Source of the DNA: Sphingomonadales bacterium 28-55-16
GTDB lineage: Bacteria > Pseudomonadota > Alphaproteobacteria > Sphingomonadales > Sphingomonadaceae
Direction: 5' to 3'
NCBI GenBank assembly: GCA_002278855.1
Contig: NCGG01000011.1
Location: 1-64,000, forward strand
Length of the DNA: 64,000 nucleotides
The notes beneath the pieces were generated by a model. The model did not search any database. It was not told the DNA's origin and saw only the letters and a list, made by a program, of their open reading frames with translations. This document shows positions 1-64,000 of the stretch, one piece after another. Position 1 is the first letter of the stretch; each line of letters begins with the position of its first letter. A program made the position numbers and the translations under genes.

Positions 1-98
1 ATCCCCCCAACCGGTCGGTCAGGGTGTGGTTCAAACATGGGTCAAATCTCAGTGAAAACTTATGCCCCTAACGGGTCACTTCTCAACGACAATCAACA
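1..98. mobile_element. Terminal part of an IS21-like insertion sequence (cut by window edge)
   Basis: Only the outer end of the element is in the window; its istA/istB genes would lie to the left. Two copies of a 13-base motif, GGGTCAAATCTCA (39-51) and GGGTCACTTCTCA (73-85), lie 34 bases apart in the same orientation. The end reads ...AATCAACA, which on the other strand is TGTTGATT. Multiple internal terminal repeats and a TGT/ACA boundary are typical of IS21-family ends. The exact boundary is ambiguous between 98 and 102. The element lies directly on the truncated 3' end of the primase-like gene. The target duplication cannot be seen because the other end is outside. Confidence 0.5.
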
Positions 99-593
99 AA
101 CAATGCCGATATCCATCCGCACAGCGGCAATGAGCGCAGGAAGGAAACGGACGTCGGGTTTGCGCCCCAAAGGCGTTCGATCCAAAAACCGCAGTTCGCA
201 GGAACGAAGCGATATGGAACGCTTGGCAAGATAGTGCTCACCGAGCGTATCTGAGAGCGGAACGGCCTGCTGCCACAGTCTCAAAGCATTGGCGTCGGGT
301 CCGAATGGCTTTTCAGCTGGCACAACCACACTGCCCCTACCGTCGAACAGGTCGCGTGGTTGGATACCATGCCGCTTAAAGCCAGCGAGCACCTCCTCGC
401 TCGAGCATCCAGCGAAACAATGAAACAATATTGCCGATTGTGCGACGCCAACCGAGAGCGACGGTGTTCTGTCGTCATGGGCTGGACAACGGCACATGCC
501 TGATTTGCGCGACCAGTGCCCGCCCAAGGCTTTGACGATTTGACGGGCTCGGGTCTCAAGAGAAGATTGGAGAATGGGATGGCTGTTGGGCAT
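93..593 (-). pseudogene. CHC2 zinc-finger primase-like (DUF7146/toprim-type) protein, truncated by IS
   Basis: This is the N-terminal 166 residues of a DNA primase/helicase-like protein of the kind carried by conjugative and integrative elements. The CHC2-type zinc finger is clear: CRCPAHDDRTPS near residues 34-45 and FHCFAGC near 58-63 give the C-x2-H...C-x3-C metal ligands. A downstream stretch (SLRFL-type, about residues 125-150) matches the linker that normally precedes a toprim domain. The frame runs into the IS21-like end and meets a TGA inside it, so the toprim/catalytic half is missing. It is divergent from the transglycosylase gene. It is probably non-functional as a primase, although a short zinc-finger protein could still be made. 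Confidence 0.6.
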
Positions 594-719
594 GCTGAAG
601 TCCTGCTGTTGCTACCTGCAACCGAGCGCCGCCTCCGCTCTTCACATAGCCGCAGCCCTTCCGTCTCGTCAATGTTCCTTGTATGTTCTTTTTTTGTGTC
701 TATCAAAAAGGAATGCAAA

Positions 720-1394
720 ATGAAAATATTGTTAGTGGGGCTATTGGGCCCCGGTCTGATTTACACAGCATCTGCAAGGGCTGATGCGCCTTCAGCCCAA
801 AATATCGGGACGTCAGAGCAGCTTTCATCGTCCGATGTCAGTATTGATCCGGGATATCGAATCAATGAGCGAGGCGATTTTCAGGTTGTAGAGCATGGTC
901 ACTGGTCGCCGCCCTACCGCCCAACACCAACGCAGCATTTGGCCAGCGAAGCCGTATTTTCCGTCCAGCGCTCACGCCCGAATGAGAAATCCGTGAAATT
1001 TCGATCAAACTTTCAGCGGACGAGCTTTCTGGGCGACGTTCATGCAGCTGAAGCGCGCTTTGGTATCCCTCACGGGCTGCTTGATGCATTGATCTGGACA
1101 GAATCTCGTTACAATCCCTCTGCCGTAAGCAGTGCTGGTGCGGCTGGCCTTGGTCAACTCATGCCCGGTACTGCCCGAGACCTGGGCGTACGAAACCGTT
1201 TCGACCCAAAAGCCAACATCACTGGCGCAGCACAATATCTTCGGCAAATGCTTGACCGATTTGGCGTGGTGCATCTGGCAGTTGCAGCCTATAATGCTGG
1301 CCCTGGCGCTGTTTCGCGATTGGGACGAATTCCGCTGAATGGCGAAACTCCCGGGTATGTGCGTAACGTTCTGGATCGGTGGGCATTAAATTGA
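720..1394 (+). CDS. Lytic transglycosylase, SLT domain, secreted
   Basis: A 224-residue protein that probably cleaves peptidoglycan glycan strands in the periplasm. Residues 1-22 look like a signal peptide (MKILLVGLLG... ASARA). The C-terminal 120 residues are an SLT (goose-lysozyme-like) domain with the catalytic Glu in ALIWTESRYNP, then the AGAAGLGQLMP and AVAAYNAGPGAV motifs. I chose the ATG at 720 because AAGGA lies about 8 bases upstream and a signal peptide follows; the upstream in-frame extension to 516 has no such features. Such enzymes are common in conjugative elements, where they open the wall for the transfer channel, and the neighbouring integrase and primase remnant fit that. 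Confidence 0.85.
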   Translation: MKILLVGLLGPGLIYTASARADAPSAQNIGTSEQLSSSDVSIDPGYRINERGDFQVVEHGHWSPPYRPTPTQHLASEAVFSVQRSRPNEKSVKFRSNFQRTSFLGDVHAAEARFGIPHGLLDALIWTESRYNPSAVSSAGAAGLGQLMPGTARDLGVRNRFDPKANITGAAQYLRQMLDRFGVVHLAVAAYNAGPGAVSRLGRIPLNGETPGYVRNVLDRWALN

Positions 1395-1408
1395 TTAGGG
1401 GAAGTTCA

Positions 1409-1618
1409 GTGTCAAAGCCCGCAAGGATCAGGCTGGCCGGAAATCTGCGCAAGAGCCGTCGCGGACTTTTAATCGAAACTGCCGAAAAAAAGATCTGGGT
1501 GCTAGACTTCGGCGAAGACGTGGATGTGCCAAAAACGAAGTCAGTTATCATCGAAGGCATTCAAGCCGGCTTTGATCGAATAAGCGTCGACTGGGCAGCA
1601 TCGAGCGCCGACGGCTGA
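1409..1618 (+). CDS. Small DUF5818-like protein
   Basis: About 69 residues, starting at GTG 1409 with a good ribosome site (AGGGGAA at 1397-1403); an ATG at 1379 inside the previous gene is the alternative start. The pattern RGLLIET...IWVLDFGED...VIIEGIQAGFDRISV resembles the small single-domain DUF5818 proteins that often sit near lytic transglycosylases in sphingomonads. It has no signal peptide or membrane segment. It lies 14 bases after the transglycosylase stop and is probably co-transcribed with it. The function is unknown, and the family assignment is by eye only. Confidence 0.55.
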   Translation: MSKPARIRLAGNLRKSRRGLLIETAEKKIWVLDFGEDVDVPKTKSVIIEGIQAGFDRISVDWAASSADG

Positions 1619-1625
1619 TGCGCAT

Positions 1626-2921
1626 TTAGCCCTGCGCGATCATCCAAGAGGAACCCCGGTTTTTGACGGCGGCATGCGCATCTACAATGCGTTGAACCTC
1701 ATCGCCCCACAACCTTAGCGCCTCTTGTTTTTCGACCGTATATTTATGGCGGTGATAAACTCCAGCGACCCCGGCTTTGGCAGCTCCAGACTGATGGTTA
1801 AGCACTGCTTCGGACACAACCAGCGGTACGCCCAAGCGTTGTAAGCCCGTCGCAGCGGTACGGCGGATGTCATGCGGCGTGAAGTGCAAGATGTTACGAT
1901 CTGTTTCGCGCAGCACTGAAGCCATAATCCGTCGCCAACCTTTAGGCATGCCGCCGGTACTATGAGCTGGATTGCCAATTGCCGGAAAAACTCTGTTCCC
2001 GGACAACCCAAACTCATTGGAGCTTGATGCAAACATATCTCGTATTTCTTCAATAATGCTCACAGATTGAGCCGATAAGGGAACGATGTTGGCGATCCCG
2101 TTTTTCGCTCGGCTGCCAGGAATGGTCCACAGATTTGCGTCAAAGTCGAATTCGTCCCATTCCGCATTGATGACTTCGCCGCGGCGCTGCGCAGTCAAAA
2201 TCAGTAAACGCACCACCGTGCCGAAAGGATACCCCTCGCCAAGTGAAGCATCCCACAACTGCCCGAGTTCATAGTCTGACAAAACACGGTCGCGCGGCTT
2301 AGATGCTTTTGGTCGCCACGCATCCCTGCAAGGATGAGCCGGTAATCGGTCCAGCTTTGGCATCGCCCATGAATAAAAACTCGATAAATGCTGATGCACT
2401 GACCGCGCCATACGCAGCGTTTCTTTACCCCGGCAAAATGCCATCTTCTCGATGAAGCGTGTCACATCGCCGCGGGTTACCGTATCAGCTATCCGGTCGC
2501 CCATTTCCGGAAGAATATATTTGCGAAATACTCGCTCTATTTCTCGCGCAGTTCGCTTTTTCCCTATGACCTCGTTCGTCAAATATGTTTCAAACAGCTC
2601 GCCAATTGTGCCAATTCCCTGGGCATATCCGCGATTGGGATCGGACCGCTTGGGGATGCTTTGTCCCTGCTCAATGTCGGTAAGCAAATCTCGCGCACGA
2701 CGACGCGCAGCGGCAAGTCCAAAGCCCAGCGAATGCCTGCCCAATGTCACATTATGAACCTTGCTGCCGATACGCTTTCGCAAGATGTAAGTTTTAACGC
2801 CACTCGCTCCGACCCTCAGGCGTAAACCAGCTACGATTGAGTCCGTAATTTCGATTTGTCCGATTTTCGGTGGTAATAATCCAACGATACGGGCATCTGT
2901 AAGACCGACTTTTTTTGACAC
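1626..2921 (-). CDS. P4-type tyrosine integrase (site-specific recombinase)
   Basis: A 431-residue recombinase that would integrate and excise the element at the tRNA-Lys gene just upstream. Residues 1-90 are the DUF4102-type arm-binding domain (LTDARI... GLRLRV... YILRKRIG... LGRH). The middle is a SAM-like core-binding domain. The C-terminal domain carries the catalytic set: Arg in TAQRRGEV, Lys in RAKNG, His-x-x-Arg in TPHDIRR, His in LNHQSG and Tyr in GVYHRHKY. The full length argues for an active enzyme. It is transcribed away from the att site at 3035-3097. A 15-bp palindrome lies 9 bases upstream of its start. No excisionase gene is visible in the window. Confidence 0.93.
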   Translation of the reverse strand: MSKKVGLTDARIVGLLPPKIGQIEITDSIVAGLRLRVGASGVKTYILRKRIGSKVHNVTLGRHSLGFGLAAARRRARDLLTDIEQGQSIPKRSDPNRGYAQGIGTIGELFETYLTNEVIGKKRTAREIERVFRKYILPEMGDRIADTVTRGDVTRFIEKMAFCRGKETLRMARSVHQHLSSFYSWAMPKLDRLPAHPCRDAWRPKASKPRDRVLSDYELGQLWDASLGEGYPFGTVVRLLILTAQRRGEVINAEWDEFDFDANLWTIPGSRAKNGIANIVPLSAQSVSIIEEIRDMFASSSNEFGLSGNRVFPAIGNPAHSTGGMPKGWRRIMASVLRETDRNILHFTPHDIRRTAATGLQRLGVPLVVSEAVLNHQSGAAKAGVAGVYHRHKYTVEKQEALRLWGDEVQRIVDAHAAVKNRGSSWMIAQG

Positions 2922-2930
2922 AAATCACCT

Positions 2931-2945
2931 GTTACCTTAGGTAAC
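2931..2945. promoter_or_regulatory. Palindrome GTTACCT-T-AGGTAAC upstream of integrase
   Basis: A perfect 7-bp inverted repeat around one central T, 9 bases upstream of the integrase ATG. The position suits an operator or an integrase arm site. No protein is known to bind it; the assignment is inferred from symmetry and location. Confidence 0.4.
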
Positions 2946-3034
2946 ATTTTGTACTGGATACTAGTGAACATATCAAGAACTATATGGATGGTGAGTCTAG
3001 GTTTTCTGCCATTTTTGGACAGTTAAGGACACTT

Positions 3035-3072
3035 AGCGACCCACTGATTATTCTTTTAATCAGTAGGTCGCT
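3035..3072. repeat. 38-bp near-perfect inverted repeat spanning the integration crossover
   Basis: The left arm is 3035-3050 and the right arm 3057-3072, around a 6-base centre (ttcttt). Outer pairs are AGCGACC/GGTCGCT, inner pairs ACTGATTA/TAATCAGT, with a single mismatch (C 3042 against A 3065). The right arm belongs to the tRNA-Lys 3' half, while the left arm is element sequence. Two inverted core-binding arms around a short overlap is the architecture of a tyrosine-recombinase core site. Confidence 0.6.
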
Positions 3073-3097
3073 GGTTCGAACCCAGCAGGGCTCACCA
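3053..3097 (+). other. attR: 3' fragment of tRNA-Lys(UUU), not a complete tRNA
   Basis: From the anticodon loop CTTTTAA (3053-3059) to the encoded CCA (3095-3097) the sequence is a tRNA-Lys 3' half: anticodon stem TCAGT, T arm GCTGG-TTCGAAC-CCAGC, acceptor strand AGGGCTC, discriminator A. The matching 5' half (acceptor GAGCCCT, D arm, anticodon 5' stem) is absent upstream. This is the displaced tRNA end left at the right junction after integration. The restored tRNA-Lys should lie at the left junction, outside the window. Confidence 0.8.
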
Positions 3098-3390
3098 TAT
3101 GTTTTCAACAATTTATCCAGATATTCTGGGTTTGCTGATGTCCATATGGTGGCGCCAGGCATAAGATGCACGTGGCATCGCGCAGCTTAACATGCCGCAC
3201 GCGATATAGAATGATGTAACAATGAAAAACCTCAGAACGACCGCTTCAGTTATGCGACGAGCGGCCATAGAATTGCTATCTATTTCGACAAGCTGCGGTG
3301 TGTTACCTCGGCTTCAACTCGATTGTTTAAATCGGCTTGTCCATCCACCAACGTCCAAGCGCATCTTGCCATAACTTAGAAAGCTAAAGG
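3098..3390. other. Intergenic stretch after attR, no convincing gene
   Basis: About 290 bases between the att site and the stop of the DUF4345-like gene. I see only a 50-codon reading frame (3222-3374) with no ribosome site and no recognisable features. It is probably ordinary chromosomal sequence downstream of the original tRNA. Confidence 0.5.
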
Positions 3391-3771
3391 CTATGCTGAC
3401 TTTCCAAAAGTGCGATACGCCAGACCGAGCAGTGCAATCATAGTTGCTTCAGCAATCATCGGTGGAATTGTAGTCGGCGCAGTCCCATCCAGCGCGATGC
3501 TAACGAAGCGCCCGAGCAGCGCAAATGTCAGCAGCATTAGCGGCACCATCAATGGGGTGCGGTCTGCGCGCCAAGCAGCGATCAGCGAAAAGATAGCACC
3601 GGTCAGAAAGAAGGCGGGGAAGTCGGCGCGCATCGTCGCCATTCCTTGCGTACCCAAGGGGGAGAGCGCAAATTCGGTGGCCATTTTCACCGGATTGAAC
3701 AGGAAACTCAGCCCAATTAGGATATTGAACAGACCGACCATTCCGATAAGGATTTGCATTGTTCTTTTCAT
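3391..3771 (-). CDS. DUF4345-like small membrane protein
   Basis: A 126-residue protein with four predicted transmembrane helices (about 7-27, 45-65, 72-93 and 103-120) separated by short loops. The layout and the N-terminal GLFNILIGLSFLFNP segment resemble DUF4345 membrane proteins, whose function is unknown. It is divergent from the MBL-fold hydrolase, with about 120 bases between the two starts that contain a 19-bp palindrome, so both may share one regulator. No catalytic motif is seen. Confidence 0.6.
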   Translation of the reverse strand: MKRTMQILIGMVGLFNILIGLSFLFNPVKMATEFALSPLGTQGMATMRADFPAFFLTGAIFSLIAAWRADRTPLMVPLMLLTFALLGRFVSIALDGTAPTTIPPMIAEATMIALLGLAYRTFGKSA

Positions 3772-3828
3772 CTCTTGAGTCTCCCAAAGTTAGCGAAGGT
3801 TTCGCGTACAGCGCTGCCTTGCCATAAT

Positions 3829-3847
3829 ATGACATTGATAATGTCAT
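3829..3847. promoter_or_regulatory. Operator-like palindrome ATGACATT-GAT-AATGTCAT
   Basis: A perfect 8-bp inverted repeat with a 3-base spacer, between the divergent DUF4345-like and MBL-fold genes. Its size and symmetry suit a TetR-type operator. A related 17-bp palindrome (TGACACTT-C-AAGTGCCA) lies upstream of the second dehalogenase at 10865-10881, and the two agree at 11 of 17 positions. The TetR-family gene at 11815-12444 is the obvious candidate ligand; this is inference. Confidence 0.4.
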
Positions 3848-3893
3848 TATATTGCGTCAAACAGGATGACAAGACAAATAGGGAGTGATGGTT

Positions 3894-4982
3894 ATGCGTA
3901 CACGCAGCAAGATAATTTTGGGTATTGGCGCGCTGGCATTGATGGCGGGCATCACGGTCAAAATGCGGCAGGCGGACGTAGGTACCATGCTGTTTGAGCG
4001 CGCCGTGCGCGAGCGCGTCGGCCGCGACACAACCGCCGCCTTACCCGATGGCTTGCACATCGCGCTGTGTGGAACCGGCTCGCCACTGCCCAGCCCCAGC
4101 CGTGCCGGTCCATGCAATGTCGTGATTGCGGGTAAGCAAATTTTCGTCGTCGATGTTGGCGAGGGTGGCGGGCGCAACATCAACATGATGGGCATCCCTC
4201 TCGGGAAGATTGAGGGCGTATTACTGACCCATTTCCATTCGGACCATATTGACGGCATGGGTCCATTGATGATGAACCGTTGGGTGGGTGGCACGAACAC
4301 CAGCCCCCTCCCCGTCTTCGGGGCAACCGGCGTGGAAGCGGTGGTCGCTGGCTTCAACGCGGCCTATGCCATCGATAACAGCTATCGCACGGGACACCAT
4401 GGCGCCGCTATCGCACCGCCAAGCGGTGCAGGCGGCAAAGCTATGCCCTTCACGCTCCCCGAAGCAGGCAAGGGCAACACTGTCGTCGTATTGGAAAAAG
4501 ACGGACTTAAGATTACCGCTTTCCGGGTCGACCATGGCCCGGTGGATCCTTCGGTTGGATACCGCTTCGATTATAAAGGCCGTTCGATCGTGATTAGCGG
4601 CGATACCAAAAAATCGACATCGCTGATCGCCGCATCAAAGGGCGCAGACCTGTTGGTGCATGAAGCACTGCAGCCCAAGCTTGTCGCGATGATCACCGCA
4701 GGACTTGAGACAAAGGGCAGCAAGAATTTGGCCCAGATTACCCGCGATATTCTCAATTACCATACCAGCCCCGAGGAAGCGGCCGAGTCCGCAAAAGAAG
4801 CAGGCGTGAAACAATTACTGCTCAGCCATATCGTCCCCGCCATCCCTTCGAAATTCTTCTACCCCGCTTTTCTGGGTGACGCGACCAAACGCTTTGGCGG
4901 ACCGATTGTGGTGGGCGAAGACGGCATGATCTTAACGCTGCCAGCAGGCAAAAGCACAATTACCGAAGACAATTTAATGTAA
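3894..4982 (+). CDS. MBL-fold metallo-hydrolase, RNase Z/AtsA-like, exported or anchored
   Basis: A 362-residue metallo-beta-lactamase-fold enzyme. Residues 1-22 are a signal or anchor segment. The zinc motif HFHSDHIDG (HxHxDH) lies near residues 113-121; further metal ligands fit DHGP, ISGDTK and a terminal LSHIVP. The opening GTGSPLPSPSRAGP and VDVGEG are typical of the RNase Z-like branch, which includes the AtsA type of arylsulfatase. Given the sulfatases next door, a zinc-dependent sulfatase or related esterase role is possible but unproven. I chose ATG 3894 because GGGAG at 3881-3885 gives normal spacing; ATG 3888 is the alternative. It is the first gene of a tight plus-strand series. 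Confidence 0.75.
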   Translation: MRTRSKIILGIGALALMAGITVKMRQADVGTMLFERAVRERVGRDTTAALPDGLHIALCGTGSPLPSPSRAGPCNVVIAGKQIFVVDVGEGGGRNINMMGIPLGKIEGVLLTHFHSDHIDGMGPLMMNRWVGGTNTSPLPVFGATGVEAVVAGFNAAYAIDNSYRTGHHGAAIAPPSGAGGKAMPFTLPEAGKGNTVVVLEKDGLKITAFRVDHGPVDPSVGYRFDYKGRSIVISGDTKKSTSLIAASKGADLLVHEALQPKLVAMITAGLETKGSKNLAQITRDILNYHTSPEEAAESAKEAGVKQLLLSHIVPAIPSKFFYPAFLGDATKRFGGPIVVGEDGMILTLPAGKSTITEDNLM

Positions 4983-4994
4983 GGATCACGCCCA

Positions 4995-6002
4995 ATGTAT
5001 GCAATCAACGGAGCACTGGGTTCACCTTACTCGATGAAGATCCGCGCGCTTATGCGGTATCGGCGTATCCAGCATTTGTGGGTGCACGGCGCAGGCTCCC
5101 GCGATGCGCTGAGCAAAGTCAAAGCCCCTGTCATACCTATTGTGGAATATCCCGATGGGACATTCCACAATGATTCGACACCACTCATCTATGATCTGGA
5201 GGCACGGCACGCCGAGCGTTCAGTGATCCCGCCCGATCCAGCACGCGCCTTCATCGCACATCTTATTGAGGATTTCGCCGATGAATGGGTAACAAAGGCA
5301 ATGTTTGGTTACCGTTGGCTCGACGAAGTAGACCAGATCCAGATGAGCCGATGGCTCGCTTTTGATGCGATGAAGGGCGGCGGGTTGGAGACGAGCCAGC
5401 GATATGCCGAACAGTTCCGCGCGCGCCAAGTCGGCCGCATGGCGATCGTCGGTTGCACGGCTGAAAATTTCCCACTGATCGTGGCCTCAACCCGCGCGCT
5501 GCTGAGCGCGCTGGAGGCGCATGTGGTGGATCAACACTGCCTGTTCGGCACCCGCCCCAGCCTTGCTGAATTCAGTATGTACGGGCAGCTTTCACAGCTT
5601 GGTGTTGACCCCACGGCGCAGACAATGATGCGCAACGATTATCCCTACAGCTTTCGCTGGCTGCTCCATATTGACGATATGTCTGGAATAGACGGGGAAT
5701 GGGACACAGAAATCACCGGTGCGGATACACCCTTCGCCCCTATTATCACCGCCTGGTTGAAACAGGTGGGCGAAATCTACATGCCCTTCCTGCGCGCAAA
5801 CGCCGCCGCGATTGAAGCTGGAGACGAAATGTTCAGCATCACGGCCATGGGCCTGCCCTATACGCAAGGCGTCTTCAAATATCAGGTAAAGTGCCTGGCC
5901 GACTTGCGCGCGCGCTACGCCGCGCTCGATGCAGCTGCGCGCGGGCGCATCGATCCGCTGCTCGCGCAGACCGGTTGTCTCAACGCATTGCTGAACCAAT
6001 GA
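4995..6002 (+). CDS. Glutathione S-transferase family protein
   Basis: A 335-residue cytosolic protein. Residues 1-80 form a thioredoxin-like GST N-domain: GSPYSMKIRALMRY at the start of helix 1, then a cis-Pro region (VKAPVIPIVEYPDG) and the glutathione-contact segment NDSTPLIYDLE. The C-terminal part is an all-helical GST_C-like domain, longer than usual (common GSTs are about 200-230 residues). The gene starts 12 bases after the MBL gene and overlaps the sulfatase start (ATGA), so the three are likely translated from one message. GSTs in catabolic clusters can do thiolytic dehalogenation, ether cleavage or isomerisation. The substrate cannot be read from sequence. Confidence 0.8.
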   Translation: MYAINGALGSPYSMKIRALMRYRRIQHLWVHGAGSRDALSKVKAPVIPIVEYPDGTFHNDSTPLIYDLEARHAERSVIPPDPARAFIAHLIEDFADEWVTKAMFGYRWLDEVDQIQMSRWLAFDAMKGGGLETSQRYAEQFRARQVGRMAIVGCTAENFPLIVASTRALLSALEAHVVDQHCLFGTRPSLAEFSMYGQLSQLGVDPTAQTMMRNDYPYSFRWLLHIDDMSGIDGEWDTEITGADTPFAPIITAWLKQVGEIYMPFLRANAAAIEAGDEMFSITAMGLPYTQGVFKYQVKCLADLRARYAALDAAARGRIDPLLAQTGCLNALLNQ

Positions 6003-7789
6003 ACCTGAAGGCACCGGCAACCCTCATGACGGCGTTTGCGTTGCTCAGCTCGGCAACGCTTGGCGCACAGCCAGCACCGGCGAAACGCCCCAATATCGTC
6101 ATCCTCCTTGCCGACGATTGGGGCTTTACGGATGTAGGGGCCTTTGGCGGGGAAATTGCGACCCCCAATATCGACGCACTTGCTGCCAAGGGTGTTCGTT
6201 TTTCGAACTTCCACGTGGCGGGATCCTGCTCGCCAACGCGCGCCATGTTGCAAACCGGGGTGATCAACCACCGCGCTGGCCTCGGGAATATGCCTGAGAC
6301 AATCCCGCCGGAACATCTTGGCAAGCCAGGCTATGAAGCGCACCTCACCAACCGGGTAGTGACCATCGCTGACCAGCTACGTGCTGGCGGCTACCGTACC
6401 TATCTGACCGGAAAATGGCATCTGGGGCATACGCGCGATACCCTGCCGACAGCGCGGGGCTATGATCACGCGCTCGCCCTCGCGCAATCGGGCGCAGACA
6501 ATTTTGAAGATAAGCCCAACCTCCTGATTTACGACAAGACCGAGTGGAGCGAGGATGGAAAGCCCGCAAAACTGCCCAGGCGCTTCTACTCCTCAACGCT
6601 TATTGTCGATAAGATGATTGGTTACATCGACCGCGGCAAGGCGAGCGGAAAGCCTTTTCTGGCATCCGTCAATTTCATAGCGAACCATATTCCGGTGCAG
6701 GCGCGAGATGCTGACATTGCGGCTTATGCGGGGCGCTACAATGCGGGCTGGACTGTGCTGCGCACCGAACGCCGCGCCGCTGCGATCGCCAAAGGCGTGA
6801 TGCCTGCAGGCGTTCCAACGGTGACCATGAAGACCAGTGGTGATTGGTCAAAATTGTCGGCAGAGCAGCGGCGGCAACGTAGTGGTGCGATGGCCGCTTA
6901 TGCTGGCATGGGCACGGCGATGGACCGTGAAATCGGCCGATTGATCGCGCATCTAAAGGCCATCGGCGCTTATGATAACACCATCTTTGTATTTCTATCT
7001 GACAATGGCGCAGAAGCCACAGATCCGATGAACATGGGTGCATTTGCACGCTGGAACGCCAATCAAGAATATAATCAAAGCATCGCCCAACAAGGGCGCC
7101 CGGGTTCGCTGACCGCACAAGGTGCTGGATTTGCCAGCGCATCGGTATCGCCGCTGCGTGGATACAAATTTACCGCGAGCGAAGGTGGCTTGCGTGTCCC
7201 GATGGTCATAGCCTGGCCAGGCAACCCAGCGATCAAAGGCGGCAGCATTGCGACCGGTTTTGCGCATGTCACCGATATATCGCTGACTTTACTAAATCTC
7301 GCCAAAATCACGCCGCAGCAAGGCAGCTTTTTCGGGCGCAGCGTCGAGCCAATGATCGGGGCGGACCTGTCCCCCATGCTCACAGGCAGCGCATCGTCGG
7401 TCCATGCAAAAGACGCACCATTGGGCTATGAATTGTCTGGCAATGCCGTGTTGTTCAAAGGCGATTACAAGCTCGTCAAAAACTTGCCGCCTTATGGAGA
7501 TGGCCGCTGGCGGCTTTACAACATCAGCGCCGATCCCGGAGAGACCTTAGATTTATCGGGCTCCGACCCAGCCCGCTTTGCGGACATGCAAAAGGATTAT
7601 GTTGCCTTTGCCAAGGCAAACAAAGTGTTGCCGATGCCAGAAGGTTACACGGCGCCCAAACAGATTTTTGCCAATGCGATGCGCACGTTGCTGTTCCCTC
7701 GGCTGCTCAGATTATGGCCTATGGGTGTCCTATTATTGATGACAGCAGCGGCCGTGATCTGGTGGCGCAGACGGCGGAATCCCCGGTGA
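5999..7789 (+). CDS. Formylglycine-dependent sulfatase, secreted, C-terminal anchor
   Basis: A 596-residue type I sulfatase that hydrolyses sulfate esters. Residues 1-23 are a signal peptide. The N-terminal motif PNIVILLADDWG holds the metal-binding Asp pair. The sulfatase signature CSPTR starts at Cys77, the residue converted to formylglycine, and the second signature (TGKWHLGH) follows. A metal Asp-Asn pair lies in FVFLSDNGAE. The C-terminal 25 residues form a hydrophobic helix (WPMGVLLLMTAAAVIWW) followed by RRRR, so the enzyme is probably tethered to the inner membrane with its catalytic domain in the periplasm. Its start overlaps the GST stop. The partner FGE is encoded 3 kb away on the other strand. 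Confidence 0.9.
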   Translation: MNLKAPATLMTAFALLSSATLGAQPAPAKRPNIVILLADDWGFTDVGAFGGEIATPNIDALAAKGVRFSNFHVAGSCSPTRAMLQTGVINHRAGLGNMPETIPPEHLGKPGYEAHLTNRVVTIADQLRAGGYRTYLTGKWHLGHTRDTLPTARGYDHALALAQSGADNFEDKPNLLIYDKTEWSEDGKPAKLPRRFYSSTLIVDKMIGYIDRGKASGKPFLASVNFIANHIPVQARDADIAAYAGRYNAGWTVLRTERRAAAIAKGVMPAGVPTVTMKTSGDWSKLSAEQRRQRSGAMAAYAGMGTAMDREIGRLIAHLKAIGAYDNTIFVFLSDNGAEATDPMNMGAFARWNANQEYNQSIAQQGRPGSLTAQGAGFASASVSPLRGYKFTASEGGLRVPMVIAWPGNPAIKGGSIATGFAHVTDISLTLLNLAKITPQQGSFFGRSVEPMIGADLSPMLTGSASSVHAKDAPLGYELSGNAVLFKGDYKLVKNLPPYGDGRWRLYNISADPGETLDLSGSDPARFADMQKDYVAFAKANKVLPMPEGYTAPKQIFANAMRTLLFPRLLRLWPMGVLLLMTAAAVIWWRRRRNPR

Positions 7790-9027
7790 AGGGCTATTGG
7801 CCTAGCCCCTGGCCCAGCGAGGACGGTGGCCCTCGCCGGTTACAGTCGACACCCGATCCTCAGGCTCTGACAGAACCTGCCAGTCTGCGGCTCGCGGCCA
7901 CCTCGCGGCGCCGGTTGATGACGACGATGACCGTGCTCGGCGATCCGGGCGAGATTTTCGTGCTGACCCATCAGGCGCTGCGATCGCAGATCGGACTGCC
8001 GACCACCGCGCAGGTCGAACGTATCGATCCGTTGACGCTGCGCGCCATCGCCCGCAGCCCCCGCCTTGATGGCGGACCGATGTGGCCGGGCGGGATGGCT
8101 ATTCACCGCAATGGTGATCTGTACACCGTCTATGGGCGTCACATCCATCGCCTCGCCCGCGCAGATCTCACTGTCCGCGCAGCAGCGAGATTGCCGGTCA
8201 ATCAGCCCTATAACAGTTTTGTGATCCTCGATTGCGGGTTGATTGTAACGAAGAATCTCTCGGCTCGCTCCACAGCACAGCTTTGCGTGATCGATCCGGA
8301 CGATTTGGCTCTGGTCTGTCCACCGCTCGATTGTGCCGAGCCATCGGTGGCGCGACTCAGCGCGGTTGGAAATACCGTCTATGTCGTCGGTGTACGGACA
8401 TTAACCCGCTATCATTGGGATGGCACTGCCCTGCGGCGCGACGATAGCTGGTCCTGCCCCTATATCGGCGACAGCCAACGCAGCCATGGTTGGGATGCGG
8501 TAATCGGGGACCGGCACCTTTGGCTGATGGACAACGGCCAGCATCGCTATCGTACAAATATGGTCGGGCGCGGCGTTGCGCAGGCACCCAACCGGCTCAT
8601 CCGCGTTGCACTCGCCGATGCTGAAGACTGGCAGTCCATCGACGTGAGCGGTTTGCCGGGTGGCAGCGTCACCAACCCGCCGCTTTGGGACGAAGCACGG
8701 CAAATTGTCATCGCATATGACAGCGCCAATCGCGTCATTTGCGGCTTCCGCTTCGAGGAAGAGAAACGCGCGCTCGTGCCACTGTGGCGGCAAGATGGTT
8801 TGGGCTGCGCCAGCCACATGCTGCATTTTCCCGAAAGTGGCCTGATTTGCACGAATGATTATCAGCGCCGCGAAGCAATCGTTCTGCTCGATATCTCCAG
8901 CGGAGCGATCGTTGCGCGGGTTGAAACAGGAGGGTTGATGCAAGGCGTGGTGTTTCCCTCACCAGGCTGGTATCAAGATTTCTATTGGTGCTCGATGGAT
9001 CAGGTGACGCGGATCGCATTGACCTGA
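7786..9027 (+). CDS. Hypothetical protein, beta-propeller-like, coupled to the sulfatase
   Basis: About 413 residues from GTG 7786, which overlaps the sulfatase stop (GTGA) and suggests translational coupling; an ATG at 7714 inside the sulfatase end is the alternative. I do not recognise a named family. The chain has no signal peptide and no membrane helix. It is rich in short beta-strand blocks such as GDLYTVYGRHIHRL, NTVYVVGVRTLTRY and DRHLWLMDNGQ, repeated at roughly 45-60 residue intervals, which suggests a propeller of the SMP-30/quinoprotein kind. The position directly behind the sulfatase suggests a role on the same substrate. Function unknown. Confidence 0.6.
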   Translation: MKGYWPSPWPSEDGGPRRLQSTPDPQALTEPASLRLAATSRRRLMTTMTVLGDPGEIFVLTHQALRSQIGLPTTAQVERIDPLTLRAIARSPRLDGGPMWPGGMAIHRNGDLYTVYGRHIHRLARADLTVRAAARLPVNQPYNSFVILDCGLIVTKNLSARSTAQLCVIDPDDLALVCPPLDCAEPSVARLSAVGNTVYVVGVRTLTRYHWDGTALRRDDSWSCPYIGDSQRSHGWDAVIGDRHLWLMDNGQHRYRTNMVGRGVAQAPNRLIRVALADAEDWQSIDVSGLPGGSVTNPPLWDEARQIVIAYDSANRVICGFRFEEEKRALVPLWRQDGLGCASHMLHFPESGLICTNDYQRREAIVLLDISSGAIVARVETGGLMQGVVFPSPGWYQDFYWCSMDQVTRIALT

Positions 9028-9042
9028 TCCGCGCAGCCCAAC

Positions 9043-9945
9043 TTATGTCTGTGCAGCGATAAAATTGAGGATGAGGTCGACAAGCTGTTCGGGCTGATCT
9101 TCCTGACAAAAATGGCTAGCGTCAATCCGGCAATGTGGTTGCCCCTTAGCGCCGGGAATGCGCCGCTGAATTTCCGTATCAAGATGACCTAGCACCTTAT
9201 CCTGATCACCAAAGCAAGTGAGCACCGGCTTTTCGAAGCATTCAAGCTGTGCCCAGGCCGCGCGATTTTCGGATACCGAGGGATGCTCTGGCGTTATGGG
9301 TACGAGCACGGGAAACTTGCGGGCGCCGGCCTTAAAGCTTTCATCGGGGAACGGGGCGTCATAAGCGGCGATTTCAGCACTGGTCAGTGCGCGATTACAA
9401 CCGCCATCAACAATCCGACCGGTCTTGAATTCCGGAGTGACCTGACTGAACGTTCGCCAGGCATCGAAACCTGCACTGATATTCTCGCCTATGGGCAAAT
9501 AGGTGTTTGAAATCACCAGCCGCGCAAAACGGTCCGGAAAGGCGGCAACAAGCCGTAAACCAATCAACCCACCCCAATCCTGACAGAACAACGTGATATT
9601 GTTCAGATCAAGTTGCGTCAGCCAGTCACCCATCCACGCGACATGCCGTTCATAGCTATAATCGTCACGGCTCGTCGGCTTGTCAGACTTGCCAAAGCCG
9701 ATCAGATCAGGTGCCAGCACGCGGTGCCCAGCGCCTGCCAGCACTGGTATAAATTTGCGGTAAAGATAGGACCAAGTTGGTTCGCCATGGAGCAGCAAGA
9801 TGGGCGCAGCATCGCTTGGCCCTTCATCTACATAATGGAGGCGCAAGGGTGGCGTGTTCGGCGCATCGACTTCCAGATAATGCGCCACAAAGGGATAGTC
9901 CCGAATGCCGGCGAACACGGCTTCTGGGGTTCGCAAGACCTTCAT
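9043..9945 (-). CDS. Haloalkane dehalogenase-like alpha/beta hydrolase (first copy)
   Basis: A 300-residue cytosolic hydrolase of the haloalkane dehalogenase I (DhlA-like) type, which replaces a halogen on an alkyl carbon with hydroxyl. HGEPTWSYLYR (from 53) carries the Glu of the oxyanion region. The nucleophile is Asp123 in CQDWGG, with halide-binding Trp124 beside it and a second candidate halide Trp at 163. The acid fits Asp247 or Asp249 in CFGDQD, and the base His278 in SHFCQED. It starts 2 bases after the stop of the second copy, so the two form a tandem operon. Some relatives act on other esters, so dehalogenase activity is likely but not proven. Confidence 0.8.
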   Translation of the reverse strand: MKVLRTPEAVFAGIRDYPFVAHYLEVDAPNTPPLRLHYVDEGPSDAAPILLLHGEPTWSYLYRKFIPVLAGAGHRVLAPDLIGFGKSDKPTSRDDYSYERHVAWMGDWLTQLDLNNITLFCQDWGGLIGLRLVAAFPDRFARLVISNTYLPIGENISAGFDAWRTFSQVTPEFKTGRIVDGGCNRALTSAEIAAYDAPFPDESFKAGARKFPVLVPITPEHPSVSENRAAWAQLECFEKPVLTCFGDQDKVLGHLDTEIQRRIPGAKGQPHCRIDASHFCQEDQPEQLVDLILNFIAAQT

Positions 9946-9947
9946 AT

Positions 9948-10838
9948 CTAACGTATTTTTAGGATGCAGTCGACGAAGCCTTGCGGATCATTTTCCTGAA
10001 TGAAGTGCCCGCCCTTCAACGTGCAATGGGGCTGACCCGCGGTACCAGGAACGCGGCCAATAAACCTGCTCTCGCCGCCGCGTGTTACGGGATCGCCGTC
10101 GCTGAAGCAGCACAGGAACGGCTTTTCCCATTGCTCAAACACTTGCCAGGCGCGCTTCTGATCGGGCACCGCGACATTGTTCTCAAACGGAACGAAAGTC
10201 GGGAATATCCGCGCGCCGGCCTTGTAGCTGCTGTTCGGAAAAGGTGCGTCATAAGCCGCAATCTCGGCAGCGCTGAGCGCACGCTTTGCCCCAGCGTTAA
10301 CGATTTTGCCGATGGGGAAGAATGGGCTCCATTGTGAAAAGGCACGCCAAATGGCAAAAGCGCGGGGCGCAGGACCGCCTTCGGGCAGGCCGCCATTGGA
10401 CAGCACGACGCTGGCAAAGCGATCCGGCATTTCCGCGACAAGGCGCAGGCCAATCAACGAACCCCAATCCTGACAGACGAGCGTCATATTGGTCAGGTCA
10501 AGCGCCTCGATCCACTGCCGCATCCAGCCCACGTGGCGTGCGTAGCTATAGTCGGCTTTTTTGGTTGGCTTGTCCGATTTTCCAAAGCCAATCAGGTCAG
10601 GCGCGACAACGCGAAAGCCTGCCGCGACGACCGGGCCAATCATATGGCGGTAAAGGTAGCTCCAGCTTGGCTCGCCATGCATCATCAGCACCACAGGCGC
10701 ATCGCGTGGCCCTTCATCAACATAATGCACGCGCAATGGCGTACCGTCTGATGGGTCAGCAATTTCCAAATAATTGGGAGCAAAAGGAAAATCGTGGATA
10801 TCGGCAAAGGCGCTGTCAGGTGTGCGAAGGATTTTCAA
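9948..10838 (-). CDS. Haloalkane dehalogenase-like alpha/beta hydrolase (second copy)
   Basis: A 296-residue paralogue of the downstream gene, closely similar along its whole length (shared GFGKSDKPT, AEIAAYDAPFP and GQPHC segments). It keeps HGEPSW, nucleophile Asp124 with Trp125 (CQDWGS), a second Trp at 164, an acid candidate in FSDGD (247-249) and His278 in GHFIQE. The lid region (about 150-225) differs most, which is where substrate choice is set in this family. It is first in the two-gene operon. A 17-bp palindrome lies 27 bases upstream. The duplication suggests either two halogen positions on one substrate or recent expansion of substrate range. Confidence 0.8.
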   Translation of the reverse strand: MKILRTPDSAFADIHDFPFAPNYLEIADPSDGTPLRVHYVDEGPRDAPVVLMMHGEPSWSYLYRHMIGPVVAAGFRVVAPDLIGFGKSDKPTKKADYSYARHVGWMRQWIEALDLTNMTLVCQDWGSLIGLRLVAEMPDRFASVVLSNGGLPEGGPAPRAFAIWRAFSQWSPFFPIGKIVNAGAKRALSAAEIAAYDAPFPNSSYKAGARIFPTFVPFENNVAVPDQKRAWQVFEQWEKPFLCCFSDGDPVTRGGESRFIGRVPGTAGQPHCTLKGGHFIQENDPQGFVDCILKIR

Positions 10839-10864
10839 GATATGACCCCTAAGATAAGTTCTAT

Positions 10865-10881
10865 TGACACTTCAAGTGCCA
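10865..10881. promoter_or_regulatory. Operator-like palindrome TGACACTT-C-AAGTGCCA
   Basis: An 8-bp inverted repeat with one mismatch around a central C, just upstream of the dehalogenase pair. It resembles the palindrome at 3829-3847 in length and outer bases (TGACA...TG-CA). It is a possible binding site of the local TetR regulator; inferred from symmetry only. Confidence 0.35.
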
Positions 10882-10897
10882 TATTATGAATAGCGGG

Positions 10898-11818
10898 TCA
10901 AGAAGTTGGCGCAGCCTTCTTCGTGTCAACCAATCGGAATCCGATATGGTCGGTTCCGAGCCCGCGTTCCTGAAATTGACGCGCGGCGGGGCGATAGCGC
11001 GCGCAGTAATTGGCGGCGCAGAGGTAAGAGCCGCCTTTTATGATGTTCACTGCCTCGCTGGCGTCGGCGCGCGATCCTTTGGCGCTGGTCCATTCCCAGA
11101 CATTGCCAACCATATCATACAGACCAAATCCATTTGGCTCAAAGCAGCCAACTGGGGCGCGCCCGACATAGCCATCTGTGTTCAGATTTTTGACCGGGAA
11201 GACGCCTTGATAGTAATTTGCTTGCGGCTTCCCCTTCGCATCAAGCGGCTCCGGCAAAGCCGCCGTGCCGCCGCGCGCAGCATATTCCCATTGGGCTTCG
11301 CTCGGCAATTCTTTCCCTGCCCATCGGGCATAGGCCTCGGCATCCTGATATGCGATCTGAACAACAGGTTCGCGGCCGCGCCCGGTGATGCTTTCATTCT
11401 GCCCAGAGGGATGTCGCCACTGCGCGCCTGAAACCCAGTGCCACCAGCGCGGGTCGGCGTCTGACGGGACATTGAACACCGCCGAACCCGGGACACGCAT
11501 TTCTGGCGGTGCATTGCGCAGCTTGGGCGGATCGCGCTCGGCCATGGTCTTGTAACCGGTGGCCTTTACAAAGGCGGCGAATTCGGCGTTGGTCACTTCA
11601 TGTGTATCGATCCAGAATCCCTTGACCATAACGGTCTGCGGCGGACCTTCTTCAGCATAACGGGCATCATCACCCATCACGAAGCTGCCGCCTGGAACCC
11701 AAACCATATTGTTGCCTGACACGCCCTTGCAGATTGGCTCCGACGGCCCGGATATATCGCTGCAGCCAGAGTGCAGCAGCAGCATAAGACCCAATGCAAA
11801 GCCGGAGCGCGGCATCAC
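10898..11818 (-). CDS. Formylglycine-generating enzyme, lipoprotein
   Basis: A 306-residue SUMF1/FGE-family protein that oxidises the sulfatase active-site cysteine to formylglycine. The start MMPRSGFALGLMLLLHSGC is a lipoprotein signal with a lipobox ending at Cys19, so the protein should sit in the periplasm on a membrane. The fold motifs GGSFVMG, DTHEVTNAEFAAFV, LPSEAQWEYAARGG and GNVWEWT are present. The C-terminal GGSYLCAANYC carries both catalytic cysteines of true FGEs (Cys267 and Cys272), unlike many inactive family members. It overlaps the TetR gene stop by 4 bases (ATGA). Its clients are presumably the two CxPxR sulfatases nearby. Confidence 0.88.
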   Translation of the reverse strand: MMPRSGFALGLMLLLHSGCSDISGPSEPICKGVSGNNMVWVPGGSFVMGDDARYAEEGPPQTVMVKGFWIDTHEVTNAEFAAFVKATGYKTMAERDPPKLRNAPPEMRVPGSAVFNVPSDADPRWWHWVSGAQWRHPSGQNESITGRGREPVVQIAYQDAEAYARWAGKELPSEAQWEYAARGGTAALPEPLDAKGKPQANYYQGVFPVKNLNTDGYVGRAPVGCFEPNGFGLYDMVGNVWEWTSAKGSRADASEAVNIIKGGSYLCAANYCARYRPAARQFQERGLGTDHIGFRLVDTKKAAPTS

Positions 11819-12444
11819 GTCTCCGGCATGCTGGCCAGAGCATCGCCCAACAAACGCTGCACAACAGCCTTGGCATCTTCAACGGAAAGTTCTTGATCGT
11901 GCCGTAACATTTGCCATGTTTGGAAACTCAATATGACATTGAGCCCGCGCCCCGCCGCCAGATCTGCCTTTACCGTCGTTGGCAAATGAACATCAATGGT
12001 TTCCCATTGGAACCGCTGCATCCAGCGATAGTCCTGCATCAGATACGGGGAATTGAAACGCCTAAGGCTGGATGAAATTCGATAGGGCAAAATCGTCTCG
12101 AAAATCTTGGCGCGACGATTGGATATGTCGAACAGCTTCTCTTTCCAAGTTGCGCCAGTTGGCGGTACGAGGATGATGGGCATCACCTGCGCCGCAATCA
12201 ATTCGCCAACTTCTCGGTAAAGTGCATCCATATCGTTAAAATGTCGAAAAACCGAACGGAGCCCGACGCCCGCAACCTCCGCGACCCGCGCCGTGCTGGG
12301 GTCGAATTCGCCCTTACCGATCAAGTCGAGCAAAGCAGCGACAATCTTGCTCCTGCTGGATCGGCTTCTTTCGCGCCGGCCATCAGCCACAAGTGTGGCG
12401 GATGATAAGGTCATTTTGTGCACATGGTCGGTCATAGCCCGCAT
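11815..12444 (-). CDS. TetR-family transcriptional regulator
   Basis: A 209-residue repressor-type protein. Residues about 25-75 form the helix-turn-helix domain (SKIVAALLDLIGKGEF... RVAEVAGVGLRSVFRHFNDMDALYREV). The C-terminal part is all-helical and has no recognised ligand signature. It is co-translated with the FGE gene and divergent from the Cys-rich gene, so it probably controls the sulfatase/dehalogenase cluster. Palindromes at 12458-12469 (TGCACTAGTGCA, 14 bases before its own start), 10865-10881 and 3829-3847 are candidate sites. The inducer is unknown. Confidence 0.85.
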   Translation of the reverse strand: MRAMTDHVHKMTLSSATLVADGRRERSRSSRSKIVAALLDLIGKGEFDPSTARVAEVAGVGLRSVFRHFNDMDALYREVGELIAAQVMPIILVPPTGATWKEKLFDISNRRAKIFETILPYRISSSLRRFNSPYLMQDYRWMQRFQWETIDVHLPTTVKADLAAGRGLNVILSFQTWQMLRHDQELSVEDAKAVVQRLLGDALASMPET

Positions 12445-12457
12445 TTCGCGCTAAATG

Positions 12458-12469
12458 TGCACTAGTGCA
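12458..12469. promoter_or_regulatory. Palindrome TGCACTAGTGCA in the TetR leader
   Basis: A perfect 12-bp palindrome 14 bases upstream of the TetR start, in the 142-base divergent region. A second inverted repeat, TTGGCA-N7-TGCCAA (12528-12546), sits nearer the opposite gene. Either could serve autoregulation. There is no direct evidence of binding. Confidence 0.35.
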
Positions 12470-12586
12470 AGATATTTTGCCCAAAATGAGCGCTAGAGGT
12501 GGCCACAAAAGCGATTGCAAATATATTTTGGCACAATTAATGCCAATAACATCAAATAAAAAAGCTAGTTGAGGAGGTGGGTCAAG

Positions 12587-12838
12587 ATGTCGAAAAAAAT
12601 GCTCATTATGGCGACGTCGGCCATGCTGCTGTCTGCGGCGCCGCTGGCGGCGCAAAACACTGTGCGCGAAGCTTGCATGCCGGATATCCGGCAATATTGC
12701 TCGGCAGAATTAGCAACCTTTAGCCGCGACAAGGTGCGCGCCTGTTTGATCAAGAATATCAAAAAAACCTCACCGGCCTGCCAACAAGCGGCAAAGGCGC
12801 GGCGTGATGCCGAACGCGCCAAGAAGATGGGTAGCTAA
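12587..12838 (+). CDS. Small secreted cysteine-rich-repeat protein
   Basis: An 83-residue protein starting at ATG 12587 behind a strong ribosome site (GAGGAGG at 12571-12577). Residues 1-22 are a signal peptide ending in AAPLAAQ. The mature part is one copy of the Cys-rich repeat seen in Golgi GLG1-type and bacterial periplasmic proteins: C-x2-D-x3-C ... RVRACL-like ... SPAC, four cysteines in all, likely two disulfides. The tail is basic and helical (AKARRDAERAKKM). It is probably periplasmic. The role is unknown; it leads the plus-strand run towards the second sulfatase. Confidence 0.65.
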   Translation: MSKKMLIMATSAMLLSAAPLAAQNTVREACMPDIRQYCSAELATFSRDKVRACLIKNIKKTSPACQQAAKARRDAERAKKMGS

Positions 12839-12842
12839 GGGC

Positions 12843-13475
12843 ATGGCTATATGGATGATATGGGGCACGGCCTTACTCGCTTATGGTCTGTTTCGGCTCT
12901 GGTATGACAATTGGTCTGGCCCGCTGAAACAGGCAGAAATTGATGCTTTTCTCGCGCAAATGGCCGGACGTTTCGAAGCGACAGGAAACAGCGCGGATAT
13001 TCTGCGTGCATTCCTTGAAGGAGATGACGGCCGAGAGTTTGTCATGCTCAATCTCGTTAAAGCCCAGATGGAGCAAGTTGAGGACCCCCAAACCGGACAG
13101 ATGGTTCAAGGCTTTGACCTGCTCAAGCGCTATTCCAAACGCTTCATGCCGGTGCTGTTCCGCAATGGCGGCCATCCCGGCATGGTCGGGCGCAAGGTTG
13201 GCGGCTATATCGATGCTTGGAACACCGAGGCGGATCCCGACTGGACGATCTTTGGCATGATGCGATACCGCAGTCGCCGTGACATGATGAAGTTGGTTAT
13301 GGATCCCGCTTTTAAAGAAGGCCATCCTGACAAGCTGCTGGGTACGCTTGCTACGTTTTCATTCCCTACGCAGCGCGTTGTGTCTTTTTATCTCAGTCCG
13401 CGGGTAACTGTCGCATTGGTTCTGGCTTTGCTTGCGGCGCTGACGCACATTGCATTGTTTACAAGCGCAGGATGA
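12843..13475 (+). CDS. Membrane-tethered DUF1330-like protein
   Basis: A 210-residue protein starting at ATG 12843, 4 bases after the previous stop. A transmembrane segment lies at about 3-20 and another at about 188-207. Between them is a domain with EFVMLNLVK, DWTIFGMMRYRSRRDMMKL and HPDKLLGTLATF, which resembles the dimeric ferredoxin-like fold of DUF1330 proteins (typical phrase FVMVNLLKF). Having this domain between two membrane helices is uncommon. No catalytic residues are known for the family. It is likely transcribed with its neighbours. Confidence 0.5.
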   Translation: MAIWMIWGTALLAYGLFRLWYDNWSGPLKQAEIDAFLAQMAGRFEATGNSADILRAFLEGDDGREFVMLNLVKAQMEQVEDPQTGQMVQGFDLLKRYSKRFMPVLFRNGGHPGMVGRKVGGYIDAWNTEADPDWTIFGMMRYRSRRDMMKLVMDPAFKEGHPDKLLGTLATFSFPTQRVVSFYLSPRVTVALVLALLAALTHIALFTSAG

Positions 13476-13500
13476 TGCGCGGCTTACGGAGCAGCACATA

Positions 13501-13866
13501 ATGCAATGGAATCGGCGCTTATGGATGCGCCTTGCCACGGTCAACGCGCTCGCGTCGGTCTTGGCCCTTATTCTTTCGGCGCATCTGCCTGAGCATCTGT
13601 CCTCGCTTGTGCGGATCGGTGCCCAAATTCAATTCATGCACAGCATGGCCAGCATAGCATGTGCAACTTTCATGAATGTTGGTGCCGTTTCCGCGCGCCA
13701 TGCACCGCCATATCTTCTTGGTGGTTCACTTTTGTTTGCTTTGCTGCACTATGGCGCAGCCTTGGGGTTTTGGGGCACGGCCAACTGGATGACCGGTTTT
13801 GCCGCCGTCGTCATGGCAACTGGTTGGTTGATTATGTCCATATCCGGGCGGAATATAGATCGATAA
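13501..13866 (+). CDS. DUF423-like membrane protein
   Basis: A 121-residue protein with four predicted membrane helices. ATG 13501 follows a weak ribosome site (ACGGAG). The order SAHLPEHL ... QFMHSMASIAC ... GGSLLFALLHYGAALGF ... GWLIMSISG follows the layout of DUF423 proteins (GAHGL ... yHalALL ... GillFsGSLY ... GWLlL), although the motif matches are loose. Function unknown. It sits in a run of small membrane proteins between the Cys-rich gene and the second sulfatase. Confidence 0.5.
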   Translation: MQWNRRLWMRLATVNALASVLALILSAHLPEHLSSLVRIGAQIQFMHSMASIACATFMNVGAVSARHAPPYLLGGSLLFALLHYGAALGFWGTANWMTGFAAVVMATGWLIMSISGRNIDR

Positions 13867-13934
13867 GCTGGAGATTGGGACATATTGAAGATGTTCAAGG
13901 TCAGACGGATAACGGCATTTGCAACGCGCGCGCT

Positions 13935-14408
13935 ATGGGGCTTTGTGGGATGAACGTCTACTTGCCCCCTAGCACCAACGATCAATATCGTGGTTCACGC
14001 TACGCAGCTTGGTTTTTGGCATTCTATGGTATTGCATGGATCGTGCCGGGCGCGATCCATAGCTTCCTACCCGATGGAGGCGCGGGTGTTATTGCAGGTC
14101 TGGATCTCAGTCATAATCCAACAATGATCTTCGGCATGTTTGCGTGGGCGGGCGCAACACAGATTGCACATGGCGTAGTCACGCTGCTGGTTGCATTGCG
14201 TTACCGCGCACTGGTGCCTCTGTTTCTTTTTGTGTCGCTGATCGAGCGTTTATTGCTGGCTTGGTCGGGTTGGATAAAGCATATACCCGTCAGCGGCCAT
14301 CACCCACCCGAACATTATGCCAGCCTGATTTCGTTACCCGTTATACTGCTTTTTTTGTGGCTGTCCGTTCAGCGGTCGCGTTTACACCAGCCGGAGATAC
14401 TTAGATGA
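13935..14408 (+). CDS. Unrecognised four-helix membrane protein
   Basis: About 157 residues from ATG 13935; ATG 13950 is also possible, and neither start has a strong ribosome site. The mature chain has predicted membrane helices near 25-45, 58-85, 88-108 and 130-148, with the conserved-looking features NPTMIFGMFAWAGATQIAHG and HHPPEHYASL. I cannot place it in a family. The stop overlaps the start of the second sulfatase (ATGA), so it is translated with that gene and may assist it or transport its substrate or product. Confidence 0.55.
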   Translation: MGLCGMNVYLPPSTNDQYRGSRYAAWFLAFYGIAWIVPGAIHSFLPDGGAGVIAGLDLSHNPTMIFGMFAWAGATQIAHGVVTLLVALRYRALVPLFLFVSLIERLLLAWSGWIKHIPVSGHHPPEHYASLISLPVILLFLWLSVQRSRLHQPEILR

Positions 14409-16033
14409 GAAAACGCACATGGATTGGGGCGTTGGCGCTATTGATAGGCGCGAGCTATTTCGGCTTTCAGCAATATAAAATTTATCTTCCCGGCATTATT
14501 GGTCAATTACGCGAACCCATTGCCGAAAACCGTCCCGTTGAATGGGCGCAAGGCCCTGCGGTGGCGCCCTCCGACAAACGTCCACCCAATGTGATCTTGA
14601 TTGTCGCCGACGATCTGGGGATGAACGACATTTCGCTTTATGGTGGCGGGGTCGCCGGTGGAGCGGTGCCCACACCCAATATTGATTCGATTGCCAAGCA
14701 GGGCGTCAGCTTTGCCAATGGCTATGCTGCCAATGCCACCTGCTCACCGTCGCGCGCGGCCTTGATGACGGGGCGCTATCCAACGCGATTTGGTTTTGAA
14801 TTTACGGCGGTTCCGGCTGCGTTTGTCGCAAACCTTGCGCATAACGACAGCACGTCACCCTATCCGCCGATCTATCATAAGGAATTGAACCACGGTCTGC
14901 CGGCCTATGCCGACATGGGCGTGCCCAACGCAGAGATCATGTTGCCAGAAATACTGAAGGCAAAGGGCTATCACAACATCCATATCGGCAAATGGCATTT
15001 AGGCGAAGCCAAACCCTTGCGCCCAACGTCGCAAGGGTTTGACGAAAGCCTTGGCATGCGTTCGGGCGGGGATTTGTTTATGGCCGAAGATGATCCTCAG
15101 GTCGTAAATGCAAAGCTACCATGGGATCCGATCGACCGCTTTTTATGGGCGAACTTGCCGCATGCCGTCTATTGGGGGGACAGTGATCGCTTTCGTCCCA
15201 AAGGCCATCTGACCGACTATTTCACCGACAATGCACTGGCCGCAATCGAAGCGAACAAGAACCGGCCTTTCTTCATGTATCTCGCCTATAATGCACCGCA
15301 CACCCCGCTGCAGGCGTTGAAATCGGATTATGACGCCCTTCCGCAGATCAAGGACCATACGCAGCGCGTCTATGGCGCGATGATACGCCAACTTGACCGG
15401 CGGATTGGCGATGTGCTGCAAAAGTTGAAGGCCACAGGCCTCGACGACAATACGCTGGTTATCTTTACCAGCGACAATGGCGGCGCGTGGTATACGGGCA
15501 TCAAGGATCTCAACGCCCCTTATCGTGGTTACAAAGGCACCTTCTTCGAAGGCGGCATCCATGTGCCGATGATGATGCGATGGCCAGGCAAGATCGCCCC
15601 CGGTACTGTTCGCAACGACGTCGCTCAGCACCTTGATATGTTTGCAACGATTGCGGCGGCAACTGGCGCGCGCGTGCCCAGCGATCGTAAAATGGACAGC
15701 TTCAACCTGCTTGGCACTGGGCCAAAGCGCGAAGTCACTTTCTGGCGTTCGGGGCATTACCGCGTTGTCCGCGCAGGCGACTGGAAATTGCAAGTTTCCA
15801 AACGTCCGGAAACGGTGTGGCTGTTCAACCTGGCCACCGATCCTACCGAGCAAATCAACTTAGCTGCCAAGGAACCCGCGCGCGTGGCGGAACTGCGCAA
15901 GTTGATCGACGCACAAAACGCCGGTTTACCCAAGCCATTATGGCCGGGCCTGCTCGAAGGCGCGATCCGGATCGACGTGCCGCTCAATGCGCGGTGGAAG
16001 AAGGATCAGGAATATGTCTATTGGGCGAACTAA
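14405..16033 (+). CDS. Formylglycine-dependent sulfatase, membrane-anchored (second)
   Basis: A 542-residue type I sulfatase. Residues 5-24 are a signal anchor (WIGALALLIGASYFGFQQY). The metal Asp pair is in NVILIVADDLGMND, and the CSPSR signature starts at Cys113, followed by ALMTGRYP. HIGKWHLGEA is the second signature, and the Asp-Asn pair lies in VIFTSDNGGAW. Overall it resembles the arylsulfatase A/GALNS branch. It does not look like choline sulfatase BetC, although the choline genes follow: BetC is soluble and has a distinct C-terminal extension that is missing here. It ends the plus-strand run; 165 bases separate it from betIB. Confidence 0.9.
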   Translation: MRKRTWIGALALLIGASYFGFQQYKIYLPGIIGQLREPIAENRPVEWAQGPAVAPSDKRPPNVILIVADDLGMNDISLYGGGVAGGAVPTPNIDSIAKQGVSFANGYAANATCSPSRAALMTGRYPTRFGFEFTAVPAAFVANLAHNDSTSPYPPIYHKELNHGLPAYADMGVPNAEIMLPEILKAKGYHNIHIGKWHLGEAKPLRPTSQGFDESLGMRSGGDLFMAEDDPQVVNAKLPWDPIDRFLWANLPHAVYWGDSDRFRPKGHLTDYFTDNALAAIEANKNRPFFMYLAYNAPHTPLQALKSDYDALPQIKDHTQRVYGAMIRQLDRRIGDVLQKLKATGLDDNTLVIFTSDNGGAWYTGIKDLNAPYRGYKGTFFEGGIHVPMMMRWPGKIAPGTVRNDVAQHLDMFATIAAATGARVPSDRKMDSFNLLGTGPKREVTFWRSGHYRVVRAGDWKLQVSKRPETVWLFNLATDPTEQINLAAKEPARVAELRKLIDAQNAGLPKPLWPGLLEGAIRIDVPLNARWKKDQEYVYWAN

Positions 16034-16112
16034 GCACGCAGTGAAACGCGGATTACATCGGTATTTATTGCTGCAGGGTTCCTCTGTCGTCATGTACGGT
16101 GCGAAAGAAATA

Positions 16113-16141
16113 GCTCTGGATTGAAGCTACCGCTTCAGAGG
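16113..16141. repeat. Imperfect hairpin between sulfatase and betIB
   Basis: CTCTG/CAGAG and GAAGC/GCTTC arms can pair around the loop TACC, with a 4-base bulge. There is no following T run, so a terminator is only a weak possibility. Confidence 0.25.
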
Positions 16142-16162
16142 AACACACCGCGCGCCATCGTT

Positions 16163-16180
16163 ATTGAACCAACGTTCAAT
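16163..16180. promoter_or_regulatory. Predicted BetI operator ATTGAAC-CAAC-GTTCAAT
   Basis: A perfect 7-bp inverted repeat ending 18 bases before the betIB start. From memory, BetI sites in proteobacteria are TTGAAC/GTTCAA-type palindromes, which fits the encoded BetI domain. A second TTGAA-N6-TTCAA site with the same spacing lies inside the BetI coding sequence at 16275-16290. The two share the right half ACGTTCAATA. Confidence 0.6.
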
Positions 16181-16198
16181 ATTTGATACGCACCTGTT

Positions 16199-18196
16199 AT
16201 GCATAAACATATTAACACGCGTCACCAGCATATCATTGCCTCGGCTATCTCTGTTATAGCAGAATATGGGATAGTTGAATTCACGTTCAATAAAGTTGCG
16301 GACCAAGCTGATGTCTCGGCTGCGCTGATTGTACATTATTTTGGGAATAAAGAGGCGCTTCTCGAAGCAGCCTTCCGCTGCGTAGTGCGTCAGCTGAATA
16401 ATGAGGCAACAGTCCGTCTCGGGCTCGCTGCCGGACCCCGCGCGCGCATACAAGCACTGGTTGATTCTCATCTTGGGCATAATGAATATGCCGAGGAGAC
16501 TGCCCGGGTTTGGCTGTCCTTTTGGGGACAGGCGCTGCATGTGCCGCAACTTGCCCGCGTGCAGCGCGCCCATCAAAAGCGCATGTTGTCCAACTTGAAG
16601 TTTGATTTGCGTCAGCTGGTCGACGCGCGTGATGTATCCCCCATGGCGGACACCATAGCCGCGATGATCGACGGCGTTTGGCTGCGCGCATCTATGAATG
16701 GCGGGGGGGCTTTACAAAACGGGTTGGCGCGGGACCTTATCTTTGATTTCATCGCGCGAAATGTCGCATCCGCTTTACCTTCGCCGGTTGCTTCGCATTT
16801 TGACACGATCAATCCGGCGACAGGGCAACTGCTCGCGACAATACGCATCGACGGACAGGCAGAGGTCGACAATGCTGTGGGTCGCGCCGCCGAAGCACAA
16901 AAACTTTGGGCAAAAACGCCCGGTGTGGAACGTGGACGCATCCTCCACCGCGCCGCTGCGTTGCTTGTTGAGCGCAACGAAATGCTCGCCCGACTTGAGA
17001 CGCAAGATACAGGCAAACCCATTCAAGAAACAATTGCGGTGGATGTTTTATCCGGCGCAGATTGTATCGAATATTATGCTGGCCTTGCACGCACGATAGC
17101 CGGTGAACATCATGATCTAGGTACAGGCGCATTCGGCTATTCCCGACGCGAACCCTTGGGCGTTGTCGCAGGTATCGGTGCGTGGAACTATCCCATCCAG
17201 ATTGCCTGCTGGAAATCAGCCCCTGCTCTTGCGTGCGGCAATGCCATGATCTTTAAGCCCGCCGAGCTAACGCCCCTTACCGCGATTGAGCTGGAAAAAA
17301 CCTATCGCGATGCAGGCCTACCGGATGGGCTATTCCAAGTGGTGCAAGGCAAGGCGGACACCGGTCGGTTGCTGAGTCTCCACCCCGACATTGCCAAAGT
17401 GTCGCTGACAGGCGAAGTGGGCACCGGCAAAAAGGTTATGGTCGATGCGGCGGGCACACTAAAATATGTGACCTTTGAACTTGGCGGAAAATCTGCGCTG
17501 ATCGTCTTCGAGGATGCAGATCTGGACGAGGCCGTTTCTGGCGCTCTGCTCGCAAATTTTTATTCTGCCGGCGAGGTATGCACCAACGGCACGCGGGTAT
17601 TTGTGCATAAAACGGTACGCGACGCTTTCCTTGCCAAACTCAAGGCACGCACACAGGCGATGGTGATCGGCGATCCATTGGACCCTGTCACCCAAATGGG
17701 TGCGCTGATTTCGTCGGCGCATATGGAAAAAGTGCTGGGATATATCGCGCTTGGTCAGCAGCAGGGCGCTACCCTGCTTACGGGCGGAAAGCGGGTGATG
17801 GATGGCAATCTTGCGCAGGGGGCCTTTGTGGAACCGACCATCTTCACCGGCTGTACCGACGATATGGCCATCGTCCGCGAAGAGATTTTCGGCCCCGTGA
17901 TGGCAGTGCTCGATTTTGAAGATGAAGCAGAGGTTATTGCACGGGCCAACAATACAGATTTTGGTCTGGCTGCGGGTATTTTCACGAATAACTTGCCGCG
18001 CGCGCATCGTGTCATCGCGGCGCTGGAGGCTGGCACCTGCTGGATTAATACCTACAATATCACACCTATTGAAATGCCATTTGGCGGGAATAAGCAATCA
18101 GGTCTTGGCCGCGAAAACGGCAAGGCGGCGATTGAACATTACACCCAGCTCAAGAGCGTGTATGTCGCAATGGAACCCATCGATGCCCCATATTGA
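16199..18196 (+). CDS. betIB: BetI-BetB fusion: choline repressor joined to betaine aldehyde dehydrogenase
   Basis: A 665-residue single frame. Residues 1 to about 193 are a complete BetI: the HTH (FNKVADQADVSAALIVHYF), then the BetI core (TARVWLSFWGQALHVPQL, MIDGVWLRASM). From about residue 200 it is BetB, which oxidises betaine aldehyde to glycine betaine with NAD(P): FDTINPATG, GIGAWNYPIQIA (Asn330), FELGGKS (Glu427) and catalytic Cys461 in AGEVCTNGTR, ending at PFGGNKQSGLGREN. Normal BetB begins about 20 residues earlier; that first strand is replaced by a Pro/Ala/Ser linker (about 190-200). In typical operons betI and betB are separate neighbours. No Shine-Dalgarno is obvious at ATG 16199. 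A fusion gene could tie repression to enzyme level. Confidence 0.9.
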   Translation: MHKHINTRHQHIIASAISVIAEYGIVEFTFNKVADQADVSAALIVHYFGNKEALLEAAFRCVVRQLNNEATVRLGLAAGPRARIQALVDSHLGHNEYAEETARVWLSFWGQALHVPQLARVQRAHQKRMLSNLKFDLRQLVDARDVSPMADTIAAMIDGVWLRASMNGGGALQNGLARDLIFDFIARNVASALPSPVASHFDTINPATGQLLATIRIDGQAEVDNAVGRAAEAQKLWAKTPGVERGRILHRAAALLVERNEMLARLETQDTGKPIQETIAVDVLSGADCIEYYAGLARTIAGEHHDLGTGAFGYSRREPLGVVAGIGAWNYPIQIACWKSAPALACGNAMIFKPAELTPLTAIELEKTYRDAGLPDGLFQVVQGKADTGRLLSLHPDIAKVSLTGEVGTGKKVMVDAAGTLKYVTFELGGKSALIVFEDADLDEAVSGALLANFYSAGEVCTNGTRVFVHKTVRDAFLAKLKARTQAMVIGDPLDPVTQMGALISSAHMEKVLGYIALGQQQGATLLTGGKRVMDGNLAQGAFVEPTIFTGCTDDMAIVREEIFGPVMAVLDFEDEAEVIARANNTDFGLAAGIFTNNLPRAHRVIAALEAGTCWINTYNITPIEMPFGGNKQSGLGRENGKAAIEHYTQLKSVYVAMEPIDAPY

Positions 18197-19850
18197 CGCC
18201 GCAGATTACATCATCGTAGGTGCAGGGTCTGCGGGTTGTGTGCTGGCGGACCGGCTGAGTGCCGATGGCAAGCATCAGGTGGTGTTGCTTGAATATGGCG
18301 GCAGTGACCGCTCGATTTTCATTCAGATGCCCGCGGCACTGGCCTATCCCATGAACACCAAAAGGTGGAATTGGGGGTATGAAAGTGAACCCGAGCCACA
18401 TCTCAATGGCCGCCGCTTGAACTGTCCGCGCGGCAAGGGTTTGGGCGGCTCATCGTCGATCAACGGCCTCGTCTACGTCCGCGGCAACGCGCTCGATTTT
18501 GAGCGCTGGAAAGAAGAAGAGGGCGCAACCGGTTGGGGCTATGCTGACGTACTCCCTTATTTCAAACGCGCCGAAGGCCGCGCCGAAGGCGGAAATGAAT
18601 ATCGGGGCGGAGATGGCCCCCTGTCGACCAGCTATGGCCCGCTGGACAACCCGCTGCACCAGGCTTGGCTCGATGCGGCGCAACAGGCAGGCTATGCCCT
18701 GACCGAAGACTATAATGGCTATGCCCAAGAAGGCTTTGGCCGAATGGATATGACGGTGCGCGACGGCACACGCTGCTCGGCGGCTAAGGCCTATCTCTAT
18801 GAAGCCCGCAAGCGACCAAATCTAAAAGTCATTGAAAAGGCGCTGGTGACCCGCATCCTGTTTGAAGGTACGCGCGCGGTTGGCGTGGAATATGAACAAG
18901 CGGGGCAGATGCATCAGCTGCACGCTACGCGCGAAGTCATCCTGTCGGGCGGCCCTATCAATTCGGTTCAGCTGCTGAAGCTTTCAGGCATCGGTCCCGC
19001 AGATGAGTTACAACAGCATGGCATCGAAGTGCGCGCTGACCGCCCCGGTGTCGGCGCAAACTTGCAGGATCATCTGGAATTTTATTTTCAAATGGCCTGC
19101 ACCCAACCTATCACATTGTACGGCAGAGCAAATCTTCTCGGCAAAGCGATGGTTGGCGCGCAATGGCTGTTCGGGCGATCGGGTTTGGGGGCATCAAACC
19201 AGTTTGAAAGCTGCGGCTTCATCCGCAGCCGTGCCGGGATAAAATATCCCGATATCCAATATCATTTCTTTCCAATGGCGATCAATTATGACGGATCGTC
19301 GCTGGCAACCGAACATGGCTTTCAAGCCCATGTCGGCCCTATGCGTTCCAAGAGCCGAGGCACAGTGACGCTCAAAAGCGCCGACCCGCACGATAAGCCC
19401 AAAATCCTGTTCAATTATATGAGCCATCCCGACGATTGGGCGGAGATGCGGGCCTGTGTGCGGCTGACGCGCGAGATTTTTCAGCAGCCAGCCTTTGCAC
19501 CATTTCGCGGACGTGAAATTCAACCCGGCGCTGACTGTGTCTCTGATGCGCAGATTGACGCCTTTATCGCCAAACATGTCGAAAGCGCATTGCACCCCAG
19601 TTGTACATGCAAAATGGGCAGCCCGCGTGACCCGATGGCGGTGGTTGACCCTGAATTGCGTGTCATCGGTGTCCAAGGACTGCGCGTTGTCGATAGCGGC
19701 ATTATGCCGACCATCACCACGGGCAATCTGAATGCGCCGACGATCATGATTGGTGAAAAGGGTGCAGATCACATCCTTGGGAAGCCAATGCTTGCCCCGT
19801 CCAACGCACCTTTTTATGTCGCGCCAGATTGGGAAGTTGCCCAGAGATGA
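18183..19850 (+). CDS. betA: Choline dehydrogenase (GMC oxidoreductase)
   Basis: A 555-residue FAD enzyme that oxidises choline to betaine aldehyde and passes electrons to the membrane chain. The Rossmann motif YIIVGAGSAGCVLADRLS is at residues 9-26. GMC signatures follow: GKGLGGSSSINGLVYVRG and SGGPINSVQLLKLSGIG. The catalytic His is in SALHPSCTCKMG, and the C-terminus has PTITTGNLNAPTIMIGEKGAD. Similarity to classical BetA is high throughout (WNWGYESEPEP, YNGYAQEGFG, FNYMSHPDDW). It starts at ATG 18183, overlapping the betIB end by 14 bases; a longer frame back to 17916 lies inside betIB and is unlikely. The enzyme is normally membrane-associated. Confidence 0.93.
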   Translation: MPHIDAADYIIVGAGSAGCVLADRLSADGKHQVVLLEYGGSDRSIFIQMPAALAYPMNTKRWNWGYESEPEPHLNGRRLNCPRGKGLGGSSSINGLVYVRGNALDFERWKEEEGATGWGYADVLPYFKRAEGRAEGGNEYRGGDGPLSTSYGPLDNPLHQAWLDAAQQAGYALTEDYNGYAQEGFGRMDMTVRDGTRCSAAKAYLYEARKRPNLKVIEKALVTRILFEGTRAVGVEYEQAGQMHQLHATREVILSGGPINSVQLLKLSGIGPADELQQHGIEVRADRPGVGANLQDHLEFYFQMACTQPITLYGRANLLGKAMVGAQWLFGRSGLGASNQFESCGFIRSRAGIKYPDIQYHFFPMAINYDGSSLATEHGFQAHVGPMRSKSRGTVTLKSADPHDKPKILFNYMSHPDDWAEMRACVRLTREIFQQPAFAPFRGREIQPGADCVSDAQIDAFIAKHVESALHPSCTCKMGSPRDPMAVVDPELRVIGVQGLRVVDSGIMPTITTGNLNAPTIMIGEKGADHILGKPMLAPSNAPFYVAPDWEVAQR

Positions 19851-21211
19851 CACAAACCATTTTTGAGCCTGCACGCCAAATTGACGTGATCCGCCAGACG
19901 GATGTTCTCGTTATTGGCTCCGGTCCCGGGGGCCTCGCTGCAGCATTGGCGTCGGCACGGGCGGGCGTCGAAACGACATTGCTTGAGCGCTATGGCTGTT
20001 TTGGTGGCAATATTACCCAAGTCGGTGTCGAGGGTTTTGCCTGGTATCGGCATCCGGCGACTATCGACAGCGAAGGCATTGGGCGGGAGTTCGAAGACCG
20101 GGCAAAATCGATGGGCGCAGCCATGCCTGAGCCGCAATCCATCAGCCACAGTCTGGATGCAGAAGCCTTCAAATTTGTCGCAGACACGCTCGTTGAGGAA
20201 GCAGGCGTCGTCCCGATGCTCCACCGATTATGTGTTGCACCGATCATGGACGGAAACACGATCCGCGGCGTGATTGTGGAGAGCAAGGCGGGACGTGAAG
20301 CTATCCTCGCCAAGCGAGTCATTGACGCAACGGGAGATGCCGACATCGCCCACCGGGCCGGCGCCCCAACGCATATGCACCCGGTCGATGAGATGATGTC
20401 GGTCTCAGTTATGTTTTCGATGTGCGGCGTCAATAAGACGCGGTTCATTGATGCGGTCAAGGCCGACCCCCAGACCTATGGAGACTGGGCCGTGGGCGGT
20501 GAGTGGGAAGTGATCACCAGCGGCAAAGAAGACCAGATGTTCTCGCCCTTTTTGCGCAAGCCGTTTCAAAAGGCGTTGGAAGCAGGTCTTATCCCCGACA
20601 GCGTTAAAACAATGGCCGGCACTTGGGGTACCGTTTCAGATCAAGGGGATCTCACCTATCTCAATATGTGCCATCTCTATCTCGACGGCACCGACCCCGA
20701 TGCGCTGACGCATGGCGAAATGGCGGGGCGTAAGCAGGCAATGCACGCCATTGCCGCGTTGCAAGCGTTCATGCCCGGCTGCGAGGACGCGAAGCTGCGC
20801 AACTTCGGCATGACGCTCGGCATTCGTGATACGCGGAAAATCGACGCGGTATACAATATGTGCGCAGACGACGTGATGGAACAAGGCAGATTTGACGATA
20901 GCGTTGGCATTTTTCCGGAATTCATTGATGGCTATGGCTATCTTATCTTGCCGACGACTGGGCGCTATTTCCATCTGCCTTACCGGTCGATGCTGCCCAA
21001 GAATGTGAAGCATTTGATTACCGCCGGCCGCGTGATTGGTGGCGACAAGGTCAGCCATGCGGCCGTACGAAACATGATGTGCTGCGCGGTTGCAGGGCAA
21101 GGCGCCGGTGTCGCCGCCGCATTGGCGGTCAAGTCGGATCGTGATTTTTGCGACATTGACATCAGCGCCGTGCAGCAGGAACTAATTCGCCAAGGCGCGC
21201 GCATTTCGTAG
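19847..21211 (+). CDS. FAD-dependent oxidoreductase (FAD_oxidored type)
   Basis: A 454-residue flavoprotein starting at ATG 19847, overlapping the betA stop by 4 bases. The dinucleotide motif VLVIGSGPGGLAAALASARAG is followed by LLERYGCFGGN, characteristic of the PF12831-like group. The C-terminal FAD contact is HLITAGRVIGGDKVSHAAVRNMMCCAVAGQGAG. The substrate is unknown. Co-translation with betA suggests a step in choline or betaine handling, for example oxidative demethylation downstream of betaine, but nothing in the sequence proves it. No signal peptide is seen. Confidence 0.75.
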   Translation: MTQTIFEPARQIDVIRQTDVLVIGSGPGGLAAALASARAGVETTLLERYGCFGGNITQVGVEGFAWYRHPATIDSEGIGREFEDRAKSMGAAMPEPQSISHSLDAEAFKFVADTLVEEAGVVPMLHRLCVAPIMDGNTIRGVIVESKAGREAILAKRVIDATGDADIAHRAGAPTHMHPVDEMMSVSVMFSMCGVNKTRFIDAVKADPQTYGDWAVGGEWEVITSGKEDQMFSPFLRKPFQKALEAGLIPDSVKTMAGTWGTVSDQGDLTYLNMCHLYLDGTDPDALTHGEMAGRKQAMHAIAALQAFMPGCEDAKLRNFGMTLGIRDTRKIDAVYNMCADDVMEQGRFDDSVGIFPEFIDGYGYLILPTTGRYFHLPYRSMLPKNVKHLITAGRVIGGDKVSHAAVRNMMCCAVAGQGAGVAAALAVKSDRDFCDIDISAVQQELIRQGARIS

Positions 21212-21230
21212 GGCTGCCTCGCCTTTCAGC

Positions 21231-21252
21231 GCAGCACAAAAAATTGTGCTGC
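21231..21252. terminator. Hairpin between convergent FAD oxidoreductase and POT genes
   Basis: Arms GCAGCACAA (21231-21239) and TTGTGCTGC (21244-21252) pair perfectly around an AAAA loop, 19 bases after one stop and 7 before the other. The A/T-rich centre and convergent position suit a bidirectional terminator, but a clear T run is missing. Confidence 0.45.
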
Positions 21253-21259
21253 CTGCCAG

Positions 21260-22630
21260 TTAAACCGCAACATCGGGGTCCAGCGCAGCTTGCAGGCGTT
21301 TGCGGAACAGCAAAATGGCCATAGCACCGACAATAGCGACGCCGGCATCCATAGCCCAGAAAACAGACGGGTGCATTTGGTCAAAATAGCTCCCAACCCA
21401 TCCAGCGAGCACATGTGCGACAAAGGGAGACAGAAACGCGACCCCCATTAGGAAAGAGCCCATCCCCGCAGGGGCGGCCCTGCTGACGATGGCTAGCGTC
21501 GTTGGCCAATAATACATCCAAGCGAGCCCCATGATCAGCCAACCGGCGATTGCCCAACCCGCACCCACACTGTCCGGTTCACTCAGTCCTAAATTGCCAT
21601 AAGCGAAAAGCAGTGCGGCAAGGGCAATAATCGATGTCCCAATGCCTACTTTGGTAACGCTACTTGGCTCGATGCCGCGCTTGGCCTGCCATGCCCAGAA
21701 TGTAATCAACGCAGGCGCGGCAAGAATGGCACCAATCGAGTCCATCGACGCAAACCAGCTCGATGGCACCGCGCCAAGCGAGGTGGCCAAGTTCACATAT
21801 TGATCGACCCACAATATGCCGATGCTCCACACCATCGGATATGCAATTTCAGCAGGTATGGTCAGCGCAATAACAAGCAAAAGTACCGCCACACGTTTCC
21901 GTTCAGCGGCGGTCATGGCGGGCGCCTTTTCCCGTTTGGGCGCCACGGGGCGGTCGTCCGGCAAGTGCCGTTGGCCCAAAATATATGCCACGAGCGCAAT
22001 CAACATCAAAGCTGCCGCAACCGCAAACCCCGCGTGCCAGCCATAGATAGCGGCAACCAAACCGGTCACAAACGGCCCGCTGGCTGCGCCAATGCAAATG
22101 CCCGTCGAAAAAATGGTGAAGCCGCGTGACCGCATAGACTCATCCGTACGCGGATAGAGTGCGCCGACCTGCGCGGAGATATTCCCCTTGAGAAACCCAG
22201 ACCCGAGGATCAGCAGCAACAGCGCAAATAAGAAGCTTGTATAAAAGGACATGGCCACATGCCCTGCGCTCATTAGCACGACACCGACCATCACCGTGCG
22301 CTTTGCACCCAATATCCGGTCGGCAACCCACCCCCCAACGATAGGCGTAAAATAGACAAGGCCCGCATACCAGCCATAAATGATCGCCGAAAAAGCCACA
22401 TCGCTCATCGGCCCGCGGAATTCGAACATATTGCGTAGTGCGGCTAGCCCAATGACCTGTGCCGCATTTTCAGGCAGCAGCAGCTCTTTCACCATATACA
22501 GCGTCAGCAGCGCGGACATTCCATAAAAGGAAAAGCGCTCCCACATTTCGGTAAAAGATAAATAGTATAGGCCTTTGGGGTGACCAGATAGTTGGCCATT
22601 GGCAGGTTGTTCAATCATCCCCAAAACCAT
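21260..22630 (-). CDS. POT-family (PTR2) proton-dependent oligopeptide transporter
   Basis: A 456-residue membrane protein with about 12-14 helices. The POT signature ExxERF is present as FTEMWERFSFYGM (near residue 30), followed by VGGWVADRILGAKRTVMVG, a typical POT/MFS loop. The C-terminal half has WMYYWPTTLAIVSRAAP, similar to the family motif before helix 11. The substrate is presumably di- or tripeptides. It is convergent with the choline operon and downstream of the acyl-CoA operon on the same strand, separated by 156 bases that include a 10-bp hairpin, so it may have its own promoter. Confidence 0.85.
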   Translation of the reverse strand: MVLGMIEQPANGQLSGHPKGLYYLSFTEMWERFSFYGMSALLTLYMVKELLLPENAAQVIGLAALRNMFEFRGPMSDVAFSAIIYGWYAGLVYFTPIVGGWVADRILGAKRTVMVGVVLMSAGHVAMSFYTSFLFALLLLILGSGFLKGNISAQVGALYPRTDESMRSRGFTIFSTGICIGAASGPFVTGLVAAIYGWHAGFAVAAALMLIALVAYILGQRHLPDDRPVAPKREKAPAMTAAERKRVAVLLLVIALTIPAEIAYPMVWSIGILWVDQYVNLATSLGAVPSSWFASMDSIGAILAAPALITFWAWQAKRGIEPSSVTKVGIGTSIIALAALLFAYGNLGLSEPDSVGAGWAIAGWLIMGLAWMYYWPTTLAIVSRAAPAGMGSFLMGVAFLSPFVAHVLAGWVGSYFDQMHPSVFWAMDAGVAIVGAMAILLFRKRLQAALDPDVAV

Positions 22631-22716
22631 TTCCCTCGCATTTTACACCCCAGCGTGTGTACCTGCTTCTATCCCTGCACAAGCGAAAGGCGCAAGGGAA
22701 TGATATGTACAGGCCG

Positions 22717-22750
22717 CCGGATGCCCTTTGCAGCAGCGATGGGCATCCGG
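22717..22750. terminator. Possible terminator hairpin after the acyl-CoA operon
   Basis: CCGGATGCCC (22717-22726) and GGGCATCCGG (22741-22750) form a perfect 10-bp stem with a 14-base loop, downstream of the enoyl-CoA hydratase stop on the minus strand. It has no T run, so the terminator call is weak. Confidence 0.35.
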
Positions 22751-22786
22751 GTAATTGAGGCGACCCTGCTTCAATTAACCAGCCGA

Positions 22787-23572
22787 TCACTGCCCCGTAA
22801 ACGCAGCCTTGCGCTTTTCAACAAAGGCTTTCGTACCTTCTGCCGCGTCGGTTGAACTGCCGGCGATGCGTTGCCCTTCTGCTTCAGCGAGCAATTGTTC
22901 GGCGTAGGAGTTTTCCAGCGCAGTCAGGATATTTTTGCGCATCACCGCATAAGCCACCGTTGGGCCGTTGGCGAGGCGGGTGGCGAGAGCGCGTGTTTCC
23001 GCCTGAAGCGCTTCGTCCTCAACGCATTTGTAAATCATGCCCCAATCCGCGGCCTTTTCTGCGGAAATTTTCTCACCGAGCAGCATCATCTCAGTCGCAC
23101 GGGCTTTGCCGACCAAGCGCGGAAGCATCCACGATGCCCCGCCGTCTGGCACAAGGCCGATGTTGACGAAGGCCTGAAGAAAATAGCCAGATTTGCTTGC
23201 AATGACAAAATCACCGCACAGCCCGATTGAGCAACCTACCCCGGCAGCCGCACCATTGATGGCGGTAATGATGGGCATATTGAGGCGCGCGAGGTTCATC
23301 ATCAACGGATTATAATGACGGGTAAGCGCGATGTAGCTCCCCTCGCCCCGCGCCACCGAACGGTCGCCCCGCGCGGAAAGATCGGCACCTGAGCAAAAGC
23401 CACGACCAGCCCCCGTAATAACAAGGCAACGTGCGTCGGCAAGGCCATTGGAAACGGCGTCATTTATCTCGCCCGCCATCTCAAGCGAGCACGCATTCAT
23501 GCGTTCGGGACGGTTGAGCGTGATTGTCGCGATATTGTCCGCAACATCCAAAGTAATCGTCTCATAGGTCAT
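22787..23572 (-). CDS. Enoyl-CoA hydratase/isomerase
   Basis: A 261-residue crotonase-fold enzyme of acyl-CoA degradation. The oxyanion-hole segments are GRGFCSGADLSARG and NGAAAGVGCSIGLCGDFVIAS. At the usual second catalytic position the protein has NIGLVPDGGASWMLPRLVG, i.e. Asp rather than the hydratase Glu. This is the pattern of PaaG-like isomerases, so it may shift a double bond rather than hydrate it. The ribosome site AGGAGG precedes the ATG. It is the last gene of the minus-strand operon. Confidence 0.85.
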   Translation of the reverse strand: MTYETITLDVADNIATITLNRPERMNACSLEMAGEINDAVSNGLADARCLVITGAGRGFCSGADLSARGDRSVARGEGSYIALTRHYNPLMMNLARLNMPIITAINGAAAGVGCSIGLCGDFVIASKSGYFLQAFVNIGLVPDGGASWMLPRLVGKARATEMMLLGEKISAEKAADWGMIYKCVEDEALQAETRALATRLANGPTVAYAVMRKNILTALENSYAEQLLAEAEGQRIAGSSTDAAEGTKAFVEKRKAAFTGQ

Positions 23573-23616
23573 CGTTTTGCGCCCTCCTCCGGCGTTATGT
23601 TCTTATTTTGGCTAGA

Positions 23617-24783
23617 TCAGTCGCGCGTTCCAAGCAAGTCGCGCGCCACCACCCAGTTGTGAATTTCGGTTGGTCCATCGTAAATGCGCATCGTACGCAG
23701 CTTGTTCGACAGCAAATAGAGCGGCATTTCGCGCGTCATACCCATGCCGCCAAACATCTGCATCGCATGGTCGACAATGTCATATGCGGTTTCGGTGCAA
23801 TAGGATTTAATCATCGAGATTTCCTGCCGCGTGTCGCGGCCCTCATCCATTTTCCATGCACAGTCATATGTCATCAACCGCATGGCATGAATGCGCGTTG
23901 CAGCATCCGATACCCAGTTTTGCACGGTCTGCCGTGACGAAAGCGGCTTTCCAAATGTGACCCGCTGCGGTGCATATTCGACCATCATATCGAGCGCGCG
24001 CTGCGCCATGCCAATCGACCAAGACGCCATTTCAATCCGCCTTGTGCCCAGTCGCACTTGCATCGGCAGAAATCCTTGCCCACGTTTCCCAAGCAACTTC
24101 CACCCCGGAACACGGCAATCATCGAGTGCAATTTCATAGGTCGCAGTGCCGTCTATCATCGGAATTTTGCGCAGGACGTTGAACCCGGGCGTATCCCGGT
24201 CCACCAGGAATGCGGACATTCCGTTGCGGCCTTCCGCATTTTTGTCGGTTACCGCCATCAATATGGTGAAATGGGCCTCATATGCTTTGGTAATCCAGAT
24301 TTTGCGGCCGTTGATAATCCAATCGTCGCCGTCTTGAACTGCAGTGGTTTTCATCAACTGCGGATCAGCGCCAGCACCCGGCTCTGAAATGCCGATGGCC
24401 GAAATCGTCTCTCCGCGCACATAAGGGGCAAGATAATGTTCGCGTTGCTTTTCGTCAGCGGCAGCCATCATCATACGCAGATTGGGCGAATCTGGTGGAA
24501 TTGTATAGGGTGTTACCGTCCGCCCGAGTTCCTCACCCACGCCCACCATCGCGACCATCGGCAGGTTCATGCCGCCGACTTCTTCGGGTGCATCAAGCCC
24601 CCAAAGGCCAAGATCTTTGGAAACGGCATCGACCCGCGCCTGCTCATCCTTCGTCAGATAGCTGCCGTGGCCCGCTGTCTCGCGCGCCAATACTTCGGTT
24701 TCGAGCGGCATGAGGTGCGCGTCCACAAATTTGCGGACAAGGTCTTTGAGCATCCGATGCTCTTCAGCGAGTTCGAAATTCAT
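23617..24783 (-). CDS. Acyl-CoA dehydrogenase (ACAD-1)
   Basis: A 388-residue FAD enzyme that introduces an alpha-beta double bond into acyl-CoA. The FAD/substrate segments are SAIGISEPGAGADPQLMKTTA and WIINGRKIWITKA, followed by QMFGGMGMTREMP. At the catalytic base position it has IYDGPTEIHNWVVAR: Asp in place of the common Glu, as in ACAD10/11-type members. It starts 14 bases after the stop of ACAD-2, with AAGGAA upstream. Adjacent ACAD genes can form heteromeric enzymes in steroid-type pathways, a possibility here. Confidence 0.88.
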   Translation of the reverse strand: MNFELAEEHRMLKDLVRKFVDAHLMPLETEVLARETAGHGSYLTKDEQARVDAVSKDLGLWGLDAPEEVGGMNLPMVAMVGVGEELGRTVTPYTIPPDSPNLRMMMAAADEKQREHYLAPYVRGETISAIGISEPGAGADPQLMKTTAVQDGDDWIINGRKIWITKAYEAHFTILMAVTDKNAEGRNGMSAFLVDRDTPGFNVLRKIPMIDGTATYEIALDDCRVPGWKLLGKRGQGFLPMQVRLGTRRIEMASWSIGMAQRALDMMVEYAPQRVTFGKPLSSRQTVQNWVSDAATRIHAMRLMTYDCAWKMDEGRDTRQEISMIKSYCTETAYDIVDHAMQMFGGMGMTREMPLYLLSNKLRTMRIYDGPTEIHNWVVARDLLGTRD

Positions 24784-24797
24784 GGGCTAATTCCTTC

Positions 24798-25973
24798 TCA
24801 ATAACTGCGCGGCAGGCCGAGCACATGTTCCGCAAGATAGCTGAGGATCAGGTTCGTGCTGATCGGCGCAACGGTGTAGAGCCGTGCTTCGCGAAATTTG
24901 CGTTCGACGTCATATTCTTCGGCAAATCCAAAGCCACCATGCGTTTGCACGCACATGTCGGCAGCGGCCCAGCTTGCTTCGGAGGCAAGCAATTTGGCCA
25001 TATTGGCCTCGGCGCCTGGATTGCCGCCTGCGTCAAACACCTGCGCGGCATGATGCACCATCAGTTCGGCTGCACACATTTGCGCATAACACCGCGCGAT
25101 CGGGAATTGGACACCTTGATTCTGGCCAATAGCACGCCCGAAAACATTACGCTCGCTCGCGTAATCGGTCGCTTTTTTGATAAACCATTTGGCGTCGCCA
25201 ATGCATTCTGCGGCAATCAGGATACGCTCAGCATTCATACCCGATAGGATGTAGCGAAAGCCCTTGCCCTCTTCGCCAATCAGCGCGGAAGCGGGTATAC
25301 GCATATCGTCGAAGAAAACCTCGGTCGTCGAATGGTTCATCATCGTACGGATTGGCTTGATCGTCATACCGCCACCGGCTTCGGATTTTGGCCCGACGAC
25401 TTTGCGCATATCGACCAAAAAGATCGAAAGCCCCTCGGTTTTGCTGGCAACATCTTCACGCGGCGTTGTCCGCGCGAGCAACATCATCAAGTCGGAATAT
25501 TCCGCGCGGCTTGTCCAAATCTTCTGGCCGTTGATAACATATTCGTCACCGTCCCGCACGGCGACAGTCCGCAAAGACAGCGTGTCTGTGCCGCTAGTAG
25601 GTTCGGAAACGCCAAAAGCCTGCAACCGCAATTCGCCGGTGGCAATACGCGGCAGATATGCCTGTTTTTGTTCCTCGCTGCCATATATCAGCAGCGTATT
25701 CATGATGTACATCTGCGCATGCGCCGACGCGCCGTTGCACCCGGCGGCTTGGATTTCCTCCATAATCACCGCTGCATCATCCAGCTTTAGCCCTGACCCA
25801 CCATAGCTTTCGGGTATCAACGCAGCCAGAAACCCCGCTTTAGTCAGTGCATCGACAAATTCTGCAGGATAGGCGCGCGCGCTGTCTTTTTCGCGCCAAT
25901 ATGCACCCGGGAATTCGGCGCATAATGCCTGCACCGAACGTCGGATTTCAGAGATGTTGTCCGTATCGGTCAT
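24798..25973 (-). CDS. Acyl-CoA dehydrogenase (ACAD-2), no Glu at the usual base position
   Basis: A 391-residue ACAD. I start it at ATG 25973 (MTDTDNISE), 1 base after the MaoC-like stop; the longer frame to 26051 lies inside that gene. Typical segments are LQAFGVSEPTSGTDT, YVINGQKIWTSRA and QTHGGFGFAEEYDVERKFREARL. The stretch that normally reads Y-E-G is YTVAPISTNLILSYLAEHVLG, so the canonical C-terminal Glu base is missing. Other residues may serve, as in related families, or the subunit may pair with ACAD-1. It sits centrally in the operon. Confidence 0.85.
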   Translation of the reverse strand: MTDTDNISEIRRSVQALCAEFPGAYWREKDSARAYPAEFVDALTKAGFLAALIPESYGGSGLKLDDAAVIMEEIQAAGCNGASAHAQMYIMNTLLIYGSEEQKQAYLPRIATGELRLQAFGVSEPTSGTDTLSLRTVAVRDGDEYVINGQKIWTSRAEYSDLMMLLARTTPREDVASKTEGLSIFLVDMRKVVGPKSEAGGGMTIKPIRTMMNHSTTEVFFDDMRIPASALIGEEGKGFRYILSGMNAERILIAAECIGDAKWFIKKATDYASERNVFGRAIGQNQGVQFPIARCYAQMCAAELMVHHAAQVFDAGGNPGAEANMAKLLASEASWAAADMCVQTHGGFGFAEEYDVERKFREARLYTVAPISTNLILSYLAEHVLGLPRSY

Positions 25974-25974
25974 T

Positions 25975-26832
25975 TCAAACTTTCTTGATGGCCGAAGCCG
26001 CCATAACGTGCCGCCCATCGGCGGCAAAAGCGCCGAGTTCAATTGCGCCATCCTGCGCGCGCATCACCAGATGCAAAGCCTCGCCACAGATCGCGGGCGA
26101 AAGACCTCTAAAAGCAAAATTTGCCAGTGCGTTGTCGCCAAACTCGCGGCGTGCCAAGTCGAGTAACAATGTCGCCGTAAGCGGGCCGTGGACCACAAGG
26201 CCACGATAGCGTTCCGCGTCTTGCGCATAAGGCAAGTCATAATGGATGCGGTGGCTGTTAAAGGTCAGCGCGGAGAAACGGAACAGCAGTGGCGCGCATG
26301 GCACAAGCATATGGTGGCTTTCCCAACCGCTTGCATCAAATGTCTGGTCACCGAAAACAGGTGGGGACAAAGGCGCATCGGATGCCGCAGCGTCGCGATA
26401 GACGATGCTCTGTACCTCACGCACTGCAAGGCCCGCTTCGCCAGTGGTTTCATGCGCAACATCAACAAAGACCAATTGGCCCGATCCGCCTGATTTTTCG
26501 GTAATGGAGATAATCCGCGATGTTCGCGAAACTGCCTCGCCCACAATCAAGGGCGCAAAAAATTCCATTTTACTTGATGCCCACATCCGACGGGGCAGCG
26601 GCACAGGGGGAAGGAAGCTGTCCGGGCTATCATGACGCGCGGGATGCCCGTCAACGCCAAGCTGGGCTGTCGAGGCGTCAGGCACGCACAGGCACCAATG
26701 AAAACCCTGTGCCACGGTGCCCGCACGCGGCGCAGCGCGATCCAGTGTCGCAAGCCAGCGCGACGCCAAACCGCCGTCGATACGATCTGTCCGCACCTCC
26801 GCGCGCCCGATCCATGCATCCCATGCGCTCAT
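25975..26832 (-). CDS. MaoC-like hydratase (mesaconyl-C4-CoA hydratase/HTD2 type)
   Basis: A 285-residue double-hotdog-type protein expected to hydrate an enoyl-CoA. The N-terminal half has PRRMWASSKMEFFAPLIVGE, and the C-terminal half carries the hydratase-2-like motif LTFNSHRIHYDLPYAQ with the YRGLVVHGPL segment (Asp/His-type catalytic pair within RIHYD). This layout is common to the FAS1-like dehydratase and mesaconyl-CoA hydratase group. It overlaps the ACAD-3 stop by 4 bases. It is likely the main hydratase of the pathway if the crotonase-fold neighbour is an isomerase. Confidence 0.75.
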   Translation of the reverse strand: MSAWDAWIGRAEVRTDRIDGGLASRWLATLDRAAPRAGTVAQGFHWCLCVPDASTAQLGVDGHPARHDSPDSFLPPVPLPRRMWASSKMEFFAPLIVGEAVSRTSRIISITEKSGGSGQLVFVDVAHETTGEAGLAVREVQSIVYRDAAASDAPLSPPVFGDQTFDASGWESHHMLVPCAPLLFRFSALTFNSHRIHYDLPYAQDAERYRGLVVHGPLTATLLLDLARREFGDNALANFAFRGLSPAICGEALHLVMRAQDGAIELGAFAADGRHVMAASAIKKV

Positions 26833-28421
26833 GCATTTCGTCCTTCGATAAGGCCCTTGGCAATGACCTGCGCCTGAATTTCCGCGGCGCCTTCAAAAAT
26901 ATTCAATATGCGGGCGTCGCACAAAATGCGGCTGATTTCATATTCCAGTGCATAGCCATTGCCGCCATGAATTTGCAACGCGGCGTCGGCATTGCTCCAC
27001 GCAGCGCGGGCGGCAAGCAGCTTTGCCATGCCCGCTTCAATGTCGCATCTTTTTCCAGAGTCCTTGGCACGAGCCGCGGCATAGGTCAGTTCGCGTGTCA
27101 TCACAAAATCGGCCAAGCTCATGGCAAGCTTATCGGCCACGCGCGGGAACCCGATGATAGTTTTGCCGAATTGCTTGCGGTTGATGGCATAATCCAAACC
27201 CAGCTCCAAAGCGCGTTTCGCGACCCCCACCGCGCGCGCCGCGGTTTGCATGCGCGCGCCTTCGAATGTGCGCATCAATTGCTTAAAGCCCTGCCCTTCT
27301 GCATCACCCAAAAGCGCCTTATCAGCGGCAATCATGCCATCAAATTGAAGCGCATATTCGCGCATGCCGCGATAACCGAGCACTTCGATTTCACTACCTG
27401 ACATACCGGCCGCAGGAAACAGGTCAGCCTGCGTCCCCCGTGGTTTTGGCACCAACAGCATCGACAGTCCGGCATAGCCCTTTTCCTCGGGGGCCGTGCG
27501 CACAAGCATGGTCATGAGGTCGGAACGGCTTGCATGGGTAATCCAGGTTTTGGCTCCGTTGATGACCCAATTGCCCTTATCGCGCCGCGCCCGCGTTTGA
27601 AGCGCGCCAAGGTCGGAGCCTGTGTCTGGTTCGGTAAACACTGCAGTTGGCAGTATCTCGCCGCTTGCAATCTTGGGCAGCCAATGCGCTTTTTGCGCCT
27701 GCGTGCCGCCCATTGCAATCAATTCACCCGCTATTTCTGACCGCGTCCCGAGCGAGCCCGCGCCAATCCAGCCGCGCGACAGCTCTTCCGTAACAACGCA
27801 CATGACCAGCTTGGAGAGCCCCAGACCGCCATATTCGGCGGGAATGCAAACGCCAAAGATGCCCAGCGTAGCCATGCCGGCGACGGTAGCATCTGGAATA
27901 AGGTCATTCGCCAAATGCCATTTATGGGCGTGCGGCAATATCTCGCTTGTCGTAAACCGCCGATATTGGTCGCGAATAAAGTCAAGTTCGGCGTCATGCA
28001 GGCTTTCGCTTGGCATCTGCCCCTCTGCCAACGCCTGCGCCACTGCCGCGCGCGTATCGGCTTGATCGGTGTGCAACCACGAAGCGCAATTTTGTGCCAA
28101 TGACTGCGCAGCTGGGTTTATCCCAAGGTCAACGGGACGAAATATCTCGTTCTGCCCCATCGGCAATCCGCCCGTCAGTTGGCTTAAGGTTTCCGCAAAA
28201 ATAACCGCGGCAATCTGCTGGTCCAACTGTGTCCCGCCGCGATTGCTATTGAGCCAATGGTGCACGGCGGCCAAGCCTGCGACGCTGGTTGCGACCCACG
28301 CGAAGCCATGCGCTGCGCGCTGATCCGCTTCAATAGATCGCGCAGATAGGCGCGCGACCAACGCAGCCTTCGCCGCATCGCGGTAGCCCTCAGCAGCCTG
28401 CAGAGCGGCGGTGAAGTTCAT
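26829..28421 (-). CDS. Acyl-CoA dehydrogenase with N-terminal extension (ACAD-3)
   Basis: A 530-residue protein, longer than the usual 380-400. Residues 1 to about 150 are a helical extra domain (MNFTAALQAAEGYRDAAKAAL ... LTGGLPMGQNEIFRPVDLG). The ACAD domain follows with AVFTEPDTGSDLGALQTRA, WVINGAKTWITHASRSD and QIHGGNGYALEYEISRI, and the standard base in NIFEGAAEIQAQVIAKGLI. The start at ATG 28421 overlaps the thiolase stop (ATGA). The extension resembles that of large ACADs in aromatic and steroid side-chain pathways; its role is not known to me. Confidence 0.85.
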   Translation of the reverse strand: MNFTAALQAAEGYRDAAKAALVARLSARSIEADQRAAHGFAWVATSVAGLAAVHHWLNSNRGGTQLDQQIAAVIFAETLSQLTGGLPMGQNEIFRPVDLGINPAAQSLAQNCASWLHTDQADTRAAVAQALAEGQMPSESLHDAELDFIRDQYRRFTTSEILPHAHKWHLANDLIPDATVAGMATLGIFGVCIPAEYGGLGLSKLVMCVVTEELSRGWIGAGSLGTRSEIAGELIAMGGTQAQKAHWLPKIASGEILPTAVFTEPDTGSDLGALQTRARRDKGNWVINGAKTWITHASRSDLMTMLVRTAPEEKGYAGLSMLLVPKPRGTQADLFPAAGMSGSEIEVLGYRGMREYALQFDGMIAADKALLGDAEGQGFKQLMRTFEGARMQTAARAVGVAKRALELGLDYAINRKQFGKTIIGFPRVADKLAMSLADFVMTRELTYAAARAKDSGKRCDIEAGMAKLLAARAAWSNADAALQIHGGNGYALEYEISRILCDARILNIFEGAAEIQAQVIAKGLIEGRNA

Positions 28422-29632
28422 GCGCGCTCGAACACCGCCGCAATTCCCTGACCGCCACCAATGCACATCGTCTCAAGTCCGAAACGGACGTCCCGACGAT
28501 GCATTTCGCGCGTCAAGTTCGCCAATATGCGTCCGCCGGTTGCACCGATAGGATGCCCAAGCGAAATACCCGAACCATTGACGTTGAGCATGTCATGACG
28601 GCTGTCATCGTCGGACCAGCCCCAGCCCTTGAGACAGGCCAAAACTTGCGGCGCAAAGGCCTCATTAAGTTCAATCAGGCCGATGTCATTCCAGCTCAGG
28701 CCGTTACGTGCAAACAGCCGCTCGGTGGCGGGCACTGGGCCATATCCCATGCGGGACGGTTCGCAGCCGGCTGCTGCCCAGCTATGGAAATAGGCGATGG
28801 GTTCCAAGCCAAGCTCTTCAAGCTTGTCCTCTGCCACAACTAAACAGGCTGCAGCTGCGTCATTTTGCTGGCTTGCATTGCCAGCGGTAACGACCCCGCC
28901 CTCCAACGGGCGCAATGCTGCCATGGTTTCTGCCGTCGCATCGGCACGATAGCCTTCATCATGATCAAAGACGATTGGCTCGCCCTTCCGTTGCGCGATG
29001 CTGATGGGTACCAATTCATCGTCAAACAAACCCTTCGACCATGCCGCCGCCGCGCGCTGATGCGAACGCGCGGCATAGGCATCACATGCTTCGCGGCTGA
29101 TAGCATGATCTTTCGCCAGATTTTCGGCGGTCTCGATCATGCCACTGATCACGCCAAAGCGCTCGACGGGTTGGCTCATCAACCGACCGCGCGTCAACCG
29201 ATCATGCAACGTCAAATTGCCCGCGCGCACGCCCTTGCGAATATCGGTGGTATAATGCTCGACATTGGACATGCTCTCACAGCCACCGGCAACGACAATG
29301 TCGCTCACGCCGGTCTGGATCATCATCGCTGCATTCGCGATTGCTTGAAGGCCGGAACCACAACGTCTGTCGATCTGATAGCCAGGCACTTCAATCGGCA
29401 GCCCCGCCGCCAACCAAGACCAATGGCCGATACAGGGTGCTTCGCCACTGCCATAGCCTTGGGCGAAGACAACATCATCGACCCGTGCGGGATCAATCTG
29501 TGTCCGGTCCATCAATGCTTTCAGGATGATACCACCCAATTCCGCGGCGTTTAACGACGCAAGCGCACCGCCAAATTTGCCAACTGGCGTTCGGATAGGA
29601 GCAACGATGGCTGCACGGCGAAGCTTGGTCAT
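28418..29632 (-). CDS. Acetyl-CoA acyltransferase (thiolase)
   Basis: A 404-residue thiolase that cleaves 3-ketoacyl-CoA with CoA. The nucleophilic cysteine is Cys91 in RRCGSGLQAI. His is in GHPIGATGGRI, and the second Cys in TMCIGGGQGIA near the C-terminus. The full family length is present. It overlaps the CaiB-type gene by 4 bases upstream and ACAD-3 by 4 bases downstream, so it is in the middle of a tightly coupled operon. Confidence 0.93.
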   Translation of the reverse strand: MTKLRRAAIVAPIRTPVGKFGGALASLNAAELGGIILKALMDRTQIDPARVDDVVFAQGYGSGEAPCIGHWSWLAAGLPIEVPGYQIDRRCGSGLQAIANAAMMIQTGVSDIVVAGGCESMSNVEHYTTDIRKGVRAGNLTLHDRLTRGRLMSQPVERFGVISGMIETAENLAKDHAISREACDAYAARSHQRAAAAWSKGLFDDELVPISIAQRKGEPIVFDHDEGYRADATAETMAALRPLEGGVVTAGNASQQNDAAAACLVVAEDKLEELGLEPIAYFHSWAAAGCEPSRMGYGPVPATERLFARNGLSWNDIGLIELNEAFAPQVLACLKGWGWSDDDSRHDMLNVNGSGISLGHPIGATGGRILANLTREMHRRDVRFGLETMCIGGGQGIAAVFERA

Positions 29633-30831
29633 TTGGCAATTCCTACTATTCCAGTGTCAATGAGGCGGGCGATTTCGCCGGATGATAGGCCCAGCGTTTC
29701 GCCTAAAATTTCTTCGCTATGTTGTCCGTTGCGCGGCGCGGCGCGCGCTGCACCGCGTTGCATTTGCGGGATCGTGCCAAAAGCCCCGGCGGCAGGGTAG
29801 CTAAAGCCGGAGGGGTTGGCGTCAAATGCAGCAAACATGGGATTATCTGCGACCAGACGATGGTCATGCGCGGCTTCCAACATCGTTTGATATGCAGAAT
29901 GGACGATACCGGCGTCATCCAACATCGCAGCCAGCCGGCTGTGATCAAGCGCAGCAATCGCCTTTTCAAACAATGGATAAAGCGCATCGCGATGTTCAAA
30001 ACGCACACCATCATCCTCCGCGAAGCTAACGGTCCGTTCTGTTTCGATAGCTTTAACTGCAAATTCCAAATCAAGCGCATCGATCAGCTTTGCCCATTGC
30101 CGGTGGGTGACAATAACGATCATAGTGCGCACATTATCTTTGGTCACAAAGTCGCGTCCAAACAGGCCATAGACTGCATTCCCAAGCCGAGGACGATTGG
30201 CTTGGCGATGAAGTACTTCGGCAATACCACCCAAATTGGCAACCGTGCCGATGGCGACGTCAGATAGCGGCACACGCACTTCACTGCCCTCGCCTGTCTG
30301 TTCGCGCCGCCGGATCGCCGCGAGCATGGCAAAGGCGGCATAAGCGCCGCTGAGCAAATCCCATGCCGGCAAGACGTGGTTAACTGGCTCGGGACCTACG
30401 CCGGTCATCATCGGATAACCCACGGCATTGTTCACAGTATAATCGAGTGCAGGCGCGCCATCAGACCAGCCCATCACACGCACGGTGACCAAGTCAGGCC
30501 GCTTTTCCGATAGTTTCGCATGCGACAGAAATCCCTCGGCGGGAAAGTTGGTGATGAACTGCCCCGTTTGTTGCACCAATTGCTGCAGCAATTCCCGGCC
30601 TTGCGGGCTAGCCAAATCCAACGCCAACGACTTTTTGGCACGGTTTAGATTTTCCCAGTAGAGCGAATCTTGTGCATCGCTAACTGGCCAGCGATGATAA
30701 TCCGGTCCCCCGCCAATCTGGTCGACGCGGATCACGTCCGCACCGAACTGGGCGCAATACAACCCCGCTGTCGGCGACGCCACAAAGGACGACGCCTCGA
30801 TAATCCTTAGACCATCCAGCAGATTATACAC
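29629..30831 (-). CDS. CaiB/BaiF family (type III) CoA transferase
   Basis: A 400-residue enzyme that activates a carboxylate by CoA transfer or racemises/exchanges an acyl-CoA. It starts at GTG 30831 with a strong TAGGGGG site upstream and an in-frame stop just before it. The N-terminus (IIEASSFVASPTAGLYCAQFGADVIRVD) and NRAKKSLALDL are typical. The probable catalytic Asp is Asp158 in LPAWDLLSG. It is second in the operon, where a CoA transferase fits entry of a carboxylic acid into beta-oxidation. Confidence 0.88.
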   Translation of the reverse strand: MYNLLDGLRIIEASSFVASPTAGLYCAQFGADVIRVDQIGGGPDYHRWPVSDAQDSLYWENLNRAKKSLALDLASPQGRELLQQLVQQTGQFITNFPAEGFLSHAKLSEKRPDLVTVRVMGWSDGAPALDYTVNNAVGYPMMTGVGPEPVNHVLPAWDLLSGAYAAFAMLAAIRRREQTGEGSEVRVPLSDVAIGTVANLGGIAEVLHRQANRPRLGNAVYGLFGRDFVTKDNVRTMIVIVTHRQWAKLIDALDLEFAVKAIETERTVSFAEDDGVRFEHRDALYPLFEKAIAALDHSRLAAMLDDAGIVHSAYQTMLEAAHDHRLVADNPMFAAFDANPSGFSYPAAGAFGTIPQMQRGAARAAPRNGQHSEEILGETLGLSSGEIARLIDTGIVGIAK

Positions 30832-30848
30832 GCATCAGCCCCCTAACA

Positions 30849-32003
30849 TCAGTTTTGGGCAGCCCAATCGCGCAGCATATGTTTCGCAATCTGCAGCTGA
30901 AGGATTTGCGTTGTGCCTTCATAAATCCTGTAGATCCGTGCATCGCGATAAAAACGCTCGGCTTCATATTCCGCCAAATAGCCTGCGCCACCATAAATTT
31001 GGACAACGCGGTCGACCACGCGCCCGCACATTTCACTTGCGAAGACCTTGACCGCCGCGGCCTTGCGTAGCACATTTTCTCCAGCGTCTGCACGGCGCGC
31101 GGCGTCTTCCAGCATGGCTTCAGCCGCATAAATCTCGATCTCGCTGTCGGCCAGCATTTGCTGGATAAGTTGGAAATTGGCGATGGGTTCACCAAAGGCC
31201 TTACGTTCATTGGCATAGCGCAACGCGCTATCAAGCGCGCGGCGCGCATAGCCTGTCGCAGCCGCTCCAATAGACAAGCGACCATTATCGAGGCTTTTCA
31301 TCGCGAACGCGAAGCCCTTGCCTTCCTCACCCCCCAAAATTGCATCGGCAGGCAGTTTTACATCATCCATAATGATATCAGCGATATGGCTGCCCGACTG
31401 CCCCATTTTCTTGTCCGACTTGCCCACGCTAATGCCGGGCGTGTCCATCGGCACGATGAAAGCGGAAACATGGGCGTTTTTAGGCAACGCCTCCTTGCTG
31501 GTGCGCGCCATAATCAACGCAACATTCGCAAAAGGTGCATTGGTGATATAACGCTTTGTGCCGTTCAGCACCCAACCATTTCCCGATTTGACCGCGATTG
31601 TTTGCATGGCGGCAGAATCGGAGCCTGACCCTGGCTCAGTAAGCCCGAACGATGCAATCTCCCCTGCGGCCAGTCGCGGCAACCATTCGGCCTTTTGCGC
31701 CTCTGTCGCGCCGTTTTTGAATGCCGAACTCACCATGCCGATGTTGATCGACGTGACAGACCGATAGCAAGGCATCGCGTAGCTAAGCTCACGGATGGTG
31801 CGGATATATTGCTGAATATTCATGCCCGCGCCGCCATATTCCTCAGGCATCGTCAATCCGAATAGTCCCATGTCCCGCATTTCGGCCATGATAGATTCGG
31901 GGATAGTTTCCGTTTCTAGAATTTCTTTTTCCGCTGGAATCAAGCGTGCGCGCACATACCGCTGAAGCTGTTCAATGAACTGCTCGAAAATATCGTTATC
32001 CAT
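30849..32003 (-). CDS. Acyl-CoA dehydrogenase (ACAD-4), first gene of the operon
   Basis: A 384-residue ACAD starting at ATG 32003 behind GGGAAGGG; the frame to 32045 has no ribosome site. Motifs are SFGLTEPGSGSDSAAMQTIA, WVLNGTKRYITNA and QIYGGAGYLAEYEAERFYRDARI, and the normal catalytic Glu is in IYEGTTQILQLQIAKHML. It resembles short-chain and isovaleryl-type dehydrogenases. The 189 bases upstream, to the S41 peptidase stop, must hold the operon promoter; no regulator gene is adjacent. Confidence 0.9.
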   Translation of the reverse strand: MDNDIFEQFIEQLQRYVRARLIPAEKEILETETIPESIMAEMRDMGLFGLTMPEEYGGAGMNIQQYIRTIRELSYAMPCYRSVTSINIGMVSSAFKNGATEAQKAEWLPRLAAGEIASFGLTEPGSGSDSAAMQTIAVKSGNGWVLNGTKRYITNAPFANVALIMARTSKEALPKNAHVSAFIVPMDTPGISVGKSDKKMGQSGSHIADIIMDDVKLPADAILGGEEGKGFAFAMKSLDNGRLSIGAAATGYARRALDSALRYANERKAFGEPIANFQLIQQMLADSEIEIYAAEAMLEDAARRADAGENVLRKAAAVKVFASEMCGRVVDRVVQIYGGAGYLAEYEAERFYRDARIYRIYEGTTQILQLQIAKHMLRDWAAQN

Positions 32004-32192
32004 ACTGATCCCTTCCCTGCAACGCGAACCATAATGCTCCGGCATGTGTCATGCCTTGGTTGTTGTCACACCTGCATTTCAAAATAAAGCCGTGACATTG
32101 CGTTCGACACTTGTCGATGGGAAAGCGGCACCTCTGCCAAAGTTTAATGGTTTCTGCGTAAACCTGTCTATCCGGTTGAGGCTGACTTCGAG

Positions 32193-33674
32193 CTAAAAGG
32201 ATCCGGACACTTCACGTTGTGCTATGGAGCCTTTGTCTGGCACGAGCAGAGCTCCGGGTGTTCGGTCCCCATTTTCAGGCACCAACATGATCCGCTGTTC
32301 GGTGCTTGCAGAAGTACGTTGCGCACTCTGGGCAACCGCAATGGGCGTGCAACTCCGACCAGCGACGAAGTCCAGAGCAGTGCGCAGCGATGCCTCCTGC
32401 GGGTCGCCGAGCGGCCGTGTAATATCGTCTGCAGCCGCGCAAGTCGTGCGCATCGTACCAGCAAGCCCGGAATAATAATCGCCCTGCCCCGCGGCGTTTT
32501 CTTTGGCAAAAGCAACGACACGAATGCGATCATCGCAAGCCGTCAGATCCAAAGCGATTTGGCCAACGGGTTTTCCGTAGCTGTTACTGCCGATCAGCGC
32601 CGCATTGACGCCCAGATACGGAACGAAGCTGGCCATCACCAATTCGCTGGCAGACGCGGTAGCACCGGTAGCAATGAACGCAATCTTCACCGGCGAGACC
32701 GATTGTGCCTGTGGCGCAAATCGCTTCGTTTCATTATTTGATGCCTTTGACGCGCGGAAACGGGTCACGGAAAATATATCGCTGCTAAAGCGATTACCAG
32801 CCAGCAAGTCGCCCATTACCTCGGCTGTAGAGACCAAGCCGCCACCATTATAGCGGAAGTCGATGACAAAGTTCGTGATCCCCTGCGCGCGAAAATCGGC
32901 GAACGCCGCACGTAGCTGATTATCTGCAGTCGATATAAACGTCCGCATATTGATATAGCCGACGCGCTGTCCGCCGCCATTATCGATTATTTTTGCGCCA
33001 TAACGCGAAGATAAGGGTTCGATGTTGTAATCAGCTTTTGCAACAGTAACATTGCGTGCACCCGATGCATCGCTGATACGCAAAACGCGCTGGGTGCCAG
33101 CTGTGTTCGGACCCAAAGCACTCGAAATGCCTGCAGACCCTTGTGCCGCCAATATGTCTGCCACAGCGACCAGATTTGATGAATCCGTTCCAATCGCCAA
33201 AATTTCGGTGCCACGGTCGATACCTGCAGCAAGCGCCGGCGCGCCTTCGAACGCCTCGATTACGAAAATGCGGCTGCCTTGATAAGCAAACCGCACGCCA
33301 AAGCCAGCCGTTGCACCTGACGCAAAAAAGGCGTTTTCTTCCTGAATTGAAGTGGCATAGGTGAAGTTCCGATCGCGGCCCTGTCCGCGGGCCGTCGCGG
33401 TCAACGCATCAATATAGGCTTGAACCGAGTTATAGCCTGCTGGGCTTAAAGCAGATGGTAAGGTTTCAGGAAAAAGATACCATTCGTTCAGTACGGACGC
33501 CGCAAAATTCTGACGATTGGTGAGGCTGCAACTGGTCGATGATGGGGGGGATGGCGGCGGCGTTGGACTTGTGGGTGGGACGACGATGGATCCGCTACCC
33601 GAACCTCCTCCACCGCATGCCGACACCCCTGCGGCCAGAATAAGTATGATGCTTTTTAACGACTGCTTTGTCAT
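32193..33674 (-). CDS. S41-family peptidase, lipoprotein
   Basis: A 493-residue C-terminal-processing-protease relative. It starts at ATG 33674 with a strong AAGGAGG site. The lipobox ILAAGVSAC at about 12-20 is followed by a Gly/Ser/Pro-rich linker, so it is anchored to a membrane on the outside. A PDZ-like domain (FGVRFAYQGSRIFVIEAFEGAPALAAG type region, about 140-225) precedes the S41 core. The catalytic Ser is in TASASELVMAS and the Lys in SYGKPVGQ. Substrates are unknown. It is convergent with nothing and divergent from the UbiB-family gene. Confidence 0.88.
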   Translation of the reverse strand: MTKQSLKSIILILAAGVSACGGGGSGSGSIVVPPTSPTPPPSPPSSTSCSLTNRQNFAASVLNEWYLFPETLPSALSPAGYNSVQAYIDALTATARGQGRDRNFTYATSIQEENAFFASGATAGFGVRFAYQGSRIFVIEAFEGAPALAAGIDRGTEILAIGTDSSNLVAVADILAAQGSAGISSALGPNTAGTQRVLRISDASGARNVTVAKADYNIEPLSSRYGAKIIDNGGGQRVGYINMRTFISTADNQLRAAFADFRAQGITNFVIDFRYNGGGLVSTAEVMGDLLAGNRFSSDIFSVTRFRASKASNNETKRFAPQAQSVSPVKIAFIATGATASASELVMASFVPYLGVNAALIGSNSYGKPVGQIALDLTACDDRIRVVAFAKENAAGQGDYYSGLAGTMRTTCAAADDITRPLGDPQEASLRTALDFVAGRSCTPIAVAQSAQRTSASTEQRIMLVPENGDRTPGALLVPDKGSIAQREVSGSF

Positions 33675-33868
33675 GCCAATTCCTCCTTGGCTTGCATCAT
33701 CCCGACCAACACTAGGTGCACGGGATGCTTGGCGCCGACAAGTCACTTTTCTATCTCAAACCAGAAAATAACAGACCTTGCTTGTAAATTGTTCACCCAC
33801 ATTCACTTGCCGAATTATGTTCGACACCTCATCTAAGATAGCCAACCCTCATTAGAGCAACCCATATC

Positions 33869-35200
33869 ATGCCGTCTGATCAGTTTGCGTCCAAGGGGCT
33901 GCGTGTCCCCAGCGGACGGCTTTCCCGTATTGCGCGTTTTGGCAACATGGCGACGGGCATCGCCGGTAGCATGTTGCTGGACGGCGCAAAGCAGCTTGCC
34001 AGCGGTCGTAAGCCAAGCGTCAGTGACCTGTTGATGACGCCAGCCAATGCTTTGCGGATAACGCTTCAATTAGGACAGATGCGGGGCGCAGCGATGAAGC
34101 TCGGCCAACTCGTATCTATGGACACAGGGGATTTTCTGCCACCCGAACTGACCGATATCTTCGCACGGCTGCGCGCAGATGCCCAACATATGCCGCCGGG
34201 GCAGTTAAACATGGTGCTAACACGGCATTGGGGTAAGGACTGGCGCAACCAATTCATACGCTTTGATGATAAACCAATTGCAGCCGCCTCGATTGGTCAA
34301 GTGCATCGCGCCTTGACACGCGATCATCAGGACATTGCCATTAAAGTCCAATATCCCGGGGTTCGCCGCAGCATTGATAGCGACGTCGACAATGTCGCCG
34401 CGTTATTGCGGCTTTCAACCCTTCTCCCCAAGACCCTAGACATCACAACCTTGCTGACCGAGGCGAAGCGACAATTGCATGAAGAAGCCGACTATGCATG
34501 TGAAGGCGCTTATCTGAAGCAATTTGGTGACTTACTGGCAGATGCCCCTGAATATGTTGTGCCGGCCTTTTATGCGCCATTGAGTGGCAAAAATGTGCTG
34601 GCGATGTCCTTCATTGAAAGTGTGCCGATTGAATCCATGATCACTGCGCCTCAGGCGGAGCGGGATCGCATCATGACGCTATTGATTGAACTGGTATTGC
34701 GCGAATTGTTTGAATTCCGCTTCATGCAGACTGATCCCAATTTTGCGAACTATCGTTATGATCAAAAATCCCGCCAAGTCGTGCTGTTGGATTTTGGAGC
34801 AACGCGCGCATTGCCGCAGTCGGTTGTTACGCAATATCAAACCCTCTTGAACAAGGGTTTGGCTGGTGACGCACAAGGCGTGCTTGCGGCAGTGCTCGAT
34901 ATCGGGTTCATGAATGCGCAGACCGCTCAGCAGAACAGATATGAAATCGACAAGCTCATCACGACCGCGATTGCGATGATCCAGTTACCAGGCCCGTTTG
35001 ACTTTAGCCGAACCGATTTTGTGACGGACATGCGGGACGAAGGCATGACCATCGCTGCCGATCGGCGCAACTGGCATATTCCGCCGTCCGATACCCTATT
35101 CGTGCAACGAAAGCTTGGCGGCATATTTTTATTGGCCAGCCGTTTGAAGGCGCGCGTAGACGTTAACAGCATGCTAAAGCGATATATTGGAACCACCTAA
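33869..35200 (+). CDS. ABC1/UbiB/COQ8-family atypical kinase
   Basis: A 443-residue protein of the UbiB family, which supports ubiquinone biosynthesis. The diagnostic KxGQ motif is present as AMKLGQLVSMD, then the Ala-rich loop AAASIGQVHRA (in place of a P-loop Gly motif), the lysine segment IAIKVQYPG, QTDPNFANY and the metal DFGATR. It lacks the long C-terminal membrane tail of classical UbiB, and is closer to COQ8/AarF-type proteins. The short FGNMATGIAGSMLL segment near the start may contact membrane. Monocistronic by its context. Confidence 0.88.
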   Translation: MPSDQFASKGLRVPSGRLSRIARFGNMATGIAGSMLLDGAKQLASGRKPSVSDLLMTPANALRITLQLGQMRGAAMKLGQLVSMDTGDFLPPELTDIFARLRADAQHMPPGQLNMVLTRHWGKDWRNQFIRFDDKPIAAASIGQVHRALTRDHQDIAIKVQYPGVRRSIDSDVDNVAALLRLSTLLPKTLDITTLLTEAKRQLHEEADYACEGAYLKQFGDLLADAPEYVVPAFYAPLSGKNVLAMSFIESVPIESMITAPQAERDRIMTLLIELVLRELFEFRFMQTDPNFANYRYDQKSRQVVLLDFGATRALPQSVVTQYQTLLNKGLAGDAQGVLAAVLDIGFMNAQTAQQNRYEIDKLITTAIAMIQLPGPFDFSRTDFVTDMRDEGMTIAADRRNWHIPPSDTLFVQRKLGGIFLLASRLKARVDVNSMLKRYIGTT

Positions 35201-35347
35201 CGGGCTAAATAATGCAATCGCTCAAACAAGCCCTCTTATCGACAAAAACGATTAGTCATTGTAAAAACCGTTGCTGGACTAAATCACAAAAATCGTGTTG
35301 AGAAAGCTCAGTCATCTCAACCTCTCTACATAAAAAGGGTATTTAAC

Positions 35348-35911
35348 ATGGGTATCATTGGTACAAGCATTAAGCCGTTCACCGCGCAATCGTACAAAGC
35401 GGGCAAGTTTGTCGAAGTGTCGGACGCCGACGTAAAAGGCAAATGGGGTGTTTTCTTTTTCTATCCAGCTGACTTTACCTTTGTCTGCCCCACCGAGTTG
35501 GAAGACCTTGCTGACCAGTATACCGACTTGCAAGCCATGGGGGTTGAAGTTTACTCTGTGTCGACCGACACGCATTTCAGCCACAAAGCATGGCATGACA
35601 GCTCGCCAGCAATTGGCAAAATCAACTACCACATGTTGGGCGACCAAAACCATGTGATCAGCAACAATTTTGGCGTATTGCGCGAAGGTCAAGGTCTTGC
35701 AGACCGTGCAACTTTCGTTGTCGATCCCGATGGCGTCATTCAGGTCATGGAAATTACCTGTGAAGGCGTAGGCCGCAATGCGGTTGAACTGGTTCGCAAG
35801 ATCAAGGCCGCCATTTATGTGCGTGAGCACCCAGGTCAGGTCTGCCCTGCGAAGTGGGAAGAAGGTAGCGAGACGCTGGCACCTTCGATCGACCTCGTCG
35901 GCAAGATCTAA
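35348..35911 (+). CDS. ahpC: Alkyl hydroperoxide reductase C (2-Cys peroxiredoxin)
   Basis: A 187-residue peroxiredoxin reducing hydrogen peroxide and organic peroxides. The peroxidatic cysteine is Cys47 in FTFVCPTE and the resolving one Cys166 in GQVCPAKW. The standard AhpC length is kept. AAAAAGGG precedes the ATG. Its reductase ahpF follows after a strong hairpin that lies between the genes. No oxyR gene is in the window. Confidence 0.97.
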
Positions 35912-35921
35912 ACCAAATATC

Positions 35922-35955
35922 AGGTGCCGCGTGATTACCGCGGCACCTGCTTTTT
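35922..35955 (+). terminator. Rho-independent terminator between ahpC and ahpF
   Basis: AGGTGCCGCG (35922-35931) pairs perfectly with CGCGGCACCT (35939-35948) over 10 bp with a 7-base loop, then GC and TTTTT. It begins 10 bases after the ahpC stop. Placed inside the operon, it would lower ahpF expression relative to ahpC. Confidence 0.85.
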
Positions 35956-36024
35956 CGATGTTCGAAGACATGCGCACGCGTTGTTACGCGGCGTGATCCT
36001 GTATGCTTGAAAGAGGCTCTCCCC

Positions 36025-37575
36025 ATGCTTGATGCTGCTACAACTGCCCAGCTAAAAACCTATTTGGCAAACCTGCGCACGCCCGTTGAGCTCGTCGCGA
36101 CTTTGGACGACAGCCCGAAATCATCCGAAATGCGGTCGCTGGTGGAAGCGGTGGCTGCGCAATCGGACCTTTTGTCCGCGCGCTATGACGGCCATGCTGA
36201 CCGCACGCCGTCCTTTGCAATCCGCCGCGCAGATGGCACAGCAGAAACGCATTTCGCTGGCCTGCCTTTGGGCCACGAATTCACCTCACTCGTGCTGGCA
36301 CTCCTCCACATGGGTGGCCACCCGCCAAAGGAAGAGGCTGAACTGCTCGATTCCGTCAAGGCGCTTGAAGGCACCTTCAAATTCGAAACATTTTTCTCTT
36401 TGTCATGCCAAAACTGTCCTGATGTTATTCAGGCAATCAATATTATGGCGGCATTGAACCCCGGCGTCAGCCATGTGGCCATTGACGGTGCAATGTTCCG
36501 AGAGGAAGTCGAGACCCGCAAAGTCATGGCCGTTCCGGCCATCTACCTCAATGGTGAACCTTTCGGCCAAGGCCGTATGGACCTGTCGCAAATCATGGCG
36601 AAGTTGGACACGGGTACTGTTGCCCGTGCGGCTGAGAAAATTGCAGCAAAAGAGCCATTTGAAGTTCTTGTGGTTGGCGGTGGCCCCGCTGGCGCAGCCG
36701 CAGCTATTTACGCGGCGCGCAAAGGCATTCGAACCGGCGTAGTCGCCGAACGCTTTGGTGGCCAAGTGCTCGACACAATGGGCATCGAAAACTTCATCTC
36801 GATACAGCATACCGAAGGCCCCAAACTCGCTGCACAATTGGAGCAGCATGTCCGCGAATATGATGTCGACATCATGAACCTGCAGACTGCCGCGGAACTC
36901 ATCCCTGCCGGCGCCGATGGGCTGCATGAGATAAAGCTGGCAAGTGGTGCGTCGCTGAAGGCACGTACCTTAATCCTCTCCACTGGTGCGCGCTGGCGGC
37001 AAATGGGTGTCCCCGGCGAAGAGGAATATCGCAACAAAGGTGTGGCTTATTGCCCACATTGCGATGGTCCATTGTACAAGGGCAAGCGCACGGCGGTGAT
37101 CGGCGGCGGTAACTCCGGTGTTGAAGCCGCCATTGATCTTGCTGGCATCGTCGCTCATGTCACATTGATAGAATTTGACTCACAATTGCGCGCGGACGCC
37201 GTGCTCCAGAATAAACTGCGCAGCCTGCCGAATGTCGAGATCATCACGTCGGCGCTGAGTACGGAAGTGATTGGCGATGGAGAAAAGGTGCAAGCCTTGA
37301 TCTACACCGACCGAAACACCGACGTGTCGCACCGTGTCGATCTGGACGGTATATTCGTACAAATTGGTTTGGTTCCCAACACCGAATGGTTGAAGGGTCC
37401 GCTTACATTGTCGCCGCGCGGTGAAATTGAAGTCGATGCACATAATGCAACGAACTTACCCGGCGTCTTTGCCGCCGGTGATGTGACGACAGTGCCCTAT
37501 AAGCAGATCATCGTTGCCATGGGCGAAGGGACAAAGGCTGGCCTTTCGGCGTTTGATCACATCATCCGGCATTGA
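36025..37575 (+). CDS. ahpF: Alkyl hydroperoxide reductase subunit F
   Basis: A 516-residue NADH-dependent disulfide reductase for AhpC. The N-terminal tandem thioredoxin-like domain carries [11 protein letters not shown]. The FAD domain starts with [21 protein letters not shown]. The redox pair Cys343/Cys346 is in AYCPHCDGP, followed by the NADH site [18 protein letters not shown] and [18 protein letters not shown] 36025 has AAGAGG upstream; the earlier TTG at 36007 is less likely. It is separated from ahpC by a terminator. Confidence 0.97.
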
Positions 37576-37626
37576 TATCCGCCCCGGTTGGGCAAGACAA
37601 AGCGCAACGCGGTTTGCGCCTGTCAC

Positions 37627-37651
37627 ATAGCTTTTCCGCAAGAAAAGCTAT
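37627..37651. terminator. Hairpin after ahpF (weak terminator candidate)
   Basis: ATAGCTTTTC (37627-37636) and GAAAAGCTAT (37642-37651) form a perfect 10-bp stem with a 5-base loop, 51 bases after the ahpF stop. The stem is A/T rich and no T run follows, so termination is uncertain. Confidence 0.35.
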
Positions 37652-37738
37652 ATTCGTCGAATAATGCTGGTCGATTGCAGCAAGTTCCGCCAACAGGACA
37701 AGCGAGAATTCCTAATCCCCTGCCCTACCCGGTGAAAA

Positions 37739-38788
37739 ATGCATAAGCCTATCATTCTGTCGTTGATGTTCTGCGTTGCCGCCTGTGGAGGCGGTAGCGA
37801 TGAAAAGCGCGAACGTCCGGCGCCTTTGGTAACTGTCGGTCCTGCAGTCTCAAATCAATTCTCGGACAATTATGTCGCGATAGGCACCGCCAATGCCAAT
37901 GAACAGGTATCGGTGCGCGCACCGGTTACCGAGCGGGTAACGCAGCTTGGCTTTTCCGATGGGGCTTATGTCCAAAAAGGGCAGATGCTTGCTGTGCTCG
38001 CACAGGGGCAGGAAACCGCGTCGCTCGCCAGCGCGCAAGCACGGGTACGCGAGGCGGACCAGCAACTGGCGCGCATCACCGAGCTCCATCGCCGCGGCTT
38101 TGCAACCAACGCAAGCTTGGAAGCCCAAACAGCATCAGCCAGCGCAGCAAAAGCCATGGCGAATGAGGCGCGGGCGTCCATTGGCGACCGCGTCGTCCGT
38201 GCGCCATTCTCCGGCCAAGTATCCTTGCGGCGCATATCCGTCGGCGCCGTCGTCAGCGCGGGCGATGAAATCGCGGCTGTAAGCGACCTCAGCTCCATAA
38301 AACTGGACTTTACGATTCCTGAGACGATGCTTTCCAATGTTCAGGTCGGGCAAAATATTACTGCCAAGGCATCTGCTTATCCCGATTATGTTGCATCGGG
38401 AAAAATAATTGCAATTGATCCGGTGGTTAACCCACAAACCCGGACCGCGACATTGCGTGCAATATTGCCAAACCGCGATGCTTTGCTGAAACCCGGCATG
38501 CTGCTCTCGGTAACGATTACCTCAAAAACGCGCATAGCCCCTGCGGTTCCGGAACTTTCCTTGGTGCGCGAAGGCGACACCAGTTTTGTCTATATCATTG
38601 GGACAGATTTAAAGGCCAAACGCATGCCGGTTGTAACCGGTGCACGTGACGGCAACCTGGTCGAAGTCATTGAAGGATTGAAAGTGGGCGACCGGATTGT
38701 GACCGAAGGCGTCGTGAAGCTCTCTGATGGCGCGACTGTCCGCACAGAGAAAGCCAAAGACGGCGATAGATCGAACAAAACGCCTTGA
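37739..38788 (+). CDS. RND efflux periplasmic adaptor (membrane fusion) lipoprotein
   Basis: A 349-residue HlyD-family adaptor linking an RND pump to an outer-membrane channel. The N-terminus is a lipoprotein signal with the lipobox FCVAAC (Cys16). A barrel/lipoyl half-motif (VRAPVTERVTQLGFSDGAYVQKGQML), a helical hairpin (about 85-135) and the second lipoyl half (DRVVRAPFSGQVSLRRISVGAVVSAG) follow. It ends 12 bases before the permease gene. No TolC-like partner is in the window. Confidence 0.92.
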   Translation: MHKPIILSLMFCVAACGGGSDEKRERPAPLVTVGPAVSNQFSDNYVAIGTANANEQVSVRAPVTERVTQLGFSDGAYVQKGQMLAVLAQGQETASLASAQARVREADQQLARITELHRRGFATNASLEAQTASASAAKAMANEARASIGDRVVRAPFSGQVSLRRISVGAVVSAGDEIAAVSDLSSIKLDFTIPETMLSNVQVGQNITAKASAYPDYVASGKIIAIDPVVNPQTRTATLRAILPNRDALLKPGMLLSVTITSKTRIAPAVPELSLVREGDTSFVYIIGTDLKAKRMPVVTGARDGNLVEVIEGLKVGDRIVTEGVVKLSDGATVRTEKAKDGDRSNKTP

Positions 38789-38800
38789 TGTTGATCTGAC

Positions 38801-41800
38801 ATGCGCATTTCCGATATCTCTGTCCGCAGGCCGGTATTCGCCGCTGTTATCGCCATACTTATGGTGTTGGTTGGGATCGTTGGCTTTTTAAATTTGCCCG
38901 TCCGGGAATATCCGGACACCGAACCCCCAATCGTGTCTGTTGAGACGGCGTATACTGGCGCTGCCGCAAGCGTTGTGGAAACACGCGTGACACAAGTTCT
39001 CGAAAACGCGCTTGCGGGAATTGAAGGCATCCAAACGATCACGTCGCGGTCACGCGATGGCAAGTCTGACATTACCATTGAGTTTGCGCCCGGTCGCGCT
39101 GTCGATAGCGCAGCCAATGATGTGCGCGACCGTGTCGGCGGCGTCGCGGATGATTTGCCCGAAGAAGTGTTGGCGCCAGAGGTGCGCAAAGTGGACGCCG
39201 ATGCATCGCCAATATTGTTCCTCGTTGTGTCCAAGCCAGGCTGGTCGCGTCTTGAGTTAAGCGATTATGTGGATCGCAATATTGTCGACCGTTTTTCAGC
39301 CATCGATGGTGTTGCCCGCATTTTTGTAGGCGGCGAAGCGCGGCCATCTATGCGTATCTGGCTTCAACCTGACCGGCTTGCTGCCCTAGGTTTGACGCCG
39401 CTGGATGTTGAAAATGCCTTGCGCAGCCAAAATGTTGAGTTGCCCGCTGGGCGATTGGAATCCACTGACCAAAATGTCACGCTGCGGGTCAGCCGTCCCT
39501 TTGGTAATGAAGCCGAATTCCGGCAGTTGGTCGTCGCCCGCGGCACTGACGGATCGCTCACGCGTCTATCCGACGTTGCGCGGGTCGAAACAGGCCCGGA
39601 AAACCCCTATGCCGCATTTCGACTGAATGGCGAGTCAGCCTTGGGCTTAGGTATTGTGCGTCAGTCAGGGGCGAACACTTTGGCCGTGGCGGAAAGCGCC
39701 AAGGCGCTCGCCGAGAAAATCAAGCCTGCGCTGCCGCGCGGCATGACGATTTCTATCGGATCCGACGATTCGCTGTTCATCGGCAAGGCTATCAGTGGCG
39801 TCTGGACGACTTTGGCCGAAGCTGCGGCGTTGGTTGTGCTTGTCATCTTCCTGTTTTTGGGCAGTTGGCGTGCCACGATCATTCCTGCCGTGACGGTGCC
39901 CATTTGCCTTCTTGCGACCTTTGCGGTGTTGTGGATGTTCGGATTTTCGATCAACTTGCTCACGCTGCTGGCGCTCGTACTGGCCATAGGCTTGGTCGTC
40001 GACGACGCCATTGTTGTCCTTGAAAATGTATATCACCGGATTGAGCAAGGCGAAACGCCTTTGGTCGCCGCGGTAACCGGTACACGGCAAGTCGCCTTTG
40101 CGGTCATTTCGACCACAATCGTCGTTTGCGCGGTGTTTGTGCCCGTGATGTTCCTCGCAGGGCAAACAGGGTTGCTTTTCCGCGAACTGGCGGGCGCGAT
40201 GATAGCGGCTGTCGCCTTTTCCGGCTTCGTTGCGCTTAGTCTTGCGCCGATGCTATGTTCAAAATTGCTGAAGCAAGAAAAGCGCGGACGTTTGGCATCA
40301 TGGGTAGATGACAAGTTTCAACGGATTGAACGGCGTTATGCCAACCTGCTGTCGCGCGTCATTGCAAAGCCATTGGTGGCGCTGCTGGGCGTGCTTACGT
40401 TCTTGCTGGTTGCAGGGTTTCTATTCACGACCATCCAATCCGAACTTGCACCCGCCGAAGACGTAGGAATCCTGAGCGCGAATATCACCGCGCCGGAAGG
40501 CACGAGCTATGAGGCCATGGACAAATATATGCTGCAGGCGTCCGAACCATTGCTGAAATTGCGCGACAAGGGCACTATTCGCTCCATGATTCAGCGGACG
40601 CCAGGCGGGTTTTCAGCCAGCGATGATTTCAATTCAGGTACATTTGTGATTTTCCTTAAGCCTTGGGAAGAGCGCACCGAGACGACTGAAGATGTCGTCG
40701 CGCAGGTCAACAAAATCCTTGCCGAGTTGCCCGCCGTTCGCGGCAACGGCGCGGCGCGGTCCTCGATCGGACGCGGTCGGGGCCAGCCTCTGAATTTCGT
40801 CATTGCGGGCGCGACCTATGAATCGCTGACCGTGGCACGCAACCGGATATTGGCCGCAGCAAGTCAAAACCCCGGCATCGTGAACCTCGATTCCGATTAT
40901 AAAGAAACCAAGCCACAGATGGAGATCCGGGTTGATACCGCCCGTGCGGGCGACCTTGGCATATCGGTGGCTGATGTGGGTCAGGCACTTCAATCATTGC
41001 TGGGATCGCGGCGGGTCTCGACCTATGTCGATCGCGGCGAAGAATATCGTGTGATCGTGCAGGCGGACGCGCAAGATCGTGCCACCGCCGAAAACCTCGC
41101 AGCTATTCAACTGCGGACGCGCGACGGCGCGTTAGTCTCTTTGGCCAACGTGATCACTTATGCTGAAACAGCGGGTGCACGCGATTTGGGCCGTTACAAT
41201 AAGCTGCGCGCTATTACCTTATCGGGCGGCCTGGCACCGGGCTATTCCATGGGCCAAGCGCTCGCATTTTTGGAAGAACAAGCGGCCGCATCACCCGAGG
41301 TGCTGGCCGTTGGCTATCGTGGTGAAAGTCAGGCGTTCAAGGAAACGGGCGGTTCCATCATCATGGTCTTTTTCTTGACCATCCTTCTTGTGTATCTGGT
41401 GCTGGCAGCCCAATTTGAGAGCTTTGTACATCCGGCAACGATTATCACCACAGTGCCCTTGGCTGTGGGCGGCGGCATTATTGGGCTTGCCCTTACGGGT
41501 ATGACGCTGAACCTGTATAGTCAGATCGGTATTGTCATGCTTGTTGGGTTAGCGGCAAAGAACGGTATCCTCATTGTCGAATTCGCCAACCAATTGCGTG
41601 ACGAAGGCATAGAAATTCTGGACGCGATTCAGCAGGCCGCTACGCGCCGCTTACGCCCGATTCTCATGACATCCATCGCCACCGTGTTCGGCGCGATCCC
41701 CTTGGCCATTGCCAGCGGCGCGGGCGGCGCCGCTCGATCAGCAATCGGTGTGGTTATTGTCTTCGGCGTAACGCTCGCGACGCTCATCACCCTGGTGCTC

Positions 41801-41899
41801 ATTCCGCTGATTTATGCGCGGCTCGCCAAATATACCAGTTCGCCCGAGGCAGTGTCACGCCGCCTTGAACAGGAAATGCAAACGCAAGAGCAGCCCTGA
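38801..41899 (+). CDS. RND efflux permease (HAE1-type)
   Basis: A 1032-residue inner-membrane proton-drug antiporter with 12 helices and two large periplasmic loops, the normal family size. The first helix (RRPVFAAVIAILMVLVGIVGF) and the REYPDTEPPIVSVET segment are typical. Helix 4 carries the proton-relay Asp pair in GLVVDDAIVVLENVYHRIE. The second-half repeat has GLAAKNGILIVEFANQLRDEG. It may export drugs, solvents or bile-type compounds; the substrate cannot be predicted from sequence. Confidence 0.95.
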   Translation: MRISDISVRRPVFAAVIAILMVLVGIVGFLNLPVREYPDTEPPIVSVETAYTGAAASVVETRVTQVLENALAGIEGIQTITSRSRDGKSDITIEFAPGRAVDSAANDVRDRVGGVADDLPEEVLAPEVRKVDADASPILFLVVSKPGWSRLELSDYVDRNIVDRFSAIDGVARIFVGGEARPSMRIWLQPDRLAALGLTPLDVENALRSQNVELPAGRLESTDQNVTLRVSRPFGNEAEFRQLVVARGTDGSLTRLSDVARVETGPENPYAAFRLNGESALGLGIVRQSGANTLAVAESAKALAEKIKPALPRGMTISIGSDDSLFIGKAISGVWTTLAEAAALVVLVIFLFLGSWRATIIPAVTVPICLLATFAVLWMFGFSINLLTLLALVLAIGLVVDDAIVVLENVYHRIEQGETPLVAAVTGTRQVAFAVISTTIVVCAVFVPVMFLAGQTGLLFRELAGAMIAAVAFSGFVALSLAPMLCSKLLKQEKRGRLASWVDDKFQRIERRYANLLSRVIAKPLVALLGVLTFLLVAGFLFTTIQSELAPAEDVGILSANITAPEGTSYEAMDKYMLQASEPLLKLRDKGTIRSMIQRTPGGFSASDDFNSGTFVIFLKPWEERTETTEDVVAQVNKILAELPAVRGNGAARSSIGRGRGQPLNFVIAGATYESLTVARNRILAAASQNPGIVNLDSDYKETKPQMEIRVDTARAGDLGISVADVGQALQSLLGSRRVSTYVDRGEEYRVIVQADAQDRATAENLAAIQLRTRDGALVSLANVITYAETAGARDLGRYNKLRAITLSGGLAPGYSMGQALAFLEEQAAASPEVLAVGYRGESQAFKETGGSIIMVFFLTILLVYLVLAAQFESFVHPATIITTVPLAVGGGIIGLALTGMTLNLYSQIGIVMLVGLAAKNGILIVEFANQLRDEGIEILDAIQQAATRRLRPILMTSIATVFGAIPLAIASGAGGAARSAIGVVIVFGVTLATLITLVLIPLIYARLAKYTSSPEAVSRRLEQEMQTQEQP

Positions 41900-41947
41900 G
41901 CTTCAGTCGACGAAAATTGTCTAATCTTACAAGTCTCTAAAAACATT

Positions 41948-41977
41948 TTGTCTATTTATTAATATGTTAGGTATATC
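41948..41977 (+). promoter_or_regulatory. Candidate sigma-70-like promoter before wecB
   Basis: TTGTCT (41948-41953) and TATATC (41972-41977), 18 bases apart, lie in a markedly A/T-rich stretch 39 bases before the wecB start. It is a consensus match by eye only. Confidence 0.3.
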
Positions 41978-42015
41978 TGCGTTCGTGCCTCGGCCAGCGG
42001 ATGCAGGGACCGCAT

Positions 42016-43158
42016 ATGTACAAGAATATGGTAATATTCGGCACGCGGCCCGAAGCAATAAAGCTTTTCCCGGTTATCGATGCTTTGTCTCGCTATTCAG
42101 GCATGCAGACTGAAGTTTTGGTGACCGCACAGCATCGACAGATGCTGGATCAAGTGCTGGCGATTAGCGGGATCGTGCCGGATTATGACCTTGACCTCAT
42201 GCAACCTGGCCAATCGCTGGATATGCTTACGGCGCGCTTGCTTGACGGCATTGGTGCCGTTTTGGATAGAGCCGCACCCGATCGTGTGATTGTGCAAGGT
42301 GATACTGCGACAGCCATGGTAGGCGCGCTTGCGGCTTATCATCGCAAAATCCCGGTGAGCCATGTCGAGGCCGGTTTGCGCAGCCACGACATCTACCAGC
42401 CATGGCCCGAGGAAGTGAACCGCAAAATTATTGGAACTATCGCTGATCAGCATTTCGCGCCGACGATGGCTACCGCTGCGGCATTACAGTCGGAGGCGGT
42501 ACCGGACGATCGTGTTTTTGTGACAGGCAATACTGTGATTGACGCGCTGCATTGGGTGACGAACCGTATCGCGCAAGACCCTTCGTTGGCGGTCCGCCTT
42601 GCGCCGCTTGAGGCGCGCTTTCAGGGCCGCAAGATCATCGGCATTACCACCCACCGCCGCGAGAATTTCGGAAACGGTATGAACAATATCGCTGCAGCCA
42701 TAGCGGCCATCGCCGCGCGCGACGATGTGGCATGTGTCTTGCCTGTACATCTGAACCCAAATGTCCGCGCGGTAATGGAGGCTGCTTTAGGAAATCTGCC
42801 GAATGTTGCGCTGATTGAACCGCTCGATTATCCCAGCTTCGCACGCTTATTGTCGATTAGCCACGTCATCCTCACCGACAGCGGCGGCGTCCAAGAAGAG
42901 GCGCCGGCGCTTGGCAAGCCCGTGCTGGTTATGCGCAATACCACGGAGCGTCCCGAGGGCATAATTGCGGGTACAGCAAAGCTGGTTGGTACTGATAAAC
43001 ACAGAATAATGTCGGAAATTTTCACGCTTTTGGACGATAGCGCTGCTTATGCAGCAATGGCGCGCGCGCATAATCCTTTTGGGGATGGGCAAGCGAGCCA
43101 GCGCATCGCAGAGATTATCTGGAATGCGCATCGACAAGATCGTTTTTTCTCTGGTTAG
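42016..43158 (+). CDS. wecB: UDP-N-acetylglucosamine 2-epimerase (non-hydrolysing)
   Basis: A 380-residue enzyme interconverting UDP-GlcNAc and UDP-ManNAc for surface polysaccharide. The GT-B-like fold is shown by IFGTRPEAIKLFPVI at the start, TAQHRQML, QGDTATAMVGALAAYH, SHVEAGLRSHD, GITTHRREN and LTDSGGVQEEAPALGKPVLVMR(N/D)TTERPEG-type UDP-binding segments. I chose ATG 42016 with GGGA upstream; ATG 42001 is possible. It is 90 bases before ugd, so the pair may form a sugar-nucleotide operon. Confidence 0.93.
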   Translation: MYKNMVIFGTRPEAIKLFPVIDALSRYSGMQTEVLVTAQHRQMLDQVLAISGIVPDYDLDLMQPGQSLDMLTARLLDGIGAVLDRAAPDRVIVQGDTATAMVGALAAYHRKIPVSHVEAGLRSHDIYQPWPEEVNRKIIGTIADQHFAPTMATAAALQSEAVPDDRVFVTGNTVIDALHWVTNRIAQDPSLAVRLAPLEARFQGRKIIGITTHRRENFGNGMNNIAAAIAAIAARDDVACVLPVHLNPNVRAVMEAALGNLPNVALIEPLDYPSFARLLSISHVILTDSGGVQEEAPALGKPVLVMRNTTERPEGIIAGTAKLVGTDKHRIMSEIFTLLDDSAAYAAMARAHNPFGDGQASQRIAEIIWNAHRQDRFFSG

Positions 43159-43248
43159 TATCGGTGCGGACTGCTGTGACACTTGTTCCCGACCAAATAA
43201 CGTCATAAGGCGCTGCTATTCGGCAGCAGCCTTCAAGAGGGACACCCA

Positions 43249-44550
43249 ATGAAAATTGCAATGATCGGTTCTGGCTATGTCGGCCTTGTATCTGGAGCAT
43301 GCTTTGCCGATTTCGGACATGATGTTGTCTGCGTGGACAAGGATGCGGCCAAAATCGACCGGTTGAACGCGAATATCATGCCGATTTACGAGCCCGGCTT
43401 GGACGCATTGGTCAAAACCAATGTCGACGCTGGACGGCTGAGCTTTTCGACAGATGTTCTGCAGTCAGTTAAAGGCTGCGACGCTGTTTTCATAGCGGTT
43501 GGCACGCCGTCACGCCGTGGCGATGGCCACGCAGACTTGAGCTATGTCTATGCCGCGGCAGAGGAATTGGCCCACGCAATTGACCCGCGTACCGTTGTCG
43601 TAACAAAATCTACAGTTCCTGTGGGTACGGGCGACGAGGTTGAACGCATCATTCGTGAAACCAGCCCACAGCTTGAGTTTGCAGTCGTATCAAACCCCGA
43701 ATTCTTGCGCGAGGGCGCAGCCATCGGTGACTTCAAACGTCCTGATCGCATTGTCGTGGGCAGCGATGTGGAATGGGCCCGCGATGTCATGCGCGCGGTG
43801 TACCGTCCGCTGTTTCTCAACGAATCGCCTTTATTGTTCACCAGCCGCCGTTCGTCCGAGCTGATCAAATATGCCGCCAACGCGTTTCTGGCGACGAAGA
43901 TCACCTTTATCAACGAAATGGCGGATCTGTGTGAGAAGCTGGGCGCCAATGTGCAAGACGTGTCGCGCGGCATCGGCCTTGATAACCGTATCGGATCGAA
44001 ATTCTTACATGCTGGTCCGGGCTATGGGGGCAGCTGCTTTCCAAAGGACACGCTGGCGCTCCTCAAGACCGCTCAGGATCATGAAACGCCCGTTCGGATA
44101 GTTGAGGCTGTCGTTCAGGCAAATGACCTCAGAAAACGCGCTATGGGCCGCAAGATCATTGCCGCATTGGGCGGCGATGTGCGCGGCTTGAAAATTGGCT
44201 TGCTTGGCCTGACTTTCAAACCCAACACCGATGATATGCGCGATGCGCCGTCCATCGCGATTGTTCAGACATTGCTCGATGCCGGTGCGGTTGTGCACGC
44301 ACACGACCCCGAAGGCATGGAGGAAGCCGCGAAGATCCTTCCCGATGTCATTATGGCGAGCAGCGCTTATGATGCCGCGCAAGATGCACATGCAGTAGCC
44401 TTGATCACAGAATGGGACGCCTATCGCGCGCTTGATCTCAAGAAACTGCATGCCGCGATGGCGGGCGATGTTCTCGTGGACTTGCGCAACATATACCGCA
44501 CGGAAGAAGCGCAAGCCGCTGGTTTCAATTATGTTAGCGTCGGGCGCTGA
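43249..44550 (+). CDS. ugd: UDP-glucose 6-dehydrogenase
   Basis: A 433-residue enzyme making UDP-glucuronate with two NAD. The NAD motif is IGSGYVGLVSGACFADFGH. TKSTVPVGTGDEVE and NPEFLREGAAIGDF follow, and the catalytic Cys is in GPGYGGSCFPKDT (about residue 261). GLTFKPNTDDMRDAPS marks the C-terminal domain. AAGAGGG precedes the start. UDP-glucuronate feeds acidic exopolysaccharide such as sphingans. The related UDP-ManNAc dehydrogenase is an alternative given the wecB neighbour, but the motifs favour Ugd. Confidence 0.88.
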   Translation: MKIAMIGSGYVGLVSGACFADFGHDVVCVDKDAAKIDRLNANIMPIYEPGLDALVKTNVDAGRLSFSTDVLQSVKGCDAVFIAVGTPSRRGDGHADLSYVYAAAEELAHAIDPRTVVVTKSTVPVGTGDEVERIIRETSPQLEFAVVSNPEFLREGAAIGDFKRPDRIVVGSDVEWARDVMRAVYRPLFLNESPLLFTSRRSSELIKYAANAFLATKITFINEMADLCEKLGANVQDVSRGIGLDNRIGSKFLHAGPGYGGSCFPKDTLALLKTAQDHETPVRIVEAVVQANDLRKRAMGRKIIAALGGDVRGLKIGLLGLTFKPNTDDMRDAPSIAIVQTLLDAGAVVHAHDPEGMEEAAKILPDVIMASSAYDAAQDAHAVALITEWDAYRALDLKKLHAAMAGDVLVDLRNIYRTEEAQAAGFNYVSVGR

Positions 44551-44633
44551 CGAACTTAGGCAATAGTAGAACTTGAACGGCTACAAGCCTTTGATGCTTG
44601 CGGCGCGTGGGTCTATGCGTAAGTAAAACGGCA

Positions 44634-45548
44634 ATGCTGCGCGACCTAACACATCTCGAACGGCTTGAAGCCGAAAGTATCCATATCATGCGTGAGGTGG
44701 TTGCCGAGGCTGAGCGCCCTGTCATGCTCTATTCGGTCGGTAAAGACAGTGCAGTCATGCTGCATTTGGCGCGCAAGGCGTTTTACCCTGCCCCTCCACC
44801 CTTTCCTTTGCTGCATGTCGACACAACATGGAAATTTGCTGAAATGTACGCATTGCGGGAAAAGGCAGCGCGCGACGCGGGTATGGAGCTGTTAATCTGG
44901 CAAAACCCAGATGCCTTGGCACAAGCGATCAATCCGTTTGACCATGGCCCGCTGCACACGGACATGTGGAAAACAGAGGGCCTTAAGCAGGCTCTGAACC
45001 ATTATGGCTTTGACGCCGCTTTTGGTGGCGCACGACGCGACGAGGAAAAAAGCCGCGCCAAGGAGCGTGTCTTCAGCTTTCGTTCGGAAGCGCATCGCTG
45101 GGATCCGAAAAACCAACGGCCAGAGCTTTGGAACATCTATAATGCCCGCAAAAATCGCGGGGAAAGCATGCGGGTCTTCCCCATCTCCAATTGGACCGAG
45201 CTCGATATTTGGCAGTATATCCAACTCAACAAAATCGAGATTGTCCCTTTATATTTCAGCGCCCCGCGGCCCACATACACGTGGGACGGGCAATTGTTCA
45301 TGGCGGATGACTTGCCCCGCCTGGAAAAGATACTTGGCCGCCAGCTGGATATTGTTGAACGCTCGGTTCGGTTTCGTACCTTGGGATGCTTTCCCCTGAC
45401 CGGCGCCGTCGAGAGCGAAGCGGCTTCCTTGAACGAGGTCATTCAGGAAATGTTGCTGACCACCTCGTCCGAACGACAGGGTCGGGTCATCGACAAGGAC
45501 GCGGGCGACGGGTCGATGGAAAAGAAGAAGCAGGAGGGCTATTTCTGA
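44634..45548 (+). CDS. cysD: Sulfate adenylyltransferase subunit 2
   Basis: A 304-residue ATP-sulfurylase subunit that makes adenosine 5'-phosphosulfate from sulfate and ATP. The PP-loop [17 protein letters not shown] is near residue 36. [21 protein letters not shown] and [15 protein letters not shown] are diagnostic, as is the C-terminal [16 protein letters not shown]. The start ATG 44634 matches the usual N-terminus ([14 protein letters not shown]). It shares its stop base with the cysNC start. It is also homologous to NodP, used when PAPS feeds sulfotransferases. Confidence 0.96.
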
Positions 45549-47464
45549 TGTCCTCCATATATGAAACCGATGCCTTGATCGCGGACGATATCGAAGCCTA
45601 TCTCGATCAGCATCAGCACAAAAGCCTGCTGCGGTTCATCACCTGCGGTTCAGTGGATGATGGCAAATCTACCCTCATCGGGCGCTTGTTATATGACTCA
45701 AAGATGATCTTCGAAGATCAGCTCGCCGCGCTTGAAGCCGACAGCAAACGCATTGGGACCCAAGGTCAGGACATCGATTTTGCGCTGCTGGTTGATGGCC
45801 TAAGTGCAGAGCGCGAACAGGGTATAACGATCGACGTGGCTTACCGTTTTTTTACCACGGAAAAGCGCAAGTTCATCGTCGCCGACACGCCAGGGCATGA
45901 ACAATATACCCGCAATATGGTCACCGGCGCATCGACGGCGGACTTGGCGGTAATTCTGATTGATGCCCGTAAGGGCGTGCTCGTCCAAACCCGGCGGCAC
46001 AGCTATCTGGCGCATCTTCTTGGCATCCGGAACATCGTGCTCGCGGTAAACAAGATGGATTTGGTAGACTATGACGCTGCGCGCTTTGATGAAATTGTCA
46101 CCGACTATCAGAAATTTGCAGACAGTATCGGCGTAAAAAACTTCACTGCTATTCCGATTTCTGGATTTAAAGGCGATAACATCGCCAGCCTATCGGCGAG
46201 CACCCCTTGGTATGACGGTGTCACGCTCATAGACCATCTGGAGACGGTCGAGCTTGATGTGCATGCCGATCAGGCAAAGCCGTTTCGTTTGCCCGTGCAA
46301 TGGGTCAACCGCCCCAATCTCGACTTCCGCGGTTTTGCTGGGCAGATTGCGGGCGGCGCGGTTCACGTCGGTGCACCTGTCCGCATTCTGCCCAGCGGCA
46401 AGACGTCGCATATTGGACGTATCGTGACGCTGGATGGTGATTTGGACGTGGCGGTCGCGGGACAATCCGTCACCCTGTGCCTTACCGATGAAGTCGACTG
46501 TTCGCGCGGCGACGTAATTGCAACGGCGGAAGATCCTCCAGAGGTTGCGGACCAGTTTGAAGCAAATATCGTGTGGTTGTCGGAGGGTGCTATGGTCCCG
46601 GGCCGTTCCTATTGGATGAAGCTTGGGACGCAGTCGGTTTCCGCCACTGTGCAGCCGCCCAAATATCAGGTCAACGTCAACAATATGGAGCATCTTGCCG
46701 CCAAGACGCTTGACCTCAACGCCATTGGCGTGGCCGAAATCACGACCGACCGCCCCGTGATTTTCGAAGCATATGCGGATAACCGGACACTCGGCGGGTT
46801 CATTTTGATTGATAAAATGACCAACGCCACGGTGGCGGCGGGCATGCTGAATTTCAGCTTGCGGCGCGCGCAGAATGTCCATTGGCAAGCGATTGACATC
46901 AGCCGTGAGGCACATGCCCAGCAAAAGGGGCAATCGCCGAAGCTTTTGTGGTTCACCGGCCTTTCAGGTTCGGGCAAATCAACCATCGCAAACCTCGTTG
47001 AAAAGAAACTGTTTGCACTTGGACGGCATAGTTTCCTGCTCGATGGAGACAATGTGCGCCATGGTCTGAACAAGGACTTAGGTTTCACCGATACCGACCG
47101 GATTGAAAACATCCGCAGAGTCGGCGAAGTTGCAAAATTGATGACCGATGCAGGGTTGATTGTCCTCACGGCATTTATATCGCCCTTTCGCGCTGAACGC
47201 GATATGGTGCGCGCGTTAATGCCAGCGGGGGACTTTATCGAAGTCTTCGTCGACACGCCTCTGGCCGAAGCGGAGAAGCGCGACGTGAAGGGGCTCTACA
47301 AAAAGGCGCGAAGTGGCGCGCTGAAGAATTTTACCGGTATTGATAGTCCGTATGAGCGGCCCGATGCACCTGAGATACATATCGACACCACAAGAATGTC
47401 GCCCGAACAGGCCGCTGAGGCGATTGTCGAGCGCGTGATTGGCGTCTGGAGCTACGACCTATGA
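45548..47464 (+). CDS. cysNC: Bifunctional sulfate adenylyltransferase subunit 1 / APS kinase
   Basis: A 638-residue fusion. The N-terminal about 440 residues are the CysN GTPase: P-loop [15 protein letters not shown], then [12 protein letters not shown] and NKMDLVD. The C-terminal about 175 residues are APS kinase (CysC): P-loop [16 protein letters not shown] near residue 470, [10 protein letters not shown] and [10 protein letters not shown]. Together with CysD it produces PAPS. Alphaproteobacteria often carry this fusion (NodQ-like). It overlaps cysD by one base and cysQ by four. Confidence 0.96.
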
Positions 47465-48186
47465 ACGACGCCGCTTTAAGCTTCTCGCTCGCTGCCGAAG
47501 CAGGGCGGTTGTTGCAGGACTTACAGAAATCAGGCCGATTTGAAGGCAAAGCCTTGGGCGATGCAGGGGATAGATTGGCCAATGCCTTTTTGTGTAACGC
47601 GCTGCACCGCGAACGTCCCGACGATGCCTTATTATCCGAAGAAGAAAAGGACACCATTGACCGCTGCGCGGTGGACCGTGTCTGGATCATCGACCCACTC
47701 GACGGCACCCGCGAATATAGTGAAGGCCGAAGCGATTGGGCCGTGCATGTTGCGCTTTCGGTTAGCGGGATCGCCACCGATGGCGCCGTTGCCCTGCCAG
47801 GATTGGGTGTCACATTAGGTTCGGATAATCCACCCGCTTTAGGGGCCGCTCATAATCCGCTGCGCATGCTCGTCAGCCGAACACGCCCTGCGCCAGAGGC
47901 TGTAGCGGTCGCCAAAGCCCTTGGCGCCGAACTTGTGCCAATGGGCTCCGCTGGCGCAAAGGCTATGGCCGTTGTGCGTGGTGAGGCTGACATTTACCTG
48001 CACACAGGCGGGCAATATGAATGGGACAATTGCGCACCGGTCGCGGTGGCACAGGCCGCAGGGCTATATTGTTCGCGTATCGACGGTTCGCCCATGCGCT
48101 ACAATGCAGCGAACCCTTATCTGCCCGATCTGCTGATTTGCCGTCAGGAACTGGTTGCCGATATCATGGCAGCGATGCAGCTTTAA
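47461..48186 (+). CDS. cysQ: 3'(2'),5'-bisphosphate nucleotidase
   Basis: A 241-residue inositol-monophosphatase-fold phosphatase that removes the 3'-phosphate from PAP or PAPS. The metal motif [22 protein letters not shown] is central, with LSEEEKD upstream and [29 protein letters not shown] at the C-terminal site. It overlaps cysNC by 4 bases. PAP recycling is needed where PAPS is used by sulfotransferases or PAPS reductase. Its stop overlaps that of the convergent acyl-CoA ligase. Confidence 0.93.
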
Positions 48187-49742
48187 TTCACCTGTCGGTC
48201 GTAACCAGCCCAATAAGGTGCGCGTAAATCCTTGCGGAGAATTTTGCCCGACGCATTGCGCGGCAGCGCCGCGATAACGTCAACCGAGCGCGGCACCTTG
48301 AAACCGGCAATGCGTGCGCGGGCCCAAGCGATGACGCTTTCGGGATCCACCTGAGCGCCGGGTTTGGCAACGCACACGGCCTTGACAGCCTCACCCCATT
48401 TGTCATCGGGCACGCCAATGACTGCGACCTCCAATATGTCGGGATGCCCGTAAATCGCGCTTTCCACTTCAGCTGGATACACATTTTCGCCGCCGGTTAT
48501 GATCATGTCCTTCACGCGGTCGTGGATGTACATATATCCGTCTTCATCCAGATATCCGGCATCACCGGTCTTGATCCAGCCACCTGCGGCGACAGTTCCC
48601 TTCGTGGCGTCGGGCAGGTTCCAATAGCCAAGCATGTTGTTAGATGACCGCGTCCATATCTCGCCAACTTCGCCTACAGGAACATCATTCCCCGCCCCGT
48701 CGACGACGCGCAATTCAACTCCCGGCAATGGCTTGCCAGCTGAGCGCATCCGTTTGTTGCCATTGGGGTCGTGGTCCTCAGGCGGTAACATGCAAATGGT
48801 CCCTGTTGTTTCCGTCATGCCATAGACCTGAATGAACTCGGCGCTGAACACGTCCATGCATTGACGCAAAAGCTCCAGCGGAATGGGCGCAGCGCCGTAG
48901 AGGATGTATTTGAGCCGGCTATAATCAACATCACGGCACCTTGGATGGTTGACCATCATCTGTAAGGCGGCGGGCACGATGAACAATCGCGTTGCCCCGC
49001 CCTTCTCAATGCCATCAAAGACAGTGTCCGGCGTAAATTCAGCCTGCACCAGCGCCGGCAGGCCAGACGCCAGCGCCATGATACCAAGCCCAGTCCCGCC
49101 AATATGCGCGCAGGGCATGGCGATAAGGACAACCTCATCATCATCCCACTTGCTATAGGCATGCTCTTCCTCAGCCGCATTTTTGCGCAATGCAAACAGG
49201 TTGCGATTGGAAAGCACCGCCCCCTTGGGATTGCCCGTAGTACCCGACGTGTATAGCTGCAACGCGGCGTCATCGGGGCCGACAGCGTCGAACGGCGCGC
49301 GCGGCGTCGCCGCGATCAACTGCCGTGCTTCGACCTCGCCGATTACGCGCTCGACAGTCGCAGTCTGATCGCCAAGCGCCTGAACACCAGCCTCAAACCC
49401 GTGTCCTGCAAACAATATCCGTGCACCAGTATCTTGGGCGATATAGGCCCATTCGGCGGGCGCTAAACGCCAGCCAACCGGAACCATGACGATCCCGGCA
49501 CGTGCTGCGCCGTAGAACAACGCAAAATACAGATCACTGTTCTTGCCAATCCACGCAACACGGTCGCCCTTTTTCAAACCCAGTCCAAGCAGCATAGTTG
49601 CGATTTTTGCGGTTCTTTCTTCCAACTGCGCATATGTGAAATGCGCGTCATCTTGTGAGAGCGCAGCCCAATCGGGTCGTTCCGTTGCCCAATGCTTCAA
49701 AAATCCATCGAACGTGAGTATGTCGTAGCTGGCAACGGCCAT
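48183..49742 (-). CDS. Acyl-CoA ligase (AMP-binding, long-chain type)
   Basis: A 519-residue adenylate-forming enzyme that activates a carboxylic acid to its CoA ester. It starts at ATG 49742 with TAGGAGAG upstream. The ATP motif LYTSGTTGNPKGAV, YGMTETTG, the hinge region GYMYIHDRVKDMIITGGENVYPAEVE and the C-terminal PRNASGKILRKDLR (catalytic Lys) are all present. It is probably for fatty, aromatic or terpenoid acids. It stands alone on the minus strand, convergent with cysQ with overlapping stops. Confidence 0.92.
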   Translation of the reverse strand: MAVASYDILTFDGFLKHWATERPDWAALSQDDAHFTYAQLEERTAKIATMLLGLGLKKGDRVAWIGKNSDLYFALFYGAARAGIVMVPVGWRLAPAEWAYIAQDTGARILFAGHGFEAGVQALGDQTATVERVIGEVEARQLIAATPRAPFDAVGPDDAALQLYTSGTTGNPKGAVLSNRNLFALRKNAAEEEHAYSKWDDDEVVLIAMPCAHIGGTGLGIMALASGLPALVQAEFTPDTVFDGIEKGGATRLFIVPAALQMMVNHPRCRDVDYSRLKYILYGAAPIPLELLRQCMDVFSAEFIQVYGMTETTGTICMLPPEDHDPNGNKRMRSAGKPLPGVELRVVDGAGNDVPVGEVGEIWTRSSNNMLGYWNLPDATKGTVAAGGWIKTGDAGYLDEDGYMYIHDRVKDMIITGGENVYPAEVESAIYGHPDILEVAVIGVPDDKWGEAVKAVCVAKPGAQVDPESVIAWARARIAGFKVPRSVDVIAALPRNASGKILRKDLRAPYWAGYDRQVN

Positions 49743-49854
49743 GTCGTTCTCTCCTAACAATGGCCATTTTTCGCATTGGCCTCATGTTTTTTGTCGAGAG
49801 ATTATCGCGGCATGTCAATGATGTGATTTGATCGGCATCGCCAACGGTTGCTTT

Positions 49855-50487
49855 TCATCTAAACCGGAAAATCAGCGACAGGTTGTTCGACGGCATTGGG
49901 ATAATCTGATCGAGCATCAGGCCGACGTCGCGCGCTTCTGTGACAATGTCCTCAACATAACGCAGACCCCATTCGGGATTTTGCTGCCGCAGCGCAGTGT
50001 CGAATGCCGCATTACCTTCGGCTAAGGGGATATCGTATTGGCGAAATGGCCCATAGATGAAAAGTGGCGCGGATGGCGGCAAGATGCCCGCGGCGTTGCG
50101 AAGCAACCCGATTGTCGCCGCCCATGGGCTAATATGTACCATGTTGATGCAGACAACCGCGTTGGCTTGCGCGATTGGCCAATCCGTCGAGGCGTCCAGC
50201 AACATCGTAGGCCGCACATTCGGCACAGCACAGTCTGCGCGCCATGCGTTGATCGATGCCAAGGCAATGGGGTCTGGGTCGCTTGGCTGCCAGGTCAATC
50301 CCGGGAAGATCTGCGCAAAGTGCACGACATGTTCGCCCGTACCGCTTGCGATTTCCAACACCATCCCCTGCGCAGGAAGCACCTTCATCAGCGTTTCAGC
50401 GATGACGTCGCGGTTCCGCTCCGTTGCGGGCGCGTGGCGTTTTATCTCGGCGCCGGCTGCAAACACAAAGGGCTGTGGGCCGCTCAC
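49855..50487 (-). CDS. DUF938 SAM-dependent methyltransferase-like protein
   Basis: A 210-residue protein. I start it at GTG 50487, which overlaps the gcvPB stop (GTGA) and gives the family-like N-terminus [25 protein letters not shown] in two short parts; ATG 50520 is the alternative. The SAM-binding glycine motif is VLEIASGTGEHVVHFA, followed by WQPSDPD and VCINMVHISPW. DUF938 members are predicted methyltransferases with unknown substrate. Being the last gene of the glycine-cleavage operon hints at a link to one-carbon supply. Confidence 0.8.
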   Translation of the reverse strand: MSGPQPFVFAAGAEIKRHAPATERNRDVIAETLMKVLPAQGMVLEIASGTGEHVVHFAQIFPGLTWQPSDPDPIALASINAWRADCAVPNVRPTMLLDASTDWPIAQANAVVCINMVHISPWAATIGLLRNAAGILPPSAPLFIYGPFRQYDIPLAEGNAAFDTALRQQNPEWGLRYVEDIVTEARDVGLMLDQIIPMPSNNLSLIFRFR

Positions 50488-52055
50488 TCGGCTGCAATCG
50501 CTTGTTCGGGTTCCCGCCATACCAGCACGGGCTTGCGCGCCGCCTGGGTTTCATCAAGACGGCGGCGCGGTGCGTGATGCGGCGCGGACTTCAGCGACGG
50601 GTCGCCTGCCTTTGCCCGCTGCGCCACTGAACGTAGCGCGCCGATGAACTGGTCTAGCGTTGCCTTGCTTTCGGTTTCGGTCGGCTCAACCAACATGGCG
50701 CCATGAACCACCAGCGGGAAATACACCGTCATCGGGTGATAGCCTTCGTCGATCAGGCCCTTGGCGATGTCGAGCGTGGAGAAGCCGTCGGCCATTCCAT
50801 CGTCGCTGAACAATGCCTCGTGCATACACGGGCCGCTATGCGCAAATGGCGCTTCAAGCACATCTTCGAGGCTGCGTAAGATATAATTGGCGTTAAGAAC
50901 CGCGTCTTCGGCGACCTGATGCAACCCATCCGCACCATGCGACATGATGTAAGACAGCGCACGGGTAAACATACCCATCTGGCCATGGAAAGCGGTCATG
51001 CGCCCGAAGCTGTGCGGATGGCATTCCTCAGCGCTTTCTTCCTCTATAAGCGTGTAATGGCCATCAGCATGGCGTGCGGTATAGGGCAAGGGGCCATAAG
51101 GCGACAGCGCTTCCGACAACACCACCGGCCCAGAGCCCGGCCCACCGCCGCCATGCGGGGTGGAGAAGGTCTTGTGCAGGTTGATGTGCATCGCGTCGAT
51201 GCCCAAATCACCGGGACGGACGCGGCCGACAATCGCGTTGAAATTCGCCCCATCGCAATAGACATAGCCGCCAGCCGCATGCACCGCGTCCGAAATCTCG
51301 CGCATGTCACGTTCGAACAAGCCACATGTGTTGGGGTTGGTGATCATAACTCCAGCCACATCAGGGCCAAGCCGCGCTGTAAGCGCCGCAAGATCAACCC
51401 GGCCTTCTGACGTTGCCGGGATATTCTCGACCGAAAAACCCGCGAAAGCCGCACTGGCAGGGTTGGTCCCATGCGCGCTTTCGGGAACGAGAATGACACT
51501 GCGTGGATCACCGCGTGCTGCAAGGGCGGCCTTGATACATAATATGCCGCACAACTCGCCATGTGCGCCAGCCTTTGGCGTCATCGCGACCCCGTGCATG
51601 CCCGTAAGCTGGATCAACCATATCGCGAGCTCATTAATTACCGCCAATGCGCCCTGCACGGTTTCGACAGGCTGCAGCGGGTGCACATCGGCAAAGCCCG
51701 CCATGCGTGCGACCTTTTCGTTCAGCCGCGGATTGTGCTTCATCGTGCAGCTCCCCAGCGGGAAGAAGCCCAAATCGATCGCATAATTCTGACGGCTTAA
51801 GCGGGTATAGTGACGAACGGCCTCCGGTTCGGATAATCCGGGAAGGCCAATGTCGCGATGCCGCTCCAGATTGCCCAAGCGCGCGGTACCTTTCGGCGCG
51901 TCGGCCAGATCAACGCCCGTGGTTGCAGCGGTGCCAATTTCGAAAATCAATGCCTCGTCAAGCATCAGGGCCTTGTTGCCCGTGAAGGTCGCAGGGGCGG
52001 TTTCGCCAGCCTTGCCCATTTCGGGTTTCCATCCGCTTTGATTGATTGCGTTCAT
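50484..52055 (-). CDS. gcvPB: Glycine dehydrogenase (decarboxylating) subunit 2
   Basis: A 523-residue subunit of P-protein, which decarboxylates glycine and loads aminomethyl on GcvH. The PLP lysine is Lys295 in [29 protein letters not shown] and [11 protein letters not shown] are typical. P-protein is split into two subunits, as in many alphaproteobacteria. It overlaps gcvPA by 4 bases and the DUF938 gene by 4 bases. Confidence 0.96.
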
Positions 52056-53410
52056 GCCAAAATCTCCTGCAAAGCCGCCGCGAATGTTTCCACATCCTCG
52101 CTTGTCGCGGTTTCCGTCACGGCGACCACCAGCCCGTTGGAAAGTGCATCCGTCCCGGGATAGAGACGTCCAAGCGACACGCCCCCGAGAATCGCGCGTT
52201 CGGCGAGCGCGCGCACCACTGGCCGCGCTTCCTTGGGAAGCGTCAGCGTGAATTCGTTGAAGAAGCTGTCATTGACCAATTCGACGCCAGCAATTTGGGT
52301 TAACCGATCCGCCGCCTGCACCGCAAGCGCATGGTTGAGCTGCGCCAATCCGCGCAACCCCTTCTCGCCGAGCAAGGTCAGATGCACACTGAATGCCAGT
52401 GCACAAAGGCCTGAATTTGTGCAAATATTTGACGTCGCCTTTTCGCGGCGAATATGTTGTTCGCGCGTGGACAGGGTCAAAACGAAGCCGCGCTTGCCTT
52501 GGGCATCCACAGTCTCACCACATAAGCGACCGGGCATCTGGCGGACGAATTTTTCCTTACACGCGAATAAGCCGACATACGGTCCACCAAATTGAAGGCC
52601 GACGCCAAGCGACTGTCCCTCACCCACGACGATGTCCGCGCCCATGTCGCCCGGCGCCTTGATCGCACCCAAGGCAACCGGCTCGGTCACCACCGCGATC
52701 AGCAGCGCACCATGTTCATGCGCTTTAGCAGCGATGGCGGACAGGTCTTCTATGCGTCCCAAGATGTCTGGATATTGCACAACAACACAACTTGTCTCGC
52801 CATCAATGGCGTCGAGCAAACGCGCGCTGTCGGTTTTGGCGGTCAGGTCTGGCAACGCGGTATTGAGCGTGTCGCCTGTATATCGCGCCATTGTCTTGGC
52901 AACGCTGACATAATGCGGGTGCAGCCCGGACGAGAGTATCGCTTTGCTGCGCTTGGTGATGCGGCCAGCCATGCCAATCGCTTCCCAGCACGCCGTAGAA
53001 CCATCATACATCGACGCATTGGCCACATCGCAGCCGAACAACCGCGCGACCTGCGTCTGAAACTCAAACAGCATCTGCAGCGTGCCCTGCGCAATTTCGG
53101 GCTGGTACGGCGTGTAGGCCGTCAAGAACTCACCGCGCTGGATGATGTGGTCAACGCTCGCCGGGACATGATGCTTATAGGCGCCAGCGCCCAGAAAGAA
53201 CGGATGCTCCGACGCCGTCATATTCTTGCGCGCGAGGGTGGAGAAATGCCGCTCCACCGCCATTTCGCTTGCATGGTTCGGCAAGCCGCGAATGGGTCCA
53301 TCCAGCCGCGCCGCGGCAGGAACATCGACAAACAGGTCATCAATCGAATTCGCCCCGATGACGCCAAGCATCGCCTGACGGTCGGACGGGGTTAGCGGTA
53401 AATAACGCAT
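52052..53410 (-). CDS. gcvPA: Glycine dehydrogenase (decarboxylating) subunit 1
   Basis: A 452-residue partner of gcvPB. ATG 53410 (MRYLPLT) is preceded by GGAGAG and matches the family start; the frame back to 53485 would enter the gcvH 3' end. Segments [47 protein letters not shown] and GMAGRITKR are typical of the N-terminal P-protein half. It lacks the PLP lysine, as expected. It is 37 bases downstream of gcvH. Confidence 0.96.
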
Positions 53411-53447
53411 TTCACTCTCCATGGCGCGCAGAGGCGCGCGGATTATC

Positions 53448-53819
53448 TTAAAGCCCGTCGACGAACGCCTGATAAGCCGCAGCATCCATCAGGCTGTCGA
53501 GTTCGCTGCTGTCGCTTAAGGTTAGTTTGAAGAACCAGCCCTCGCCTTCGGGGTCGCTGTTCACAAGCGCAGGGTCGCCGTCCAACGCGTCATTGCCTTC
53601 GATGACAGTGCCGCTGACCGGGGCGTAAACGTCCGATGCCGCCTTCACCGATTCCACAACCGCTGCATCACCGCCCTTTTTCAGGGTTGCACCAGCCTCT
53701 GGAACTTCAGCAAATACGATGTCGCCCAACTGGCCTTGCGCATAATTGGTGATACCGACCGTCGCGGTATCGCCGTCAACTTCGATCCACTCATGATCTT
53801 CGGTGAAAAAACGGGTCAT
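53448..53819 (-). CDS. gcvH: Glycine cleavage system H protein
   Basis: A 123-residue lipoyl carrier. The lipoylated lysine is Lys59 in [31 protein letters not shown] at the start and WFFKLTLSD near the end are family features. Its start overlaps the gcvT stop by 4 bases. Confidence 0.97.
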
Positions 53820-54964
53820 ATACTGCCTCCTTTGCGATGATAATGATGTGGGATGAACGGGAGTTTTGCGACGGTTACGGGCACGCGCTTGCCGCGCACC
53901 TCTGCCTCAAGCGCGGTGCCGATGGCTTGATAGGCAGCATCGACATAGCCCATAGCGATGGGTGCACCGACGCTTGGGGCAAATCCGCCCGAGGTGATGA
54001 CGCCGACTTGTGCTGCGCCAGCAAATACCAGCGCACCTTCGCGAACGGGCAATTTGCCTTCGACCGAAAGCCCAATCAGCTTGCGAGCGGGGCCGTTGGC
54101 AAGTGCATCCAATATCCGCTCTGCGCCAGCAAAACCGCCTTCCGTCCGGCGACGTTTGGAAATGGCAAAGGCCGCATTGGCCTCAACCGGTTCAACATCC
54201 GGGGTCATGTCATGGCCATATAGCGGAAGCCCCGCCTCAAGCCGAAGCGAATCGCGTGCGCCTAGGCCAATGGGTTTGACTTCGGGTTGCGCACAGAGTT
54301 GGTCTGCCAGTTTTTGCGCATGCGTCGCGGGGACCGAGATTTCGAACCCGTCTTCACCGGTATAGCCCGAACGGCTAACCCAGAGCGGTTCGGGGTCCGT
54401 CTTCGGTCCCCAGAAAAACGACCCTGCCTCCATGAAGTACAGCGCATCAACGCCGGGAACCACGCGCAGAAGCGCATCGACGGCCTTGGGCCCTTGAAGC
54501 GCCAGCAAGGCGCGGTCTTCCATATTGTTGATAGTGATTTCGTCGGGCAGGTTCTCGCGCAGATGCCCCATATCATCCCACTTCACAGCGCCATTGACGA
54601 CAACATATAGCCCCATCGGCACCGCCGTAATCATCATGTCGTCAAGAATGCCGCCATCTTCGTCCAGCAGAAGCGAATACCGCATCTTGCCTTCTTTAAG
54701 CGCCGATATATCGCCCGGAACCAACGCCTCAAGCGCTTCGGCCCCACCGTCGCCGGTCAGCATCAATTGCCCCATATGGCTTACATCGAACAATCCGGCA
54801 TTTTCGCGCGTCCAAAGATGTTCGGCCATGATGCCTTCATATTGGATGGGCATGTGATAACCCGCAAACTCGACCATGCGCGCGCCCTTGTCGCGGTGCC
54901 ATGCGTCGAGCGGCAGCTCCAATATTTCGATGGGTTCGAGTTCGAATTCGTCTTCTTCGCTCAT
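53816..54964 (-). CDS. gcvT: Glycine cleavage system T protein (aminomethyltransferase)
   Basis: A 382-residue enzyme transferring the methylene group to tetrahydrofolate and releasing ammonia. [28 protein letters not shown] and [13 protein letters not shown] (folate-site region) are typical, and the C-terminal barrel has [22 protein letters not shown] start at ATG 54964; an acidic 15-residue leader ([12 protein letters not shown]) precedes the core and is longer than usual. It is first in the operon, 61 bases behind the riboswitch. Confidence 0.96.
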
Positions 54965-55025
54965 ATCAGTCCGTTCAAGAGTCGCAGCGACCGACGCCGG
55001 TTGGCGCAAAGTCTGCTGCCCCCTC

Positions 55026-55230
55026 TGTCACGGGTACCTGAGAGCTTTATCCACCTTTGTCGCCGCGAACGGTCACAAAGGCAGGTTACACCTTCGGTGG
55101 CATATCTTTAACAATCGCAAAGATATGCGCTTTCCAGAGTGTCGCAAAAGCCGAAGCGGTCCTTTTGCCTGAGAGATTCCGGGGCGGTTGCTCCTTCGGC
55201 GGTCCCTTAATGGGACGCTCTCCCGCTTCG
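55026..55230 (-). promoter_or_regulatory. Tandem glycine riboswitch upstream of gcvT
   Basis: Read on the minus strand, aptamer I (55230-55152) is closed by CGAAGCGG/CCGCTTCG and contains GGGAGAGCGTCCC, CCGAAGGAGCAA and the CTCTCAGG segment. Aptamer II (about 55145-55026) repeats ACTCTGG, CCGAAGGTGTAA and CTCTCAGGTACCC, with an extra long P3 arm (AAGATATG region). The paired CCGAAGG-type cores and closing CTCTCAGG are the known glycine-riboswitch consensus. It should switch gcv expression on with glycine. It fills the 305-base gap between gcvT and the next gene. Confidence 0.92.
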
Positions 55231-55269
55231 TCAGCGACGAATCCGCATTGGCCTTGCGGCCTTAGAGAG

Positions 55270-55926
55270 TCAACCAGCCAACGTGTTTATCGCGGCATTT
55301 TCATGGATAAAAACACCATGTTCATTTCTATTTGCCAGCGCCGCGATGGCCTTTGCCACTTTGTCTGACGGCGTGGAGGCATATTTCTTCATCGGTCCAA
55401 ACATCAACATATCTGCAATCGGCGACAGAAGGATACCGAAGGCCTCCCCTGGACGATATTCATCGCGACGGCCACCTGTCAGCAGGCTGGGCCGCATGAT
55501 ATCAAGGCGTTGGAAGCCTGTATTGCGCAGACCCTGCTCCATTTCTGCCTTTGTTCTAAGGTAGAAGCTGCTGCTGGCGGGCATCGCACCTACGGACGAA
55601 ACCGTTATAAAATGCTGCGCTCCAGCTGCATGGCTGGCCTGTGCAAAGGCAAGCACCAGATCATGGTCGACCGCCTTAAACGCGTCCTGTGATCCTGCTT
55701 TGCGTATCGTCGTCCCCAAACAGGAAATGGCGACGTCGGGCTTGATGCTTGCCACAATAGCCGACCAGTCGTCGCTTGTGGCGACATGTTCCCGCGTGGC
55801 AGGCATTGATTGCGCGGAGGGCCGCCGCGAAACCAAGTGCACCTCAGCACCGGCGCGCGCGAGAAAATCGGCGGCCTGCTTCCCAACCAACCCCGAACCA
55901 CCGGCAATGACAATCGTTTGCCTCAT
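55270..55926 (-). CDS. NAD(P)-binding epimerase/HTATIP2-like protein
   Basis: A 218-residue atypical short-chain-dehydrogenase-like protein. The Rossmann motif is [32 protein letters not shown] and [25 protein letters not shown] follow (Ser and Tyr-x3-Lys type residues). This is the pattern of YbjT/HTATIP2-like NAD(P)H-binding proteins, whose substrate is unknown. It overlaps dgt by 4 bases. Confidence 0.8.
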
Positions 55927-57074
55927 GCCTTGTCCCCATATATTTCCCGATGCCGGTCGGTCGCGTAGCGATCCGTCATGCCCGCCAAAAAATCGCCAAT
56001 GTGCCGGCTGCGCTGCGGATCTTGTTCTGGCAAATTTTCACGCCATTCAAGCGGCAGCAAGCGCACGTCGTTGCGATAGGCAACAAATAATTCGCGCACG
56101 ATGTTCGATGCCTGCGCCGCCGCAGCAGTTTGCGTGGGATGATGGTATAGCTTTGTGTACATAAACGCCTTAAGCTGACGTTCACGTGCGGCCATTTCGG
56201 GCGAAAAACCGCCAATCATAACACCTGCTTTGCGGACATCATCGGCGGTCGTAATCGCCAGGTCCGCAATGCGGCCACGCGTAGATTCAATTACATCATT
56301 GACCATCATGCCAATCTGTTCGCGGGTCAGTTCGCCGATCAACCGGCGCGGTCGCACATCGGGATAGCGGGCCAATATCGATTCCCACCGTTTTGCGACA
56401 AAAGGCAATTCAAGCAATTGGTCAATGTCGAGCAAGCCCGCCCGAATGCCATCGTCAATATCATGATTGTCATACGCAATATCGTCGCTGATCGCGGCAA
56501 TTTGCGCCTCAAGCGATGGCCAGTCAGTCAGGTTCAAATCAAAGCCTGCATGCACCTCGGCCAAGGCCCAACCGGGCCTTGCAACCGGACCATTATGCTT
56601 GGCGAGCCCCTCAAGCAATTCCCAGCTCAGGTTCAAGCCGGGCCATGACGGGTACGGGGATTCAAGATGCGTCAATGTGCGGAGCGTCTGCGCATTATGG
56701 TCAAACCCGCCAAAAGGCTTCATCGCTGCCTCAAGCGCATCCTCACCGGCATGGCCAAAGGGCGGATGGCCAATGTCGTGCGCGAGACATAAGGCCTCGG
56801 TCAGATCCTCGTTCAACCCCAGCGCGCGGGCAATGGTGCGGCCGATCTGCGCGACCTCAAGGCTATGGGTCAGGCGAACGCGGTAATGATCACCATCAGG
56901 GGAGATAAAAACCTGCGTTTTGTGGCGCAGGCGGCGAAACGCGATGGAGTGAATGATGCGGTCGCGATCACGCTGAAAAATGTCGCGTGGCCCGCGAATG
57001 TCGCGGTTCGGCTCGGGATGAAGGCGACCACGGCTATGGTCGGGAAAGGATGCATAAGGGGCCAGTTGCGACAT
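55923..57074 (-). CDS. dgt: dGTP triphosphohydrolase-like protein (HD domain)
   Basis: A 383-residue HD-domain nucleotide hydrolase converting dNTPs to nucleoside and triphosphate. [13 protein letters not shown] at the start, [13 protein letters not shown], the HD signature [16 protein letters not shown] and [17 protein letters not shown] are characteristic of the short dGTPase-like branch. It regulates dNTP pools; specificity for dGTP is assumed. It lies 39 bases behind the SPOR gene and is coupled to the next one. Confidence 0.92.
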
Positions 57075-57113
57075 GTCGCGCTTATGCCGCCAACCGGCCT
57101 AATTCGAAAGCAG

Positions 57114-58925
57114 CTATTTTGTTTTCAACGGACTAACGGCCTCACCAATCTCGCTTTTCCACATGAAAGCATCACCGCCAGCCTTTTTATAGTCGGCTTC
57201 CCATTTTTTCGCGGCCTTCTGGTCCGCAAAAGGACCAACCAAAAGCCGATCTGTCTTGCCCCATTCCGCCGTGAACGAATTTCTATTTTTGAGCAATTCT
57301 GGGTACTTCTTCACAAATTTGCGATAGTCAAAGCCAAGCGCATCCGCATTTCCGGCGGCGATTTGTACCCAGTATCGCGCAGGATTATCCTTTTCGAGCT
57401 TAGCCTTTGCCGCGACCTTGGGGTCGACCTTCGCGACCTTGGCTTGCTCTGCCGCAGCCTTGGTCAGCGCAGGTCTCAACTTTTTCAAATCGACCGGAAT
57501 TTGCGATGGTCGCTGTTCGCTTTCGGGAATTTCGATGGCGCCAACAACCGCGCCGAGATCAAAGCCGGATGCCGCAGTGGCCACAATATTCGGCGCAGCA
57601 GTGGATGACGGCACAGCCGTTGACGGCGGGGGCGGCAATACGGACTGCGCCTGCGCCGACACCATTTCTTTTGCCCCTATTTGCGTAACAACGGGCTTAT
57701 TGTCGACTAAATCCGGAACGGCGGCCAATATTGGGGTTACCGGAGCGACGGGCTTAGGCAAGGCGGCGGGAACAAGCGGCTTTGCCGTTTCAACTATCGG
57801 TGCGGCATTTGTCCGGGCAAGCGCAATCTGGGACGTTTGTGTTTCCTCAACCTTTAAACGCGCACCAGCAGCCCCAAGCCTTGATGTGTCCGTCTTTGGC
57901 AACTTCAACGCTTCGGGAATATTGGCTACCGCCGCTTGAATTTCGGCACGCTCCTGCGCCTTACGGTCCAATTTACGGTCGGTCTTCTGCGCTATCTTGA
58001 CCTCGCCCGCTTTTGCCGCCTTTGGACCAAGCGGATCCCCCAAAGGAATCAGTCGGTTTTGCGAAGGCGCATGTGCCGTTTGCGGAAGCGTTGCGGCAAC
58101 GCGGCGCACCTGTTCGCTGTCACGCCCGACATATTGGCTCGTTGGGAAATGCCCCAGATGAATCGCCGCAGCCTGCTGTGCGCCGGTAAGATTCGGCATC
58201 AAACGAAAAAACCGTTCCATGCGTTCGGCCGAGGGCGCATCCATAAACGCGCGCGCGACTTTAGTGGACTCACTCAGGTCACCGCGTGCCGCAAGCATAA
58301 ATGCCCGCGCACGCCAAGCGGTCGGGCTATTGCGTTCAAGCAGAGGCACCAGCATCGCATCTGCTTCTTCCTTTTGCCCAGCCAAGGACAAAGATACAGC
58401 CTGCCGAATAATCAAGTCATCCGTTGTCGATAGCGTCCGCGCCAGCTTATAGTCCTGCTGTGCCCGACCAAAATTCCCCAACAAGTCAAAAGCCAATGCG
58501 CGATCAACCGCGATCGAACGCTCACTTGCGCCCAACCGGACGGCGTCATCAAACAGTCGAAGTGCCTCAAAGGGATTTTCGGTGCGCACGGTGGCGGTGG
58601 CGAGGCCCGATAGGATACGGCTATTGCCCGGGCGCAACGCGTTGGCGCGCGTGAAGAAGTTGAGAGCGGCATTGGCATCGCCCAAGAGCAACGACGCATT
58701 GCCCGCATCCGCCAAGGCATCCGCATCCGACGGGCTGAATGAAATCCGCCGCATAGCAGCGCGCAGCTCCACTGCCCCTGCAGGCTCAGATGCAAGGGGT
58801 GCGACCTTTGGCGCCTGCTTGTCCAAAGCTTCAAGCGCGCTTTCGTCAACCGCTTGCGCAAATGCGCTGGTGGAGATCAACAGCACGCACAATAGTCCGG
58901 CACCACGTAACATTGTCACATTCAT
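57114..58925 (-). CDS. TPR and SPOR-domain protein, secreted
   Basis: A 603-residue protein with a signal peptide (residues 1-23, ending AFAQA). Residues about 55-230 are tetratricopeptide-like repeats (DADALADAGNASLLLGDANAAL, NSRILSGLATATVRTENPFEAL). The middle is a long Ala/Pro/Lys-rich unstructured stretch. The last 80 residues are a SPOR domain (RYWVQIAAGNADALGFDYRKF ... VGPFADQKAAKKWEADYKKAGGDAF), which binds denuded peptidoglycan at division sites. Its position next to ftsZ supports a septal role, but the exact function is unknown. Confidence 0.85.
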   Translation of the reverse strand: MNVTMLRGAGLLCVLLISTSAFAQAVDESALEALDKQAPKVAPLASEPAGAVELRAAMRRISFSPSDADALADAGNASLLLGDANAALNFFTRANALRPGNSRILSGLATATVRTENPFEALRLFDDAVRLGASERSIAVDRALAFDLLGNFGRAQQDYKLARTLSTTDDLIIRQAVSLSLAGQKEEADAMLVPLLERNSPTAWRARAFMLAARGDLSESTKVARAFMDAPSAERMERFFRLMPNLTGAQQAAAIHLGHFPTSQYVGRDSEQVRRVAATLPQTAHAPSQNRLIPLGDPLGPKAAKAGEVKIAQKTDRKLDRKAQERAEIQAAVANIPEALKLPKTDTSRLGAAGARLKVEETQTSQIALARTNAAPIVETAKPLVPAALPKPVAPVTPILAAVPDLVDNKPVVTQIGAKEMVSAQAQSVLPPPPSTAVPSSTAAPNIVATAASGFDLGAVVGAIEIPESEQRPSQIPVDLKKLRPALTKAAAEQAKVAKVDPKVAAKAKLEKDNPARYWVQIAAGNADALGFDYRKFVKKYPELLKNRNSFTAEWGKTDRLLVGPFADQKAAKKWEADYKKAGGDAFMWKSEIGEAVSPLKTK

Positions 58926-59034
58926 GCTTTTCTATTGAACTAGCCGTCGCCCGACGCAAAGCGGGTTAACGCTTTGCTCGGACAAACGGTTGTCTAAAGA
59001 GGACGAAATGACGCTGCGCTGAATGCGCAACTTA

Positions 59035-60528
59035 TCAGTTGTTCTGCCGATCAAGGAAGCGCGGGATGTTCACGCTACCAGCTTCACCGTCTGCCTTGTC
59101 CTCGTCATCGGACCGTGAAAGACCGCGTGAGAGGTTGGACATACGCTCAAACAATGTTCCGCCCGTCGGAATGCGCGGTGCAGCACGCTCAGGCGCTACA
59201 GACACATCAACCGGCATTGCGGCAGGCACAGGTGCTTCATCCTCAGCCGGCGTGTTGAGCTCAAGTGCGTCGGCACCAGCCCATGAACTTGATGACATGC
59301 TCGGTGGAGCGGGCGTTTCAGCGACAAATGGCTCCATATCATCGTCAGCGTCGGTCTCTTCAAAATCACTGTCGAGGACCAAGCTGTCGTCTTCATAATC
59401 GCTTTCAGCCTCTACGAAGCTATCTTCTTCTTCGACCGGCGCGACAGGCGTGCTGTCAAACAACGATGTTGCCGCGGTGACCGGAGCAACAGGCTCCGCC
59501 ACGGGTGGACGGCTGAAAGAGAAAGGCGTGCGTGATTGTATCGTTGGCGATGCGCTCAAGCCGTCATTGTCAATTCCGGTCGCAACGACAGATACGCGGA
59601 TTTTGCCGTTTAGATTTTCGTTGAATGCCGAGCCCCAGATGATGTTGGCATCGGGATCGACCAATTCGCGAATATGGTTCGCCGCTTCGTCGACTTCCAT
59701 CAAGCGCATATCTTCGCCGCCGGTGATCGAAACGATAACGCCCTTGGCACCCTGCATCGACACGCCGTCGAGCAGCGGGTTGGCAATCGCCTTTTCCGCC
59801 GCCTCAAGCGCGCGGTTGTCGCCTTCGGCTTCGCCCGTACCCATCATTGCCTTGCCCATTTCGTGCATGACAGAGCGGACATCGGCAAAATCCAGGTTGA
59901 TCAGGCCAGGCATGACCATGAGATCCGTGATCCCGCGCACGCCCTGCTGCAACACTTCGTCGGCAAGCTGGAAGGCTTCTTTGAAGGTGGTATTGGGATT
60001 TGCGACCAAGAACAGATTCTGGTTCGGAATGACAATCAATGTGTCAACATGCTGCTGGAGCTCGGCAATGCCGGAATCCGCAGAACGCATCCGGCGCGAT
60101 CCTTCAAAAAGGAAAGGCTTGGTGACAACGCCAACTGTCAAAATGTTCATTTCACGTGCAACTTGCGCGATAACGGGTGCAGCACCGGTTCCAGTTCCGC
60201 CGCCCATACCCGCCGCGATGAAGCACATATGGCAACCGGCCAATGCAGCGCGCACTTGCTCGATGGTTTCTTCGGCGGCCGCACGACCTACTTCAGGACG
60301 TGATCCAGCGCCAAGGCCTTGGGTGATTTCAGGGCCAAGTTGAATGCGATATTCAGCAGGTGAAGCATTCAGCGCCTGCGCATCGGTGTTGGCTACAACG
60401 AAATCTACGCCTTCCACCCGCGCGCTAATCATATTGGCAACGGCGTTGCCGCCAGCGCCACCAACACCAATAACCGCGATTTTCGGCTTCAATTCGTCAA
60501 CCATTGGTGGCCCGATATTGATGCTCAT
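59035..60528 (-). CDS. ftsZ: Cell-division GTPase FtsZ
   Basis: A 497-residue tubulin homologue that forms the Z ring. The GTP-binding [11 protein letters not shown] and the signature [13 protein letters not shown] (109-121) are present, with T7-loop [11 protein letters not shown]. The core ends near residue 320. A long acidic linker (about 330-470, rich in Asp/Glu/Ala/Pro) leads to the conserved tail [10 protein letters not shown], which binds FtsA. The long linker is typical of alphaproteobacteria. Confidence 0.98.
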
Positions 60529-60571
60529 AATTTTATCCCCTTAGCCCCATTGGCTTGCTCGAAATTTTCAC

Positions 60572-60588
60572 GCTTTTGACACAAAAGC
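60572..60588. repeat. Inverted repeat GCTTTTG-ACA-CAAAAGC between ftsA and ftsZ
   Basis: A perfect 7-bp inverted repeat with a 3-base loop in the 104-base gap. It could be an operator for a separate ftsZ promoter or a weak hairpin; there is no direct support for either. Confidence 0.3.
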
Positions 60589-60632
60589 ATAAAACGCACA
60601 CCCCAAAATTCACCGTTTTGCACAGCTTTCTG

Positions 60633-61898
60633 TTAGAAATTCTCACGAACCGCCCGTTTTATGCGTTCAATCAAACTCGGCATCGTCCCGCCAAACTGTT
60701 CCGCGCGCAAATCATAACCGGACTGAAGCTCAACGCGTTCCGACGCAGCAAAATGAATTAAACCGACAAGTGTCGAAAATGCAGGCCCCGAATGGGCTTC
60801 GGGAATGCTCGTTAGCCCCGAAGGACGGCCAATGCGTACCGTGCGTCCAAGCGCGCTCTGCATATGTTCAGCGGCGCCCTTGAGCTCCGCACCGCCACCT
60901 GTCAGCACTACCTGATGCCCCGATGGTCCAGAAAATCCGAGCGTCTTCAAAGCCTGCGCAATTTCGGTGACAATGCGATCAACGCGTTGGCAGACGACAG
61001 CGTTTAACTGCGCCTTGGTGATACGTGGCGCTTGGTTGCCAGGTTCAACGCCATTTTCGTCGGGACCGATATCGAGAATTTCCTGATGGTCGCGCGGACT
61101 GGTCAAAGCAGAGCCGTGGAAACATTTCAGCCGCTCCGCCTGCGCCCGGCGAATACCAAAAGCAGAGGCGATGTCATCGGTAATATCCGACGCACCTTTT
61201 TGAATGGTCTCTAGCCCAACCAGCATTCCGCCGATGAACACCGACACATTGGTCACCGCCGCGCCGAATTCGACAAGCGCAACGCCCAGTTCGCGCTCCT
61301 CAGACGTTAGGCATGCAAGACCGGTCGCCACGGGCCCAACGACGAGCGATTCGACGTCCAAATGCGCGGCACGCACCGTCATATCCATATTCCGCACCGG
61401 CGATGGATCAGCCAAGACAACATGGACATCCACACCCAATCTATCCGCATGCAGTCCAATTGGGTTTGCCACACCGCCAACGCCATCCAGCGCGTATAAG
61501 GTAGGTTGAATATGCAACGCCATTTTGCCGCCCGTTTGGATATTGGCGCGTCCAGCATCCAGCAGTTGGCCGACATCTTCTTCGGTTATACGATCGCCGC
61601 CAAGCTCGATTTCCACAGGCGCGAGCATGCTATCAAGCCCGCCTGCAGACATGCCGACCCAGACGCGGTCGATGTTAAGGCCAGCAATCCGCTCCGCTTG
61701 CTCAACGGCATGGCGCACGGACAATTCTGCCTGCTCGACATCCGCGATGCATCCGCGCGTCACACCCCGGCTTTCGCGCTGCCCTGTTCCAAGTACAAGC
61801 AATTCGCCAGTGTCTGTTTGACCGGCGATCAAGGCAGATACTTTGGACGAACCGATATCAATAGCTGATATTAGCCTTTCAACGCGCGCCGTTTTCAT
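60633..61898 (-). CDS. ftsA: Cell-division protein FtsA
   Basis: A 421-residue actin-fold protein that tethers FtsZ to the membrane. The phosphate-1 motif AIDIGSSKVSALIAG is at the start. The 1C/SHS2-type region, VLTGGGAELKG (adenosine motif) and the C-terminal amphipathic tail (PSLIERIKRAVRENF) are seen. It starts within the last 4 bases of ftsQ. Confidence 0.96.
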   Translation of the reverse strand: MKTARVERLISAIDIGSSKVSALIAGQTDTGELLVLGTGQRESRGVTRGCIADVEQAELSVRHAVEQAERIAGLNIDRVWVGMSAGGLDSMLAPVEIELGGDRITEEDVGQLLDAGRANIQTGGKMALHIQPTLYALDGVGGVANPIGLHADRLGVDVHVVLADPSPVRNMDMTVRAAHLDVESLVVGPVATGLACLTSEERELGVALVEFGAAVTNVSVFIGGMLVGLETIQKGASDITDDIASAFGIRRAQAERLKCFHGSALTSPRDHQEILDIGPDENGVEPGNQAPRITKAQLNAVVCQRVDRIVTEIAQALKTLGFSGPSGHQVVLTGGGAELKGAAEHMQSALGRTVRIGRPSGLTSIPEAHSGPAFSTLVGLIHFAASERVELQSGYDLRAEQFGGTMPSLIERIKRAVRENF

Positions 61899-62863
61899 GC
61901 TGTTTGCCCACTGGTTTTGGAGGTAATTTGATTGGGTTCGATTTTGTCGACTTTGTCCACTTTTTCGACTTTTTCGACTTTTTCGACTTTTTCCACTTTA
62001 ACAGGTTCTACCTTCGGTGCTTTGCGGAAATATGCACGATCTGGATCGCGCAAATCGAAATGGATCAGGTCGCGGCCTAGCAAACGGTGCACGCCATCCA
62101 TGCGGGCAAAGTTCAGCAATGCTTTAGCTGCAGCAGCCTCCCCTTCTGGCAAGGCAAGCGTCTCGCCTGTTTGAAACTGAATATCCCACCGACGATTACC
62201 AACCCAAGTTGCGCCGGAGACTTGTGATTTGAGCGCAGATGCTTTGTCGAGCAGCGCACTCAGCGCTACGGTTTGCTTATTTGCAGCATTCCCGTTCAGC
62301 GTCGGCAGATCGCCGCCTTCGCCGGGGCGGATATTCTGTAGAACAATTCCCTCTGCGTCGATCAGCGAATATTTTCCATTGCGTTGCCAAATCGCGGTCG
62401 GCGTGCGCTCGACAATCTCCACGGCAAGCGTATCCGGCAGCTGCCGCGCAACACGGGCATCCTTAATCCATCCATATTGCAAAAGGTCGGTGCGCACCTT
62501 GTCGATGTCCACCAACGGCATCGCACGGTCTTTTTCGGCAAGGACCAGTTGGTAAACTTTCAACTGGTCGACCCGCTCCATGCCCGTAACCTCAACGCGC
62601 TGCACCTGAAAACCCGCTTTTGCAGCAAGCGCGGCATATTGTTGATAGGCAGCCGCGGTTAGTCCGGCATATTGCGCAGCGGCATAGACAAGCACAGTCA
62701 GCGCAGCGACGAAAATCCAAGTAATAACGCGCTGCACTTCCTCTTCGGAAAAGGGCAGCATGCGCAATATCTTATCGATACCCGAACTCTGGACAATTTT
62801 CTGTCGGGGGCTTGGCGCGGATGCTTTACGCTTTGCGCTAGGCTTGCGAGCGGCAGTGGCCAT
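61895..62863 (-). CDS. ftsQ: Cell-division protein FtsQ with Val-Glu-Lys repeat tail
   Basis: A 322-residue bitopic protein. The Lys/Arg-rich cytoplasmic leader is followed by a membrane helix (about 47-66). A POTRA domain (VQRVEVTGMERVDQ ... LLQYGWIKDARVARQLPDTLAVEIVERTPTAIW) and the FtsQ beta domain follow. The last 40 residues carry an odd charged repeat, K-V-E/K-V-D in seven or so units, ending IEPNQ. I know no such repeat as a general FtsQ feature. It overlaps ddl by 1 base and ftsA by 4. Confidence 0.94.
   Translation of the reverse strand: MATAARKPSAKRKASAPSPRQKIVQSSGIDKILRMLPFSEEEVQRVITWIFVAALTVLVYAAAQYAGLTAAAYQQYAALAAKAGFQVQRVEVTGMERVDQLKVYQLVLAEKDRAMPLVDIDKVRTDLLQYGWIKDARVARQLPDTLAVEIVERTPTAIWQRNGKYSLIDAEGIVLQNIRPGEGGDLPTLNGNAANKQTVALSALLDKASALKSQVSGATWVGNRRWDIQFQTGETLALPEGEAAAAKALLNFARMDGVHRLLGRDLIHFDLRDPDRAYFRKAPKVEPVKVEKVEKVEKVEKVDKVDKIEPNQITSKTSGQTA
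61940..62000. repeat. 9-bp tandem repeat inside ftsQ 3' end
   Basis: Units of TTTTTCGAC and close variants (encoding Val-Glu-Lys on the minus strand) are repeated head to tail. Three units are identical, with flanking variants giving Val-Asp-Lys. Short perfect units in frame can change copy number by slippage without breaking the gene. Confidence 0.8.
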
Positions 62864-63786
62864 TATGCCAGTGCCTCTTTTACGATGATGTCGACCAACT
62901 GTTCATAGCTGATACCAACATGCCGCGCTTGTTCGGGGACAAGGCTCAACGCCGTCATGCCCGGTTGCGTGTTGGTTTCCAAAACGAATACGCCATTGAG
63001 GCCGGCCTCATCATCCCACCGAAAATCGGTGCGCGACGCCCCCTTGCAGCCCAGCAATTGATGCGCGCGCAGCGCCGTGTCGAGCATATATTGCGCAATA
63101 TCGGCGGGGATTTCTGCAGGACAGATATGCTCAGTCAGGCCATCGGTATATTTCGCGTCAAAGTCGTAAAAGCCGCTCTTTGGTTTCAATTCGGTCACAC
63201 ACAAAGCCTTATCGCCCAGTACAGCGACCGTTAGCTCGCGGCCTTTGATGAAAGGCTCAGCCAACAGCCGTTCGAATTCCTGCCACGGCCCTTTGGCATC
63301 ACGGGCAATTGGGTTGCCGTAATTGCTGTCAGCGGTGACGATGGCCACGCCAACTGAGCTGCCCTCATTCACCGGCTTGAGCACATAAGGGCGCGGCAGC
63401 GGATCAGCCGCATAAAGGCTTTCGCTATCTACCATCGTTCCTTTGGGCATCGGAATTCCGGCAGGGACAAGGCGCTGCTTGGTCAGTTCTTTATCAATGG
63501 CGATCACTGAGGTGACCATCCCGCTATGGGTATAAGGGACGCCCATCAAATCCAACATGCCTTGAACGGCGCCATCTTCGCCGGGCACGCCGTGCAAGGC
63601 ATTGAATACGACATCCGGGCGCAGAGCCGTGAGCACTTGCGCGACATTGCGGTCCATATCGACGCGGCTGACCTGATAGCCAAGCGCTTCTAAGGCATCG
63701 GCGACATTATTGCCGCTCATCAAAGACACGGGGCGTTCGTTCGACCATCCGCCCATCAACACGGCAACGTGAATTTGCTTGCTCAT
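62863..63786 (-). CDS. ddl: D-alanine-D-alanine ligase
   Basis: A 307-residue ATP-grasp ligase making the D-Ala-D-Ala peptidoglycan precursor. The N-terminal [17 protein letters not shown], then [27 protein letters not shown] (in two blocks), [11 protein letters not shown] (ATP loop) and the C-terminal [18 protein letters not shown] metal site are standard. It overlaps murB by 4 bases and shares a base with ftsQ. Confidence 0.97.
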
Positions 63787-64000
63787 TTCGTTTCACCCAC
63801 GCGCTGGATTTCCCATGTTAGTTCCACGCCAGACTGTGCCATGACACGGGCACGGACTTCTTCGCCCAGCGCTTCGATATCCGCGCTGGTCGCATCGCCG
63901 ATATTAATCAAGAAATTGGTGTGTTTTTCTGACACCTGCGCACCGCCGATTTGAAGCCCCCGGCATCCTGCCGCATCAACCAATTGCCAAGCCTTATGTC
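63783..64000 (-). CDS. murB: UDP-N-acetylenolpyruvoylglucosamine reductase, C-terminal part (cut by window edge)
   Basis: Only the last 72 codons are in the window. The frame reads [37 protein letters not shown], then a helix and the tail [23 protein letters not shown] is the conserved MurB C-terminal motif with its catalytic Glu. MurB uses NADPH and FAD to make UDP-MurNAc. The gene continues past base 64000, and its stop overlaps the ddl start. Confidence 0.95.

Follow-up and report, generated by a model that had tools for sequence, protein, structure and literature searches.

Within the 64-kb stretch of DNA that we analysed (the window), a block of 12 kb encodes two CxPxR sulfatases, an FGE, two haloalkane dehalogenases (HLD1 and HLD2), an MBL-fold hydrolase, a GST-like protein and a TetR-family regulator. 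Profile searches confirmed the positions and families that an earlier sequence-only reading of this DNA had given for these genes. The block also holds genes that were missing from that reading, at 7918–9027 and for a Cys-rich protein, a DUF1330-like protein and two membrane proteins. The layout implies a plus-strand unit made up of the MBL, GST and sulfatase 1 genes (followed by the gene at 7918–9027), minus-strand units comprising TetR–FGE and then HLD2–HLD1, and a second plus-strand unit, divergent from TetR, that encodes the Cys-rich protein, the DUF1330-like protein, the two membrane proteins and sulfatase 2.

The first plus-strand unit opens with the MBL-fold hydrolase (3894–4982, in an ORF open from 3885), a member of the RNase Z/AtsA branch with an HxHxDH motif and an N-terminal membrane helix, whose best relatives in the PDB are an MBL-type ‘arylsulfatase’, PNGM-1 and RNase Z. 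This gene adjoins the block in few relatives. It is followed by the genes for the GST-like protein (4995–6002; GST_N_3, 33 bits for a cutoff of 22) and sulfatase 1 (5999–7789). The protein encoded at 7918–9027 (start uncertain, the ORF being open from 7714) has no assigned family, is found in some blocks only, and gave an unusable structure model (mean pLDDT of 36). On the minus strand lie HLD1 (9043–9945), HLD2 (9948–10838), the FGE gene (10898–11818) and the TetR gene (11815–12444), which is the first gene of the FGE operon, overlaps the FGE gene by 4 bp and has a weak match to TetR_N (22.7 for a cutoff of 24). The divergent unit on the plus strand starts with a small secreted Cys-rich protein of 83 aa (12587–12838; PF00839, barely above cutoff). 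The next product (12843–13475) is membrane-anchored and, in a model of moderate confidence, appears to adopt the dimeric alpha-beta barrel fold of DUF1330-like proteins (3hhl, 3dca), but with two flanking membrane helices; in other genera, a clear DUF1330 protein is encoded after the dehalogenase. Then come a small membrane protein (13450–13866), kept in some blocks, a membrane protein of about 152 aa (13950–14408, ORF open from 13659), kept in most, and sulfatase 2 (14405–16033).

The key families are sparse in the 2.35-Mb genome. Only three sulfatases exceed the PF00884 cutoff, two of them encoded in the cluster, which also contains the single FGE gene and both of the strong haloalkane dehalogenase matches. 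The clustering is therefore no by-product of gene-rich families.

Both sulfatases belong to the formylglycine (type I) class, with PF00884 scores of 180 bits (sulfatase 1, motif CSPTR) and 195 bits (sulfatase 2, motif CSPSR) for a cutoff of 25. Among solved structures, P. aeruginosa PAS (1hdh) comes closest to sulfatase 1, which aligns with it, as with other formylglycine sulfatases, over nearly its whole length, including the CxPxR motif; a signal peptide and a membrane helix at the C terminus set sulfatase 1 apart from PAS. Sulfatase 2, in contrast to PAS, is an N-terminally membrane-anchored relative of carrageenan sulfatases, these glycan sulfatases being its best matches among solved structures. 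In a review of alkyl sulfatases (PMC3920027), PAS counts as a retaining sulfatase and is depicted with docked 2-octyl sulfate, which makes an alkyl sulfate a reasonable candidate substrate for sulfatase 1 by analogy. The FGE is of the aerobic type (244 bits for a cutoff of 23) and shares the whole domain and both active-site cysteines with 5nxl, 6s07 and human SUMF1, its SYLCAANYC segment aligning with SFLCHESYC of 5nxl. Unlike these enzymes it has a lipobox, and hence is a predicted lipoprotein; the lipobox was found in all FGE homologues with a complete N terminus. Given this lipobox and the signals or anchors on both sulfatases, maturation and desulfation probably take place in the periplasm. 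We observed that a third CxPxR enzyme of the genome (CGPGR, C27; L183 2240–3703) has no export signal. Once synthesised, this enzyme would be out of reach of a periplasmic FGE, so that either FGE would have to act before export as well or the CGPGR enzyme would stay unmodified.

HLD1 and HLD2 fall in subfamily I of the haloalkane dehalogenases, with full-length matches to PRK00870 (458 and 433 bits, respectively) far above the curated cutoff of 265. Both have a complete catalytic pentad. In HLD2 numbering this consists of D124, W125, W164, D249 and H278, which align with DhlA (1b6g) and are invariant in ten homologues; the Asp-Trp pair, the cap Trp, the Asp and the His are thus kept as in solved members of the subfamily. 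The sequence-only reading had called HLD1 and HLD2 DhlA-type dehalogenases. They do keep the DhlA pentad, but among solved structures 5esr, 6f9o and 4mj3 stand closer to them than DhlA does. The solved subfamily I enzymes are known as single enzymes, whereas in this cluster an operator links a pair of them with sulfatases and FGE. Neither sequence contains an export signal, and the two dehalogenases are therefore probably cytoplasmic. Haloalkane dehalogenases are widespread in organisms without a record of degrading man-made halocarbons (PMC6299022).

A palindrome is conserved upstream of TetR, as a comparison of this region in about 30 loci showed; it reads TTGGCATTAATTGTGCCAA or a close variant of this. 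In the form WTGRCA-N7-TGYCAW, this 19-bp palindrome is present at all three promoter regions of the cluster: as ATGACATTGATAATGTCAT (3829–3847) before the MBL–GST–sulfatase 1 operon, as TTGACACTTCAAGTGCCAT (10864–10882) before HLD2, and as TTGGCACAATTAATGCCAA (12528–12546) in the divergent promoter of the TetR–FGE and sulfatase 2 operons. The first copy is found at the same place before the GST gene in relatives, and the second is similarly placed there. The pattern occurs 4 times in the window, for 0.16 expected, and none of 100 shuffles reached 4; as it was defined after viewing the sites before TetR, the real test lies in the two other cluster sites and in their conservation. The fourth copy, at 60029 within ftsZ, was taken as due to chance. 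In other species and genera, the operator lies about 35 bp before HLD and 24–61 bp before GST–sulfatase 1. When 41 genomes of the genus were searched for exact matches to a stricter form, these were found only in genomes with cluster genes and nearly all at the cluster. Another palindrome before TetR, TGCACTAGTGCA, was dropped because it was not conserved. We also considered operator-like matches elsewhere in the genome as a source of further regulon members; they were isolated sites, several of them within coding sequence, and none was convincing.

Each transcription unit of the cluster is preceded, then, by a common palindromic operator that is kept across species, as in a TetR-controlled regulon, and TetR is the protein that would bind it. 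A lack of co-regulation had been named beforehand as grounds for giving up the proposal of a joint pathway; sequence comparison did not reveal one, the operator being common to all three promoter regions. The cluster is very probably a single co-regulated unit.

Failure of the block to be conserved together had been named in the same way, and was not observed in genome comparisons, occurrence within the genus being all-or-none. Close homologues of HLD2 (at least 87%), FGE (at least 69%) and sulfatase 2 (at least 81%) were found in the same 14 of 37 genomes and were all absent from the other 23. The genus also has more distant HLD2 homologues (65–81%), which are not accompanied by FGE and sulfatase. 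HLD1 is missing from some blocks, HLD2 being the dehalogenase of the block core. Records labelled Novosphingobium, Sandarakinorhabdus and Qipengyuania also contain the block; the HLD identity there is 89–90% and the neighbourhoods differ, which suggests that the cluster has spread laterally. In Erythrobacter, the same TetR–HLD arrangement is accompanied by a sulfatase about 50% identical to sulfatase 2, located beyond HLD and in the other orientation. The pairing of sulfatase and dehalogenase thus holds as one unit, with an operator in common, all-or-none occurrence in the genus and recurrence in another family, where the sulfatase differs; judged from sequence, it is selected rather than due to chance. 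At 57 HLD loci with adequate flanks, which are not phylogenetically independent, operator and sulfatase were both present in 21, both absent in 31 and mixed in 5; with the same restriction, the sulfatase label required 6 changes on the HLD tree, compared with 27 when labels were shuffled.

Four loci from three genus genomes (L037, L038 and L039, with L085 repeating one of them) contain the operator, TetR, a DUF1330-like protein and HLD but no sulfatase. The dehalogenase part of the regulon may therefore be its more general core, able to serve without desulfation. In L037, L038 and L039, which also lack FGE, a short-chain dehydrogenase gene comes straight after HLD, as if to oxidise the alcohol that dehalogenation yields. 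In one relative (L076, 3493–7891), the genes around the dehalogenase encode a cytochrome P450, another TetR, a protein of the fatty-acid-desaturase family and a DUF1330 protein, hinting at a hydrophobic substrate.

We propose that the cluster is a laterally mobile, TetR-repressed catabolic regulon for one substrate carrying both sulfate and halogen, and we put the probability of this statement as a whole at about 50%. TetR would repress its own regulon until it bound a ligand; the substrate or a product would probably play this part. The three promoter regions would then open, leading to expression of TetR–FGE with the divergent sulfatase 2 operon, of the dehalogenases, and of MBL–GST–sulfatase 1. 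FGE would activate the two exported, membrane-bound sulfatases, which would remove sulfate esters outside the cytoplasm, and the desulfated, hydrophobic alcohol would enter the cell, where the dehalogenases would swap a carbon-bound halogen for a hydroxyl. Oxidation and general fatty-acid degradation, encoded elsewhere in the genome, would follow. Desulfation before dehalogenation is the likely order, since the sulfatases would be periplasmic and the dehalogenases cytoplasmic.

The most likely class of substrate is a natural metabolite, probably algal, that bears a sulfate ester as well as a halogen on a saturated carbon; that a single molecule carries both groups is evenly balanced in our estimate. 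Several points count against the proposal: membership of the haloalkane dehalogenase family is no proof that the natural substrate is dehalogenated, the four loci described above do without a sulfatase, the block encodes no TonB receptor for uptake, and the best matches of sulfatase 2 among solved structures are glycan sulfatases. Freshwater chrysophytes are known to contain chlorosulfolipids, which have also been found in the Eastern Pacific (PMC13413282). These lipids would fit the description of the substrate, and we put them forward tentatively, as a rather doubtful candidate. Carotenoid sulfates of sphingomonads were also considered and set aside: they contain no halogen and receive only a passing mention in the literature. 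In the literature searched, outside which most subscription papers lay, we found neither a description of such a cluster nor any chlorosulfolipid degradation genes or reference operon. Each enzyme belongs to a known family, and what is new is the combination and its regulon. On a bolder and rather doubtful reading, the cluster would be a regulon that bacteria dedicate to halogenated sulfate-ester natural products, the chlorosulfolipids of freshwater and marine algae; it would be the first of its kind to be known, passed laterally among sphingomonads. If this reading held, this clade of haloalkane dehalogenases would gain a natural substrate, and if that substrate were a chlorosulfolipid, a missing sink for these algal lipids would be supplied. 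The operator link of the clade to sulfatases and FGE directs the search towards natural products that are both sulfated and halogenated, and with the TetR regulator as a sensor the inducer could be sought. The carriers are freshwater bacteria related to Sphingorhabdus, with a gene set that appears mobile and under the control of a switch.

The sulfatase-free versions of the regulon would also suit a kit for life beside algae, in which TetR senses an algal signal, the sulfatases attack sulfated exudates and the dehalogenases attack haloalkanes from the same algae, no molecule bearing both groups. That the sulfatases differ between lineages while TetR and HLD remain constant is in line with this explanation, which we consider possible though somewhat improbable; against it, sulfatase and FGE co-occur with the close HLD2 type under the same operator, a tighter association than a loose kit needs. 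To our knowledge, it is mostly unproven what haloalkane dehalogenases do in nature. HLD1 and HLD2 might act without any halogen, serving as plain esterases or epoxide hydrolases, or they might expel a different leaving group. This group could even be the sulfate ester, whose expulsion by the same substitution chemistry is conceivable. We regard such halogen-free roles as unlikely, because both proteins score above the curated cutoff and keep the halide-binding Asp-Trp-Trp-Asp-His set, which esterases and epoxide hydrolases lack. A locus for sulfur scavenging, choline sulfate or sulfated polysaccharide with the dehalogenases as passengers, to which the carrageenan sulfatase matches of sulfatase 2 and the choline-to-betaine genes that follow it might point, is very improbable: the dehalogenase has its own operator copy and is therefore no passenger, no glycoside hydrolase, lyase or uptake receptor (such as a TonB receptor) is encoded among the genes at 3.9–16 kb, and both sulfatases score far below the choline sulfatase cutoff.

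As to the neighbouring genes, those next to sulfatase 2 are true choline-to-betaine (bet) genes, with 830 bits for betA and a cutoff of 732, and they adjoin only some blocks, those of the window and of some relatives; most conserved blocks have no bet genes beside them. A choline sulfate pathway was rejected on this account and because the two sulfatases reach 77 and 112 bits with the choline sulfatase model (betC), for a cutoff of 433. In one of the bet ORFs (16199–18196), a BetI-type TetR regulator and betaine-aldehyde dehydrogenase are fused; the ORF is likewise intact, with 665–670 aa, in L060 and L089, and we know of few regulators fused to an enzyme of their own pathway. The acyl-CoA operon noted earlier about 6 kb downstream does exist (22787–32045), but neither its link to the pathway nor its nearness to the cluster held up. 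Its thiolase gene lies near the cluster in only two genomes, that of the window and G017; the distance is roughly 758 kb in G019 and roughly 1 Mb in G001, in G007 and G013 the gene sits on another contig, and it is also found in genomes without the cluster. The operon was rejected as a part of the pathway since it is unlinked in relatives. Just upstream of the cluster, an integrase gene lies beside a repeat of the tRNA-Lys 3' end (3066–3097, the whole spanning 1626–3097), the intact tRNA-Lys being on contig C37; gene and repeat mark one boundary of an integrated element. Finally, 28 kb downstream (44598–48186), we found genes of the sulfate-activation type, encoding a member of the PAPS-reductase family, a GTPase–APS kinase fusion and a member of the inositol-phosphatase family.
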